Assembly (NCBI RefSeq): GCF_041146795.1 | Contig: NC_135167.1 | Span: 32,727,954 to 32,791,953, forward strand | Source: Maylandia zebra | Lineage: Eukaryota > Chordata > Actinopteri > Cichliformes > Cichlidae | Direction: 5' to 3' | Length of the DNA: 64,000 nucleotides | Part shown: positions 1-64,000 of the stretch, in pieces | How the letters are laid out: each line of letters opens with the position of its first letter | How positions within the stretch are numbered: position 1 is the stretch's first letter | The notes under the pieces: model-generated | What the model saw: only the letters and a program-made list of their open reading frames with translations | Database searches by the model: none | What the model was told of the DNA's origin: nothing | Made by a program: the position numbers and the translations under genes

Positions 1-283
1 GTCACATAAGTAAGGAAACAAAAATATGTAATAAATATGTCAAAAAATTATTTACTGTATTCATTGAACTGAATTCATGTTTTATACCCAAATTTGAGCA
101 GGAACTCTGGACTTCTTTTAGTCAATACAACCACTAAAATTAATTATTCTGTTCAGGAATGCAAATACATATCTGTAACTGTAAACTGTAATCTTAACTT
201 AAAATAATAATGTGCTTCACCATTTTTTTCTCTTTTTATTTGTTTACTACATTTGAAAGTTCAAGAATAATTCAGTTTTAGCA
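1..283. other. AT-rich background DNA
   Basis: No gene, RNA or recognisable repeat is seen. The sequence is AT-rich with frequent stops in all frames. Confidence 0.5.
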
Positions 284-441
284 TTAACCCTCTCAGGCTC
301 AAATTAAACTTTTTGTTGCTAATGCACAACCAAGTCCTGCAGTGGTACTTCTGAGTAAAAAATATATATATGTATGTGGGGTAATCAGATTGTTAGTTTT
401 TAACTGTTGCAAATCGGCAACGCCTGCCTCGAGAGGGTTAA
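284..441. mobile_element. TTAA-flanked MITE
   Basis: A short non-autonomous element of about 150 bp lies between TTAA at 284-287 and TTAA at 438-441. Its ends are inverted and imperfect: CCTCTCAGGC on the left, and GCCTGCCTCGAGAGG on the right. TTAA duplications are typical of piggyBac and Kolobok superfamilies; which one applies cannot be decided without a related transposase. Related ends occur at 27153 and 57430. Confidence 0.6.
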
Positions 442-2090
442 AATATCATTGTCATCAAATATCATGCCTGGCTATCTACTTATTAAAAGTGCTGTAGTTT
501 TTCACTGTTTCGTTTCCAAAGCATAAATCCTTGCATGTGATTACTGGTTTACTGGAGTTAAATGTCATATTTTCAAAGTGGCTGTATGCAATAAAATCCA
601 AAAATAAATGAGGCAAGGAAAAAATCTACTTACTTATTCTAGATTCCAGTCTCAGTAACTTTGACACAGCAAAAAATCATAAAGAGTTTGTAACTGCAGA
701 GAAATACTCCGTTCACTTTGGGCATGTCATTTTTGAGCAGGAAGCTCAGAAAGCCTCTTGGTGATAACAGGTTAAACAGTCTGTACAAATATAAAAAAGG
801 GTTTTGGTAAATCATTACTCTGGCATGAATCTTATATTGGGTGACCTTGTAAAGCGCTGTATGTTGTTTTGTGAATTATTCAATGGGTGAATAAAGAAAG
901 TGTTAAACATGCTTTTTCTTCTTGCACCACAATTAAAAGGTGATAAAATGGCAGTGATTAGCACTCAGACCTCGTAGTATTGTAGCCTTCATTTCTGTTT
1001 GTATCCTTTTCTGCATCAGAATCATTGTGGCGAGTGCTTTGACTTTTTTATTGGTTGACTTTGTGTTCCTACTTAAACACTAAATGAAATTTCTTGTGTA
1101 TGTTCCCATTAGGATAGAGGTTTGTGTCAGTGTGTGGGACTGTAATTATCTGTCAGTGCATCTCATGACATGCTACAATATGACAGAAGCAGTGTTACAA
1201 GAAGCATAATGAATTATAAGTATTTAAAGCAGGTAGAGAGATGTTCTGATTAGAAATCAAAGTACAAAAGTTAGCTTTTTTAATTAGTAAATAAAAAAAA
1301 GACAAATGACAGCAGATGTGTCTCTTTCACTGAGTTTTGTTTCACATCTGTGGCATCACAGATTTTCTGCATCAATTAAATTTACTCAAGTCACATAGCT
1401 GATGTCAAGCCTTCATTAATTCATCATCTTCACTGAGCCACGCTAATCCACTTTTAACTATACTCTCTAAGTAGCGTCTTGCCAGGGAGTCCTTGAGATG
1501 GAACGTTATACTGTGATGTTGATAACCAACCTGGCAGTGCTGTGAAAAAAGCATTTGCCCCCATTCTGATTTATTGTTTCTTGTTTGTTTTTTGTTTTTG
1601 CATATGTGTTACATTTAAATTTTTCAGATCAAACAAATTTTTATACTAGACAAAGATAAGAAAGAAATATAAAATACAAAACTTAAAATATATTTTGATT
1701 TAAGGTAACAAAAAGCCATCCAAATCTAACTGCCCCTACACACAACAACATCTGAAGAACTGAAGGTCTCGCTTGTTTTAGTTAAGGTCAGTGTTCATCA
1801 TTTAAATTTAAACTGACCAGAGTCTGGACAAAAATGGCATCCATGTCAGAGTTCCCATGCGAAAGCCGCTGCTGACCAAATATAATACAAAGGCCCACAT
1901 TTAATAGAAAATATTTTGATGATTGCCAAGACTTTTGGCAGTGACTGTTTTATCTGGCGTAAAACTAACTCGGAATTTAAAAAAAGAAAACATCCAAAGC
2001 GCCAAACATGGTGATGTTAGTATGATGGTCTGTTGCACTTGTTGATTGATAGCTGAATGCTAACAGAGCTCAGCACGCTAATGCACACTA
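442..2090. other. Background DNA, no gene seen
   Basis: No convincing coding region is present. The stretch is AT-rich with short homopolymers. The segment around 840-890 (GTAAAGCGCTGTATG followed by AATAAAG) faintly resembles LINE 3' tails of the L2 type, but it is too short to call. Confidence 0.45.
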
Positions 2091-2099
2091 AGAGACATC

Positions 2100-2165
2100 T
2101 ATAGTCGCTTTGAATCACCTTATTGTTGAATTGTGCTATATAAATAAACTTGCCTTGCCTTGCCT
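2100..2165 (+). repeat. LINE/SINE 3' tail fragment
   Basis: The segment contains GCTATATAAATAAACTTG followed by a short CCTTG repeat. This is the form of the 3' tail of L2-type retroposons in fish (a cctt-rich tail after 'gctatataaataaa'). No coding part is preserved. The call rests on the tail motif only. Confidence 0.5.
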
Positions 2166-2341
2166 ATAGTCGGTGGCGGCAGTTTGTGTATGAGGCAGAA
2201 CGATGTTGCTTCAGGACTGTGATATTCTTCTGCAAAGAAACATTGCTTGACGCAGTTCTCACTGCCAACCAAGATTGGCATAACCAGTTTATAGGATTGG
2301 GGGTAATTACATTTTCATAGGACCAGGTAGGTTTAGATAGA

Positions 2342-2366
2342 TGTTGTTGTTGTTGTTGTTGTTGTT
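2342..2366. repeat. (GTT)n microsatellite
   Basis: About eight perfect TGT/GTT triplets are present. Confidence 0.9.
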
Positions 2367-3418
2367 TTAAATAAAGAAATCATAAAACCTGTATTTTGTA
2401 TTCACTCCGGTTATCACTATCTTATATCAAAACTGATGATCTGAAATATATAAGTGTGGTAAATATGCAAAAAAAACTAAGAAAAGACGAAAGGGGCAAA
2501 TAATGGTGTGACCAACCTTAATAACTTTATGTGATGTATATTAAATTCAATGCACAGTTTCTGTTTCACCTCAGAGAGGAACAAGATTACATCTATGTAT
2601 TTGGACATGAATTTTACTGCCTAACAGTGCAACCTGTCAAGAACTGTGTGATTCATTCTGAAATATCTCTGTGCTCCTTTCACCCTCAGAAATCCTCGTT
2701 TCAAGACATGTCTCACCAGCAGGTGCTCTTCCAAGTTGTCACTTGGGCTGTCAGCTATTGTGACATTCAATTACTCTTTCAGTGGCTGCCATCACAAAAG
2801 TGCCTCATCTAGGGCTTAGGAGGTCACTCCATCCCTCTTCTGATTGGCTGATTTGGCCTAGTCAAGAGAGCAAGTTTTTGCAGCCTGAAATGAGACACTG
2901 AGTGCATCTGACAGCATCACGAGTACAGTGCAACAGGACCTGCTCTATCTCATATTTTTCAGCTTCTGTGTGCACGTGTCAAGGCATTTATGTGTGTTTC
3001 TGTTCATTTGTGTATGTGTAGTATTGGGTATTCACTGACAACCATAGTTGGTCATAATTATAGAAGTGAATACCTCTCCGACACAAAAATCTAGCAATAA
3101 AATTTCTCATGTTGTCAGTATTGTTGTTGCCTTGACCTCTGTCTCAACAGACCTTATCAGATATGTTACTTTTCCTTATCACAGTAATATTATATAGGGT
3201 AACTGTAACTGGACACATTTTGGCTTAGTGTTGTTGGCAAAATACATGTTTATGCTATATTTACATAAATATCAATATAGTGCTTGTGCCACGCAGAGCC
3301 ACCAGTAACTACGCTGCTTCTATAAAGTGAAAATGAAAAGAGCATGCAGCTCCACTCAATAATGTTTACAAACACTCTAAGATGAATTGCTCATGTTTTA
3401 AAAACATAACTTAATACT
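2367..3418. other. Background DNA, no gene seen
   Basis: A 93-codon open frame at 2531-2812 shows no domain, splice signal or family resemblance and is probably chance. Nothing else is supported. Confidence 0.45.
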
Positions 3419-3426
3419 GTTATTAT

Positions 3427-4868
3427 CAGTGTTAGGAAGGTTACTTTTAAAATGTATTCCATTACAGAATACAGAATACATGCCCCAAAATGTATTCTGT
3501 AACGTATTGTAATGACCTGGCTGGGGTTGTTAGCCAGGTGCATTCTGGGTATTGTGTTGTCTGTGTTTTCTATCGTTCTGCTAGTTCCTATGTGTTTGAT
3601 TCGCATGTTGTGTTAGTGTTATGTTAATGTAAGCCACAGTGAAGTTGATGTGTATTCTGTGGAGTGGGTTGAATTGGCGTGGTTGGCTGACACCGCGACT
3701 CTATGTGGTGGGAGCGCGATAGGGGTTCGGTGTCAGCAGCGTTACGTTGTTGTAGAAAAAGATGGTAAATAAACGCCTGGTGTGAACCACTACTGCCTCC
3801 TGCTGGATTATTTGGGGATTACCAGTCCGCTGCTGAGACGCTCTGGGTCGTGCGGTGTATGAGGCACGAGCGCTCTCCATTCATTGTGAAGTTTAGCGAT
3901 AGCTGCTAGCGCCCCGCTAGCCGTTTAGCTAGTGAGCAGTTTAGCCAGTTCAGCTCCCCAAACCCACGGTCGTTACAGTATTCTGTTACGTTACTCAATG
4001 ACAGTAACGTATTCTGAATACTTTGGATTACTTAATATATTATCAGGCTTTTTACAACAACGTGAATGTAGTACTATTGCTGTGTGATTTATTACTGTTA
4101 CTGAAGGTCCGCGACTCCGAACTGTAGTAAAGGGACCTCTGACTAAAACGTCGGGGTCCCTGTCGGCTCGTAGCCGAAAAATAGCTTTACTTTGTTGTGT
4201 GGGTCAACTTTTCTTGCGAGAGACAGAGAGAGGCGTTGAAAGGCTGCTCCAACGGAACTTATTGTTTCGGAGGAAAACACGAACACGGTGTACAGTCGAG
4301 TCTTAATAGCTTACTTACAACTGGGCTCGTCAGGCACTCTTCTTGGCTGAAGTGGTTATTATTATATTTACATGCTTCCAGCTCCCGTTTTTGCTCGATG
4401 ACAACTCGTACCTTTCCACTCCCCTTTTTCTCCTCCTCGCGCTCACAGACCCCTAAGGTGTATGGCAGGTCATTCTCCCTGCAACACGGACTACACTGCC
4501 CATGATGCTACATTCTTTAGAGCTATGCTTGTAGCATTCTGCCTGTTAGCTTAGCACAACAACAACAACAACGAAAAGGCGCTCTCTCACCCAGGAAACA
4601 CACAGTCGCAGAGAGAGAGAGAGAGCGTCGCCCTGTAACCATGGCAACCGTAACGCTGCCGCCTGGAACAACAGGACGTAGCTGTCAAACAAAACCCGCG
4701 ACAATATGAAACAGGAAAGTACCACAGTGTAATCCATTTATTTCAACAAAGTAACTGTATTCTGAATACCACCTTTTTAAATGGTAACTGTAACGGAATA
4801 CAGTTACTCATATTTTGTATTTTAAATACGTAACGGCGGTACATGTATTCTGTTACTCCCCAACACTG
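3427..4868. mobile_element. hAT-type non-autonomous transposon (with nested solo LTR)
   Basis: Ends are CAGTGTTAGG on the left and CCCCAACACTG on the right (imperfect inverted repeats), flanked by the perfect 8-bp duplication GTTATTAT at 3419-3426 and 4869-4876. Both ends carry many subterminal copies of GTATTCTG/CAGAATAC, the probable transposase-binding array. Without the nested LTR the element is about 970 bp. No transposase is encoded; open frames inside (for example 4197-4505) look like chance. The 8-bp duplication and the CA..TG ends are the hAT signature. Confidence 0.85.
3508..3977 (+). mobile_element. Solo LTR nested in the hAT element
   Basis: A 470-bp block interrupts the left subterminal region of the hAT element. 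It begins TGTAATGACC and ends GGTCGTTACA, an imperfect inverted repeat with the TG..CA ends of long terminal repeats. It is flanked by the direct repeat GTAT (3504-3507 and 3978-3981). AATAAA at about 3769 can serve as an LTR polyadenylation signal, which suggests plus orientation. No internal retroelement sequence remains, so this is best explained by recombination between two LTRs. A 4-bp duplication is compatible with Ty3/gypsy-type or retrovirus-like integration; the family is not resolved. Confidence 0.75.
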
Positions 4869-4876
4869 GTTATTAT

Positions 4877-5984
4877 ATATAATGATTCTCTTTGTAGCAG
4901 CTGTGCTTAGAAAGAAATAAAAATCATGCAGAAGCTTGATTGTGACAAGTGGCTCAAATCATCAGACCAGCATCAAGTCAAGGCAGTAGGTCATCTGAAA
5001 AAAAGGAAAGAAAATAATTAATTGCACAGAGTATTTTGTGTTTTCTTTGACAGACCACTTATTAGAACATCCACGTACAAAAACACCACCAAGATATCTA
5101 ATACAGCCTTCCCTTTTTTCACCTGTTTGCCTCCATATTTTCAAGGCTTGACAATAACCTATCAGCAAAATTTCTGTTCCCCAACCACCTGATTAAATGA
5201 TGCTTATGAGGATGAGGAACTGAATGAGGAAGTATTGTGAATTATGGCGAGTTATCCTCAAAAGGACATAGAATATAGATACTGTATTCACTGAGGTCCC
5301 AATCAAACATGTTCATAAAGCTCAACGCAGCAAAGCAATATGATTCTAGATTATTGAAAATTTACCACCATGTGAATCCCACTTCTGTTATAATGGAAAC
5401 ATAATGTGATGGTGTGTTGAAAGTGTCTGGTTGTGGGTTTTTGGGAAGATATTTTTAACCTCTTTCAGAAATATGTGGCACAACAGAGTAAGCATGGAAA
5501 GTCCTTTTTCATTTTTTAATTTTTAGGACTGGATTTTTCATGGGGTATTTGTCATCCCCACGCCAGGCAGACGTGCTTTAATGAAGTCCCATTATGTCCT
5601 CTCTTGAATACGTACTTCATCAGTAGCAAACTGAAAACATTATAGTGATTTTTTTTCATGAAGGAGAAAAATCTTGCATTGCAGATCTTTTCTTTGACAC
5701 TCTCACTCTGGAGTACAAGTTCATTTTGCATAACCTCTACACTGTCAACAAGTATGCTATTGGTTGCCAACCTGACATGCCACCTAGGAAACTACAGACC
5801 CTTCAAAGGTTAATTGCTAACAACTGCTATGTCAAAGTCAGCGACCCAGTTCTCATCAACAAGGATGATCCGCCACATCAAAAACAAAGAAATGAAGAAA
5901 AAAAGCTCTGTCCAGAGCTTACACAAAAAAGTGGGTAAAAAACTTTTAAAAAACACTGCACTGTGTGTTGCAGTCTGTCAACCA
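4877..5984. other. Background DNA, no gene seen
   Basis: Overlapping open frames on both strands at 5552-5938 have no recognised domain and no splice-supported extension. No repeat boundaries are visible. Confidence 0.4.
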
Positions 5985-6175
5985 TACAGGGAGTGCAGAA
6001 ATATTAGGCAAGTTGTATTTTTGAGGAATAATTTTATTATTGAACAACAACCATGTTCTCAATGAACCCAAAAAACTCATTAATATCAAAGCTGAATGTT
6101 TTTGGAAGTAGTTTTTAGTTTGTTTTTAGTTTTAGCTATTTTAGGGGGATATCTGTGTGCGCAGGTAACTATTAC

Positions 6176-6196
6176 TGTGCATAATTATTAGGCAAC
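6176..6196 (+). other. Inner transposase-binding repeat, left end
   Basis: The motif GCATAATTATTAGGCAA repeats most of the outer terminal sequence (ATTAGGCAA). A matching inverted copy is at 7337-7357. The function as an inner binding site is inferred from the IR/DR organisation known in Tc1 elements. Confidence 0.7.
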
Positions 6197-6314
6197 TTAA
6201 CAAAAAACAAATATATACCCATTTCAACTATTTATTTTTACCAGTGAAACCAATATAACATCTCCACATTCACAAATATACATTTCTGACATTCAAAAAC
6301 AAAACAAAAACAAA

Positions 6315-7318
6315 TCAGCGACCAATATAGCCACCTTTCTTTGCAAGGACACTCAAAAGCCTGCCATCCATGGATTCTGTCAGTGTTTTGATCTGTTTAC
6401 CATCAACATTGCGTGCAGCAGCAACCACAGCCTCCCAGACACTGTTCAGAGAGGTGTACTGTTTTCCCTCCTTGTAAATCTCACATTTGATGATGGACCA
6501 CAGGTTCTCAATGGGGTTCAGATCAGGTGAACAAGGTGGCCATGTCATTAGTTTTTCTTCTTTTATACCCTTTCTTGCCAGCCACGCTGTGGAGTACTTG
6601 GACGCGTGTGATGGAGCATTGTCCTGCATGAAAATCATGTTTTTCTTGAAGGATGCAGACTTCTTCCTGTACCACTGCTTGAAGAAGGTGTCTTCCAGAA
6701 ACTGGCAGTAGGACTGGGAGTTGAGCTTGACTCCATCCTCAACCCGAAAAGGCCCCACAAGCTCATCTTTGATGATACCAGCCCAAACCAGTACTCCGCC
6801 TCCACATTGCTGGCGTCTGAGTCGGACTGGAGCTCTCTGCCCTTTACCAATCCAGCCACGAGCCCATCCATCTGGCCCATCAAGACTCAATCTCATTTCA
6901 TCAGTCCATAAAACCAGTCGAGATATTTCTTGGCCCAGTCTTGACGTTTCAGCTTGTGTGTCTTGTTCAGTGGTGGTCGTCTTTCAGCCTTTCTTACCTT
7001 GGCCATGTCTCTGAATATTGCACACCTTGTGCTTTTGGGCACTCCAGTGATGTTGCAGCTCTGAAATATGGCCAAACTGGTGGCAAGTGGCATCTTGGCA
7101 GCTGCACGCTTGACTTTTCTCAGTTCATGGGCAGTTATTTGGCGCCTTAGTTTTTCCACATGCTTCTTGCCACCCTCTTGACTATTTTGAATGAAACGCT
7201 TGATTGTTCGATGATCACGCTTCAGAAGCTTTGCAATTTTGAGACTGCTGCATCCCTCTGCAAGATATCTCACTATTTTTGACTTTTCTGAGCCTGTCAA
7301 GTCCTTCTTTTGACCCAT
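6315..7318 (-). pseudogene. Tc1-family transposase, frameshifted (DD37E spacing)
   Basis: The gene encodes a cut-and-paste transposase of the Tc1/mariner superfamily, which binds the inverted repeats and moves the element into TA. The start ATG is at 7318. The N-terminal part (to 6893) has two helix-turn-helix regions, including LKRDHRTIKRF. A one-base shift near 6900-6925 moves the frame, and the rest reads from about 6920 to the stop at 6315. The catalytic residues are the D of WTDE just after the break, the D of MQDNAPSH and the E of NPIENLW. The last two are separated by 37 residues, so this is DD37E rather than the usual DD34E of Tc1. A glycine-rich GGGVLVWAG stretch lies between. Apart from the single shift the reading frame is open, which suggests a rather recent insertion. 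Confidence 0.93.
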
Positions 7319-7336
7319 TTTGCCAAAGGAAAGGAC

Positions 7337-7357
7337 GTTGCCTAATAATTATGCACA
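7337..7357 (-). other. Inner transposase-binding repeat, right end
   Basis: TTGCCTAATAATTATGCA is the inverted partner of the copy at 6176-6196. It lies just upstream of the transposase start codon, so it may overlap the promoter. Confidence 0.7.
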
Positions 7358-7538
7358 CCTGATATAGGGTGTTGATGTCATTAGACCACACCCCTTCTCA
7401 TTACAGAGATGCACATCACCTAATATGCTTAATTGGTAGTAGGCTTTCGAACCTATACAGCTTGGAGTAAGACAACATGCATGAAGAGGATGATGTGGAC
7501 AAAATACTCATTTGCCTAATAATTCTGCACTCCCTGTA

Positions 7539-9756
7539 TAAAGAATCCAATATGTGTGGAGCTCTGCACCCCTTTTCCTAATTTTACTGTTAGTTAAACC
7601 AGTGCTGCAATGATACACCAGTGAAAATAAGCTCAGTTTGAAGGCGAGAAACTGATATTATTAAAGGTCCTGTTAATTTGTGGTATGCTGCACAGACTTT
7701 CCAATCATAAAATCTCAAATTCAGGATTTTTTCTTTACCATCCATCCTAAAAGCAAAAGACAACCCAACTGCCAAGAGATGGAAGAGCAAGTCTTCAACC
7801 CACACCTGACCTATGTACCACTACTAAATCATTTACAGACCTTATTTGAGTGACCTGTGTCTTTAGCATACTTTCTAAGACATTTACTCTCATTTATTTT
7901 GTAGAAAGGCAAATAGTTTTAACTCACGCTACAACTAGTTTTAGTCTACTAGAATCAAGAAGTTACAGCTGCCAGGGAGTCAAATGCTAAATTTCTCCTG
8001 TGTCACTTTATCAAGATTGATGTGGCAATGTGACACTTTTGGCCCAGTCTAAAAACAAATAAATTTGATACCTTTATCACAGATCATTAACCCAATATGT
8101 CATATTTTGTCTTCCATCAGACTAAAAATAGCTAAAGTTGAGAACACCAAGATAAAGGGTAAAAAAACCCTCACTTTTTGTGTTTTTCTAAGTTTCAGTT
8201 TTCATTGGCCATCTGCTCTCAATAAACACTAGAACCAATGTCAATTTTACACTAGCCCAAGCAACTGAATTTTCAGTTATCTATAACTGGACATTTGTAG
8301 CAAAATGATGTTCAGGGAGTATAATACAATATTCATTAACGTGCAATCATTTAATTACTAAATACAGTTCAGAGCTGGAGCAAAAGGGAATGTCGCTTAT
8401 TTAAGGTGATTCCAGCATAGTCCCTGTGCCACACAATACGTTTATCATAACTGCAGGTTATTGTAAAGCATTAAAATCCATTTAATGGTTTTTGAAAATG
8501 GTTTTTGAATTCGACAAATTAAAAATATTCACTTAAAATATCTGTACAAAATCTGTACTAAATTGTGTGCCAATACATCCAATAACTCTTGTGATATTGA
8601 TCTGAATATCTGAAAATTCTGGCCCTTTGATCATGTTAGACACACTTGGGGGATGTCCAAGTCAAAGCATTGATCCCATAGGCATAACTTAAAAAAAAAT
8701 TCTTGTAGGGATAAAAAAAATCTCCTTTGATGTTATAGCACTAGTCTAGTCATGTTTTGTAATCTATCAGTTGTCTTTCTGGACCTAACAAAGTGATCGG
8801 TTTTGTTAGCTATACCTGTTTACTGCTTGTTAGTGCAAATACCTAATCAGCCTATATGGTAACAAAGCAACCCAGTGCATTTGGGCATTTCAGAGAAGTC
8901 TGAAATAGAGAAAATATCCAGTGAGCTGCAGTTCTCTGTTATTCTCAGAGGTCAGCAGAAAATGGTCAGACTGCTTAGACTTGAGAGGAAAGCAACAGTA
9001 ACTCAAATGACCATTCATTATAGCCAAGCTATGTAGAAGAGCATCTTTGAATGCATCACATGTTGAACCCTGAAACTGATGGCAACAACAACAGAAGGCA
9101 CACTGAGTGTCACTGCTCTCAGCTACGAATAGGAAACTGAATCTCCTTCGTCTGGGCTCACTAGAATTGGACAATAAAAGACTGTCAAAAAATTGTGCTT
9201 TGTATGAAGAAGCAACGTCTTTAAGTATCAAGCAACTTAAAGAAGTCCAGACGCTTTTAAAGCGTACACTTTCTTTTCTTTTCTTCTTCTTTTCTTTCCA
9301 AGTTCCTTAGACTACGATGACCTGGATGACTGAGAACCGTCACAGACATATGAAGAGCCTGGGTTTCTGCTTCAACATTCAGATGGTAGGGTGAGAATTT
9401 GAAAGCAACATGAACGCATCGATCCATCCTGACTCTTTCTAGTGGTTGTGGTTTAATGATGGGTGGGAGATTTTCTTGGTACACTCTGCGCTTCTTACCA
9501 GCTGAGTAGTGTTTAAATGCCACAGCCTACCTGTGTATTGCTGCTGACCTAATGCATCTGTTTAAAACCACAGTTCATCCATCCTCTGCTTTCATCAGGA
9601 TAACACACCATGTCGCAAAGCTCATATCATCTTAGTCTGAACTCGTTTTTTTCAACAGTTCACTGTGCTCAAATAGCCCCCAAAGTCACAAAATTAAATC
9701 CAGCTGAGCATATCTGGGATATGCTGTAACAGGAGATTCCCATCATGGATGTCCAG
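7539..9756. other. Background DNA, no gene seen
   Basis: AT-rich sequence with only short open frames (for example 8890-9231 and 9257-9523, both minus). None has a recognised domain or consistent splice sites. A pyrimidine tract lies near 9270-9298. Confidence 0.4.
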
Positions 9757-9760
9757 TGCA

Positions 9761-10150
9761 CTCTAAGAAATAAAATGTTGCATTTACTCCACCCAGTTAT
9801 GTCAACCGGTTCCACATAACTGGGTTAGTGAAATATAAAATGTATGATACACTTAATTTGAACAACAAATTTTAAGTACATCTGTCAAGCTTTGGCTAAT
9901 TAAATGCAAATCACAAGAATGGTGTTGTATTAACTAAATATCATAATGTTGATCTAACTAACATATTGACTTAAATTGACAACACTAAATAAAATCTACT
10001 CAACCAAAACAAGCCCTACTTACTCTATAAAATAAGATGTTGCATTTACTCCACCCAGTTATGTCAACCGGTTCCACACAACTGGGTTAGTGAAATCTAA
10101 AATGTATGACACATTTAATTTGAACAACAAATTTTAAGTACATCTGATAA
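9761..10150 (+). repeat. Tandemly repeated left terminus with hairpin
   Basis: The sequence from 9761 (TGTTGCATTTACTCCACCC and onward) recurs from about 10022, a spacing of about 260 bp. Each copy contains an inverted repeat, ACCCAGTTATG / CATAACTGGGT, around a TCAACCGGTTCCA loop (the second copy has one mismatch). It may be a doubled terminal binding region or the scar of an insertion of one element end beside another. Confidence 0.75.
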
Positions 10151-10787
10151 ATTGACTAACCCTAAACGAGCTCTACTGAAACTATAGGATTAAATTACTT
10201 ACTCTATTTAAAGTAAAATGAATAAATTAAACACAATTTTATTCAGTTAACCCAACTTTAATAACACTTGGTGTAAAATGTGCTGAAGCAAACTTTGAGC
10301 TGTTCAAAATTCTAGATCAATGCCTTTTTCCTAAACAAAAATATCTTCACATATATGCAAGTGCATATTAAGTACAGGAAGACATAATGCAGAATGTTAA
10401 AATCAAGTTATTAAAACTGGAAAGTGTTGTGATTCCAACATTTTTAACATTAACATGACTTAATTTAAACTTGCTTCGGGTACAATGGAAAACTCACAAT
10501 ACAGTCCTATAAACAACAAGTAGAAATGACTTTAGTGGCATTTTTGTCCATATTTAAAAAACCTTTTTTTTCCCCAAAACTTAAAATGAAGTCCAAACTT
10601 AGGAGCAGTCTTGTTCAATGTAGCTGGATGGTGGTAAAAGTTCAACATGAACAAAGCATGCCAAAAAGTATGAGGCCTTGCAGAAGTTCTTGCGGAATTC
10701 AAACTGAACAGTTTATAAAGTGCAAGGAGATGGGTTTGAGAATCTTGTAACCAGTTCAGTGTCCTCTATAGTTCAGTGCAGGCTGTT

Positions 10788-11330
10788 TCACTCAAGCAGT
10801 TTGTTTTTCAGAACTTGCACATTCATGGATAGGTTGTTCCCATCCAACTCCATCAGCACCTTCTGAAGAAATTCAAATATGTATTTCAGGTGCTTTGGGT
10901 ACCTCAGATTTAGACTGTAGATTAGTCCAAGCAGGAGGGCACACCCCTTTGCCACATCACTAAGAGCTTTCAGCACAGTGTATCCTTCTATGATGACACC
11001 AATGTCCTCAGGTGTATCTGCAGAGTCTGCTCCTTCATGTCTGACAACACAGACTCCTAAAGTCAGCTGCTCCGTTTCTCTTCTTGCACTAAGATCCATA
11101 TCCTTAAAATGAAAACAAAGGGGGGAAAAAGTTACTTGCATATAGATACATATGAACAAATGAGCCCACCTTCAATTTACTATCCCAAATTAAAAAAACC
11201 AAACAAACAAACAAACTGATCTTTCCCCTTTTCTAACTTACCAAGAATTCCTTGAACAGGTCATCTGGCTTTTTATTTAAGTAGACACAGTTTTTAGGAC
11301 GCATTCCCGTCGAACATCAATGCTGATATT
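10788..11330 (-). pseudogene. C-terminal exons of a 'SAMD3-like' TE-associated gene
   Basis: Two exons are visible. The upstream one ends at 11242 before a GTAAGT donor; the last one begins at 11102 after a TTTTAAG acceptor and stops at 10788. Phase is kept across the junction. The last exon encodes about 104 residues with LTLGVCVVRHEG, EDIGVIIEG, a leucine-rich GCALLLGLIYSLNLRYP and KHLKYIFEFLQKVLMELDG. I recognise this as the C-terminal region shared by many teleost proteins annotated as 'SAM domain-containing protein 3-like'; that is recalled, not searched. In the upstream exon the segment with RRECVLK (about 11300) and the segment with KPDDLFKEF (about 11255) are in different frames, so the copy is broken. 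No SAM domain is seen here. The function of the family is unknown to me. Confidence 0.6.
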
Positions 11331-12414
11331 CTGGTGGAGATAAGAACTCAATGTGAGACAAGATTTTGGTTCTTTTCCACCTCTTCCCAAACCAAAGTCA
11401 AAAATATTAACAGATGAGTGATTAGCGATGAGTAATTAAACAATGTTTGACAACTCACATTAGTGACATTCAGTGAGGTTAATGATTGGTTAGGCACTGA
11501 TTCTTCTGAGTCAGATCAACAAATATATGAACACAAAACTAGAAGCTTTTCATTTTTGACAATACATGAAAGCTTTCACTTTTGCTTTAATCAATTCTAG
11601 ACTGTTCAACAATATAATTATCAATTGTACCCCTAAAAATGTTAAAATGAAATAGAAGATTAGAACTCGGCAATATGGATTCAAAATCCTATCACAATAT
11701 TTTCTGGTATTTATTACGATAACAAGAGTTACAATAAAAGATAACAGTAACCACAATCACATCTGAGCCACTTTTGTTGCATCTACTGACAGACAGAACT
11801 AGCTGACCAACATAAAATGAAGGGGGAACACACAAATTGTCACTTTGATAATCAATGGAACTGATACAAGGAGTTAAATGCATTACATATAGCTGTATTA
11901 CACATAATGCTGCATTTTAATGACACAAGATAAATGCATGTCTTACACTTTAATCACTGATATTAACACTAAACCAGATATCAACACGGGGTAGAATTCC
12001 TTCAAACAATGTAGCAACTTATTTGATGCATGTTTCTAAAATACACTATACATATATTTCATTCTTCAAACGGATCGGATCGCTGGCGCTCCTGGTGCTC
12101 ATTACTGACACCAGGGAGCATGCGCGGTAGATGTTGGGAGTAATTTTAAAGCTGCAGTTCTTAGTAGGCAAGTTGCAGCTTAACATGAATCGTAAAACAT
12201 TTTGGGAAATTACACCGAAGTGGGCCCAATAATATTTGTTAAATGCCTGACTAATAACACCTGTGAGAGGCATACAAGCTAGAATGCTAAAAAAAAAAAA
12301 ATTACCAGACATCATTTGTTTTAAAATAAAACATACAGAAGTACTCCCGAAAATGTCGGATGTTTATCATTTAGTACACATTAACCAAATATGTCATCCT
12401 TAAATGGTTGTACT

Positions 12415-12560
12415 TACCGAATAATCCTCAAATGGCAATGGATTTTATCCAGGCTTCTGAGCATGATGCAAGTTTCGGTTGAAAATGGCAGTTGTTCAAA
12501 CTTCCACACTGCACATGTGCAAACTGAGAAGTATGGAGAGCCTGTTAGGACAATCCTCTT
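12415..12560 (-). promoter_or_regulatory. Possible first exon and splice donor of the element's gene
   Basis: On the minus strand a strong donor (ATTCG followed by GTAAGTAC) lies at about 12415. It faces the coding exons at 11330-10788, as expected for a 5' untranslated exon near the right end. No clear TATA box is seen. The exon's 5' limit is a guess. Confidence 0.35.
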
Positions 12561-12763
12561 CAAATTAAAGTGCTGTTCATTTTAAATGAACTTTTTACGT
12601 TGAATTTAATGTACTGCATTTTGTTGTATTGAAATATTGTGTTATTAATTAAAATCAAAACAATATCCTTGTGTTTAGAGTTAAAAATCAATTGTGACAT
12701 TAATTTTAACATAAAACGTTTACATAATGCTAGCAACATCAATGTATCATTTCTTAGAGTGTG

Positions 12764-13066
12764 GCAGCAAATGTGTTATGTTATCATGTCAATAAGGAAA
12801 AAAGTCTCTGGGGAATTTTTCCTGCACCTTGTTGAATCTGTTCCAAAAAGAGTTTTCTACTCTGAAGGAAAACAGGTATTAAATCCAGGTATGTCCGGGA
12901 AGGTAGTAAAAAAGTGAAGTAGTAAGTGTCCAGTGACTGTATGTGTACCGATTCATGATATAGAATGTTTACATATGTTATTAAACTTGCTGTAATGAAT
13001 AAACCATCAGAACTTTGAACAGAGAGCAAGGAATGATGCCGAGAACTGTAGTTGCCAAGTTTTTAA
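12764..13066. other. Background DNA between two elements
   Basis: About 300 bp with no supported feature separates the CACT-ended element from the giant inverted-repeat element. Confidence 0.45.
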
Positions 13067-13072
13067 TATAGT
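13067..13072 (+). repeat. Target-site duplication TATAGT (left)
   Basis: TATAGT directly precedes the left terminus and is repeated directly after the right terminus at 23954-23959. Chance agreement of six bases at exactly these positions is about 1 in 4000. Confidence 0.8.
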
Positions 13073-13116
13073 AGAGAGTGATATTATACCCCTTTCGTCA
13101 AAAAAAGTGACAGGTT

Positions 13117-13155
13117 ACTTCCGGAGCTCATTAATTATTCATGAGCTCCGGAAGT
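13117..13155. repeat. Subterminal perfect hairpin (left arm)
   Basis: ACTTCCGGAGCTCAT (13117-13131) and its exact complement ATGAGCTCCGGAAGT (13141-13155) flank a 9-base loop, 44 bp from the terminus. The mirror copy is at 23871-23909. Further CCGGAAGT motifs follow, which suggests a binding array. Confidence 0.9.
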
Positions 13156-13246
13156 CCGGAAGTAGGAAGTAATTAAATTATCCCCTAATTAAATTAGCCC
13201 CTAATTAAATTAGCTCCGGATGTCCGGAAGTAGGAAGTAATTAAAT

Positions 13247-13325
13247 AATAAAAATATGATATTCATAAAAATATGATATTCATAAAAATATGATATTCAT
13301 AAAAATATGATATTCATAAAAATAT
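13247..13325 (+). repeat. 17-bp minisatellite (left arm)
   Basis: Four to five head-to-tail copies of AAAATATGATATTCATA. The mirror array is at about 23702-23782. Confidence 0.85.
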
Positions 13326-13439
13326 AATTGATTATTTAGAAAGTTTCTTATATATCAAAATAGCATTCTTTTATTTCTTTAAGCAATTAAAAAATTTATT
13401 TATTTTTTTATGCTCAAAAAACGCCATCTGGTGGTGGGT

Positions 13440-13520
13440 CAGTGTGTGCGCGCGCCCGCGCGCGCCCGAGGCTGTGTGTCTGGGCGCGCGGGGGCGCGCC
13501 CGTGTCTCCGGACCGTGCTC
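13440..13520. repeat. CG-rich alternating tract (left arm)
   Basis: A run rich in GCGCGC and GGGCGCGC interrupts otherwise AT-rich DNA. The mirror copy is at about 23508-23585. Alternating GC could adopt unusual DNA structure or act as a CpG-rich promoter. No reading frame is supported. Confidence 0.7.
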
Positions 13521-13706
13521 TCTCGGGCTCTGTGCTCATGTGTTTAAAAATGTATTAAACCATATTAAAATTGTTTAGTTAAACTTGTGCTTTTGTAACG
13601 TTCAGTATGGCCACAAACACATGCTGCATGCCTTGGGGGAAAACTTTATTTAGATTTATATGCATTTGTAGATTTAGAATAAAACTCATACTCAGAAAAA
13701 ACAACT

Positions 13707-14067
13707 CGCGATCCCCGCAGCCCCCTTAACCTAATCCTTAGATACATAAGCAGGGAAAACTCCTTAAAAAACCCTCCGCTATTTCTCCAAAACCCTACAA
13801 TAACTTGTTAGGGTACCCCCTCTATTCCCAAAACCTTATATTCGATAACAGGGAAAATCCTGAAAAAATCCTTAGTCTTTTTTCTCAAATTCAGCGCCCC
13901 GCGGCTCCCTTCATGCTCAGCCAAACAAAGCCAAAACTCCTTTTAAAAATTTCTCCGCGATTTCTCCAAAACCCCTAGAATAACTTGTTAGCTACCCCTC
14001 TATTCCCCCCAAAAAAAGCGCTATAATCCAAAAACATTGGGAAAGCTCCTTACTCTTTTTTCTTCAA
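13707..14067 (+). repeat. Two degenerate ~180-bp tandem units (left arm)
   Basis: Two units share CTCCTT..AAA, TTTCTCCAAAACCC, AATAACTTGTTAG and CCCTCTATTCCC in the same order (13707-13885 and 13897-14067). The mirror region in the right arm is about 22950-23320, where one piece is further duplicated. The role is unknown. Confidence 0.7.
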
Positions 14068-14599
14068 AAACTTGCCTCTTGCTAGCTACCTCTAAAATTC
14101 TACGCAGAGTCTAAGTTCTACCTCGCTCTTAATCGCACCGACCCGCAACAGCTTCCAGAGCACAATTTTTTCCTGCTTGTTCGCTCCCCGCTCTGCTCCC
14201 GAATGCGCTGCTTACCTCGTTTGAAAATTCCCCCCTTAGACCAACTCCGCCTCACTGCGCCCCGCTGCCAATCACATAACCCTTGCACCGCTCCCTTCGC
14301 ACCCCGGTTAGCCAATCCACTCCAGGTCTGATTTTACGATCTCCCGCTGATGTTAAGACTATCTTCGAACCCCCAGAAGACCCCTGCCTTCAGCCATATC
14401 AACAACTGGAACCGCTCAGACTGCTTGCGACTTCGCATAGGGAGCGGCCGATTTCAACAGCAACTTGCGTCTCTTTCCTTATCCGCATATCATTCGGTAA
14501 GTGTTAATCTTGCTCTCTAACTACATTTTTGCATTTTCCTTTTTACCATTCTGTCAATCCTTTCATTTAAATAAATAAATAAATATCACAATGGTTTGT

Positions 14600-14700
14600 A
14601 ACAGGTACAATACACCATCCATCCATCCATTCGCCTCCACTTATCCTTTTCTCAGGCTCGCGCAGTGCGCTGGAGCCTATCCCACGTGCAATACACTTTA
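14600..14700 (-). repeat. Dispersed-repeat fragment inside the arm
   Basis: CCATCCATCCATCCATTC followed by CACTTATCC and GGAGCCTATCCCA is the (GGAT)n-tailed form seen at 3' ends of fish non-LTR elements. The mirror copy is at about 22315-22385. It is a short piece with no coding content. Confidence 0.5.
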
Positions 14701-14749
14701 AAATATATATAAGCTCCACTTTTAACCCCCGTAAAAGTTTATACATTAC

Positions 14750-14942
14750 ATGTCTACATCACCTATCATGGCCTCATCGGGTATCTCATATCATCTTGTT
14801 ATTGTTATGTTATGCTCCTTTGATATTTTGCTAGTTTGCGTGTTTTAAAACTCTTTTTGTTTTTCTTTATATTTTTAGACCCAGATGTGTTAACCTGATC
14901 CCTGCGAAACACCAGCTCTGCGTGGATTTTGACCGCGAGTGA
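14750..14942 (+). pseudogene. Left-arm copy of the spliced gene, middle exons deleted
   Basis: This is the mirror of the right-arm gene at 21593-22248. The first coding exon (ATG at 14750, donor at 14781) and the last exon (acceptor before 14879, stop at 14940-14942) are intact. The exons that lie between them in the right arm are absent, removed together with parts of both introns at a junction near 14790. A TATATATAAG motif remains upstream at about 14703-14712. Confidence 0.6.
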
Positions 14943-17029
14943 CCGGATGTTGTTTCCGGCCTGAGGTTGCCTGAAATGCCGTGAGGCTCGTTTGAAAGAT
15001 TGCGCCCGAGACCAACTCCGCCTCCAAGGCATGCCTACCTTTAGCTGCCACCAGTGAGATATCAGAGCCGGGCTCCACATATCCAATCAGGAGCACGAGC
15101 AAGACAGCTTTTGCAGACTCTCCAGAAATATACAAGTCCTTACCAACTGCTCTGCAACCCAGTGTTTCTGGTCCCCTCACTAACATCGCTTTTTGAGATA
15201 TTTTTTATGAACCACCAAAAAAGCAATTTTACCCCACAGACTGGGTCTGAGGGCAGCAGCGGGGACAAATGATTGTAATGAAGCGACGGACATTTCATGG
15301 CTGGTCTTGCATAATCGTGAGTTATTATGTCATATGGTGATAAGTACATAGTTTTGCAAGAGGCATACAAGCACTGTGGAAAAAGTAATCATAAAACTGT
15401 TTTTGTGAACACCCTACGTTATGCTTTAAAAAATGTGATACATGTAATGTGATCATCAAAGAACATGATTTAAAAAAAAAAACTTTTATTCTTATGCTTT
15501 TAAAGTATGTCAGATTATCTTAAAACACTTATTTGTATGTTATAATGTTTTTCTTACACCATGTGTAATTTTTATAGACACCGTATTCATTGTATCAATG
15601 TGTAATTATGTATCTTTGATAAATAAATAAAATATTTAATCTTGTATTTGTGTACTTTCTGGTGATTCAATAAAAAATTAGTCACATATCGCTCTGATAA
15701 ACACAGATGGCTGAAAGAAATGTTTGATGGAACAAAGGAAACAAGTGTCTTGCTGCTAAACTTTTAAGTCACCATGGTTTAAATGAGAAAGTCTGTATGT
15801 AAAACATGAAAAACTCCATATCAGTGATATCTACAAAGGTGTACTCATTTCTTTGTAATGGTACTTTACTGTTCCAATGAAACAAAAAGAAAATCTCATT
15901 TTTAAAGTACATTTTTCGGCCATCCTGACCTATTTTCAGGGGCAAGAATGTTGATGTTAGACTGTGTTTTAAATCAGGTTGTGATCTTAAACTAACTATC
16001 ACAGCACTGATTTCAGTTGTAATGTCAATTAGAATCCCAATTTGGCTTTTCTCCAGTCAGTGTTATGGTGAAATTTAACTTGTTCTTTTGTGTAATTGCA
16101 CATGGCCCAGCAAAGGACCCCTTAGTAAACTGTACAGCATAAGTTTTCAATTCACTTTTGTCAGAAAACTTCACAGTATGAGAAGTTACAGCACAGTTTC
16201 TCCAAACGTGTGGTTCTTTTTCAGCCAGCGTGCTTTTAGAGCATCTACATTAGCTCATGTAGTAAAAGTACAATCAGTAAGTGTACTTTAACATTTGAGA
16301 TTCCGAGTCACTCTTGCTTAGATCATGTGAACTATATCATGAACCTTTTTTTGTATAATGCATTAAACGTGTTCAAATCAGTTTATTTTCAATTTATTTT
16401 AACTAATCTAGAGACAAGCAACTCCTTTTTAGCTTCTGTTATGTATTTACCTCTCACACCTTAATCTAGATGTTAGTGTTCTCAGAGTTAACATGTCTCA
16501 TGTTGCCATGTTGTATTTCTAATACCCAGCCTCAGTGTTCGCCCTGTTGACCCTCAAATCCAAACACCAATGATCTAGATATTCACAACATTCATAAGGA
16601 GATTCTTAAGGTCTTAAGTTTTGTTGTTTTTATGTTTTACAAAAAAAAAACTTCACATTTTTTATATTTTTAAACGAAAGTGACATGCAAGGATATTTTT
16701 CTTTAGTGATGTTGCTTCAGCAATCTCAAATACTAATTATTCTGGGAATTTTTATGGTCAAACTATGTGATTTTCCAAATGTGTGTGTGTGTGGAGTAAA
16801 ATGACCTTGTTCTTATGATGTTGTCACCGTGAATCATTTAGGATTAACAACACAAATTGTATCGATAGCAGAAACAGTCTTATAACTTATAATTCTCTCA
16901 CGTTACCGCTAGTTTTACAAACGCAGTCTTCTTCAGCTCTGTTTATGTAGCTTTTATGAAACTGATTTTCCATAGTACAAGTAGAATTTAATTTTTCTTT
17001 GCTCTCCAGTATAAATGCAATAATTTGCA

Positions 17030-18560
17030 GGCTTTTTACTGAAACTCTCACAATGCAACACTCAATGCTCAGAGCTTCATATATCAACAGCTCTGAAAAT
17101 ATCTTCTTTTTTAAAGTAATGTAGGACAGGATCTCTCACTCTCTGTGTCTCAAAAAAACCCAACTAAACTGGCAATCACCACTAAACAAATGAAAGTAGT
17201 TTATGGCTTTTTTATCAGCTGCATTTCTTTCATTTATGTATTGATCCCATTGTTTATTGGTAATGCTTTTAGGTCACTGTTTTAGCATGTCTGCCTCACA
17301 CTCCATTTAAACAGTTTAACAGATAGTGGGGTCTGGTAAGGAAGTTGGGGGGAAGCAGACAACTCCACAGGAAGAGTCTTTTTGTCTTTTCTCCACTGTA
17401 AAAGATAGCAAGGCAGTGTGAAACTTTCTTTGCGGGAAAGACAAAACTGAGAGCCATGCTAGGCTCAGTGAGAGACTCTGCTCACCCTCTGCCCCAGCGA
17501 TGGCAGTCCCTCACCAAGCTTGATTTCTGTTCTTTGTCTTGATTAAAGAATGTTAGCTACCGCTCATCGCTTGTCTGCAGGCTTTATTAAACGGAAAACT
17601 TCCACAACAACCTCTAAACAGTGGTTTATGGCTTTTTGTCACCTGCAACACCATGTAACACTTGGATGTTAGATTCTTTTACCAGTCAGTGTTGTTAGCC
17701 CCAACCCCCAGGCTCCAGCTGTCTGAGCTCTAACCCTGGCTGCCAAATGTCCCCCTGAGGCCTTTGTGCCTTTTACCACCAGACTAAGTTTGTAGTCCTT
17801 TCTACTAATATTATTTTATTTTTTTATTATAGCACAAGTTTCAGTTAGGTTACTACTTTGACTTCCTCAATTTGAGCACATTTCTGACCCGATACTTTAT
17901 CAAGCTTTTACTCGAGTGTTTTTGACACTAGCAGCTGTACTTCTACTTAAGTGAAAATTGCCTGCAATTTTGCCACCTCAGTTGCCACTTTTCTGGAGTT
18001 TGTACACTTTTTATATTGAAACGTTCAACGTTTTACGTGTTATCCTTGATAACAGTTCTAAACAAGTTAACTTTCTTCACTTCAAAGTAACCCAAAAAAG
18101 AAACTATATGTCCAGTTCTCTTTACTCCAAACCTGGTTTAAGGCTATGCTGTTGTTGTGATATGGCCATACAAATAATATTAAGTTTAATTAATCTTTTA
18201 AAAAAATGGCTGCTTCATGGCTACCTGTTCAGAGAATTTGCAGACTTTTATGGAAACTGTCACAATGTAACACTCTCACTGTCAAAACAGGGTTGATCCA
18301 TGTTTCTATGAACACTGATTAATATATCAACAGCTCTGAAAATCCTTTTTTTTTTTTTTAAGTAAAGCAGAACAGGATCTCTGTATCTCTAAAAATCCCA
18401 ACAAAACTGGCAATCACCTCTAAACAAATGGAAGTAGTTTATGGATCTTTATCACCTGCAACACCATGTAACACCTAGATGTTAGACTCTTTTACCATCA
18501 CATTTGCAAGGGTTTATGTGTTATCCTTGATCACAGTTCTAAATAAGTTAACTTTCTTGA
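17030..18560 (+). repeat. Degenerate internal repeats of the centre
   Basis: The block at about 17030-17240 (with ATCAACAGCTCTGAAAAT and ACTGGCAATCACC) recurs at about 18238-18450. The block with CACCTGCAACACCATGTAACAC at about 17638-17690 recurs at about 18447-18500. The block with TGTTATCCTTGAT at about 18037 recurs at about 18510. They are diverged copies in the same orientation, so the centre grew by old duplication. Confidence 0.75.
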
Positions 18561-19053
18561 CATAAAAGTAGCCCAAAGAAGACAAATATATGTCCAGTTC
18601 TTTTTTACTCCAAACCTACTGATCGGAAAACATTATGTGATGCTGGAAGTTTTCAACCTATCCATCTGCAAAACAAGTTTACCTGTAAGCCAACACATTA
18701 GACGTAAGCAAATTTGTGAAATTCCTGAACAATGTGCTTTGTGGAGTAGCAGTAGTACTAGAACTAGTACTAGTAGTCCTAGTATTCTGCAGCAACCAGG
18801 CTTCAAGAGTGATCACTCTTCTGGCTTTCAAATGGTGAAAACATGTCACAGTCTTAACCGCAAATCAGAAATGTTGGTAAATTTAAAAAGGAATTTAAAC
18901 GTCAGCTTTGACATAGACACAGACTTTATTAATGCCACACTCAGGAAATTCACATGTTACACATGATTTAGCTCACCTGCTAACTCCCCAGAGCAATAAC
19001 CACATCAGCATCATTAGCCTGAGTGTTGATCCTCCAGGTGAGTGAGTGGAGTT

Positions 19054-19055
<2 letters not shown>

Positions 19056-19099
<44 letters not shown>
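19056..19099. repeat. (GT)n microsatellite
   Basis: About 20 perfect GT units. Confidence 0.95.
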
Positions 19100-19435
19100 T
19101 CAGAGGTGAAGCTGCTTTCTGCAAAGTCTCATCAACAACATCTTTAGAAACAAACATCAACAACCAGGAAGAGTCTAAAAGCACTAAATATGAAACAGAC
19201 CATTTACCATACCCAACACTGAGCTCCTGCACAGTCAGATGGAGTGAAACATAATGTCCCAGTGGTGTTCTGTTGGATTTAGCAGGTGAGCGTTGTTGCC
19301 CTCAACAGTCAGCAAAACAAGTCATAAAACAATAAAAGAGGCTCCCTTATCAAGAGCATCCCAGCACTGTAGTTCCATTACAATCAGTTTCCTTTATTTT
19401 ATCTTATCATGTCAGAGGCCAACTGAAACCAAGTC

Positions 19436-19506
19436 CACCTATATAAAAACACCCCATCAGACACACAGTAGTTTCCTCAGCACTTCACAACTGCCGCAAG
19501 GTATAG
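19436..19506 (+). promoter_or_regulatory. TATA box followed by a splice donor
   Basis: TATATAAAAAC at about 19439-19450 is followed about 30 bp on by CAGACACACAG, a plausible start, and by GCCGCAAG before GTATAG at 19501. The arrangement is that of a short first exon. No downstream exon could be assigned. Confidence 0.3.
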
Positions 19507-19775
19507 CGTTTTAACTTTTTATTTTTTCGGATCCCAGACACAGCGGTGTGAGGTAGTTAGCACACAGTTTGGACGTGTAGAAAACATTGCTTGTTTGGAA
19601 CACATCAGCAGAGAGGTAGAGTTCATAGCTGTTCATAAGAGTTTAATTTAATCAAACCTCATTTTACGGATCTAAGTGGCTCCTCATCACTAGCCAATTC
19701 ACCATTTTATTTAAATATCTGAATTTTCGGAATGAGGATCCAAGCGGGACACAGAGGCTGCTTTAACGCACCAGA

Positions 19776-19958
19776 ATGCAAATATAAATAAAAGCCTGAC
19801 TATCCTGAGAGCCTAGCTGCAGCGAGACCTTTCTTTCACACGGATTCCTGGATGTGCGTCGGATCCGACTTTGCTACCCGCACAGAGCGTTTCTGACAGT
19901 CGGGCGCTGCTTATACAATAGAGAAAAGCAACAATACACCGTGTTTCTCTGCTCCAAG
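19776..19958 (+). promoter_or_regulatory. Octamer/TATA promoter and candidate first exon
   Basis: A perfect octamer ATGCAAAT (19776-19783) overlaps AATATAAATAAAAG. The next ~150 bases are more GC-rich and end at CTCCAAG before GTAAGG (19959), a good donor. It reads into the right arm. No coding exon with a matching phase was found, so the target gene is unknown. Confidence 0.35.
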
Positions 19959-21592
19959 GTAAGGATGTCTGTTATACCCAGCGCATAAATGTCTCTGTGT
20001 TAACGCTGATTATTCAAACCCTGTTGAAAATGTGACACATTTGTTATCCAAAAACATTTCCTCTAAATTTGCAAAGTTACTGATTTAAAAATTATATTTT
20101 TGAATTTTTAATTGCATGACAAACATACAATAGACTCTTGAGCATATTTATATAGCTAAATACACACACGTTTGATGCATTATACAAAAAAAGGTTCATG
20201 ATATAGTTCACATGATCTAAGCAAGAGTGACTCAGAATCTCAAATGTTAAAGTACACTTACTGATTGTACTTTTACTACATGAGCTAATGTAGATGCTCT
20301 AAAAGCACGCTGGCTGAAAAAGAACCACACGTTTGGAGAAACTGTGCTGTAACTTCTCATACTGTGAAGTTTTCTGACAAAAGTGAATTGAAAACTTATG
20401 CTGTACAGTTTACTAAGGGGTCCTTTGCTGGGCCATGTGCAATTACACAAAAGAACAAGTTAAATTTCACCATAACACTGACTGGAGAAAAGCCAAATTG
20501 GGATTCTAATTGACATTACAACTGAAATCAGTGCTGTGATAGTTAGTTTAAGATCACAACCTGATTTAAAACACAGTCTAACATCAACATTCTTGCCCCT
20601 GAAAATAGGTCAGGATGGCCGAAAAATGTACTTTAAAAATGAGATTTTCTTTTTGTTTCATTGGAACAGTAAAGTACCATTACAAAGAAATGAGTACACC
20701 TTTGTAGATATCACTGATATGGAGTTTTTCATGTTTTACATACAGACTTTCTCATTTAAACTGGTGACTTAAAAGTTTAGCAGCAAGACACTTGTTTCCT
20801 TTGTTCCATCAAACATTTCTTTCAGCCATCTGTGTTTATCAGAGCGATATGTGACTAATTTTTTATTGAATCACCAGAAAGTACACAAATACAAGATTAA
20901 ATATTTTATTTATTTATCAAAAGATACATAATTACACATTGATACAATGAATAAGGTGTCTATAAAAATTACACATGGTGTAAGAAAAACATTATAACAT
21001 ACAAATAAGTGTTTTAAGATAATCTGACATACTTTAAAAGCATAAGAATAAACGTTTTTTTAAAAAAAAAATCATGTTCTTTGATGATCACATTACATGT
21101 ATCACATTTTTTAAAGCATAACGTAGGGTGTTCACAAAAACAGTTTTATGATTACTTTTTCCACAGTGCTTGTATGCCTCTTGCAAAACTATGTACTTAT
21201 CACCATATGACATAATAACTCACGATTATGCAAGACCAGCCATGAAATGTCCGTCGCTTCAATCATTTGTCCCCGCTGCTGCCCTCAGACCCAGTCTGTT
21301 GGGTAAAATTGCTTTTTTGGTGGTTCATAAAAAATATCTCAAAAAGCGATGTTAGTGAGGGGACCAGAAACACTGGGTTGCAGAGCAGTTGGTAAGGACT
21401 TGTATATTTCTGGAGAGTCTGCAAAAGCTGTCTTGCTCGTGCTCCTGATTGGATATGTGGAGCCCGGCTCTGATATCTCACTGGTGGCAGCTAAAGGTAG
21501 GCATGCCTTGGAGGCGGAGTTGGTCTCGGGCGCAATCTTTCAAACGAGCCTCACGGCATTTCAGGCAACCTCAGGCCGGAAACAACATCCGG

Positions 21593-22248
21593 TCACTCGC
21601 GGTCAAAATCCACGCAGAGCTGGTGTTTCGCAGGGATCAGGTTAACACATCTGGGTCTAAAAATATAAAGAAAAACAAAAAGAGTTTTAAAACACGCAAA
21701 CTAGCAAAATATCAAAGAAGCATAACATAACAATAACAAGATGATATAGCAAATCTTGCCTGTCCCCGGCGGACAGGCGCAAGTTTTTCCCAGAGGGTTG
21801 CGGGAGAGAACAAGCTCCGACGGGAATGGAACTGGGGCCAGATGAAGCAGGGCGATCTAGCGTAGAGAGCAAATACTCTCTGTCCCGTGTGGAGAGACGA
21901 ATATTCTTTCCTGTGGATCGCACAAGCACTGGTGGTGAATAATTCGGGGAACTCGTACCAATAAAGGTGTCCAAGTCAGAGATATCTAGAAAGTTTGATA
22001 AAAATGAAAAAAGAGGGTAAATGTTTTGTTTTTCTTGTACAATTAGCTGTTAAGAAGGGGAACAAGAATGAACCAAACCTACCAATTCGATCGAGAGACT
22101 CAAAAAAAGAGGAGTTGAGCAGGTTTATCTCAGAGTCTGAAAAGAAATAACATCGAGTATTTACAAACAGTAAAAATATAAACATTATATGAACAAGAGT
22201 GAGAAAAAATGAGATACCCGATGAGGCCATGATAGGTGATGTAGACAT
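21593..22248 (-). CDS. Unrecognised spliced gene in the right arm
   Basis: Four exons can be proposed on the minus strand. Exon 1 runs 22248-22218 (ATG, 31 bases, donor GTATCT). Exon 2 runs 22136-22083 (acceptor TTCTTTTCAG, donor GTAGGT). Exon 3 starts at 21985 after TTTCTAG. All three join in one frame. Exon 3 either continues to a stop at 21687 with a hydrophobic tail (LVIVMLCFF), or leaves by a GC-AG intron at 21759 to exon 4 (21656-21593, stop at 21595-21593), again in frame. The product would be about 125 residues. Exon 2 is rich in acidic and hydrophobic residues. Exon 3 contains a repeated motif, GKNIRLSTRDREYLLS and GKNLRLSAGDRQDLLY. I recognise no family. The agreement of phase at each junction is the main support; expression is unknown. 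Confidence 0.5.
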
Positions 22249-22283
22249 GTAATGTATAAACTTTTACGGGGGTTAAAAGTGGA

Positions 22284-22298
22284 GCTTATATATATTTT
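22284..22298 (-). promoter_or_regulatory. TATA box for the right-arm gene
   Basis: Read on the minus strand the site is AATATATATAAGC, about 40 bp upstream of the proposed ATG at 22248. That spacing fits a TATA promoter with a very short leader. A copy exists in the left arm at 14700-14713. An alternative is that the gene starts further out, because a strong donor (GTAAGTG) lies upstream at 22501. Confidence 0.4.
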
Positions 22299-22494
22299 AA
22301 AGTGTATTGCACGTGGGATAGGCTCCAGCGCACTGCGCGAGCCTGAGAAAAGGATAAGTGGAGGCGAATGGATGGATGGATGGTGTATTGTACCTGTTAC
22401 AAACCATTGTGATATTTATTTATTTATTTAAATGAAAGGATTGACAGAATGGTAAAAAGGAAAATGCAAAAATGTAGTTAGAGAGCAAGATTAA

Positions 22495-22715
22495 CACTTA
22501 CCGAATGATATGCGGATAAGGAAAGAGACGCAAGTTGCTGTTGAAATCGGCCGCTCCCTATGCGAAGTCGCAAGCAGTCTGAGCGGTTCCAGTTGTTGAT
22601 ATGGCTGAAGGCAGGGGTCTTCTGGGGGTTCGAAGATAGTCTTAACATCAGCGGGAGATCGTAAAATCAGACCTGGAGTGGATTGGCTAACCGGGGTGCG
22701 AAGGGAGCGGTGCAA
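22495..22715 (-). other. Open segment ending in a strong splice donor (both arms)
   Basis: On the minus strand an open frame of about 70 codons without an ATG ends at CATTCG followed by GTAAGTG (intron from 22501). The left-arm copy ends at 14496/14497. It may be a non-coding or coding upstream exon of the gene at 21593-22248. The intervening sequence shows no convincing acceptor before the TATA box, so the link is unproven. Confidence 0.3.
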
Positions 22716-23701
22716 GGGTTATGTGATTGGCAGCGGGGCGCAGTGAGGCGGAGTTGGTCTAAGGGGGGAATTTTCAAACGAGGTAAGCAGCGCATTCGGG
22801 AGCAGAGCGGGGAGCGAACAAGCAGGAAAAAATTGTGCTCTGGAAGCTGTTGCGGGTCGGTGCGATTAAGAGCGAGGTAGAACTTTAGAGGTAGCTAGCA
22901 AGAGGCAAGTTTTTGAAGAAAAAAGAGTAAGGAGCTTTCCCAATGTTTTTGGATTATAGCGCTTTTTTTTTGGGAATAGAGGGGTAGCTAACAAGTTATT
23001 CTAGGGGTTTTGGAGAAATCGCGGAGAAATTTTTAAAAGGAGTTTTGGCTTTGTTTGGCTGAGCATGAAGGGAGCCGCGGGGCGCTGAATTTGAGAAAAA
23101 AGACTAAGGATTTTTTCAGGATTTTCCCTGTTATCGAATATAAGGTTTTGGGAATAGAGGGGGTACCCTAACAAGTTATTGTAGGGTTTTGGAGAAATAG
23201 CGGAGGGTTTTTTAAGGAGTTTTTATTGTAGGGTTTTGGAGAAATAGCGGAGGGTTTTTTAAGGAGATTTCCCTGCTTATGTATCTAAGGATTAGGTTAA
23301 GGGGGCTGCGGGGATCGCGAGTTGTTTTTTCTGAGTATGAGTTTTATTCTAAATCTACAAATGCATATAAATCTAAATAAAGTTTTCCCCCAAGGCATGC
23401 AGCATGTGTTTGTGGCCATACTGAACGTTACAAAAGCACAAGTTTAACTAAACAATTTTAATATGGTTTAATACATTTTTAAACACATGAGCACAGAGCC
23501 CGAGAGAGCACGGTCCGGAGACACGGGCGCGCCCCCGCGCGCCCAGACACACAGCCTCGGGCGCGCGCGGGCGCGCGCACACACTGACCCACCACCAGAT
23601 GGCGTTTTTTGAGCATAAAAAAATAAATAAATTTTTTAATTGCTTAAAGAAATAAAAGAATGCTATTTTGATATATAAGAAACTTTCTAAATAATCAATT
23701 A

Positions 23702-23782
23702 TATTTTTATGAATATCATATTTTTATGAATATCATATTTTTATGAATATCATATTTTTATTAATATCATATTTTTATTATT
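23702..23782 (-). repeat. 17-bp minisatellite (right arm)
   Basis: Mirror of the array at 13247-13325. The outer units carry a G-to-T change (TTATTAATATCATAT), so the arms have begun to diverge here. Confidence 0.85.
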
Positions 23783-23870
23783 TAATTACTTCCTACTTCC
23801 GGACTTCCGGAGCTAATTTAATTAGGGGCTAATTTAATTAGGGGATAATTTAATTACTTCCTACTTCCGG

Positions 23871-23909
23871 ACTTCCGGAGCTCATGAATAATTAATGAGC
23901 TCCGGAAGT
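23871..23909. repeat. Subterminal perfect hairpin (right arm)
   Basis: Mirror copy of the hairpin at 13117-13155, with the same 15-bp arms. Confidence 0.9.
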
Positions 23910-23953
23910 AACCTGTCACTTTTTTTGACGAGAGGGGTATAATATCACTCTCT

Positions 23954-23959
23954 TATAGT
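23954..23959 (+). repeat. Target-site duplication TATAGT (right)
   Basis: Direct copy of 13067-13072, immediately outside the right terminus. Confidence 0.8.
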
Positions 23960-26101
23960 CATCAATGTTGTCGTTGCACAGTAAAGTGCTTAGCAACTCC
24001 CAAAGCAACTTAAGCATCTAAATTCTGAGACAGCTTTAAAAACAACAACCAAACTCATTTTATAGTTGCTACAAGACACCCTACTGTCACAGTTTAATTT
24101 TGTCAATTTAATTGCTTTTCTTTGGCAAGGTTACCTCTCATGTTTGAATAAAAGATTGATTCCAAATGCTGTTATTACAGTAATGTCTAAAAAAAAACAT
24201 AATCCCTCCTTAAAGCTGCAGACACTTTGCCACAGTCCACCATATCTCTTAAACACAGACAGGTGAGCATGAGCAAATTTTACATTTACTGCAAATTTGT
24301 GCTTTAAAAGTCTCTTAACATTATGAGGTTTAAAGAAGCATTTCTCACCTAGTCCTTACAGAATGTTTTCATCCTGCACAATATTTGTGACTGTGTCAGT
24401 AATACAGTTTGTCTCATCCAGATGACATTTTTTAAACTTTCAAATTTAGGTCCATGTTTACACTTAAGTGAGATCATGGAGCACTGTGGTGACATTACAG
24501 AGTTAATGACAGATATTTGATATCAGAAACTTTCTTCTGTCTGACAGTGGTACATACTGTGCATGGGTCTGTTCCTCTTCTTGCTCCTTTCTCAGGTTTC
24601 TGCTGTCTTAGGTATTCACTAAGCACGTGATCAGTTTTGGTCATGTTATAGATGTATTCATTGTTTGTTGTTTCACCCTAGATCGAGGTTCTGAAACTCA
24701 CTAGTCCTTCAGCTTAGCATACAGTCTTACATGGTGCTGGACTCCATGCATGCTATGAGCTTTCATATTTAGATGTCATTGGCTTATGTGTCCGCTTATG
24801 TTTATAATCCCAGCAGGGTATCTGACGCCTGACAGGAGCTGAGGCAGATAATTGGCCTAGTTGAACTAGGGAATCCTTAGGGATCAGGATTGTTGAACCA
24901 TCAGTTAGCCATTCTGGATATGTCTAATTGTGCTTCCAGGAATCTTAAAAAATATTCAGAGAAAAACGTCAAAGAATATGCACACAGTATTCTTTGTTTT
25001 CTGCATCAGCCAAAGGGATTTGCCATTTGATTTCCTATTCCAAGTTCATCTTGGCTCATTCAGTATAAAATATAAAACTATCCTCTAATTTATTCACATT
25101 GGACAGGCTAGCCATTCACCCAATGCCTGAAGGGAGATTTAAAAAGTATCACCCTGTGGTCTGTCACAGCATTTTATCTGGAATACTTTAATGCTCCTTT
25201 TATTACTTCACAGCTTTTTATGTTTGTTGTATTCATTTTTCCTCCCAGTCCTTTGGCAGCTACATTTGTAGTCTGGCATTCTTAATCCTAAGTATAACAT
25301 ATAATATTCTCAGTTTTAAAACAGAGAAATTAATGCACTTGTATAGTTCTTCACAGGTATATGCATCTGACAAAATGAACCAAAAACACAGTACATGTGC
25401 TGTTAGATGAGCTATGCTAACATTTATGAATTATGCCAGCTGTTACCCTCTGTCCAGTCATCAGTAATAAGCACATCAATTAGCAGTCTGATAATGTAAA
25501 TGATATACAATATCACAATAAAAAAAATACAATTGTCTGACCCTAACAGACTGGCCCACATAGTGCAGCTACTTAGCAATGAAAGCTTCAGATTAACCTA
25601 TCCAGGTGTTCCAGCGGCAAAAAAATCTAGATCTAAAATCTAGAGAGACAGTCTAATTTGCATTTGAAGTTAATGAGAGGTTTGTTCACACTTCAGAGTG
25701 AAACTTCTAATACTCACATGATAAATCATGTACACGCAATGTACAGGCAATAGTTGCACACTAGAAAGCAATGTTCAAAAGCATTGTGAATCAGTGCCTC
25801 AGACAGGCTACAGCAGACAAAGTGTTCAGTAAATCTGCCATAAGAGAGGCAACAGGAACACTATACAGAGTGCACACCTTCATTCAATTGAGAGATATCT
25901 CGGAAACTGTATTACAAAGAACACAGACAGAGAGGTCCTGTTTAGGTATAATATGATGAAAAGGAATGCTCTGAACCTTCCAGTGTCAGAAAAATTGTTT
26001 TTCTTTTGAATATATTTCTTTCCCATTGTCTGTTATTTAATCAAATTTTGTTGTTGCTTCAATTGAAATGTCACTTGAATCAGTTTTAGTGCCTAACAAT
26101 G
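23960..26101. other. Background DNA, no gene seen
   Basis: AT-rich sequence with short open frames only. No repeat boundary or RNA gene is recognised. Confidence 0.45.
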
Positions 26102-26109
26102 CTATAAGG

Positions 26110-26375
26110 CAGCGGTCCCCAACCTTTTTTGCGCCACGGACCTTTAAGGTGTCGTGGATAAATACAACAAAATAAAAGTAGTATCACTACTGAAAAATAG
26201 AAGTGTTATTCATAACACACGTAAAAAGACCCAGGAAAACCGAGTTAATGATAAAAATGATAACAAAATAACGCTGGAAACCGATAGAAACCCTGAAAAC
26301 CATACATTTCACACCTGAGCCTCAACTCTCGCTGCCCGGTACCAAACGACTCACGGACAAGGCTGGGGACCGCTG
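26110..26375. mobile_element. Small hAT-type MITE
   Basis: Ends CAGCGGTCCCCAACC and GGCTGGGGACCGCTG are inverted repeats. The flanks CTATAAGG (26102-26109) and CTACTTGG (26376-26383) agree at six of eight positions, consistent with an aged 8-bp duplication. At 266 bp it encodes nothing. The 'GGTCCCCAACC' end is a widespread vertebrate hAT terminus. Confidence 0.8.
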
Positions 26376-26980
26376 CTACTTGGTAAACCTTGAGAATGAG
26401 TTTGGGAGTTTGAGCAAGGCGATGATGTAAAACAGGCAAATGTTGCTAAATAAACTTGGCATAAAAAGTAAGCAAATGTGTGTTTGGTTATTATTATAAA
26501 TTTTTTGTACAATGCATCTTGGCAATACATCTTATACCTTTGGAAAGCCTGTTTATTCCCCCTTAAACTGTGCATTTGTGGGTTGAACTCTAGAGTCGAG
26601 TATGTGGGCTGTGCCCATGAAAAAGCTAAATCTTCTTTGCTGCTGCCAAGCAGCTCATTCTGCTTTTGACTCTCATTTGGTGTTGTTTATTAGATTGATT
26701 GGTTGTGTGAAGACACAAGATATGCTGACTACCTAACAACTTCTTCATTTAACAAACAGCAGTTTCAGTAGCATGTGGAAAATATAATACACACAACACA
26801 CAGCCACACCAGCCCGGTACCTCCTCCTCATGCTGGTAACCAGTTTGATCACTTGCTACTGTTGGCCAGCCCATTCTTCAACCATTATTGTTGCAAGTCA
26901 GCCAATGAGGTTGTGTTGGTCACTCCAGCACAAACAGGAGAACCAAGCTCTCACATGGGTTCAAGTGTATTCAGTAAGTA

Positions 26981-27240
26981 CAGTGGTCCCTCGTTTATCC
27001 CGGGAGTTACTTTCCAAAAATAGGTGAAATCCGCGAAGTAGCCAGCTTTATTTTTTACAATTATTATAGATGTTTAAAGGCTGTAAAACCCCTCACTACA
27101 TGCTACACTTTTCTCAGACAGGCATGAACATTTTCATACTTTTCTCTCTTGTTTAACCTCTTAAGCCCCAAGCCTACCTGATCTCCTGCCTTTTGCCCCC
27201 GTATCAGGGGGCGTTGGGGCTTAAGAGGTCAAACACTCTC
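26981..27240 (+). mobile_element. Truncated DNA-transposon end with nested MITE
   Basis: CAGTGGTCCCTCGTTTATCC follows TA and continues with GGTGAAATCCGCGAAGTAG. I recognise this as a recurrent terminal sequence of non-autonomous fish transposons with a TA target, possibly Tigger/pogo-related. No inverted partner end was found nearby, so the element appears truncated. Confidence 0.45.
27153..27232. mobile_element. Palindromic TTAA MITE (~75 bp)
   Basis: CCTCTTAAGCCCCAA on the left is inverted as TTGGGGCTTAAGAGG on the right. TTAA precedes it (27153-27156), and TCAA, a decayed copy, follows. It belongs to the same general type as 284-441. Confidence 0.65.
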
Positions 27241-28158
27241 AAACCTTCAACTCCAGTATTATAGAATGAAACCAAAGGTCAAACCCTGTTTTTTTGGGTC
27301 CACAACATGGAAATAGAGCAGCTAAAGGTGCGAAAATGTGACGTCGCCAGCCATCGACTGGCTGGTCAGTAGTGTCACTCAATGAGTCATGAGAGACCTT
27401 TTCACAAAAATCAAAACCGCCATTTTTGAAACCCAGTAACGAGGGAAATGGCAACAAAAAACAACACTGTGGTCCCTCAAGTCTGACAAAAAGCCACAGA
27501 CCGAGCAGCAGGTATATTCTTGCCTTGAACTCCACCTTTGTTGTAGCATTCATGTCACATATTAATTACGCTCGGACGTGTTGCTATCACAACAACCACA
27601 CACCTCGGAAAACCAGTTGATCTCAGGCTGGTTTTCCGGGGTGTGTGGAAAACCAGTCTAGGAGAAACCAGCCATGGAGATCTGTGGTGAGTCGATCAAA
27701 AATCTAAAAGAAATCTAAAAGAAAAGGGGCCTAGATGTGATGCCAATAGGGCACCTGATTGTCAACACCTGAGGTACGATAAACTCAAAATAAGAGTCAT
27801 AAGCAGAATAAAGCTGTTTGGCATTGGCAAAGAAGATTTGGCAAGTTTTTGGCATCATTTACAGGGAGATAACTAGGTTTTCCAACACCAAGGTTTATTG
27901 CCAAGAAGCTTTTTTACAGCAAAGGATTAATCAACCAAACACAAGTTTCCTTATTTTAAGTTTTTAAATAAATAATATCAAATATTATATAAACAGTACT
28001 GTTCCACCTCTGCTCTGTTGTTGTCATGTTTAGGTCTGATTTTTGTGATAATATTGAGTTTTGATTTTATTCTCATTCTTTTTTCTGTCTCTAGTGTCTC
28101 GTGTGTTTCCCTGGATTTGGCTCCCTTCACTTCATCTGTGTTTGGGACTTCTTCTAAC
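27241..28158. other. Background DNA, no gene seen
   Basis: A local inverted motif GGAAAACCAG / CTGGTTTTCC occurs near 27606-27657. Nothing else is supported. Confidence 0.4.
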
Positions 28159-30685
28159 CAGGCCCTATTCCAGGAAGCATGTTCAACATTTTAAACTAAA
28201 TTTAAACTCAACTCAAACTTTATTAACTCTGACATCGTCTACTCATTTCAGAAACTTGGCGTGTATAACTAGAGAAAAGAAAGCCATCATGAGCTGTGGC
28301 CATGATTCACTATAGTAATGTGTAAAGAAAGAGCAACAGCTAAATTTTAATCCAGTGGAACAAGGGATCTCAATATGTGTCACTAAGGAACATGACGTTT
28401 ATCTTAAACAGGATGCAATTATTAGTTTGATGAAAATGTAGATAATAGAAGCTAATATCAGTCTTCACTGATTGATGATGGCTCCCTCACAACAGTAGAA
28501 GAGATATTTTGCTGAGTGGCTGTTAATAATAGAGAGCGTTAATAAAAGAAAATTAATGTTCAATTAATGTAAAGTTTTATAAATAAAGAAAATGTGTCAA
28601 AAAAAAGTTTTTACAAAACTATGTGCATGATAGCCTCCTAGATTTGAATAATTTCAATATGAATTTGGAAAGATAAGCCATTTTGAATAAGGAATAGAGA
28701 TCGTGTCTGGACAAAACGAGGGCACAATGAACAGACCCAGTATGTCTCTATTTTCCTTATCTATTTGAGATCTCTGTTGCTGTCCAAATGACTCTGACCA
28801 AGGCACAGTTTGCTGTCTGCATATAAGAGGTCACTTTAAAACATGTTTAGTTCGGTTTTATAGTCTTAAAGTCATTTCAGCCTCGACTTCACTTTAATCC
28901 ACACACCATCTTGATGATCTCACCTGTGACAAACGTTTTTCCATCAATGTGACTGATTATAATAAGTCAGACTCGTTTCCATTAGGTAATAGACTCCGTC
29001 AGAGCTGCCCTTTATCAGTGATTCTGTTCGGAATTTTTATGGACAGAATTTCTAGGTGTAGCCAAATAGCCGAAGGCTTCCACTTCCGTGGTCTCAGAAT
29101 TACATCTCTGCTTTTTGCAGATGATGTGGTTCTTTTGGCTTCATCGGATGATGGCCTCCAGCTCCCACTGGAATGGTTCATAGTAGAGTGTGAAGCAGTG
29201 TGAAAGAGAATCAGCACCTACAAATCTCACGCCATGGTCCTCAGCTGGAAAACATTTGAGTGCCCACTCCAGGTTAGGGAAGGGTTCTTTCCCCAAGTGG
29301 AGGAGTTCAAGTATTTTAGGTGTCTTGTTCATCAGTGCCAGGAGAATGGAGCAGGAGAGTGACGTGGATGCTGTAATTGTCTGCCGTGGTGAAGAGAGAG
29401 CTGAGTGTAAAAGCGAAGCTCTCGATTTACCAGTTGATCTATGTCACTACCATCACCTACGGTTACGAGCTGTGGGTAGTGACCGAAAGAATGAGATCGC
29501 GGATACAAGCGGCAGAAATGGACTTCCACCGAAGCGTGGCTGGCCTCTCCCTTAGAGATAGGGTGAGAAGTATGGCCATTTGGGAGGGGCTCAGAATAGA
29601 GCTGCTGCTCCTCCACATCGAAAGGAGCCAGTTGAGGTGGATGAGGCATCTGCCAAGGATGCTTCGTGGGCACCTCCTAGGTGAGGTGTTCCGAGCATTT
29701 CCCAATGGGAGGAGTCCCTGGGGCAGACCCATGGAGGGATTCTATCTCTCGGCTGGCCTGTAAACGCCTTGGTGTTCCCAGACAAGCTAGAGGAGGTGGC
29801 CGGGGAGAGGGAGGTCTGGGCTTCTCTGCCTAGGCTGGCCCCGGATAAGCGGAAGAAGATGGGTGGATGGAGATAAGTTTTATTTAAATAAAACGTATTT
29901 ATTATTTATCTTTTATATTCTAACTGGGCACTCAAAACATGTTTACAAGCCTCAGTCACCCAATTGCGTACTCGCTGATATATGTAAGGGTTTTTTTCTT
30001 TTTTTCTGTACCCAAGCACCTTGTCCAACATTCACACACACAGTCACACTTCAATGGATGTATTAGGGGCAACTCTGGGCTTGGTATGTTGCCCAAGGAC
30101 ATGCAGACTGGAGAGACCCGGGATCGAGCCATCGATTTTCCAGTTGGTTGATGATCCACTCTACCTCGTGAGCTGCAGCCGCCACGACAGTGATTGCTAC
30201 AGTAATATACAGTATGGTAAATGATCCAGTGATGTACAATAGATGTTTCCAGTGCAAGAAAATGGGCCTAACAGCTCTTACTACTAACAGTTACAGACTG
30301 CAATGCAGTTGCTTTCTCTGTCCTTACGTTGACGACTGATTAGTAGAAAAAATAAAAATAAGGATGTCGACATGGGATTTCGCGGATTGCAAAAATGTAA
30401 ATTTATGCAGATTAATTTGCTCTGCTATGCTCTTTGATGGCGACTTTCTGAATGAAGACATTAAAAATTGTGTCAGTCAGAAGTTTCAGGTGCAACAGGA
30501 GGGAGGAGTCAGAAAGAAAGTTTGTTGAAGAAAACCTTCCAGGGAGCAGGTTAAGTTCACAAAGTCTGACAAAGTTTGTACAGTTTTACTTAACTCTCTT
30601 TCTGGAACAGAAAAACCCAGAGTTTCCCTCAACTCAGCCTTAACAATCAAGGTTGTTAAACCCGCTTCTTGGAATAGGGCCCTGG
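28159..30685. mobile_element. Non-autonomous transposon with 'GGCCCTATTCCA' ends, split by a LINE
   Basis: The left end CCAGGCCCTATTCCAGGAAGC (written here over two pieces: CCAGGCCCTATTCC then AGGAAGC) is matched by the inverted right end GCTTCTTGGAATAGGGCCC at about 30664-30683. Inner sequences near both ends contain AAACTCAGAG/AACTCAG-like repeats. The distance is inflated by the LINE copy at about 28930-29880. No clear duplication or transposase is seen, so the superfamily is undetermined. Confidence 0.45.
28930..29880 (+). pseudogene. LINE reverse-transcriptase remnant
   Basis: This is the 3' part of a non-LTR retrotransposon ORF2, which would copy its RNA into target DNA. The frame at 28949-29203 carries RLRQSCPLSVILFGIF and LLFADDVVLLASS, the latter being the catalytic [F/Y]ADD box. 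After stops and frameshifts, 29377-29763 carries VVKRELSVKAKLSIYQ, RSRIQAAEM, LRDRVRSM, LLLHIERSQLRWMRHL and NGRSPWGRP, the region after the polymerase. The 3' tail near 29850 (GGATAAGCGGAAGAAG, then GGATGG) is the usual end for this fish LINE. The same family recurs at 52440-53030. The clade is probably RTE/Rex-like but not resolved. The copy is 5'-truncated and inactive. Confidence 0.85.
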
Positions 30686-33600
30686 AAGAGGGCCCAGTTC
30701 TTCTTTATATGTTTCATTCTCAACAGCATGTATCACTCACTCTTCAATGCTGCTCCAAGTGACCTTCCAATTCATACTTCTTACAAATGCTCTACATTCT
30801 GAAACAGCACGAGATATTTATAGCAGCCATGAGAATAAAAGATAATTTAAAATACTATTTATTCTAAAAATCATTTTCAGTAGTGTGCTTACAATAGTTG
30901 ATAGACATCAAAGGGCAGTGATCTCAGGATTTCTGTTGTAGCTTACAGTTTTGTTCCCTTGTATTCTCCCCTACATATTCAGTGAAACTGAGACAGGCAA
31001 TGGTGTGCTATTTAGTGGCTTTAATGACAAACTTTCAACTACAAATTTTCAAATGAAGCTTGGCAGGGTGTGTACAACAGAACTCTAGTTGATTTGCATT
31101 AACATTAAACATAGCTAACAGAAAAAATAAAACTAGCATAAATTAAAAAAAAAAAACAACACCTGTGAATTTCAGCTGAGGGGCATTTTTCTGGCACTTA
31201 GTCCTGTTAGCTACTCGTTTTACTGTGGTTCAATTTTTTTCCCATTTTAAAATAGAGTATCCAAAATGTTTGAGTTTGAGTACTCAGTCAAGGGAAAAGT
31301 TAAACTGAAAATCAGTTGAAAAATGTACAAGAAGCTGCTAGCATTATTTATGAGCCACTGGACAAAGAGAAGAGGTCATGCTGATAGACATGGTTATGCC
31401 ACATTAGTCTTCTATCAGCAGGCACCTTCAGAGCCACAGGCTGTCCAGATACACTCTGCTGCCCATTGCATTATATAGTTTTCACAAAGTAAGTTAGAAA
31501 CCAATTAGGTTTTTGTATGTGTAAGATCTGAATCAACAACACTTTTGAATCATACATAACACAGAAGATCATAGTTAACTTATTTCAAAGCATAGCTGAT
31601 TGTATTTTTTTTTTCATTAATTTGATTCATTGTACCCATCCAAACTATTTGTTTTGGTTTAGGAAATGGTTCTGAATAAAATGTACCCTTTCTCAACATT
31701 AACAACAAGTTTAAAGGTTTTTCTACACACGAAAAAACAAAGGTTTTGAAGGGAAACTGGATATGTTGCTGGACATGGAGGTGCAGGTCATGAGATATGC
31801 ACCACACTGGTTGTTGTAACTGACAGGAGCCCAGGGTGCTGCAAACAAAAAAAATCATGCCCACCTTTGTTGTCTATAAGGGATCCCTAAGAAAATGTCT
31901 AGATTTTAAAAAATTGCTGCTCCTTTAAATGTGACATCAGTGACAGTGTGAAGTTGGTACACACAGATAAAGCAGGTGTAAGCACTTACAAAGTTGTTTG
32001 GAGAGTAGAAACTCATTAAATAATGCTCATCTGCACTGGCTAGACACATGTCAGAGAACATTTATAATACCATGTCACATATTCTATATTTCATGTTATT
32101 TCAAATTATGAAAAGATAGTCTAATATGTAAATGTCATTTTTTGATTCATATTTTTAGCCTTTTCTACTCCATACAATTGAAATGCTCTCATGCATTATA
32201 TGACTGCCACTTTGTCCTCCCAGTCTGATTAATCAATCATTTATCTTAATCATCTTGTTTTCCTGTCTTGTTTTTGGGGCTTTTTTTTGTTAACAAATCT
32301 CTTTTGCCTATCAGCTGTCCAACATATTACCAAACATTTAAAATCTCCTCATGCACATTTAAAAATAATTAATTCATTAATGCAGCCATAGGAATCCTCC
32401 AATCACAGTGTAATTAAAATATAATTGTAAAGTTCTGGTTCCACGCTCAGTTTCATACTTCATCTCTACCACACACATATATGCATGCACATAATCACAA
32501 AATAGATGCAACATGCATCACGTAATGGAAGATTTTAAGGAAAAACTTTTGCCAACACCAAAAACACCACTTGATACACTTTATTTTTGGTGTTTAAGCC
32601 AAAAATAAAGTGTATAAAGTGGTGAAACATTTCATTTCATTAAGTAAAATAATTTGCATTATCTTCAAAATGGCTGATGTGGCCTTTTTTCAAAAATAAT
32701 TAATACAATCTGAGACACTGATATGAAGCCATAAGGAGAAAAGTGATTGACCAAGTTGGGAAAAATGATAAAATAACGTACACATGATAAGACAAAAAAG
32801 TATACCTCTGAGGTCTGCCTGTCCTACCCCATTTGATAGGATTAACTTTAAATTAAATGGCTTTTCTAACTAAAAATGTCATGGTTTAAGGGGCTCTGGC
32901 AGCCAGCCCTAATATAAATTTCCATCTGTAAGGCTTACAGCCCCACAAAGTTTCAAGCAAACTGGCAGAAGCTGACAGTCTGTTTCTTCTCTCTGTGTCA
33001 TTGTTTGAAATCCCAAATTTTGGATTTGTAAAAGGGGGAAATATTTGTTTGAGAGTGCAGCGTAGCCATACTCAGTAGGCAGTAGAAGGAGAGTGAGATG
33101 ACATAGCAGGTGGAATCAAAACCAATTACAGCTTTTGGGTATTGGTTTTAGAAGTTTTACAGGTGGCAGCTGCAATTGGGATGGCAGAAGAAAGCAAAAT
33201 AAAAGGCTGGATGGAAGGAGCAAGGGATGATGTAGATGACAGAAGAGGGAGTGTGCTCCTAGAAACGCCTGTGAAAATCAGTGGCCCCCTGGGAGACCAG
33301 CTGAGCTCAATTACCAGGAGAATACAGTTGCAAGGGGAAGCCGAACGGATACAGCATCGATCTGTCACACAGTGACAGCAGGGAAGAGAGCACGGGCAGA
33401 GGGGGAGGGGTGAGCAGCAGACTAGAAACACAGGGTGGAAAAGAAATGAATCTGGAAAAGGGTGCAAGCCAGAAGACACATAGGGGCAAAAAGAGGCACG
33501 AGCAAAACAAATTCTACTATTTAGGGTGAATTACACTACCCTAAGTATGCTATTGTCGCTGTAGTTTATTTATTCCAAACAGTTTTCTCTAAACCAAATG

Positions 33601-34000
33601 AATCATCTGAATTATTAGATTGTATCTGGAGTATGATGGGGGAATTAAAGCAGTCGCTTGCATAATGCTAAAAGATGAAAAAAATCACATTCCTCGTGTT
33701 CCATTGCAAATAATAGTTAAAATAGGAGAGACACCCATTAGCATCTCTGCACTATCTATCTGAAAATATTGCTAGACCATAACAAGAATCATTTCATGAC
33801 TGCTATTTTGCTGTTCCAATTTTCTCAGTTTATTTTGATATCTGCAGGTCTTTTTATTTCCTCTCTTGAAATGTTGGTGCCAAACACACTATTGGGCTTA
33901 GCAGTTTAACACATTATGAACTCAGATTTCTGTCAGATTTACATATTTTCTTTTTTAGCTATTAGTAACGAGTGAATTGTAATGTTCATCCACATAAATA
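30686..34000. other. Background DNA with one hairpin
   Basis: No gene is supported. A frame at 33142-33375 on the plus strand has no known domain. The hairpin at 32565-32624 is listed separately. Confidence 0.4.
32565..32624. repeat. 26-bp-arm hairpin
   Basis: CACCACTTGATACACTTTAT and onward to TTTTGG pairs with CCAAAAATAAAGTG and onward to GTGGTG, around the loop TGTTTAAG. The pairing has one mismatch. It is too short for a typical MITE and shows no target duplication. Confidence 0.8.
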
Positions 34001-34009
34001 ATATATTTC

Positions 34010-35790
34010 AGGTGTGCTGTTTGTCCAGGAGACCAGGTGGAAGGGAACCAAGGCCACCGAAAGTGCATTCAGTGTTCTACAATGGTGTAGACAGGAAGAG
34101 AAATGGAGTAGGGGTAATGTTGAAGGAATGTGAATAGTGTTGTGGAAGTGAAGAGAGTGTCAGACAGGATCAGGAGTTCCTCAAAGGGGTGGTGTTAAAT
34201 GTTGTCATTGGAAGAGAAAGAGGAAATATGGAATAAGTTGGATGAAGTAGTAGAGAGCGTCCTCAGAACGGAGAGACTGGTGATTGGAGATGACTTTTGT
34301 GGACTTTTGGTGTTAAGAAGAGAAATGCAGAAGGACAGATGGTGGTGGATTTTGTGACAATGATCGAAATGGCTGTTGTGAATAGATACTTCAAGAAGAG
34401 GGGGGAACATATCCTTTGCAGAAGGTGCTACCTTTAAAAAAATAGGAGTCTGCTAGGTGGTGTCAGGGGAGACTATAGCTAAGCATCATTGAATGGTAGT
34501 CTGTTGGATGACAGTGGAAACAATTGAGAGGAAGCGAGCCAAAGATTAAATGATGGAAGTTAAAGAAGGAAGAATGATGTGCAGAGTTCGCTGAGGAGTT
34601 GAGACGGGCTCTGGGTGTTAGGGAAAGGTTACCAGATGACTGGGATAGAAACTGCCAAGAAGGTCTTTGGTGTTGCCTCTGACAGAGGAAAGAGGACAAG
34701 GAGACTCGATGGCAGTTCTGGAAAGAAGAGTTCAGCAAAGAAAAAGTGAGATAGTCAGGGAGGTGAAAAAAGTAGACAGGAGTACTTTGAGGCTAGGCAT
34801 ACAGTAAAGAGAAACGTGACAAAGGCTGTATTAGCTATGCGGACAGACTGAGCTGAAAAGATGGAGGGCAGGTGTCTGTAAGAAAATGTCTTGGAAAGAG
34901 GTCGCTGCACTTTTTAACCAGTTAACCAGAATCCTGGAAAGTGACAGGATGCCTAAGGATCGGAGAAGAAGTGTACTGGTATCAATTTTTAAGAGCAAAG
35001 GTGATGTACAGAGCTGCAGTAACTACAGGGGGTAAAGCTGATGAGCAATACCAGGTAACTGTGAGAAAGAGTTGTTGAAGCTAAGCTAAGAAGAGAGGTG
35101 TCAATCAGTGACCAGCAGTATAGCTTCATGCTATAGATGCAATCTTTACTTTGAGACTGTTAATAGAGAGGTACAGAGAAGGCCAGAAGGAGTTGCATTA
35201 TGTCCTTGTAGATCTAGAGACAGCAGGTGACAGGGAGGGGAACTGTGGTGCTTACTGGAGAAGTCAGTACTGGCAAAGAATTATGTGATTGGGGATGTAG
35301 GACATGCAGGTTAGCGAGACAGGGGTGAGGTGTGCGGTTGGAAAGACAGATGGGGTGGTGAAAGAAGGTGCGGTGGGCTTGCATCAGGGACCAGAGATCA
35401 GGCAGAAGTCTCCGTGGACTATGATGTTCACAGATGACCTAGTAATCTGTAGTGAGAGTAGGGAGCAGGTGAAATAAAGTCTGGAGAGATGGAGCTATAC
35501 ACTGGAGAGAAGAGGAATGAATACCAATAGAAGCAAGACAGAATATATGTGTGTAAATGAGAGAGAGACATGAGGAGAGGTAGTGTTGGTAAATCAGTTT
35601 AAATACCTGGGGTCAAACATTTAAAGCTGGTAGAGTTGAAGGTGTTATTCATGATTTTATGTCATGTTATGGATTGCGTGAAGGAGGACATGCAAAGGTT
35701 TGGTGTGACAGAAGAGGATTCAAGGGATAGGGTGAGATGGAAGCCGATGATTCACTGTGGGACCAGTCGAAAGAAGAAGAAGTGATTTTT
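34010..35790 (+). pseudogene. Decayed RTE-type LINE
   Basis: A nearly full ORF2 of a second LINE family can be followed in pieces through many frameshifts. Visible in order are: an endonuclease segment (VQETRWKG near 34028, FYNGVDRKRNGVGVMLKE near 34075, RRNAEGQMVVDF near 34320); a linker; the polymerase (SNYRG near 35020, QQYSFM near 35115, GQKELHYVLVDLE near 35180, GLHQG near 35375, WTMMFTDDLVICSESREQV near 35415, RSKTEYMCVNERE near 35530, QFKYLGS near 35600); and the 3' tail CAGTCGAAAGAAGAAGAAG (about 35767). FTDD replaces the usual FADD. Motif order and tail match the RTE/BovB-like elements of fish. It is an old, dead copy. Confidence 0.85.
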
Positions 35791-38700
35791 TTTTTATTCT
35801 GTAATGTTTGGCAGCAGTTTATGTTTAGAAGGCAAATAACAGAGCCAGTACAATGTGATATGTCATATGGGAACTTCGCACATACCGGGAGAGACAAAGT
35901 GCACACAAAATGTAAAAGTTTATCAGAGGGGGTTCAGAAAGAAGAAAGGGGAAGGGGAAAAGTCAAGAAGAAGAAGTGAATTTTTTACAGACCCTTAAAA
36001 GTTGACATGTTAACCATTCATTTCTTTGAAAGGGTTTCATAATTAAAAGTAATTATCATAGCCCCTATGAATCCACTGCAAGTAATACAGAATTTCAATT
36101 AATGCCAAGAAAATCTCACAGTACAGTAATAACATACTTCAAAGCAAAATGCTTGGGGCAATTCTGTTTGTGTATGTTATGCAAATGCCCACAGGCACAT
36201 TTCCTGTTTAATTTTATCCCATCAATTGAATCTTACCATCTCATTAGCTTTTCATGCTTCCAGCTCTCCACTTCTGCCCCTACAATCCCACACTGCCAAT
36301 GAAGAAATGACCATGGGCCTTGTATTCTTAGAACTTACATGCGCAATTTTTTTCAGCTATATTTAATGAAATTAATATAAGTACACTGTTGGGAATGATG
36401 CCTCAAGGAGTCATCTGAGAGCAGAGTCCATGTCTGTTTAAATAAGGGATTCTCAATAACTTCATCAAACTATTCTGACAATAAAAAGAAATCCATAATT
36501 ATGAAAAAAATTGAGTAACTGGGTAGCACAACATTACACAATCATCTACACAATAATCTTCTGTATTTTTAACATTATTAATATTAACCACATCTCTTTT
36601 TGAATGTCTACGACTCCAAGGACAAAAATCTGTTATACCCCACTCAGTATGTGAGTGTGTCAGATCACATTTTGTGCAAATTTACAAATGTAGGTTGAGG
36701 AAACTGGGTGTTGTTGATGTTTTTCCATAAAAATAATACATTTAAAAACATTGGCCGAGATGGTGCTTTGCTGAAAGCTACATAAATTGGAATCAGTCAT
36801 ACACTTACAGTTAGGCTGAATAATGGTGATCAAGAACAGCACAACACTGTAATAAGTCATGGAATTCACCTGGATGTTAGTCCAACAAACACCAATCACC
36901 TTACCATTACTGCAGTACCCCCCTTGGAAGCAACACTTCAAGACAATATTGGGCTCCCCAAGCAGAGCAGCACACTCAGCCACCTAAGTGATCAAGGGGC
37001 TGATTTACAAAATATTTTTAGATTCATACTTGAACTTACTTGCAATCCTTAGAAGTTGCTGCCGTTAAAGGTAACAGCTGTTAACGGGTTGTCAGGTTTG
37101 CAAAACCTAGCAAACTGTGGTATGGACGTGGAAGGGTTTGGAATGGGGCCAATCACTGTCAGTGCCAGTCAGTGCTTTAGTGAAAAACAGCAGACATGGC
37201 ACACACCATTGTAAACAACATGTTTAAACAGAAGCTTTAAAAGGTTAAAAAAAACAACACTTGTTTAAAGAGGTTCTGAGAACCCTGTTGTTATGTGCAC
37301 TATATGCTATACATTACCATACATTACTTTAATAGATCTTTTATTTCTGTTCATGCACAAAGATGTGTTTTAGCTATTTAGGTAATGCAGACAGATGTCC
37401 TTTCATGCACTCCTCCGAAAAGCCAAGAACACGCACACAGTTCTGTGACAGTGAATTTGCGTGTAGGTAGAATGCCGACTGGTTAAAAGGTACAAAAACA
37501 TGGCAGCAATTGCAGTTTTTATTGTATTTAGAGCCATGGCTACTTCCTTCAAATGCAGAACATGGCATCCTGTTTTAAATTTAAGACATCTTGTATATGA
37601 TGCTTAATTCCATAAACCTTTATTTGATACGCTTTTCTCTTCATGAATGACAAAGAGCCCAAGGCCTTAAGCTTGCTCCAGACTTCATACATCTCAATAT
37701 ATTTGGAAAAAGCAAGATACACTGAGGTCCAAACAATCTACTACCAACATTAGTGGTGACAGATATCACAGACACCACAGTTCCTCCTAAGTCCCTTGTG
37801 CAGAGCAGTGCTGTCAGCATAAAGAAAAACCTACACAAAACCTACACAGGTAGGTAGCTGTTTGAAAAGATGTGATTGAAATCACATCTTTTAATACTGT
37901 CTTTTGCCACTGCCTTTGTGTATCTACCTGGAGTAAGAAAAAATTACTCCAACAGTTAAATATGTAGTTCAAACCCACACCTGATCTGCAAGAATTAACG
38001 CAAGATGCAGTTGTTAAATGTCACGTAAGGAGGTGCAATGGACAAATCTAAAGTGCTGACTTTAGGAATTAAGTAAACGATAATCCAGCTGTAGAGGGAA
38101 GGAAGGAGGATACCATAAGCAAGTCTCTTAAAAATATAAATGGAAGTGAGCATTGCTAAACGAGAGAAAGAAATACTTAAAAATTTTGAATTACATGCAA
38201 GTCTGTTAGTCACTGCTTAAGAGCTATCCAGCACTGAGCAGAAACAAGGTACAGTAGTGTTCTGTTATGCAGCAGTAAGTCTTGGATCATTACCATGTGT
38301 TGTTAAATCACTTTTCCTTTGTGAAACTAAGCAGGTATTTTGTTATCCCTCACCAAGACCAATAGATGAAAGACCTAGAGCCTTTAAAAACTTAACCAAT
38401 GCACCCAAGAACTACTGCTTACGACTTGTTTGTCACTTGCAATGTGCATGTCTACAAGCGCACTAGCTATTTTGGAACATGTATGTGCACTGCAATGTAC
38501 AAAAAGGGTTGGCAGAAGTTGAATATGGTGGTGATTAATAAATCCACTCTTAGCCAGTCTCATTAATGGCCTCATCGTTCTGAAACAGCTGTGCCAATCA
38601 CAGTGATGCATGGCAGCAGCTCAACAACAGCTCCAGGAAATCAGATTGGCATCTGGATGGTGCAGAGCACAACGACCTGAACACACAACCCCTGCTATCT

Positions 38701-40855
38701 GCAGCCAGAGGCAGATGGTGTGAGGGGGGGTTTATTTAACGTGTATCATAATGATAGATATAACTAATAAAACATGTTGATGAAGCCATTTGTATAAGTG
38801 CATCAATCAAAGCTATTTCAGTTTCAGTTTGCAGTACATCATAAATTTAAACATCATAAATTACTACATAATACAATTTGACAGCAGGATTTCCCTTGTA
38901 AAGCATTTCAAAAACAAAAACATGAAACAATACATTGACTCAAAAAAAATGGAGAAAGGGCAGACACACAGTAACCGTTTGCCATTGAAATCCATCTTCT
39001 CTCCAGTCCATCTGTGCATGAAGAGCAGAATGCAGAGAGGTAAAGGATGTTGTAGATGCCCAGTTAGATAAATGTCAGCACACTGAATTTTCTGGACTAC
39101 TTAATTTTTCTTGAATATATACCTCTTCAAAGGAGTTGCAAATTTGTCGTGATTGCAAAATTTGTACTGTTACTTTCAAAGAAATAAACTAGGCTTGCAG
39201 GCTTTATAATCACTCAATTTAGGTTTTGCATGTGACCTCATGCACATGTCGCTCAAGAACTGTCGGCCATGTTATTGTGATGTCAAACCTTTTATACATA
39301 CTTTACATAGAAATTATTACTATTCACAATGCCTATATTCTGCTGCATGGTGACAGTTTCCTGTTGTTTCAGATAGAAGAATACAAAAATATATATTTAT
39401 AGCTAAACAGTATAAGAGTTACAAGTTACTTGACTTTTTAAAATAACCAGCATCTGTTTTATCATGATTACTTAGTTTTTATACTTATATTTTCATTAGC
39501 TCTTTCTATTTTTTGTCTTCCTCATCTACCTCATCTGCCTCCTCCACCGCTACTCTTACCTTTTCATCTCCATCTCATCCTCTTCCTCCTCATCTTAAGC
39601 CTAACTCCTGAACTCTAGTTTGGGGAAGAAATCTTAAATGAACATAGTTAACTTAATCTCAAAACTGTCACAATTAGTTATTGTCAGCAGATGAGACATG
39701 TGACCCTCACATTTCTGGACAGCTGACAAGAGATAGTTAAACAACAACATAGCGTTACAAGCTAACGTTGTGCCAGCTAACATTAGACTCTAGCGTCCTA
39801 AAACTTTAAAACTACCTTCCCTTTGATCAACACTTTTATTATATTCTCACATCATGAGAATTTATTTGCTAAGTGTGGTTCTGCCCACGTTAATAACGTT
39901 TCAGTAATAGCAATGAATAGCCGCAAACAGGTGTGATCAGAAATGACCTACACTGACTTGTGTAAAGGATAATGCACAGAGACATGTAAATGTTTTAATT
40001 CCTCTGAGAGTATATATGCACTTGTTTGTTTACTCATAGCTGTCATAGTGTATCTCATCTACATAATGGTTTGCAGGTTTTCCACTATGTTTCAGGACTA
40101 TTAAACATCCAAAATGGCCGACAAGTTAAATGTCAAGCGGTAAGCGGTCACATGTCTGCAAAACCTCTATAGACAATGCTTCAATTTTTATAGCATTTTA
40201 ATGATAATCATGTATCCACATTCACTTTCATACTCAATACACTTCAATACTTCCAGTATTGTGCTTCACTTCCCAATACTGTCTGTCTGGTGATGGACTA
40301 AAGTGGTCAGGTGTTCACCTTACAAAGAATCTATTTTTTTTTAACCATTAATACTGTGGCTGAACATTTGTTTACGACAGGAGTCCTCTGCTATTTTTTT
40401 TTAGATATATCCTTCAGTTATAATAAATCCCAAATTTCATGGCAACCCATCTGGGTTATTGTAACAACCCAGTTTGAGCCTAAGTGGCGGCGCAGCCAGC
40501 AGATCAATGAGATCAATGAGATCCACAGAACCATTCAGCAAGCATGGCCAGACATATTAAAAAGCCTTGAAAAGTGTTTGTTATCCATGCTACAGAATTC
40601 ATAAACCAAATCCTTGGGCAAACAAATCAGTTTATTTTATACAGGTTTCATGAAGAAATTATGCGGGTCTCTGTTCAGCCTCTGCTACATTACCAAGGCA
40701 CTTCCTTATGAATCAGAATGTCATGAGCTTTCTGTGGACCCAAAGGCAAAGGAATGCTGCTTCACCAAGGATGATCTTCAGCTGTTTGACTCACTGCTGC
40801 TTCATATCTGCTCATAGCCTACAAGAACTGTGGCATGCATAAGACTTGCATACTA
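35791..40855. other. Background DNA, no clear gene
   Basis: Several frames of 60-107 codons occur (36660-36983 minus, 38790-39071 plus, 40311-40604 plus, 40614-40817 plus). The last ends in a compact, cysteine-containing segment after a TTTATACAG acceptor-like site at about 40645 and could be a terminal exon, but nothing identifies it. A perfect 13-bp hairpin, AAAAGATGTGATT / AATCACATCTTTT, is at about 37865-37892. A pyrimidine-rich run lies near 39510-39600. Confidence 0.35.
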
Positions 40856-42410
40856 CAGGGTGGGCCATTTATATGGATACACCGTAGTAAAATGGGAATG
40901 GTTGGTGATATTAAAGTCCTGTTTGTGGCACACTAGTATATTTGAGGGGGCAAACTCCTCAAGATGGGTGGTGACCATGGTGGCCATTTAGAAGTCGGCC
41001 ATCTTGGATACAACTTTTGTTTTTTCAATAGGAAGAGGGCCATGTGACACATCAAACTTATTGGTAATGTCACAAGAAAAACAATGGTGTGCTTGGTTTC
41101 GACCTAACCTTATTCTTTCATGAGTTATTTTGAGTTAAGTTTCTCTTTGTTCACAGCCATTGACATGTCGAAGAGGTTAACACGTGAGGAGCGGATCGAA
41201 ATTGTGTTGATATCTCGTGAACGCAGTAACCGGGTCATTGCAGCAGATTTTAATGCAAGACACCCTACGAGACCACCCATCTCCCATGCTACAGTTAGCA
41301 AACTGCGTGCTAAGTTTCGTGAAACTGGTTCAGTGTTGGATTTGCCAAAATGTGGACGCAAGAAAATTGTCACTAATGAAGAAACATCAGTGGCTGTCCT
41401 AGCTTCATTCAGCAAGAGCCCACAGCGTAGCACTCGCCGCATGTCACTGGAGAGTGGCATTAGTCGAACATCCCTTCGGCAGATATTAGCTACTCACAAA
41501 TGGCACCCTTACAAACTCCAGCTACTGCAGCATGACCCAGATCGGCGCACAGAATTTGCAGAATGGGCAAAAAAAAAATTGGAACAGGACCCTCAGTTCA
41601 CGCAGAAGCTTTTGTTCAGTGATGAGGCAAACTTTTATGTAAATGGTGAAGTTAACAAACAAAACCACTGCTATTGGTTTGACACTAACCCACATTGGAT
41701 GGATCCCTCCAAGACTGTTGAAACAACAAAAGTGATGGTTTGGTGTGGTATATGGGGTACAACGATAGTGGGTCCATTCTTCATCAATGGAAACCTCAAG
41801 GCCACTGGATATTTGAAATTGCTACATGATGATGTGTTTCCCTCTTTATGCACTGAAGCTGGCACGTTCCCTGAGTTTTTCCAGCAAGATGGTGCACCAC
41901 CACATTATGGGTGCCAGGTCCGAGCATTCCTAGATGAACAGTTTCCTGAAAAGTGGATTGGTCATCGTGGGCCAGTTGAATGGCCCCCAAGGTCTACCGA
42001 TCTGACCCCCTTAGACTTTTATCTTTGGGGTAATCTGAAGGCAATTGTCTATGGAGTGGGAGAAGAGGGTTGCATTGACAATCCAACACAATGGGCAGCA
42101 CATTGAACACATTCTATAAGTGGTCAGAAACTTGCAAATAGCTCATGAAAGAATAAAGTTACGTTGAAACGAAGCACCCCATTGTTTTTCTTGTGTCATT
42201 ACCAATAAGTTTGATGTGTCACATGGCCCTCTTCCTATTGAAAAAACAAAAGTTGTATCCAAGATGGCCGACTTCTAAATGGCCACCATGGTCACCACCC
42301 ATCTTGAGGAGTTTGCCCCCTCACATATACTAATGTGCCACAAACAGGACTTTAATATCACCAACCATTCCCATTTTATTACGGTGTATCCATATAAATG
42401 GCCCACCCTG
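40856..42410 (+). mobile_element. DD41D mariner-family transposon, long TIRs
   Basis: The 1555-bp element starts CAGGGTGGGCCATTTATATG and ends with its inverse, between TA (40854-40855) and TA (42411-42412). The inverted repeats extend about 275 bp (40856-41130 and 42136-42410) with only a few mismatches, far longer than typical mariner repeats. They include GGTGACCATGGTGGCC, itself partly palindromic. The single gene lies between the repeats. The near-identity of the repeats suggests a fairly young insertion. Confidence 0.95.
41165..42106 (+). CDS. DD41D transposase with altered C-terminus
   Basis: The gene encodes a Tc1/mariner-superfamily transposase of 313 residues from the ATG at 41165; an in-frame upstream ATG at 41120 lies within the left inverted repeat and is less likely. 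The N-terminal ~110 residues are a paired-type DNA-binding region (LTREERIEIVLI, SHATVSKLRAKFRETGSV). The catalytic residues are the D of LLFSDEANF, the D of FFQQDGAPPHYG and the D of DLTPLDFYLWG; the last two are 41 residues apart (DD41D). After LWGNLKAIVYG the protein ends abruptly with an unusual tail. A different frame at 42084-42107 reads GQHIEHIL and then stops, which resembles the expected family C-terminus, so an internal deletion with a frameshift probably removed about 50 residues. The catalytic core is intact. Confidence 0.9.
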   Translation: MSKRLTREERIEIVLISRERSNRVIAADFNARHPTRPPISHATVSKLRAKFRETGSVLDLPKCGRKKIVTNEETSVAVLASFSKSPQRSTRRMSLESGISRTSLRQILATHKWHPYKLQLLQHDPDRRTEFAEWAKKKLEQDPQFTQKLLFSDEANFYVNGEVNKQNHCYWFDTNPHWMDPSKTVETTKVMVWCGIWGTTIVGPFFINGNLKATGYLKLLHDDVFPSLCTEAGTFPEFFQQDGAPPHYGCQVRAFLDEQFPEKWIGHRGPVEWPPRSTDLTPLDFYLWGNLKAIVYGVGEEGCIDNPTQWAAH

Positions 42411-42412
42411 TA

Positions 42413-44518
42413 GATTCACCTGACATGAATAATCTTTTAAATAAACCAGGGTCCAGGACACGTGTAAGCTACGTGTTAACACTTGCTAACATTAACAAAG
42501 ATCCAAACATCGTCTTAAATAGTCCACCTGTCTTTTTGCTCATAAGGATAAGAGATTCTATGGAAATTGTACAGTATAAAAGAAATTAATTTTGCTCTTT
42601 AGAAACAAATGGAGGTGTCACAGCCCCAGGTGTTCGCTCAAGCTCATTTCCAGTTGCAATTATTAGATTGGATCAGGAGGGTTAGTGAGTAATCGCTTGT
42701 GGAAAATCAGATTTCATAGGGTTGTGATGGCACCGACTGTCTCAGCAGGCTAAAGCAGCAGATATTCAAATTTTGACTTGTGTGTTTGAGGAGGAGACAG
42801 TCACACTTGGTGATTGGTGGCTGAACCCCTGCAGCTTGTTTTTCTGGCTCTAATGAGGTTGTCTTTTGTGCAGAAAATGTCAAAATTGACTTCTCAGGGC
42901 TGTACGTTTTAGAATTGCACACCTTTAGCTAACGGATAGGAAATAAAAAAAAAAGCATTAAAGACAGAATATAGACGCATATAACTTTGAGCTGTTTAAG
43001 CTAGAAATTTAGAATCAAAATTCGATAATGTGAATGTCGGATGACCTGCAGGTCATTATATACCAAAGTTTGCCACCATTGCTTTTTCTTGGGTCCAAAA
43101 ACTAAAAACTTCACTTGATGCTACTATTGTCCATAGAATTTTTAATGTCCCGCCATATTTTCTTTGTTTTACTTTAACTATGACTGCAGAGGTTTACTAA
43201 CCATTATATATCTTGGGTCCATTACTTTAGCTAACTCTGAGAGCAGGGATGGGTATTGATAGCCATTTCCATTTAGGATCTAGTTTCAAGTTGGTAAAAT
43301 ACCTGAGGCCAGAGACTCCTTCATTGATCTTTTCACTCATGTTCCCAGTTTAATTACTCTCTTTTTTGCCTCTCTCTCTGATACCAAAGGTACATGTAAA
43401 GGGGGGAAAACACTAATGTGTAGCTGGAAAGGTTCAAGAACCTTACATTAGTTTTTCTGATTAATGCAGTTACAGTGTTTTGGGTGACTCCTCATTTATG
43501 TAAATATCTCCAAATGACTTGGTTGAAGTCCAAATAAACCACAGAGTCACAGCAGCTATGTGGTAAATGCTGTATGTCTGGTAGAAATAATTATAATTTT
43601 TTGTAAGGGGTAACTTGCTTTGAATGCAATAACTGTCTTTTGTCACCTGCATAATTTAACTATTGTTACTGATAAACCAATCTTACTTAATATTTTCAGT
43701 TAAAAATAACGTATTTTCTGTAAAACATAATAAACAATACCATCATAATATTCTTCATAACACTTCTGTGAAGCTACTGAGTTCATTTTTTCTTACCTTC
43801 CTTTCTCAGGAAAAAAAAAAAAATAGGAGCGAAGCCCATCAAATTGCCTTTTTCCAATCTGAGAACAGTAACTGTTACGCAACGTAAGTTGCTCGCAGGA
43901 GTATAAACTTTATTGGCGTCTGTTATATTTGGTTTTTCAGAGCGCTGCAGTCTACACCACACACTCCTTGACATCTTGCCGTTCCTTTCGGACACTACTA
44001 TAGATGGACATGCAGTGGCACCAGGGTGTTCATTTTTATTCTTTGTGCTGATGATCTTTGAACTTTACAGACTGTGGAGGCATTCATAAAATTATATATA
44101 TACATTTTTTTTTCGATACAAAAAAATGTTCATGCCTTTTTAATTTGTCATTTATTAAAATTATAAATATATATTTTAACTCAAAAGTACAGTTTTTAAA
44201 TGTAATGTTGCTGAAACAACAAAATTAAAAAAAGAATACATCTATCTGATCGAGAAATCACTCATGTTTGGAAAAGAGAGTTTATTACAGAGAAATGGCT
44301 CTTTCCAAAATAAAAGCTATACTATACGCTTCTTCTGGGCTATATTCTCAGCAGCATATTAAACATATCAGGTCCCCATAAGGAGAATCATGTGCTAACA
44401 GCTGTCTAAATGACTCGGCTAAAGTTTGTAGCATGCGCGCTTGTTGTTTTTGTCTGCTTCCGCTTGTCTTTGCACTAGGATGATGTCAGCGTAAATGTGC
44501 AGTCATATTCGTTGTGTT
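42413..44518. other. Background DNA, possible transposon end at 43243
   Basis: CAGGGATGGGTATTGATA at about 43243 resembles a hAT terminus, but no inverted partner was found. No gene is supported. Confidence 0.35.
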
Positions 44519-45255
<737 letters not shown>

Positions 45256-46830
45256 TTTGCCTTGAGGGCAATGCTGAATGTGTGGACTTAATGTTTGCTG
45301 TTGACTCTGTATTCAACCTCAGTTTGTTAGGATTGGAATGTTTTTTTGTTCTGTTTTTTTTTTTCATCTGTTGGCTTCTCACACTTTGACAATGATCTTG
45401 ATTGGCTATGAAAATATGCAGGTATGATTTTGAGATGTTTTCCTCACAGATTGTTTCACGATGTGACAAGTTTGACAATCCATCTCACTCCACTGTCTCT
45501 CTGGGGAACTTCCAGATTGCTCGTTATTTTTCATACCTGTGCTGAAGCAACTCAGGGGTTCCTTCAAGGGCAATTACTGATTTTGATGTCAGTGCTATAA
45601 TTCAGCGAATAATTCTGTGCGAACAGAAACAGTCAAACATTACTGACGGCAGATGGACAATAATTAAGAGGACAAATGGGGTTTTTAACTTAATTGCTCA
45701 TTAAAGGGCTACTCTGTTGAGTATTAAAATTGCATTGTAGTTGTAAAACCTCATGCTGTCAGAGCACTGATGCACCGTAATAGTCAGGCACACACACCAA
45801 CCAATAGAGGTTTCCACATCCAGACAAAATCAATTCCTCATCTTGAAGTACAAATTGCAGAGTATTTGGCCTTCAACCTTTAAATCTGACATCCTGACAC
45901 ACCCATCTCCTAAACCAGACAGCTTCAATGGCTCAGATCAGCTACAAGCTTAATGCAGCATAAGCATCAGATGCCAGTGACAATCCTGTGTGGCTTTCAT
46001 TACACTGTCCTCAAGACAGACGTGATTATGCGTGGAAGTAATACGACATCTTCAAAAAGGCGGTGTGACTTTGAAGAGCAGCATTTGTTTATGCATGAAT
46101 TGAGCAAATGGACATTATATGCTACAACAATAATCCAAGCTTCTGCTGACAACAAAGCAAGCACTAAATGGGAGGAGGTACAAAATGTGTGTTTTCACAT
46201 AATCTGAATTAGCAGCCTGTCCAGGTTTATACAAACAGAATTTTGTCGTTAACCATCACAATACTTCAATATCCTGAAAACTGCAGGAATAGAGATGGGG
46301 GAGGATTCAATTCCAGGATGTTTACCCAATCTGTGTGTGCACTGCACGAAGTGCGAGGCTATGAGTGTGCATGTGTACATCCGAGTCAATACACCTCCTG
46401 CTTAAGCATAGCTGTGTGCATAGGTTGTGTATTTTAATGTGCACACTGCTTATTCACCAAATGCTCAGAAACTCCAACTCCATTTTGAAACACTTTTGAA
46501 ACAATAGAAACATTAGAAAGCTAATGAGTCTGTAGTAAGACATACAGTCAAAGAACAATGTATGAAATAATATTACACAGCCAGTTATTTCATAAAATGT
46601 AAAAATGAAAACAGAAACAATGCAGTCATATTGCATAGCTCTGTACACCATGAAGGCGTATGAATGTTATTATGACTATGATTACGATCATGATTATTAC
46701 CAGCAGCGATAGCAACTGCATAACTCTATTCTGTCAATATGGGCTAAATGTCTCCACACCTTGCAGAATCTATGTCATAAGGACAGTCATGAATGCAAAA
46801 AGGGGACCAACTCCAGTACTAGCAAGGTGT
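45256..46830. other. Background DNA, no gene seen
   Basis: A frame at 45953-46207 has no recognised domain. Nothing else is supported. Confidence 0.4.
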
Positions 46831-46839
46831 GTCGTCACT

Positions 46840-47931
46840 GATTTCTAGAATCGATTCAATTCCGATTCACAAGGTCCCGAATCGATTCGATCCACGATTC
46901 GTTTAAATTCGTCAGAAATATTATAATTCAGATCAGTACATTTACATATTTTTGTATCTATAAAAAGGAAGCTGACACACGCAAGACTTTATCAAAGGTG
47001 TAAGCATCACAGCAGATGCCTTTGTGTCAAAGTAGCTGAAGATAAAACACAGAAAAACATGAAGGTGATTTTTCCTGGCCTGGGATTTTATACAAATATT
47101 CTGCAGTACATCAAAAACAAAAGAAAACCATTAAGCAACATATGAACGTTACCTCTGAAGTTACAGCGGTTTTATTAGAGACACAGCTAAGCGTTTTGCA
47201 TTTTGCATAATTTTAAAAAGTTTAAATTTGTTCAGTATTGAACAGCAGAAATTAGGTTTTCTTTTCGGAAGTATGTAAAAGGAAACAAACAGCGGCCGAC
47301 AGCACTGTAAACAACGGTAGACTTGTGCGTAACAAGCAAGCAAATAATGCAGAAAACAGATTTTTAGACGGGAAACTGTTATTGAAGTACAGAGAGAGAG
47401 AGAGAGAGAGCTGTGTATGAAGTGTGATTTTATCGTGGTGGAAGCAAAACAGGAAAAGTCAGAGGAAATTCATGACGATGTTAATGTGAAGCGTAGTTTG
47501 GATCTTCTTTTGCTGCTGGTTCGGTCAATATTGTTTAGAGAGAGATAAAACTACAGCTTTAGAATCAGCGCAAAAAGGCCATAAACACAAAGCGTGACTC
47601 GCCGACAGATCAGAATCAGCAAGCTGTCGGCTTTCAGCCCCGACCGTGTCCGTGCCGTCAGGTGAGAAAGGCGACATCTCACTGATTCTGATCCGCGGGT
47701 CCGTGCTGTGTGTTTACGTCTTTGTGCAGAATCGGTGTTCCTGCTCTCATTTACTGTCTTAACTGTTTGGTGGTTGTTGAAATTTTGTGAGGTTTCACCT
47801 GAAATTCTGGCATTTCGGAAAAAATAAATTTATATTAAAAAATCAATTCAGGATTTTAATGAATCGGTTTCACGTTATCCAAGCCAGAATCGATTTTAAA
47901 CGATAAATCGATTGTAAAAACCCACCCCTAG
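46840..47931. mobile_element. Probable hAT-type element with ATCGATT-rich ends
   Basis: Both ends are dense in AATCGATT/GAATCGATTC motifs, a subterminal-array pattern. The right end TTTACAATCGATT (reverse) with CCCACCCCTAG is a familiar fish hAT terminus. The left end appears truncated. GTCGTCAC on the left and GTCGTACA on the right may be a decayed duplication. The inside contains a GA tract (47390-47410) and no coding region. Confidence 0.5.
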
Positions 47932-47939
47932 TCGTACAT

Positions 47940-48436
47940 ACTGGTATACTGGTTATAATAAAAATATAATAAAATTCAGTTAAATTTGTTATTTCAACCC
48001 ACTACAGCAAGGATCTGGGGAGGAAACTGCATTTACTCATAATTTCAAAATTTTGAAACAACTTGTAGCTGTCAGGAATTAATGTGAAGAGGACCAGATG
48101 ACAGAAAAACAACCACAACAGACTTCAATCCTTTTCCAGAGCTTTGATTATATTTCTCTTACAGAAACAAAGGTTCAACACTCTCACCAACAGCACATCT
48201 CAACATGAACATCCCAGCCCCTGCCCCCCAAAAACCTTCCTTAACACACCCACATACATCTGACTACAAAACAAATCCCCAGTTAAATAATATAGATACT
48301 AGCTAAATCAACTCAAACTGAAGATTCAGCTCGCTCCCACCCTCAGCTCTCATGTAACAGTTTACCCCACTAATAGTTGATAATTAGGAAATTCCTTTCA
48401 GGTGCACATCATTAGGACATAATCATGTGTGCACTC
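47940..48436. other. Background DNA, no gene seen
   Basis: No feature is supported in this interval. Confidence 0.4.
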
Positions 48437-48804
48437 CATGGCTGTGTCCCAATTCAGGATCTGCACGCTTGAAGTACGCATTTTAAGTGCGATTACGTCA
48501 CCGCCACGCGACGATGGCTGTCCCAATTCGAAGTGTACTTCAAATGCATACTCCAAATGCGCCGTCGATTTCCCCAAATATCAAGCGTGGTCCGGTGCAC
48601 GCTTCGTGGTCCCATATATCCCACAATTCATCGCGTGGCGGTGGGCGTGGATAATTTTGCCGCAAGAAGGGAGCGGCCGAAGAGTGAACTATCAAAAGTA
48701 AGTACTGAATATGATGTCACTTATTCATGTGCGAATGTTTAATAATGAAGAACATTAAAACATTACTGTTGGCCACATGTCAGCAAAGTTATGTGACATT
48801 AGTG

Positions 48805-48807
48805 ATG

Positions 48808-48849
<42 letters not shown>

Positions 48850-48850
48850 C
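48805..48850. repeat. (TA)n(GA)n microsatellite
   Basis: Short TA run followed by about 14 GA units, inside the element at 48440-49805. Confidence 0.9.
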
Positions 48851-48956
48851 GTGAGAGTGAGTTGAGAGCTCTGCCCACCCGGGGTAAGTCTTCTGACTTA
48901 TCCCACTTTAATGAACGGTAGCCGCTAAAAGAGTAGTTACTGTCGCTGCCCGTTTT

Positions 48957-48959
<3 letters not shown>

Positions 48960-49011
<52 letters not shown>
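48960..49011. repeat. (GT)n microsatellite
   Basis: About 25 GT units within the same element. Confidence 0.95.
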
Positions 49012-49013
<2 letters not shown>

Positions 49014-49808
49014 AGCGCGCCAGAGCGGAGAACACGGACAGGAAGGCGAGGACGCCGCCGGGTTTCCCCCTTCTGCACCGCTTGCCTAGATTTTTAATTT
49101 TTAGTGACTTTTATACTGTGGCGGACGCCACTGGGTTTTTAATGTTGTGTTCTATTGATTTCTATTGTGTTGTTCCCTGGCCAGGGTTGTTTTAATTCAT
49201 TTTACATTTTTAACTGTTTAAATATAATAAATTATATTTTAGACATACAGTTTTTAATTCGTGTGCATTCCCTTGGCTGCTCCACTGCTCTGTCCGTTTT
49301 GAGGAAGGTTTCCCTCTTTTAATAACACTGTGCAAAAATCACCTTCGCTCCGTTACAAATACATATAATATTGACCATATTATATTTACATTACCACAGT
49401 TAGATGGTATTAGTCTCATGAACAACATTAGCTAATTGTTATTTACTAGCTAATCTTAAAATGACTGTTCAGTACAGAAATGAAGCCCAACAATCATGTT
49501 TTACAGTCCCGTGGTCTCAGCCTCAGATACTCAACTAATCAAAGTGGTTTCATGACAAAAATGAATGACCAACAAAACATTTTTTCTCCTTTTATTTCTG
49601 TCAAACAAAGCTGTATGTAACATTTCTCGCGGTTAGTATCATGGTTGCTAGGCAACCTGAGCAGCACGACGAACGCTAGACCGTCCCCTTTCACAAGCCT
49701 CTCACTTCCGCACTTCTCGTACTTATAGTACGCACCGTACGTAGTACGCGTAGTGCGCGTAGTGCGCGTACTTCTAGCGTGCAGACCCTGAATTGGGACA
49801 CAGCCCAT

Positions 49809-50200
49809 GAATCATGGCTCCAGGAAGTTGTCCTCAAAAGGAAGAGTGGTTAGTGGACTTCAAAATAAAAGCATAACAAAATCAAAACTTCCTTTCAGAC
49901 ATGTGTGACAAGTGTGTGCTTTACCTTAGTGAGGGAGCTTCTTCCCCACACCCTCACACCACTGTTGAGGAGATTGTATAACATTTTATGCATTCAATAT
50001 ACAAGAATCTACACAAGTGTTTTGATCAACACTTATTGAATGGAATGAAAACTGATACTGAGCAGGGATACTGTTTTTGAATTCATACTTTTTACCTTGT
50101 TAATAGGAAAATTGTACTTAGTAGTCAGTATAATACTTTAATGATATAAGTTTGCATATGGTAGAATGCTGCATGTAATCATTTGTGTGTAGAAGTATAT
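49809..50200. other. Background DNA, no gene seen
   Basis: No feature is supported here. Confidence 0.4.
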
Positions 50201-50240
50201 AGTTGGTGGCATATTGAAAGAATGTCTCATCCTAGGAGGT

Positions 50241-50626
50241 CTGTAACATTCTAGGGTGTTCACCCCCACATCCTAGGAGCATGAGAGAGGTCGTACCTTG
50301 TCTTATTGTTTTACGGTAGGATTAACGTAGCTATGTCAGTTTTAGTTTAAGTGCTTTTTTACATATAGATGAACTGTTGGATTTTCCAGACCAGCAGGTT
50401 AAGGGAAGTCGTTTATGGGGCCACACTCTGACTCCACACACACACACACACACACCTCCACATTCCAATGTAAGGAACAAACGCTCACTGAAGTATAAAT
50501 AAAGACCGGGGCAGTTTCTCAGCGCGAGCCTCAGTGCTGGAGGCTGCCCTTGCTAGCAAGAAGTTCTGTGTGTTACTCTTCTCTGAGTCTTTACTGAGGA
50601 AGTGTTTTAGAGTATATTTCTTAACA
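50241..50626 (+). mobile_element. LTR-like segment (possible solo LTR)
   Basis: The segment begins TGTAACATTC and ends TTTCTTAACA. In between are a (CA)n tract, TATAAATAAAG (about 50494), which combines a TATA-like and a polyadenylation-like signal, and a downstream GTGTGTTACTCTTCTCTGAG. The arrangement resembles a retrovirus-type LTR (U3-R-U5). No flanking duplication or internal sequence was found, so the exact limits are uncertain. Confidence 0.4.
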
Positions 50627-52435
50627 TACCTGTTTTATTTATTTTGTGCAATGCATTTATTATCAAATATCTTGAAGGGACTGACCTTCAGTTGTGCTTG
50701 CAATCTAGAGGTTATGAGCTAATGTCTGCATCCTGAAATTAAGCTAAGATACTGTAGAAACATGGTAAACATTACCCCCAGAGAACAAGAACATGTGTTC
50801 AAGCTGATATTAACATTTAGCTGTGCATCCTCTCAGAGCTGCACGCCTGATTGTACACTAAGCTCACTGCTCTCTCAATATTACGCTGGTAGTAACGATG
50901 GAATGCGAAATTATGCAGGAAGACTATAGTGCAGTTGTTCACATCCTTTTCACTCACAGAAGTCGTAGTGTGGTGAGTTATATATGCTCACTCACTTTTA
51001 TAGATCACACAAACAAATTCAATTTGAGCTAATCTGAACTCAGTGCATTTATTTCCCCCTTTTTTTTGTTCACTTTTTTAACCTCCCTCCCACATCTTAA
51101 ACCTGGTATTGTGTAATATAAAAGTAAGAGCAATGAAAGAGACATTTTTATCTCTTTAGGTAATAACACTAGCATTCTAACCTTACTGTTGGAGTCCTAG
51201 TACTACTGAGTTGTTGCCTTATTTTTTTTATCTTACCCTCCTTAGCTCTTTCTAGAACAATTTCACAAGGCAGTAATTACAAATAAGAATGCTTTTGGCG
51301 TTACTAAGCTTCTGGACAGTAACAGATAAGAGAAAGGTTCTGGTCTGAATAATAATCAGGATTAAACACACACACAGCCTTGAGTTTCCTAAAAGCAAGG
51401 CAATTGACAGGACTTGGGGGACTTTTAAATATAATTTAAATCACAAACATTATCAATATGGATGCTATATGAAATATAACAACATTTTCTCAACAGATAC
51501 ACAATGTATGTTTATTTCTTTTTTTAAAAAAGTCAAATATTTTCAACATTTTGGAAAAAACAAGACACCACCACAACAACAATAACAGTTAAATAATACA
51601 TAAACACACAAATGCTACTGCTACCAATCTAACTACTAATCTATTTTTGAAAATTTCACAGCGGAGTTCCATAGTCAGTATTTCCAGGAAACTCAATTAG
51701 GACCGTGTCTGTGACCTCGTTCACTGACCCAGACACTGTTCCTAAACACAAAGGACATGATTTACAGACAGCCACAATGGGTGCACACACACACACACAC
51801 ACACGCATACACACACCGATCCTTCCTGTCTGCTTAGCCATGTGGTCGATACTCACCAGTGCATGTCACTGTGTCTGGGGAAGTGAGACAAAGGTTAATG
51901 ATAGGGTAAAAAGGGCAAACCTCTCCCTCCTCCACTATGTGCAGTTTGTGCCCATTTTAAGAAGAGAAACAGGCAACACACCACAGAAAGCTAAAAAGGC
52001 ACTAAAACTGATGTACAGAGGGATTTTGTTCTTTTCTCCAAAAAATCTCAGAGAAACTGCATGTACCACATAATTGCAAACAGTTTCTGGCCCATGTGAC
52101 TTGATTGTCTTGTCTAAAATGCAAACACATGATGCAAATATTTGTGTGGCCACGGGGATTTTCCTGAATGAAAAGTTTGCATTGTCCTTTGTTATGTGAA
52201 GATGTTGTTATTCAGCAAAGGTCAGTCTTTAAAATGGGTTATCCCAGTGGATGAAGATGGGTTTTGCACCCACTGCATCTTAGTGTGATGCTAAGGGATG
52301 CTGTCTGAGTTTCTATTGAAAATCAGTTGAAAGTAAGTCCTGTCTGACTTACCATGAGCAGTGTGTGTCACAGCACAGGCAGCAAACAAAACCCCATATG
52401 TTGTAGTGTCTGATGAGGACATGCTGTAAAACCAG
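50627..52435. other. Background DNA, no gene seen
   Basis: Contains a (CA)n run at 51785-51805. Overlapping frames at 51656-52153 have no recognised domain. Confidence 0.4.
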
Positions 52436-52439
52436 GCTT

Positions 52440-53030
52440 TCTTACAGGTGGCATACAATCGTGGAAAACTGCCAGAAAATGGTAGCATGGGGTCCCTGGG
52501 TTGAGCGAGGGTTGTTTTCACAAGTGAGGGAGCTCTGGTATCTTGGGATCTTATTACTGGGTGATGGGAAGGTGGAGTGTGAGGTATACAAGCTGATTGG
52601 TGCAAGATGAAGAGATATCTGGGCCAAAAGCCAAAGCTTTCAATTCACTAGTCCATCTACATTACAACCTTCAACTGGTAATGAGACTTAGTAATGACTG
52701 GAAGCATAACGTCATTAATATAAGCACCTGAGCGCACCAGTTTAGCTCACTTGGATGAGTGGGTGACCATATACCATGTGGCAGAGAGTGGATGGCTTGA
52801 GTTTGAGTCCAACCCACAGCCATTTGCTGTGTGTCTTCCCCTGTCAGGGTGGCTTGGGCATCTGGTGTCTCATGATGCCTCCCGCGTGCCTCCTTTAAAG
52901 GTTTTCAAGTAATTCCTAGCCGGAAGGAAACTTATTAGGATATTTAATCTGGTCTGGGATCACCTCTGGATGCCCCAAAAGGAACTGGAATGTATTTGTG
53001 GGAAGAAGGATGTCTGAAATACCCTGTAAT
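52440..53030 (+). pseudogene. LINE remnant, same family as 28930-29880
   Basis: Segments align by eye to the fish LINE described at 28930-29880: GTCCCTGGGTTGAGC near 52492, TCACAAGTGAGGGAGC near 52517, GTGATGGGAAGGTGGAGTG near 52561, GCCAAAGCTTTCAATTC near 52629, and beyond the SINE GGTGGCTTGGGCATCTGG near 52849 and TGATGCCTCCCGCG near 52873. It is more decayed than the first copy, with no usable reading frame, and is interrupted by a SINE. Confidence 0.65.
52731..52848 (+). repeat. tRNA-derived SINE
   Basis: The segment contains an A-box-like TTTAGCTCACTTGG (52741-52754), a B-box-like GAGTTTGAGTCC (52799-52810) and the trailing CATTTGCTGTGTGTCTTCCC found in common fish SINEs. It would be transcribed by RNA polymerase III from the internal boxes. 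It sits inside the LINE remnant, so it inserted later than the LINE. Confidence 0.7.
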
Positions 53031-56000
53031 GTGATGTATATTTAAAATGTATTTGTACCACCTTTACATAAATTAAGTATTTATTCTTCTTGTATCAGTT
53101 TTAGGAATATGTTTCTTCCACCTTTAAAATTGAAACTATAAATAACACTGGTAATGAAACAATTAAAATAGCTATAGTATGTAATCTTATTATGGCTATA
53201 CCACAAATAATAATAATAATGATATAACAGAGAATAAATTGTGCAAAAAACATATATTTTCATGCAGGAATGTCAAGTTTTGTTAAATGACCAGTTGCAG
53301 AATCTCAGACAGGAAACTAAGGACAGGACCCAAACCAAGAATAGACACTGGTAATAAAGTATTTGGAAGATGGAGGCTTTCTGAATAGAGTAAGGTGGAG
53401 ATGGGGAGGATGTAGGTTGCATGAATGAGAATCTGACTTTTAAAGAATTGGGAACAGAGACTGACTGGCTTATCAGGAAAGAAGAATATTTGATCAGAGT
53501 GATGAGAGAATTGAGTTTGACAGCGTAGCAAAGCAGAAGTGACAAAAAGAAGTGAACAACAGAAGAACTCAAACACCCAGGAACATTGGCAGACCAGAAA
53601 AAATATATACTTTAATAAACTTGTGTAAAAACTTTAAAGGGGTAGAAAAAACCCCACCTTTGTATAGTTTTCTTTGTTGTGTCAGTTCTACATTAATGAA
53701 TCCAGGACTACAGTCAAAACATACTCAAGTTGGAAGTCCCTGTGCCTTTAATCCTCTGTAACTGTACCCTGCTTCCCTCACCAAGAGAAACTGGACACAG
53801 AAAATAATTTTTCTACTGCTTAGCTCATCAGCAAAGACTTACATTTGGCTCACAGCTTTTCACAATTTGCTCATGGGGAGTGTGAATTAGCGAAACAGAG
53901 AGACAGAAAGAGTAGGAGAGAACATAACACATCAACAGCTGGTCACAAAAACAGGACAGCATGGCAACATTTAACGTCGCCGCAATGTTTTTATTCCAAA
54001 CAAAGGAAATTTCTGCATTTATGTGAAGGCTTTACTAACTCTCAGTCAGGCTGTACACCCCAGCCATTATGAAAACAGTGAATGAGTGCTCTCTTAACTT
54101 TCAAGTGACCAACTGTGAAACCGTGTTACACAGGTAATCGTAATTCATATTCTGCTTTGAGACCTTAATTTAACTCGACCTAAAATTATTTTCTTCATGA
54201 ATGAACTTCTTTGACACATTATATCCTCCTTTGTCAAACACAAGCTTGTTGTTGTGTTGTTGTTTTTTCTCAGGACAATCCCGCAATTTTGTATTCACCC
54301 TGTCATATGAACACTGTGCCTTCATTGAAACAATGAGCAGGGTACACGTTTTAAATGCTGCTAACAGTGGTCTGAATGCAGCCTTATTCAGTTAACCCTG
54401 CTGTGGGTTGTGAAACCTATTTAAGTCAAAGAATTTCTCCTGGAATTTAAAAATTACTGGGAAAAATCCAGAGGACATTTTAATACAACAATGCCACAAT
54501 GGATGCCAGGTAAAAACAGGAAACTAAGGCAAAACTGCACAGGGTCATGAAAATTGGAGAATAAAAGTTTTAAAGAGCATCTGAGGAGTCTAAATTTAAT
54601 TTTATCAATATCGTTATCAATACTAACATTCAGGCTTATGGCAATGTTGGTGTGTGGGGGGCAAATTATTGGCACAGTGAGGCACATATCTAACTGAGGA
54701 TCATTTAAATCCTACTGTATATTCGTACCATGGCTGACATCTCCCTTTTTTAATGTTTGCTTTTAGCAGGATAATTCAGCAGCACTATCACAAAGTTCAA
54801 ATTATGTTATAATTCTTTCTTGAACATGGCGGTATGTTTACAGTGCTAAACACTGCCTCAAAAGTCACCAAATTGTAATCCAATAGAGCATCTTTGGGTA
54901 AACAGAAGTTTTGTATTATACATTTGTCAGCATGTTGCTGGAAAAGAATTAAGGCAATTAAAGCAACAAGAGATTCAACCTAGTACTAGCAAGATAGAAC
55001 TGATAAAGTAGCTTTAAAGTATAAATAATACAAAGACACTGAGGGGAGTACCATCAGGGAATATACAATACAATCCGGCCTTGATTAAATCGTTTATTAT
55101 TGCATTTTCTTTTGTAAATTATTATGGTGCATAGAAAAGGATGTTTTTGCTTGTATATCTACTGTTTGCAATGTGGAAACGCTCAAGGCCACAAAAGAAC
55201 AATGTAGATAGTTGAATAAAATTCTTGCAGATATTTAAGCATCAAGGGAAAAATATAAAGAGAGAAAACTCAAGATCCATGTAACAACATGTTGAGACAG
55301 TCAGTGCTGACCAATGTTAAAAAAAATAGTCTTTGTGTAGTCTTTTTTGTAAGCGTATTAGGGCTTCTCCCTCTTTAGCTCAGCATTACTTCTGGGATGA
55401 AATACGGAATTTCCTATAGTGCTCAACCCAAAGCACTTTTTTTTTTTTATAACTAAAAAGTGCAGACACCAGATTCTTTTTCAGCATTCACACTTTGATC
55501 CTGAAGCAGAGATCCATGGTGTACAAGCCTAACTATGTGATGAACTTCAGTAGATCTAGTGGCAAAAAAAAAATCAGCTCCTTTTTGAAATATAGATTGT
55601 AGAAATTAATTATTATTGTGTTGAAACTCATTTTTGCACCACAAAGAAACGCTTCTTTAGCCATTTTGCATATTCAGAAATGTTATAACAGCATTAAACA
55701 CAGATGTAAATTGATTAAACTGATCCATTACATCAAGGCCTTTCAAATACTGTATGTATACAGACATATACACAGTTTGACATTTTCTAATCATTAGTGG
55801 TGTAAGGGAGCATAAGTCTTGGGTTTATTAAGTATGTTTCACTGTAACCAATTTTGACTTTACTCTTTAGCACATTAAAAATAGAAATGCAAAACAACTT
55901 GCAAAAGAACCAAAGTCCTCTGTTTGTAACCTAGAGAGATATTTCCCTCGTCCTTGAGATATTTTATATGTGTGTGTGTATTTGTGTGAACTAAAAAAGA

Positions 56001-57429
56001 CAAAGGATGGACTAAAACTATATGTTGACAGAGTGTTGTGCAGAGAGAAATTAAAAATCAATGTGTCCTCCTTTCATCTGAGCCATTCTTCTTTTTAATC
56101 ACAAACAGTGGTGACTGTTGACCTCCACAGATTTTTCATCATGAGATGTCAAGTGAGAAAAAGTCTGGAAAAACACTGGTTTGACCTTGAAGATTTTTTT
56201 TTTCTCAAGCATAATTGAAAGTAGCCATTAACTGGAAAAAACTAGCCATTAACTGGAAATTCTACATAAATCTCTATTGAAAGCAAACCATAAAAATAAT
56301 CAAGATTCCTCCTCACCGGTTTTAACCCAGGAGATTTATACACCTGTTCTTTTTCATTTCAGAATGTCCAGTTACAGGACAATTATATTAAAATGGATTA
56401 CAACTTTCTTCTCTGCAGTTTTATAATAAGGAAGAGGATTTGGGTTGCTCTTTTACTGAAGTGGAACTTTTCTGGCAATGCTGTATATACCCTATATACT
56501 CTGTTTACAACCAAAATTTAGCAAATAAATAAAGAGTTGCATGATAAGCCGAACTTGTTGAAAACCTTCAAATGTTAACAGTTAAATCTATCCCCAAAAC
56601 TATCTTATGGCTGTACTAAATATAGTATTAGTCACAAACTGCAGTTTATGAGCTTTATATCAGACCTTTTTTTTTACTCTGGCAGAAAAGGGATTCAAAT
56701 TTCAATAGTAGGTGTGAACAAAATAATACAAACAAAAGTATCTTTAAGCAGGATGTAATGCACAAAGGTATGATAAATCGTTTTCTTTTTTTCCACTGCA
56801 GGCATTTTTGCAAAGAAAACACAGCTGTTATTATTCACATTAGTTAAGGCTCTGAGCCTAATTAGAGCAGTACCTTCACCAATGTCATTAGTAACATTTG
56901 TGTGTACCTTCTACATCATGTCAGAAGGGTTGCTGAGGGAAAAAAAACTGTGTAATTAGAAGCTGTGTCATCAAAGTACTATGTGAACTCTGTTTGGTGA
57001 AACATGTAACATCCACTGTGGGTCTTTCAATCGGCAACTGAAGTCACCTTTTTCACTATCTGAGTGTTTAGTATAATGTAAAGCCTTCTTACATGACACA
57101 ATATGCTAAATGTGGACTAAATGCTTTTATGTCAACAATAGCTTTCCATCAGGGCAGATGGGGAAGCTTGATAGATATGCTGAAGCAAGGCTGAATGATT
57201 GGTAATGCTGGACAAATAGCACTGGGCTTTCCAGTGTGTCTTCCCAAAATATGTTAAGCTTCCAGACCAATCGTTGATTTGTTTTGCATTGTTGCTTAAG
57301 TAGTCCCACAGAAAACATTTACACTTACATTTTATTGCCCTTCGTACACCTCCATGCTTCTTTGCTTGATTTTTCTCTGACTTACTGCTACCTCTCTTTC
57401 TAGATTACCTGAGCTTTGGTTTATTAGCC
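53031..57429. other. Background DNA, no gene seen
   Basis: Only short frames with no domains occur (for example overlapping minus frames at 53273-53576). No repeat boundary was recognised in this 4.4-kb stretch. Confidence 0.4.
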
Positions 57430-57546
57430 TTAACCCTTCTGAGGCCCTGGGCTCATTTTTGTACATTTTAGTTTTTCAGTTACAAGCTATTTGCACTGTG
57501 TTGAATGGAATATAGCCAAATTCTCTAAAAAAAAAAAAGTTTGGTA
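57430..57546 (+). mobile_element. TTAA MITE end, related to 284-441
   Basis: TTAACCCTTCTGAGGC resembles the left end TTAACCCTCTCAGGC at 284. The right end is not visible; the P-like element starts at 57555, so it may have landed in this MITE. Confidence 0.45.
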
Positions 57547-57554
57547 TAATTTTA

Positions 57555-59230
57555 CAGAGGTGGGACCAAGTCATTGTTTTGCAAGTCTCAAGTAAGTCTC
57601 AAGTCTTTATCCTCAAGTCTCAAGTCAAGTCTCAAGTAATGTCAGGCAAGTCAGAGTCGAGTCTCAAGTCACTGGTGTAAAAGTCCGAGTCAAGTCACAA
57701 GTCTGAAACTTTGAATTTCAAGTCCTTTCGAGTCTTTAAAAAAAAAAAACGAAAAAATAATGTTGCAGTTATGCTAAATGTAAATATTAGACCATGTAAT
57801 TTTAAAATCTGTGTTTTTCTCAACACATGACAAAATAGTGAACTTAGAAAATATACAAAAATTGTGAAATTGCACCTCTTTAAAATGCAGCTCAATTAAA
57901 CCTAGCTCCAAGAATAATTTTCACCAACAGTTCTGAGATAAGCTGCATGTTATTCTTGGATGCGGTTTTAGGACCAGCTTTAAAATCGCATGACAAAAAT
58001 ATCATACACATTAAAAAAAACTGTATCACCAACGTAGCCTGGACAACATTTGCTAGTTAGATGAAGTCAGCTATCTCATCTTAGCATATTTATATGCATA
58101 TTTATAATTATACGGTTCTTGGAGTGAGTGCATACACTCATGAAGTTTAGTAACTTCAGGTCACTGCAACAAGCCCAGGTACAGTTTACCGACGGATGGG
58201 TGCAGGACCTTGAAATGCACCGTGTAGAACGAAAGACCATCGTACGTATCATAAGTTTACCAGTCTCACAAATTGTCGTCATAAATACACATTCCTTAAC
58301 CGTTTATTAATAGGACCTTTGAGCTCAACGGTAATTAATTAGTAGTGGAAATAATTTCTGGTACCCATCACAGAAATGTAGCAGTGACAATAATACTGTA
58401 TGCTGTAATCGTACTGGACAATTAGTGATACAAAAAACCTGTTTTATCCTGTGAATAAAAGTATATGTTTTTGTCAATGTGCCATAATAACAGAGGCGAA
58501 ACGCAATATTGTGTCAGGACAATTCACTATTTATGCACAACAAACAAAGGAGCGACAATTTCTGTTCAGCGCCAGACTTGCTTGTAACCTATATCACCAA
58601 TTATGTTAAGAAAAATGACGTATTAACTACTAAAAAACACTGACCTTCGTGTAAATGCTTGGAGCAGACTAACCTGTGAGCTGGAGTGTTCTGGGACGTT
58701 ATATTTGATCTTTGAATGGCTGCAATCCAGGCCATCCATCGCGTCTTTGTTACTTCGGAAACATGGCTTGAACAATTTCTCTTCAACAACATAATCCGAT
58801 AACAACCGATCTCTTTACCCGTCGGCTTCCCGTGGCTGTCATGCGACCGGCTATTGCAGTTAATAATACAACAGCTTCTTGACATTTTTGTGTTTCTTTT
58901 TATCGCTGTATAACTGATTTTAATTGAAAGCCTGCGTGCGCTAGTACCGCTTGCCACGAGTTCCCAGAATCCTTTGCGGTTCTACCCGTGAATGACGTCA
59001 CATTTTCAATCTCTATATAATATGCATGTTAAATTTTATATTTGGGGTAAAATATCAAGTCTTTTCAAGTAAACCGGTTCAAGTCCAATTCAAGTCCCAG
59101 GTCATTGGTGTAAAAGTCCAAGTCAAGTCACAAGTCTTAGAACATTTTTTCAAGTCAAGTCTAAAGTCATAAAATTAATGACTCGAGTCTGACTCGAGTC
59201 CAAGTCATGTGACTCGAGTCCACACCTCTG
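57555..59230 (-). mobile_element. P-like THAP-domain transposon, internally deleted
   Basis: The ends CAGAGGTG and CACCTCTG are flanked by a perfect 8-bp duplication TAATTTTA (57547-57554 and 59231-59238). Both subterminal regions contain long arrays of CAAGTC and its complement (more than ten copies each side), plus CGAGTC variants at the right end. The only coding remnant is a THAP exon on the minus strand. An 8-bp duplication together with a THAP domain fits the P superfamily; a hAT origin would be expected to carry a BED finger instead. Confidence 0.8.
58645..58885 (-). pseudogene. THAP-domain first exon of a transposase
   Basis: From the ATG at 58885 the frame encodes a C2CH zinc-finger THAP domain: the N-terminal cysteines of SRSCCIINCNSR, a middle tryptophan (TRWMAWIAAIQRS) and the C-terminal VCSKHLHEG with its C..H pair. 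The THAP domain binds the element's DNA. The exon ends at 58645 before a GTCAGT donor, and no further transposase exon lies in the element, so it is a remnant. The frame is open upstream to 58957, but the ATG at 58885 sits at the usual distance before the first cysteine. Confidence 0.75.
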
Positions 59231-59238
59231 TAATTTTA

Positions 59239-61190
59239 TTTCAAAATTCAAGTCTGACTTCCTTAAATAATGTTTGTTCAAATGGAAGTGTCCTCCAAGT
59301 TATTTGGAATTTAAATATTTTGATTTCTTGTTATCACTTCAAAAAACGAATGAAGTGATAAATCTTCTTTTCTTGCTCACATTCTGTGGCTGATCATTTA
59401 TAAAAGCTCTAAGGCATTCTGGCTGCTTTAATCAATTATATAAACACTAAACCCACAAAGAGAAAGGCTGGAGAGAGCTTATAAGTGCTGTGCTTTAACA
59501 ATTATTTATAAAAGTGATGATAAAAATGTGTTTTAAATCATTATTGTGGTTATTTTTTGTTCCAGTTAAACACTCACAAACATCCATCCATTCATATTAA
59601 AAAATAACTTTTTTATTATCAGTTTTGGGAGAAAAAAGTAAAGACTTTCATCCCATATAGTGACAGATGGTAACAGATGGAGGCAGTAACACTCACAAGT
59701 ACAGAAAGCTCTTATAAGTTATGAGTAATAGATGCAAATGGTGTGGTTAATAGAACATTGGTGTTGAATTTGAAGTGATATTTTGCCACCACCCAGTGGA
59801 CATTTACCAGCAGAGCGCAAAAATATTATACTCTGCGATCCTATTTTGAAATTTATCTAAAGCATTATGCAAAGTGTTATAAATGAGTTGTAGTGTATCA
59901 GTTATCCAAATATATATAATAATATAATAAGTCATTTTGATGAATTTGAAAACAAAGTTTAAAAGCCTTAGAAGAAAACATATAATATGAAATAAAAATA
60001 AATAAATACAGTACAATTTGAGATACAATATAAACAATCTTTCATGACATTACTGGTGCCATTAATTTAGAAAAAGATATAAGATCAAATTGAGCTTTAG
60101 TATTTCAATCTTTTAGCAGTTTTATAACTTTAAATGCTGTATCATGCAAGACATTGGATGTAATTTGAAACGGTGTATTGTAAAGTAAGTAAGCTTTAGT
60201 AGACATGCAGTGTGATGCACAGCTCCCTTGTCGGATCTGCAATATCATAAACGAGTCTTGTTTTGTGTAGATGGAAGGCACAAAAAAATTATGAATGCTT
60301 TTCTTGCACTCATTTTTTTGCACCTTCTATGGTATTAAGCAGTTTTAAGTATATGACAAAACAAAATTCTTCTGATAATGTTATATTATATGTAAATAAG
60401 ACAGGAAAAGAGTAATGATGAATGATTCTATATTTGACAATAAGATAGATTTAATTCATTTTATAAATTCTGCCACAATTCAATTGTGAGCAAAGTTTGA
60501 TTGTTGGGCTGTGCCTGTGTTGTCAGTTGTGATGTATTGTTTTGTGTTTTGGGACAGCTTCCCAATAGCGTTTACTGTATATGCTACTTGCTTTCAGTGC
60601 TTTACATTACGAGAAACTTTAATAACCAAATCCATTCAACTTTTTTTCTTCAAGGTTTTTCTGAATGTGAAGCATTTGGATTGTTACAAACTGATTAATG
60701 GATCAGTAAATGCACAACTCACTCTGTGCTTAGTCTCAGAACCTGTATCAGGGGTACTTAATCCACACTGAAGTGTGCAGACAGGTAGCTCAAAAAGTGA
60801 ACCAATGTCACCATCTGGTGGACACAATCTGACAAAAAAAATAATTTTCTTTTTCTTCTTTTTTACTATCTTTCGATTTTTTTGTTGATCATAAACGTCA
60901 AATTCAAGCACAGTATAGGTGTAACCAATAAAGTGGGGCCTAACTGTTGTACACTAATGCATTACTATCTGAAACCTAATACTTTAACTTTATAATGCAA
61001 CAGTATATTGTGGTTGAAACATAATCACATAAGTGTTCTGATCTTTCTTTCTTTTTTGTTGATATTTTGCCTTTCTTTAGCATCAGTCAGTAGAGAGCAT
61101 AGAAGCACATTAATATAATACAAATTCAGACCACATGTTTTCTGTTATTGTTAAAAATTATTTTGTTACTTGATAATACATTATATAACA
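59239..61190. other. Background DNA, no gene seen
   Basis: AT-rich, with short frames only. No repeat end was recognised. Confidence 0.4.
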
Positions 61191-61233
61191 GTGGTACGGA
61201 AGAGGATTAGGGCCACAGGAAAAAAAAAAAAAA

Positions 61234-61381
61234 GAATTCTGACTTTAATCTCAGAATTCTGACTTTTTTCTCAGAATTCTGAGATTAAAGTCAGAATTCT
61301 GACTTTAATCTCAGAATTCTGACTTTAATCTCAGAATTCTGACTTTTTTCTCAGAATTCTGACTTTAATCTCAGAATTTTG
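61234..61381. repeat. Minisatellite of GAATTCTGACTTTAATCTCA units
   Basis: Seven to eight ~20-bp units, some with CTTTTTTCTC in place of CTTTAATCTC and one inverted. Because each unit contains TCAGAATTCTGA, a perfect palindrome, the array can form cruciforms. Confidence 0.9.
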
Positions 61382-61459
61382 AGGTGGGCACCTGCAGGCT
61401 TCCAGCTTCGGTGACAGCGATGTGTCCAGTTTGGCAGGTGGAGAACTAATTCACTAAAT

Positions 61460-63113
61460 ATGGTGGATATAAGTGACTTTTTGCGTGGCCGAGGGGTCCC
61501 CGAAGATGCTATTTTATTAATGGAAGAGCAGAAGGTGAGTAACAAAAAAGAGAAATAGTTTGGTGTCTCCTATTTTTACAGGAAAACAGTTACGGTTAGC
61601 TGTTAGCATGCTTGTTAGCTTATAATGTTATATAGGAATGAACGTGTTTCACGATGTTACAGTATACTAGGTGAATTGACGTTTTAACTGTTGTTGATCG
61701 CAGGATCATCCCAGATGGGTTCGTTGCATTTTATTTTATTGTTCTACTATTTCAGAGTTTTTCAAGGCAGTTAAGCGGAGCTGTGTTACAGATGCTAGCC
61801 GCCTGCCAATATCACTGATATATTTGATGTGTACAAGTAAGTTACACTTAGTACAGCGGAGGAGAGAAGCTGTAATGAATGTTTATGCGGATATTTCACT
61901 CAGAAAAATGGGTGGCGTTCATACACAGCCACCGACACAGCCCCGGTTGTTGTTCTGACGGTGGCCGACTGACGATCCCCTCACAACATGTTAGCTAACA
62001 CAAACTAATGTAGTGCATGTAACTGTGTATACGTTAGTGGTACAGTGTCGGAAGAAATGAGCAAACTGTTTATAATGTCAGAATGACATCATCTTTCTCC
62101 TATATATAAAAGTGCTGGCTGAGGAGCGCTGCCGGGTTGAACTTTGACCTCGGAGTGACGTGACGTTTGTTCGCACAACCAATAGAAGTGCAGAAAGTCG
62201 CAAATCAGGCATATTGTTCGCATAAACACAAAAATAAATAACGAAATAATCCCGATATTGTGCCAAAGACTGATTTACAATGTTACTTTGTGTTCTATGT
62301 GTAATACCTTTGCTTAAATGACTAAATGGACTGTGTATTTATGACTCTGCGTTATAGTCTTACATACATAAGTAACATTCATATGTACAGATAAAAATGT
62401 ACAGAGCTATGTACACAAGCGTGTACACAAAAGTCTACTGCTGATCGAGCTGCTCAGTGGTCGTACAGTCTCATGCAGAGAGCGTGGAGGTGTTGTCCAT
62501 GGTGGATGTTAGCTTAGACAACATCCTCTCCTCCCCAGTCTGCTCAGTGGACTTTAGCAGACCGCTAAAGCTGGCCCTCCCGACCAGTTTGTTAAGTTTC
62601 CCCCTGTCCCTCTCTGCCATTCCACCACTCCAGCAGACCACAACATAAAAGACAGCAGACGCCACCACAGTGTCGTAGAACATCCTTAGAAGACGTACTA
62701 CCTACATCATAACCAATCAAGTCCCGCTTTTTTTTAAATACAGAAGAGGATTTATTATTTACTGAAAGGCTATGCCTTAGTTTGCTTCTTTCATTATTGT
62801 GTTTTGCCATGCATAAAATAGATAGCTTTTCTGATAACTACAGTCAATACTCTCCTACTGGCATTAGCGGTGACCTAAGAGGCTTAACTTTAATATTGCT
62901 TTGCAGCGTAAATGTTGCAGAAAATGACTGTCTTTTCTTTCTTCCTGTGTGCAGATTGACTGTGACGTCATAGCGCTGATGGATGACGCAACTTTGGCAA
63001 ACTACATTCCCTCGTACGGAGACCGAATTGCCGTCTTCAATTTCTGCAAAAGCAAGCAACCACTGTCAAAAAGAAAACTAGGACTTCTGCAAAAAGTTCA
63101 CCTCTCAAAGTGA
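61460..63113 (+). CDS. SAM-like two-exon gene of the transposon
   Basis: Exon 1 runs 61460-61534 (25 codons, ATG at 61460) and ends at a strong GTGAGT donor. Exon 2 starts at 62955 after TGTGTGCAG and reaches a stop at 63111-63113. The phase is 0 on both sides. The ~77-residue product has FLRGRGVPEDAILLMEEQK then IDCDVIALMDDATLANYIPS and YGDRIAVFNFCKSKQP, which has the helix pattern of a SAM domain (protein-protein interaction). I recall similar proteins in teleosts but cannot name one. The integrase start lies 17 bases after the stop. A GTGAGA donor overlapping the stop suggests that longer spliced forms could exist. The intron holds an antisense LINE piece. Confidence 0.65.
62460..62700 (-). 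pseudogene. LINE C-terminal fragment in the intron
   Basis: On the minus strand from about 62683, MFYDTVVASAVFYVVVCW, then RDRGKLNKLVGRAS and ERRMLSKL-like ERMLSKLTSTMDNTS are the conserved region after the polymerase in a fish non-LTR retrotransposon. It is antisense to the host transposon genes, short and without its 3' tail. Confidence 0.75.
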
Positions 63114-63130
63114 GAGAAACAGTGGCTGAC

Positions 63131-63957
63131 ATGTCAGATTTGGATGACTTAATAAGACTGTATTTCAGACTTTCTTTCAGTAACAAAGAAATACTTTCAA
63201 TTTTAGCACATAGTCATCAGACAATTATAAGTGTTCGAACTCTAATTTGTAAAAGACTTGGGCTTTTTAGAAGGAAGAATCAATCAAACTTGGAGGAGTG
63301 CTAGCCTTTGTCCAACAAGAGATCATGACAAATGGACAGATGCAAGGTTATCGTTGGCTACATCTACGTGCAATTCAACATGGATTTGTGGTGTCACAAG
63401 ATACTGTAAGATGCATAATCAAATTGCTTGACCCTCAAGGTGTGGAACTGAGACGAGCTCGACGGTTGAGAAGACGACAGTACAGCTGCAGAGGGCCAAA
63501 TGCTCTCTGGCACATGGATGGCTATGACAAGTTGAAACCATATGGTATTGCTATCAGTGGCTGCATAGATGGTTTTAGCCGCTATGTTTTATGGATGGAG
63601 GCTTATACTACAGACAGTGACCCTAAATTGATTGCAAGTTATTTTCTGAAAACAGTTTCATGCATCAGCGGATGTCCAGAAAGGTTACGTGCTGACCGAG
63701 GTACCGAAAATGGTTGTGTCGAACAAATGCAGATGTTTTTACGGAGAAACCACACAGACAGTTTTGCAGGTGAGAAAAGTTTCCTTTACGGAAGAAGTAC
63801 GGCCAACCAACGTATAGAAGGATGGTGGGCTACCCTACGCAAACAGAGTGCACAATTTTGGATGAACTTATTTCAAACTTTTCAGGATGATGGCCACTTC
63901 ACAGGGGATTTTTTGGACAAAAGTCTTATCCAATTCTGCTTTCTCAATCTTATTCAG
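63131..63957 (+). pseudogene. Integrase-core transposase, frameshifted
   Basis: The gene encodes a DDE integrase-like enzyme expected to cut and join transposon DNA. It begins MSDLDDLIRLYFRLSFSNKE at 63131 with a helix-turn-helix-like N-terminus, breaks by one missing base near 63298 and continues to 63957. The core has the first aspartate in LWHMDGYDKLKPYG, the second in ERLRADRGTENG and the glutamate in NQRIEGWW, 40 residues after the second. IDGFSRYVLWMEAY and HFTGDFLDKSLIQFC are further family hallmarks. At 63957 the exon ends TTCAG before GTAAAAG, a donor, so a downstream exon lies outside the window. The protein family is abundant in teleosts as 'uncharacterised integrase-domain' genes. 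This copy is one base away from open. Confidence 0.85.
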
Positions 63958-64000
63958 GTAAAAGCATGTGCTCATGCTATGTAATGTCTTAGCTGCATAA

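What the first reader, a model, noticed from the sequence alone, without database searches (positions are those of the whole stretch)
13073..23953. 10.9-kb element with 3.3-3.8-kb inverted arms and a 6-bp target duplication
The termini are identical inverted copies starting AG and are flanked by TATAGT on both sides. This argues that both arms and the unique centre moved as one unit. Long arms, AG start and 6-bp duplication are known Polinton/Maverick features (IS3EU also makes 6-bp duplications), but none of their proteins is visible. It could be a new non-autonomous giant or an unnamed type.
Basis: partly seen in the sequence, partly recalled or inferred. Interest (0 to 1): 0.9.

Follow-up and report, generated by a model that had tools for sequence, protein, structure and literature searches.

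The report
Gene-less palindromic Maverick transposon family
This is a virus-like jumping element (a Maverick) that has lost all its genes and carries the same end on both sides as a long mirror image; such gene-less mirror copies have multiplied in this genome, apparently because the element's DNA sometimes folds back and copies itself.

Summary
Window 13073-23953 is a 10.9-kb insertion with (AG)3...(CT)3 ends, TATAGT on both sides and 3.3/3.8-kb inverted arms. It is a non-autonomous Maverick (Polinton): its terminal repeat is shared with 16.6-kb copies, one of which was scanned and encodes PolB, ATPase, adenovirus-type protease and integrase-chromo. Of 16 inverted terminal-repeat pairs, 13 contain no PolB. 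All 7 gene-less relatives fetched are near-complete palindromes of 8-14 kb with the PolB-side end on both sides. All 24 copies read at both ends have 6-bp duplications. The window copy is a mosaic: arms from two sub-lineages, and 866 bp of another palindromic family (B) in its centre. In a third lineage (C), a 12.5-kb palindrome turns round inside the PolB gene at a 7-bp inverted repeat present in an uninterrupted PolB copy, with a 51-nt loop: the signature of self-primed fold-back copying. Three integrase-end inverted pairs also exist, so the PolB-end excess is not a rule. The source of the non-coding cargo is unresolved.

The parts
13067..13072 (.). left 6-bp target-site duplication TATAGT
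13073..14334 (+). Maverick terminal inverted repeat, present at both ends of the autonomous A Mavericks (about 1.26 kb)
   Evidence: el 1-1262 matches both ends; for siblings
14335..14789 (+). PolB-side subterminal stretch of the left arm; matches the PolB-side Maverick end to 14575, the rest weakly or not; lacks a block of about 0.46 kb
   Evidence: el 1-1503 matches the PolB-side end only; for siblings
14788..16372 (+). non-coding cargo, outer part, paired with 20166-21747 of the right arm
   Evidence: ORFs without Pfam match
16373..19300 (+). non-coding cargo, inner part of the left arm; present in arms of sibling palindromes, lost from this copy's right arm
   Evidence: el 3301-6228; for 73-79% relatives in C elements
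19298..20166 (.). fragment of the centre of palindromic Maverick-ended family B, in place of the original centre and inner right arm
20166..21747 (-). non-coding cargo of the right arm
21748..22663 (-). PolB-side subterminal Maverick sequence of the right arm, including the block missing on the left; 22316-22422 unmatched
   Evidence: el 8676-9243 and 9351 onward match the PolB-side end
22664..23953 (-). Maverick terminal inverted repeat, right copy
23954..23959 (.). right 6-bp target-site duplication TATAGT

Best explanation
The element is a non-autonomous Maverick (Polinton) of a palindromic family. SHOWN: it shares its terminal repeat with gene-bearing Mavericks, duplicates 6 bp of target, carries the PolB-side Maverick end on both sides and has no Maverick gene. 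INFERRED ORIGIN: during protein-primed strand-displacement replication, a strand begun at one Maverick end (more often the PolB end) stopped early, annealed its 3' end to a short inverted repeat on itself and copied itself back to the end. The resulting hairpin was replicated into a full palindrome with two working ends. The centre was then reshaped by microhomology jumps. INFERRED PROPAGATION: such palindromes multiply by borrowing the PolB and integrase of intact Mavericks, like defective genomes of a helper virus, and re-copying one arm from the other keeps arms alike. The window copy later became a mosaic of two A sub-lineages plus a piece of family B.
For: Shared end motifs and 6-bp duplications in 24 of 24 copies read at both ends (A 16, B 2, C 6; C13 if one extra terminal AG is allowed, C11 in a C run). 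Maverick genes in the sibling scanned and PolB in the three 16.6-kb copies. Seven of 7 fetched gene-less A copies other than the window copy are near-complete palindromes. PolB-side, not integrase-side, unique sequence lies in the one arm tested of each of 6 A copies, is mirrored by the other arm, and lies in both arms of the window copy and of the B palindrome. The C4 palindrome turns at AGACTGC/GCAGTCT with a 51-nt loop; both sides match an uninterrupted PolB copy (95/95 and 153/153 nt). Other short loops: 53 nt (C22), 76 nt (C13), 117 nt (C7), with perfect inner arms of 525-617 nt. The 0.46-kb block has the same state in both arms of 6 of 8 copies; cargo mismatches within a copy are 0,0,0,0,0,1,4,9 against a between-copy median of 8.
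Against: The turn-round of the founding A palindrome is not resolved: five A copies have asymmetric cores of 465-539 nt, not simple loops. Three C elements with two PolB ends (C15, C5, C24) are not self-complementary in the central 1.5-2 kb. Of C4 and C7 only the ends and centres were read. Integrase-end inverted pairs exist in A-related and B copies. Fold-back repair by host enzymes could leave the same junction. Copies are so young that within/between contrasts rest on few sites; C21 and C16, and C24 and C22, are identical to each other in the cargo compared. The source of most of the cargo is unknown. An extrachromosomal form was sought only as an exact 20-mer of the terminus in viral contigs, with 0 hits.
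Confidence: 0.78

Rival explanations
1. Composite-transposon origin: a truncated Maverick insertion and its flanking DNA were inverted-duplicated in a chromosome (host fold-back or break repair), and the Maverick integrase then mobilised the whole block because it had two outward-facing ends.
For: Fold-back inversions are a known host repair outcome (search listing and start of abstract only, PMC7467729). Much of the arm is not recognisable Maverick sequence. Integrase-end inverted pairs also exist, as either end could be caught.
Against: It must have happened in at least three Maverick lineages. In the C4 copy the turn lies inside the Maverick's own PolB gene. No unmobilised ancestor locus was seen; that search was limited, because at most 40 candidates are scored per query.
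Confidence: 0.17
2. Assembly artefact: collapsed or mirrored contigs made the palindromes.
For: Arms of C22 have no mismatch over 6.5 kb, and only one assembly was available, without reads.
Against: Many loci with different flanks, each of those read with its own 6-bp duplication. Arms of C13, C24, C11 and the window copy differ. Centres differ between copies.
Confidence: 0.03
3. An unnamed or IS3EU-like transposon unrelated to Mavericks.
For: No Maverick protein seen in the window copy.
Against: The terminal repeat and PolB-side subterminal sequence match gene-bearing Mavericks, mostly at 91-98% with short pieces at about 71%.
Confidence: 0.02

Closest known systems
Vertebrate Maverick/Polinton (Barreat and Katzourakis 2021, PMC8097293; passages and section 7 read)
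   Same: (AG)3//(CT)3 or (AGT)2//(ACT)2 ends, 6-bp duplications, two gene modules pointing inward; size and terminal-repeat ranges fit the autonomous siblings here
   Different: the window element has no genes and one Maverick end on both sides, with arms of several kb; words beginning palindrom- or autonomous do not occur in that paper's main text
Adenovirus defective genomes with a duplicated left end, and the Ad12 symmetric recombinant (SYREC); recalled, no paper read for the structure
   Same: protein-primed relative; a one-end inverted duplication carrying other DNA, dependent on a helper
   Different: here the products are integrated, carry target duplications and form transposon families; packaging was not tested. 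That adenovirus packaging begins at the left end comes from a passage of PMC5409498
AAV snapback genomes (PMC8235507; search listing and start of abstract only)
   Same: defective double-stranded genomes in snapback form made by replication errors
   Different: a parvovirus, not protein-primed (recalled), not shown there to form a transposon family
Foldback / Galileo long-inverted-repeat transposons (PMC3573991; search listing and start of abstract only)
   Same: long inverted terminal repeats
   Different: Galileo is classed with the P element (abstract); the termini here are Maverick termini

Membership tests
Maverick/Polinton | (AG)3//(CT)3 or (AGT)2//(ACT)2 end motif | tested here: met
   window and siblings; motif from PMC8097293
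Maverick/Polinton | 6-bp target-site duplication | tested here: met
   window TATAGT; 24 of 24 copies read at both ends, C13 allowing one extra AG and C11 in a C run
Maverick/Polinton | terminal repeat homologous to a gene-bearing Maverick in the same genome | tested here: met
   (three autonomous copies)
Maverick/Polinton | encodes protein-primed PolB, integrase, protease, ATPase | tested here: not met
   not seen in the window element (8 ORFs scanned; no PolB hit inside); met in the sibling scanned. It is therefore filed as a non-autonomous derivative, not as an autonomous Maverick
Maverick/Polinton | double jelly-roll major capsid protein | not tested
   the 448-aa ORF of the sibling lies in the expected gene order but has no Pfam match; no fold was predicted
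Snap-back (fold-back) defective genome | turn-round at an inverted repeat present in the parent sequence, parent sequence forming the loop | tested here: met
   for the C4 copy only. For C22, C13 and C7 only the loops were measured; in the window copy the centre has been replaced, so it was not testable there
Snap-back (fold-back) defective genome | replicates or packages with helper proteins | not testable with these tools
   needs cells
IS3EU | IS3EU termini or transposase | not tested
   recalled family; made unnecessary by the Maverick termini

The most novel reading that the evidence does not exclude
Mavericks in this genome carry a standing population of defective, satellite-like genomes. 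Snap-back replication turns them into gene-less palindromes that retain a cis-acting (perhaps packaging) segment next to the PolB end, exchange a non-coding cargo module between three helper lineages, and parasitise intact Mavericks as defective interfering genomes parasitise viruses, possibly moving in Maverick particles.
Probability: 0.22. Interest if true: 0.9.

Novelty: new variant of a known kind. Interest (0 to 1): 0.74.

Why it matters
Maverick particles have not been observed, according to the abstracts of PMC8097293 and PMC7805220 (listing), so how these elements replicate rests largely on inference from their genes. Palindromes whose turn-round lies at an inverted repeat of the parent sequence would be a genomic trace of single-stranded, self-primed synthesis, which makes the replication model testable from assemblies. 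They show that a large virus-like element can spawn gene-less families of 8-22 kb, a class that annotation by coding genes will miss and that annotation by long inverted repeats could misfile. They are also long inverted repeats with near-identical arms, which by general knowledge tend to destabilise chromosomes. I found no paper on palindromic or non-autonomous Mavericks in ten full-text searches of the open library, three of them on adenovirus. I judged the lists by title and abstract; some searches listed only 20 of 95, 20 of 40 and 25 of 48 papers. Subscription papers and repeat databases were not searched.

Tried and rejected
Unnamed transposon: rejected by shared Maverick ends.

Captured cellular DNA as in adenovirus SYREC: my first idea. 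It is not supported as stated. Part of the cargo resembles modules in other Maverick-ended elements, C7 arms carry the start of an integrase-side accessory ORF (about 72% to L049), and no cellular source locus was found. The search could not see past 40 scored near-identical copies. The origin of the cargo stays open.

PolB end only: I first saw PolB-end duplication in three lineages. The controls weakened this. C gave 0 integrase-end inverted pairs (40 of 58 candidates scored). A gave 2 among 18 hits, 18 of 18 candidates scored (C20:33390209 and C16:9148790); these are diverged, and only one recognisable terminus was found in the first and none in the second, so their target duplications were not read. 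B gave 1 (C11:766132-769792, terminal repeats on both sides; 18 of 18 scored; ends not read).

Cargo coding or structured RNA: no Pfam match for 8 ORFs of the window element, 5 of them in the cargo (not all ORFs were scanned), no Rfam match.

Relatives in viral contigs: 0 exact hits to the terminus; no integrase relative confirmed (one close-relative query). The tool says records of this genome or near ones may be left out there.

Empty site: no paralogous empty site.
Full report
OBSERVATION. The finding is at the stated coordinates. Inverted arms run from 13073 to 16372 and from 20166 to 23953. Both ends are AGAGAGTGATATTATACC (inverted), with TATAGT directly outside. Gapped, the arms differ by 15 substitutions plus indels, and the right arm has a block of about 0.46 kb that the left lacks. 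The two flanks occur once each in the 962-Mb assembly, and joined they match nothing else (2 of 2 candidates scored).

FAMILY. The first 300 bases gave 79 matches from 40 scored of 109 candidates. The 41 longer matches make 17 inverted pairs, which are 16 elements because C24 is counted twice; 8 of the 41 stayed single. Three pairs enclose a PolB gene and 13 do not (one search tested five PolB places; I compared the rest by eye). The three (16.6 kb) share the terminal repeat. In one of them Pfam finds PolB (DNA_pol_B_2, 5e-38), an A32-like ATPase, an adenovirus-type protease and an integrase with chromodomain. These are Mavericks. The end motif and 6-bp duplication are those reported for vertebrate Mavericks (PMC8097293, passages and section 7).

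PALINDROMES. I fetched seven gene-less relatives, and all seven are near-complete palindromes of 8-14 kb. Arm alignments: C22 6,511 columns, 0 mismatches; C21 6,667, 1; C16 6,630, 5; C3 6,356, 8; C13 7,930 (whole element against itself), 22; C24 4,344 columns with 15 mismatches plus 519 with 3 and 35 gap bases (92.7%); C11 in pieces of 95.8-99.4% because of indels. The cargo piece 15777-16372 gave 40 scored hits of 95 candidates: 18 inverted pairs and 4 singles. Of the 10 elements with both ends and both cargo copies listed, 6 have equal distances on the two sides to the base (C13, C16, C21, C22:42.48M, C3, C7); C20, C8 and C22:48.8M differ by 6-51 bases, and the window copy has 2,704 against 3,192. 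The PolB-side end of the Maverick, beyond the 1.26-kb repeat that both Maverick ends share, is in the one arm tested of each of 6 copies, where the integrase side matches only over the repeat. The other arm mirrors it, and in the window copy both arms have it. In C22 and C24 part of this stretch is matched only at 71% or is deleted.

TARGET DUPLICATIONS. All 24 copies whose two ends I read have matching 6-bp flanks: 16 of A (13 gene-less, 3 autonomous), 2 of B and 6 of C. In C13 the match needs one extra AG at the left terminus; in C11 the flank is a C run, so that match is weak. The ends of the autonomous B copy at C2:1278725 were not found by the exact string used and are not counted. The C22:48.8M copy spans 48 kb between matching CAGGGT flanks; I did not read its interior.

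THE WINDOW COPY IS A MOSAIC. Its left arm is nearest to C24, C22 and the right arm of C11 (2-3 mismatches in the cargo piece) and its right arm to C16, C21 and C3 (5), while the two arms differ at 9 sites. Tree support for this is moderate. Bases 19298-20166 belong to another family, B (10 further places at 94-100% over the whole query; 40 of 116 candidates scored). The joins show overlaps of 1-3 bases by my reading of the aligned strings. The inner 2.9 kb of the right arm is lost.

FAMILY B. The B copy at C2:22493686-22516125 is a 22.4-kb palindrome with (AG)3 ends and duplication TCAATG; its arm pieces are 94.7-99.8% identical. Its terminal repeat has no significant match to A. Two autonomous B Mavericks were read at their ends: one shows PolB on one side and an integrase 63% identical to A on the other, the second an integrase piece on the same side. 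The B palindrome matches the PolB side for over 1 kb in both arms and the integrase side only over about 450 bases at the end. By eye, 17 B inverted pairs are listed (40 of 84 candidates scored), 4 of which enclose a PolB hit. I verified palindromy for one B copy through its length.

FAMILY C AND THE ORIGIN. C is the (AGT)2 type. A PolB-end query (40 of 72 candidates scored) found elements with that end on both sides. Five of them were read at both ends and have matching duplications: C4 and C7 are palindromic in the 1.4-2 kb read at the centre; C15, C5 and C24 are not in the 1.5-2 kb read. A sixth candidate on C22 (18825401-18847461) was not followed. The C4 palindrome (19470118-19482642, 12.5 kb) has PolB hits mirrored on both strands about its midpoint and turns inside the PolB gene. 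In an uninterrupted PolB copy (601 bases read) the sequence AGACTGC is followed by a loop and GCAGTCT; the palindrome follows that copy to GCAGTCT, then returns from AGACTGC (95/95 and 153/153 identical; loop 51 nt). This is what self-primed fold-back copying predicts. Loops of 53, 76 and 117 nt are seen in C22, C13 and C7; C16 and C3 have cores of 473 and 539 nt, and five A copies have cores of 465-539 nt.

CONTROLS. Integrase-end queries: C, the hits beyond the terminal repeat are all single (40 of 58 scored); A, two inverted pairs among 18 hits (18 of 18 scored), with inverted arms of 0.9 and 0.7 kb at 98% and 95%; B, one 3.7-kb element with integrase ends on both sides (18 of 18 scored). 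So either end can be duplicated. The PolB-end class is more numerous, but the number of independent origins is too small for a claim of preference.

CARGO. The 4.4 kb beyond the Maverick end gave no Pfam match for the 5 ORFs tried and no Rfam match; against the autonomous pieces fetched it has only a 39-base match to a motif of the terminal repeat. A module in the centre of C24 is 73-79% similar to A cargo, with shorter stretches also alike in B arms. That module is 99-100% identical in C24, C7, C15 and C5 and is found at 76-94% at further places and at 73-80% in A copies (40 of 186 candidates scored). It therefore rides on more than one Maverick lineage and is older than the A burst, in which the outer cargo differs by at most 0.9% between the 8 copies compared. 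Its origin, cellular or Maverick, is not settled.

MECHANISM. Shown: gene-less elements with Maverick ends, 6-bp duplications, mirrored arms, and one turn-round at a parental inverted repeat. Inferred: protein-primed strand displacement as the source of the folding strand; use of helper PolB and integrase in trans; arm homogenisation by re-copying. Adenovirus left-end duplications and the Ad12 symmetric recombinant are recalled analogues; that adenovirus packaging starts at the left end is from a passage of PMC5409498. Packaging of these elements is untested.

VERDICT. It is a member, by descent and ends, of the Mavericks, and a new variant of that kind: palindromic and gene-less, with such forms in at least three lineages of one genome.

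Noticed in passing
window 57555-59230: Pieces 96-97% identical to cargo of the B palindrome (L031), including a THAP-domain ORF at 58604-58981.
   Followed up: partly
G000:C22:48802838-48850904: A-family ends and near-symmetric cargo with matching CAGGGT flanks but 48 kb apart; probably a palindrome that received later insertions.
   Followed up: no
G000:C14:9256537-9774209: Five B-type inverted pairs of 9-11 kb within about 0.5 Mb of one contig; segmental duplication or a local burst.
   Followed up: no
G000:C8:2746426, C21:33594631, C20:33356722, C21:29495131: A-type ends in which the sequence after the first 38 bases is replaced by another repeat (TTTATGACCCC motif): a terminal-repeat variant.
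   Followed up: no
L011 (C13) left end: One extra AG between target duplication and terminus; could reflect sliding of protein-primed initiation on the AG repeat.
   Followed up: no
G000:C7:21308659: A copy with an integrase-side stretch near its left end but A cargo inside: a possible end exchange.
   Followed up: no
window 6318-6983, 63271-63981: DDE_3 transposase remnant, and a rva_4/rve integrase-core ORF near the window end.
   Followed up: partly
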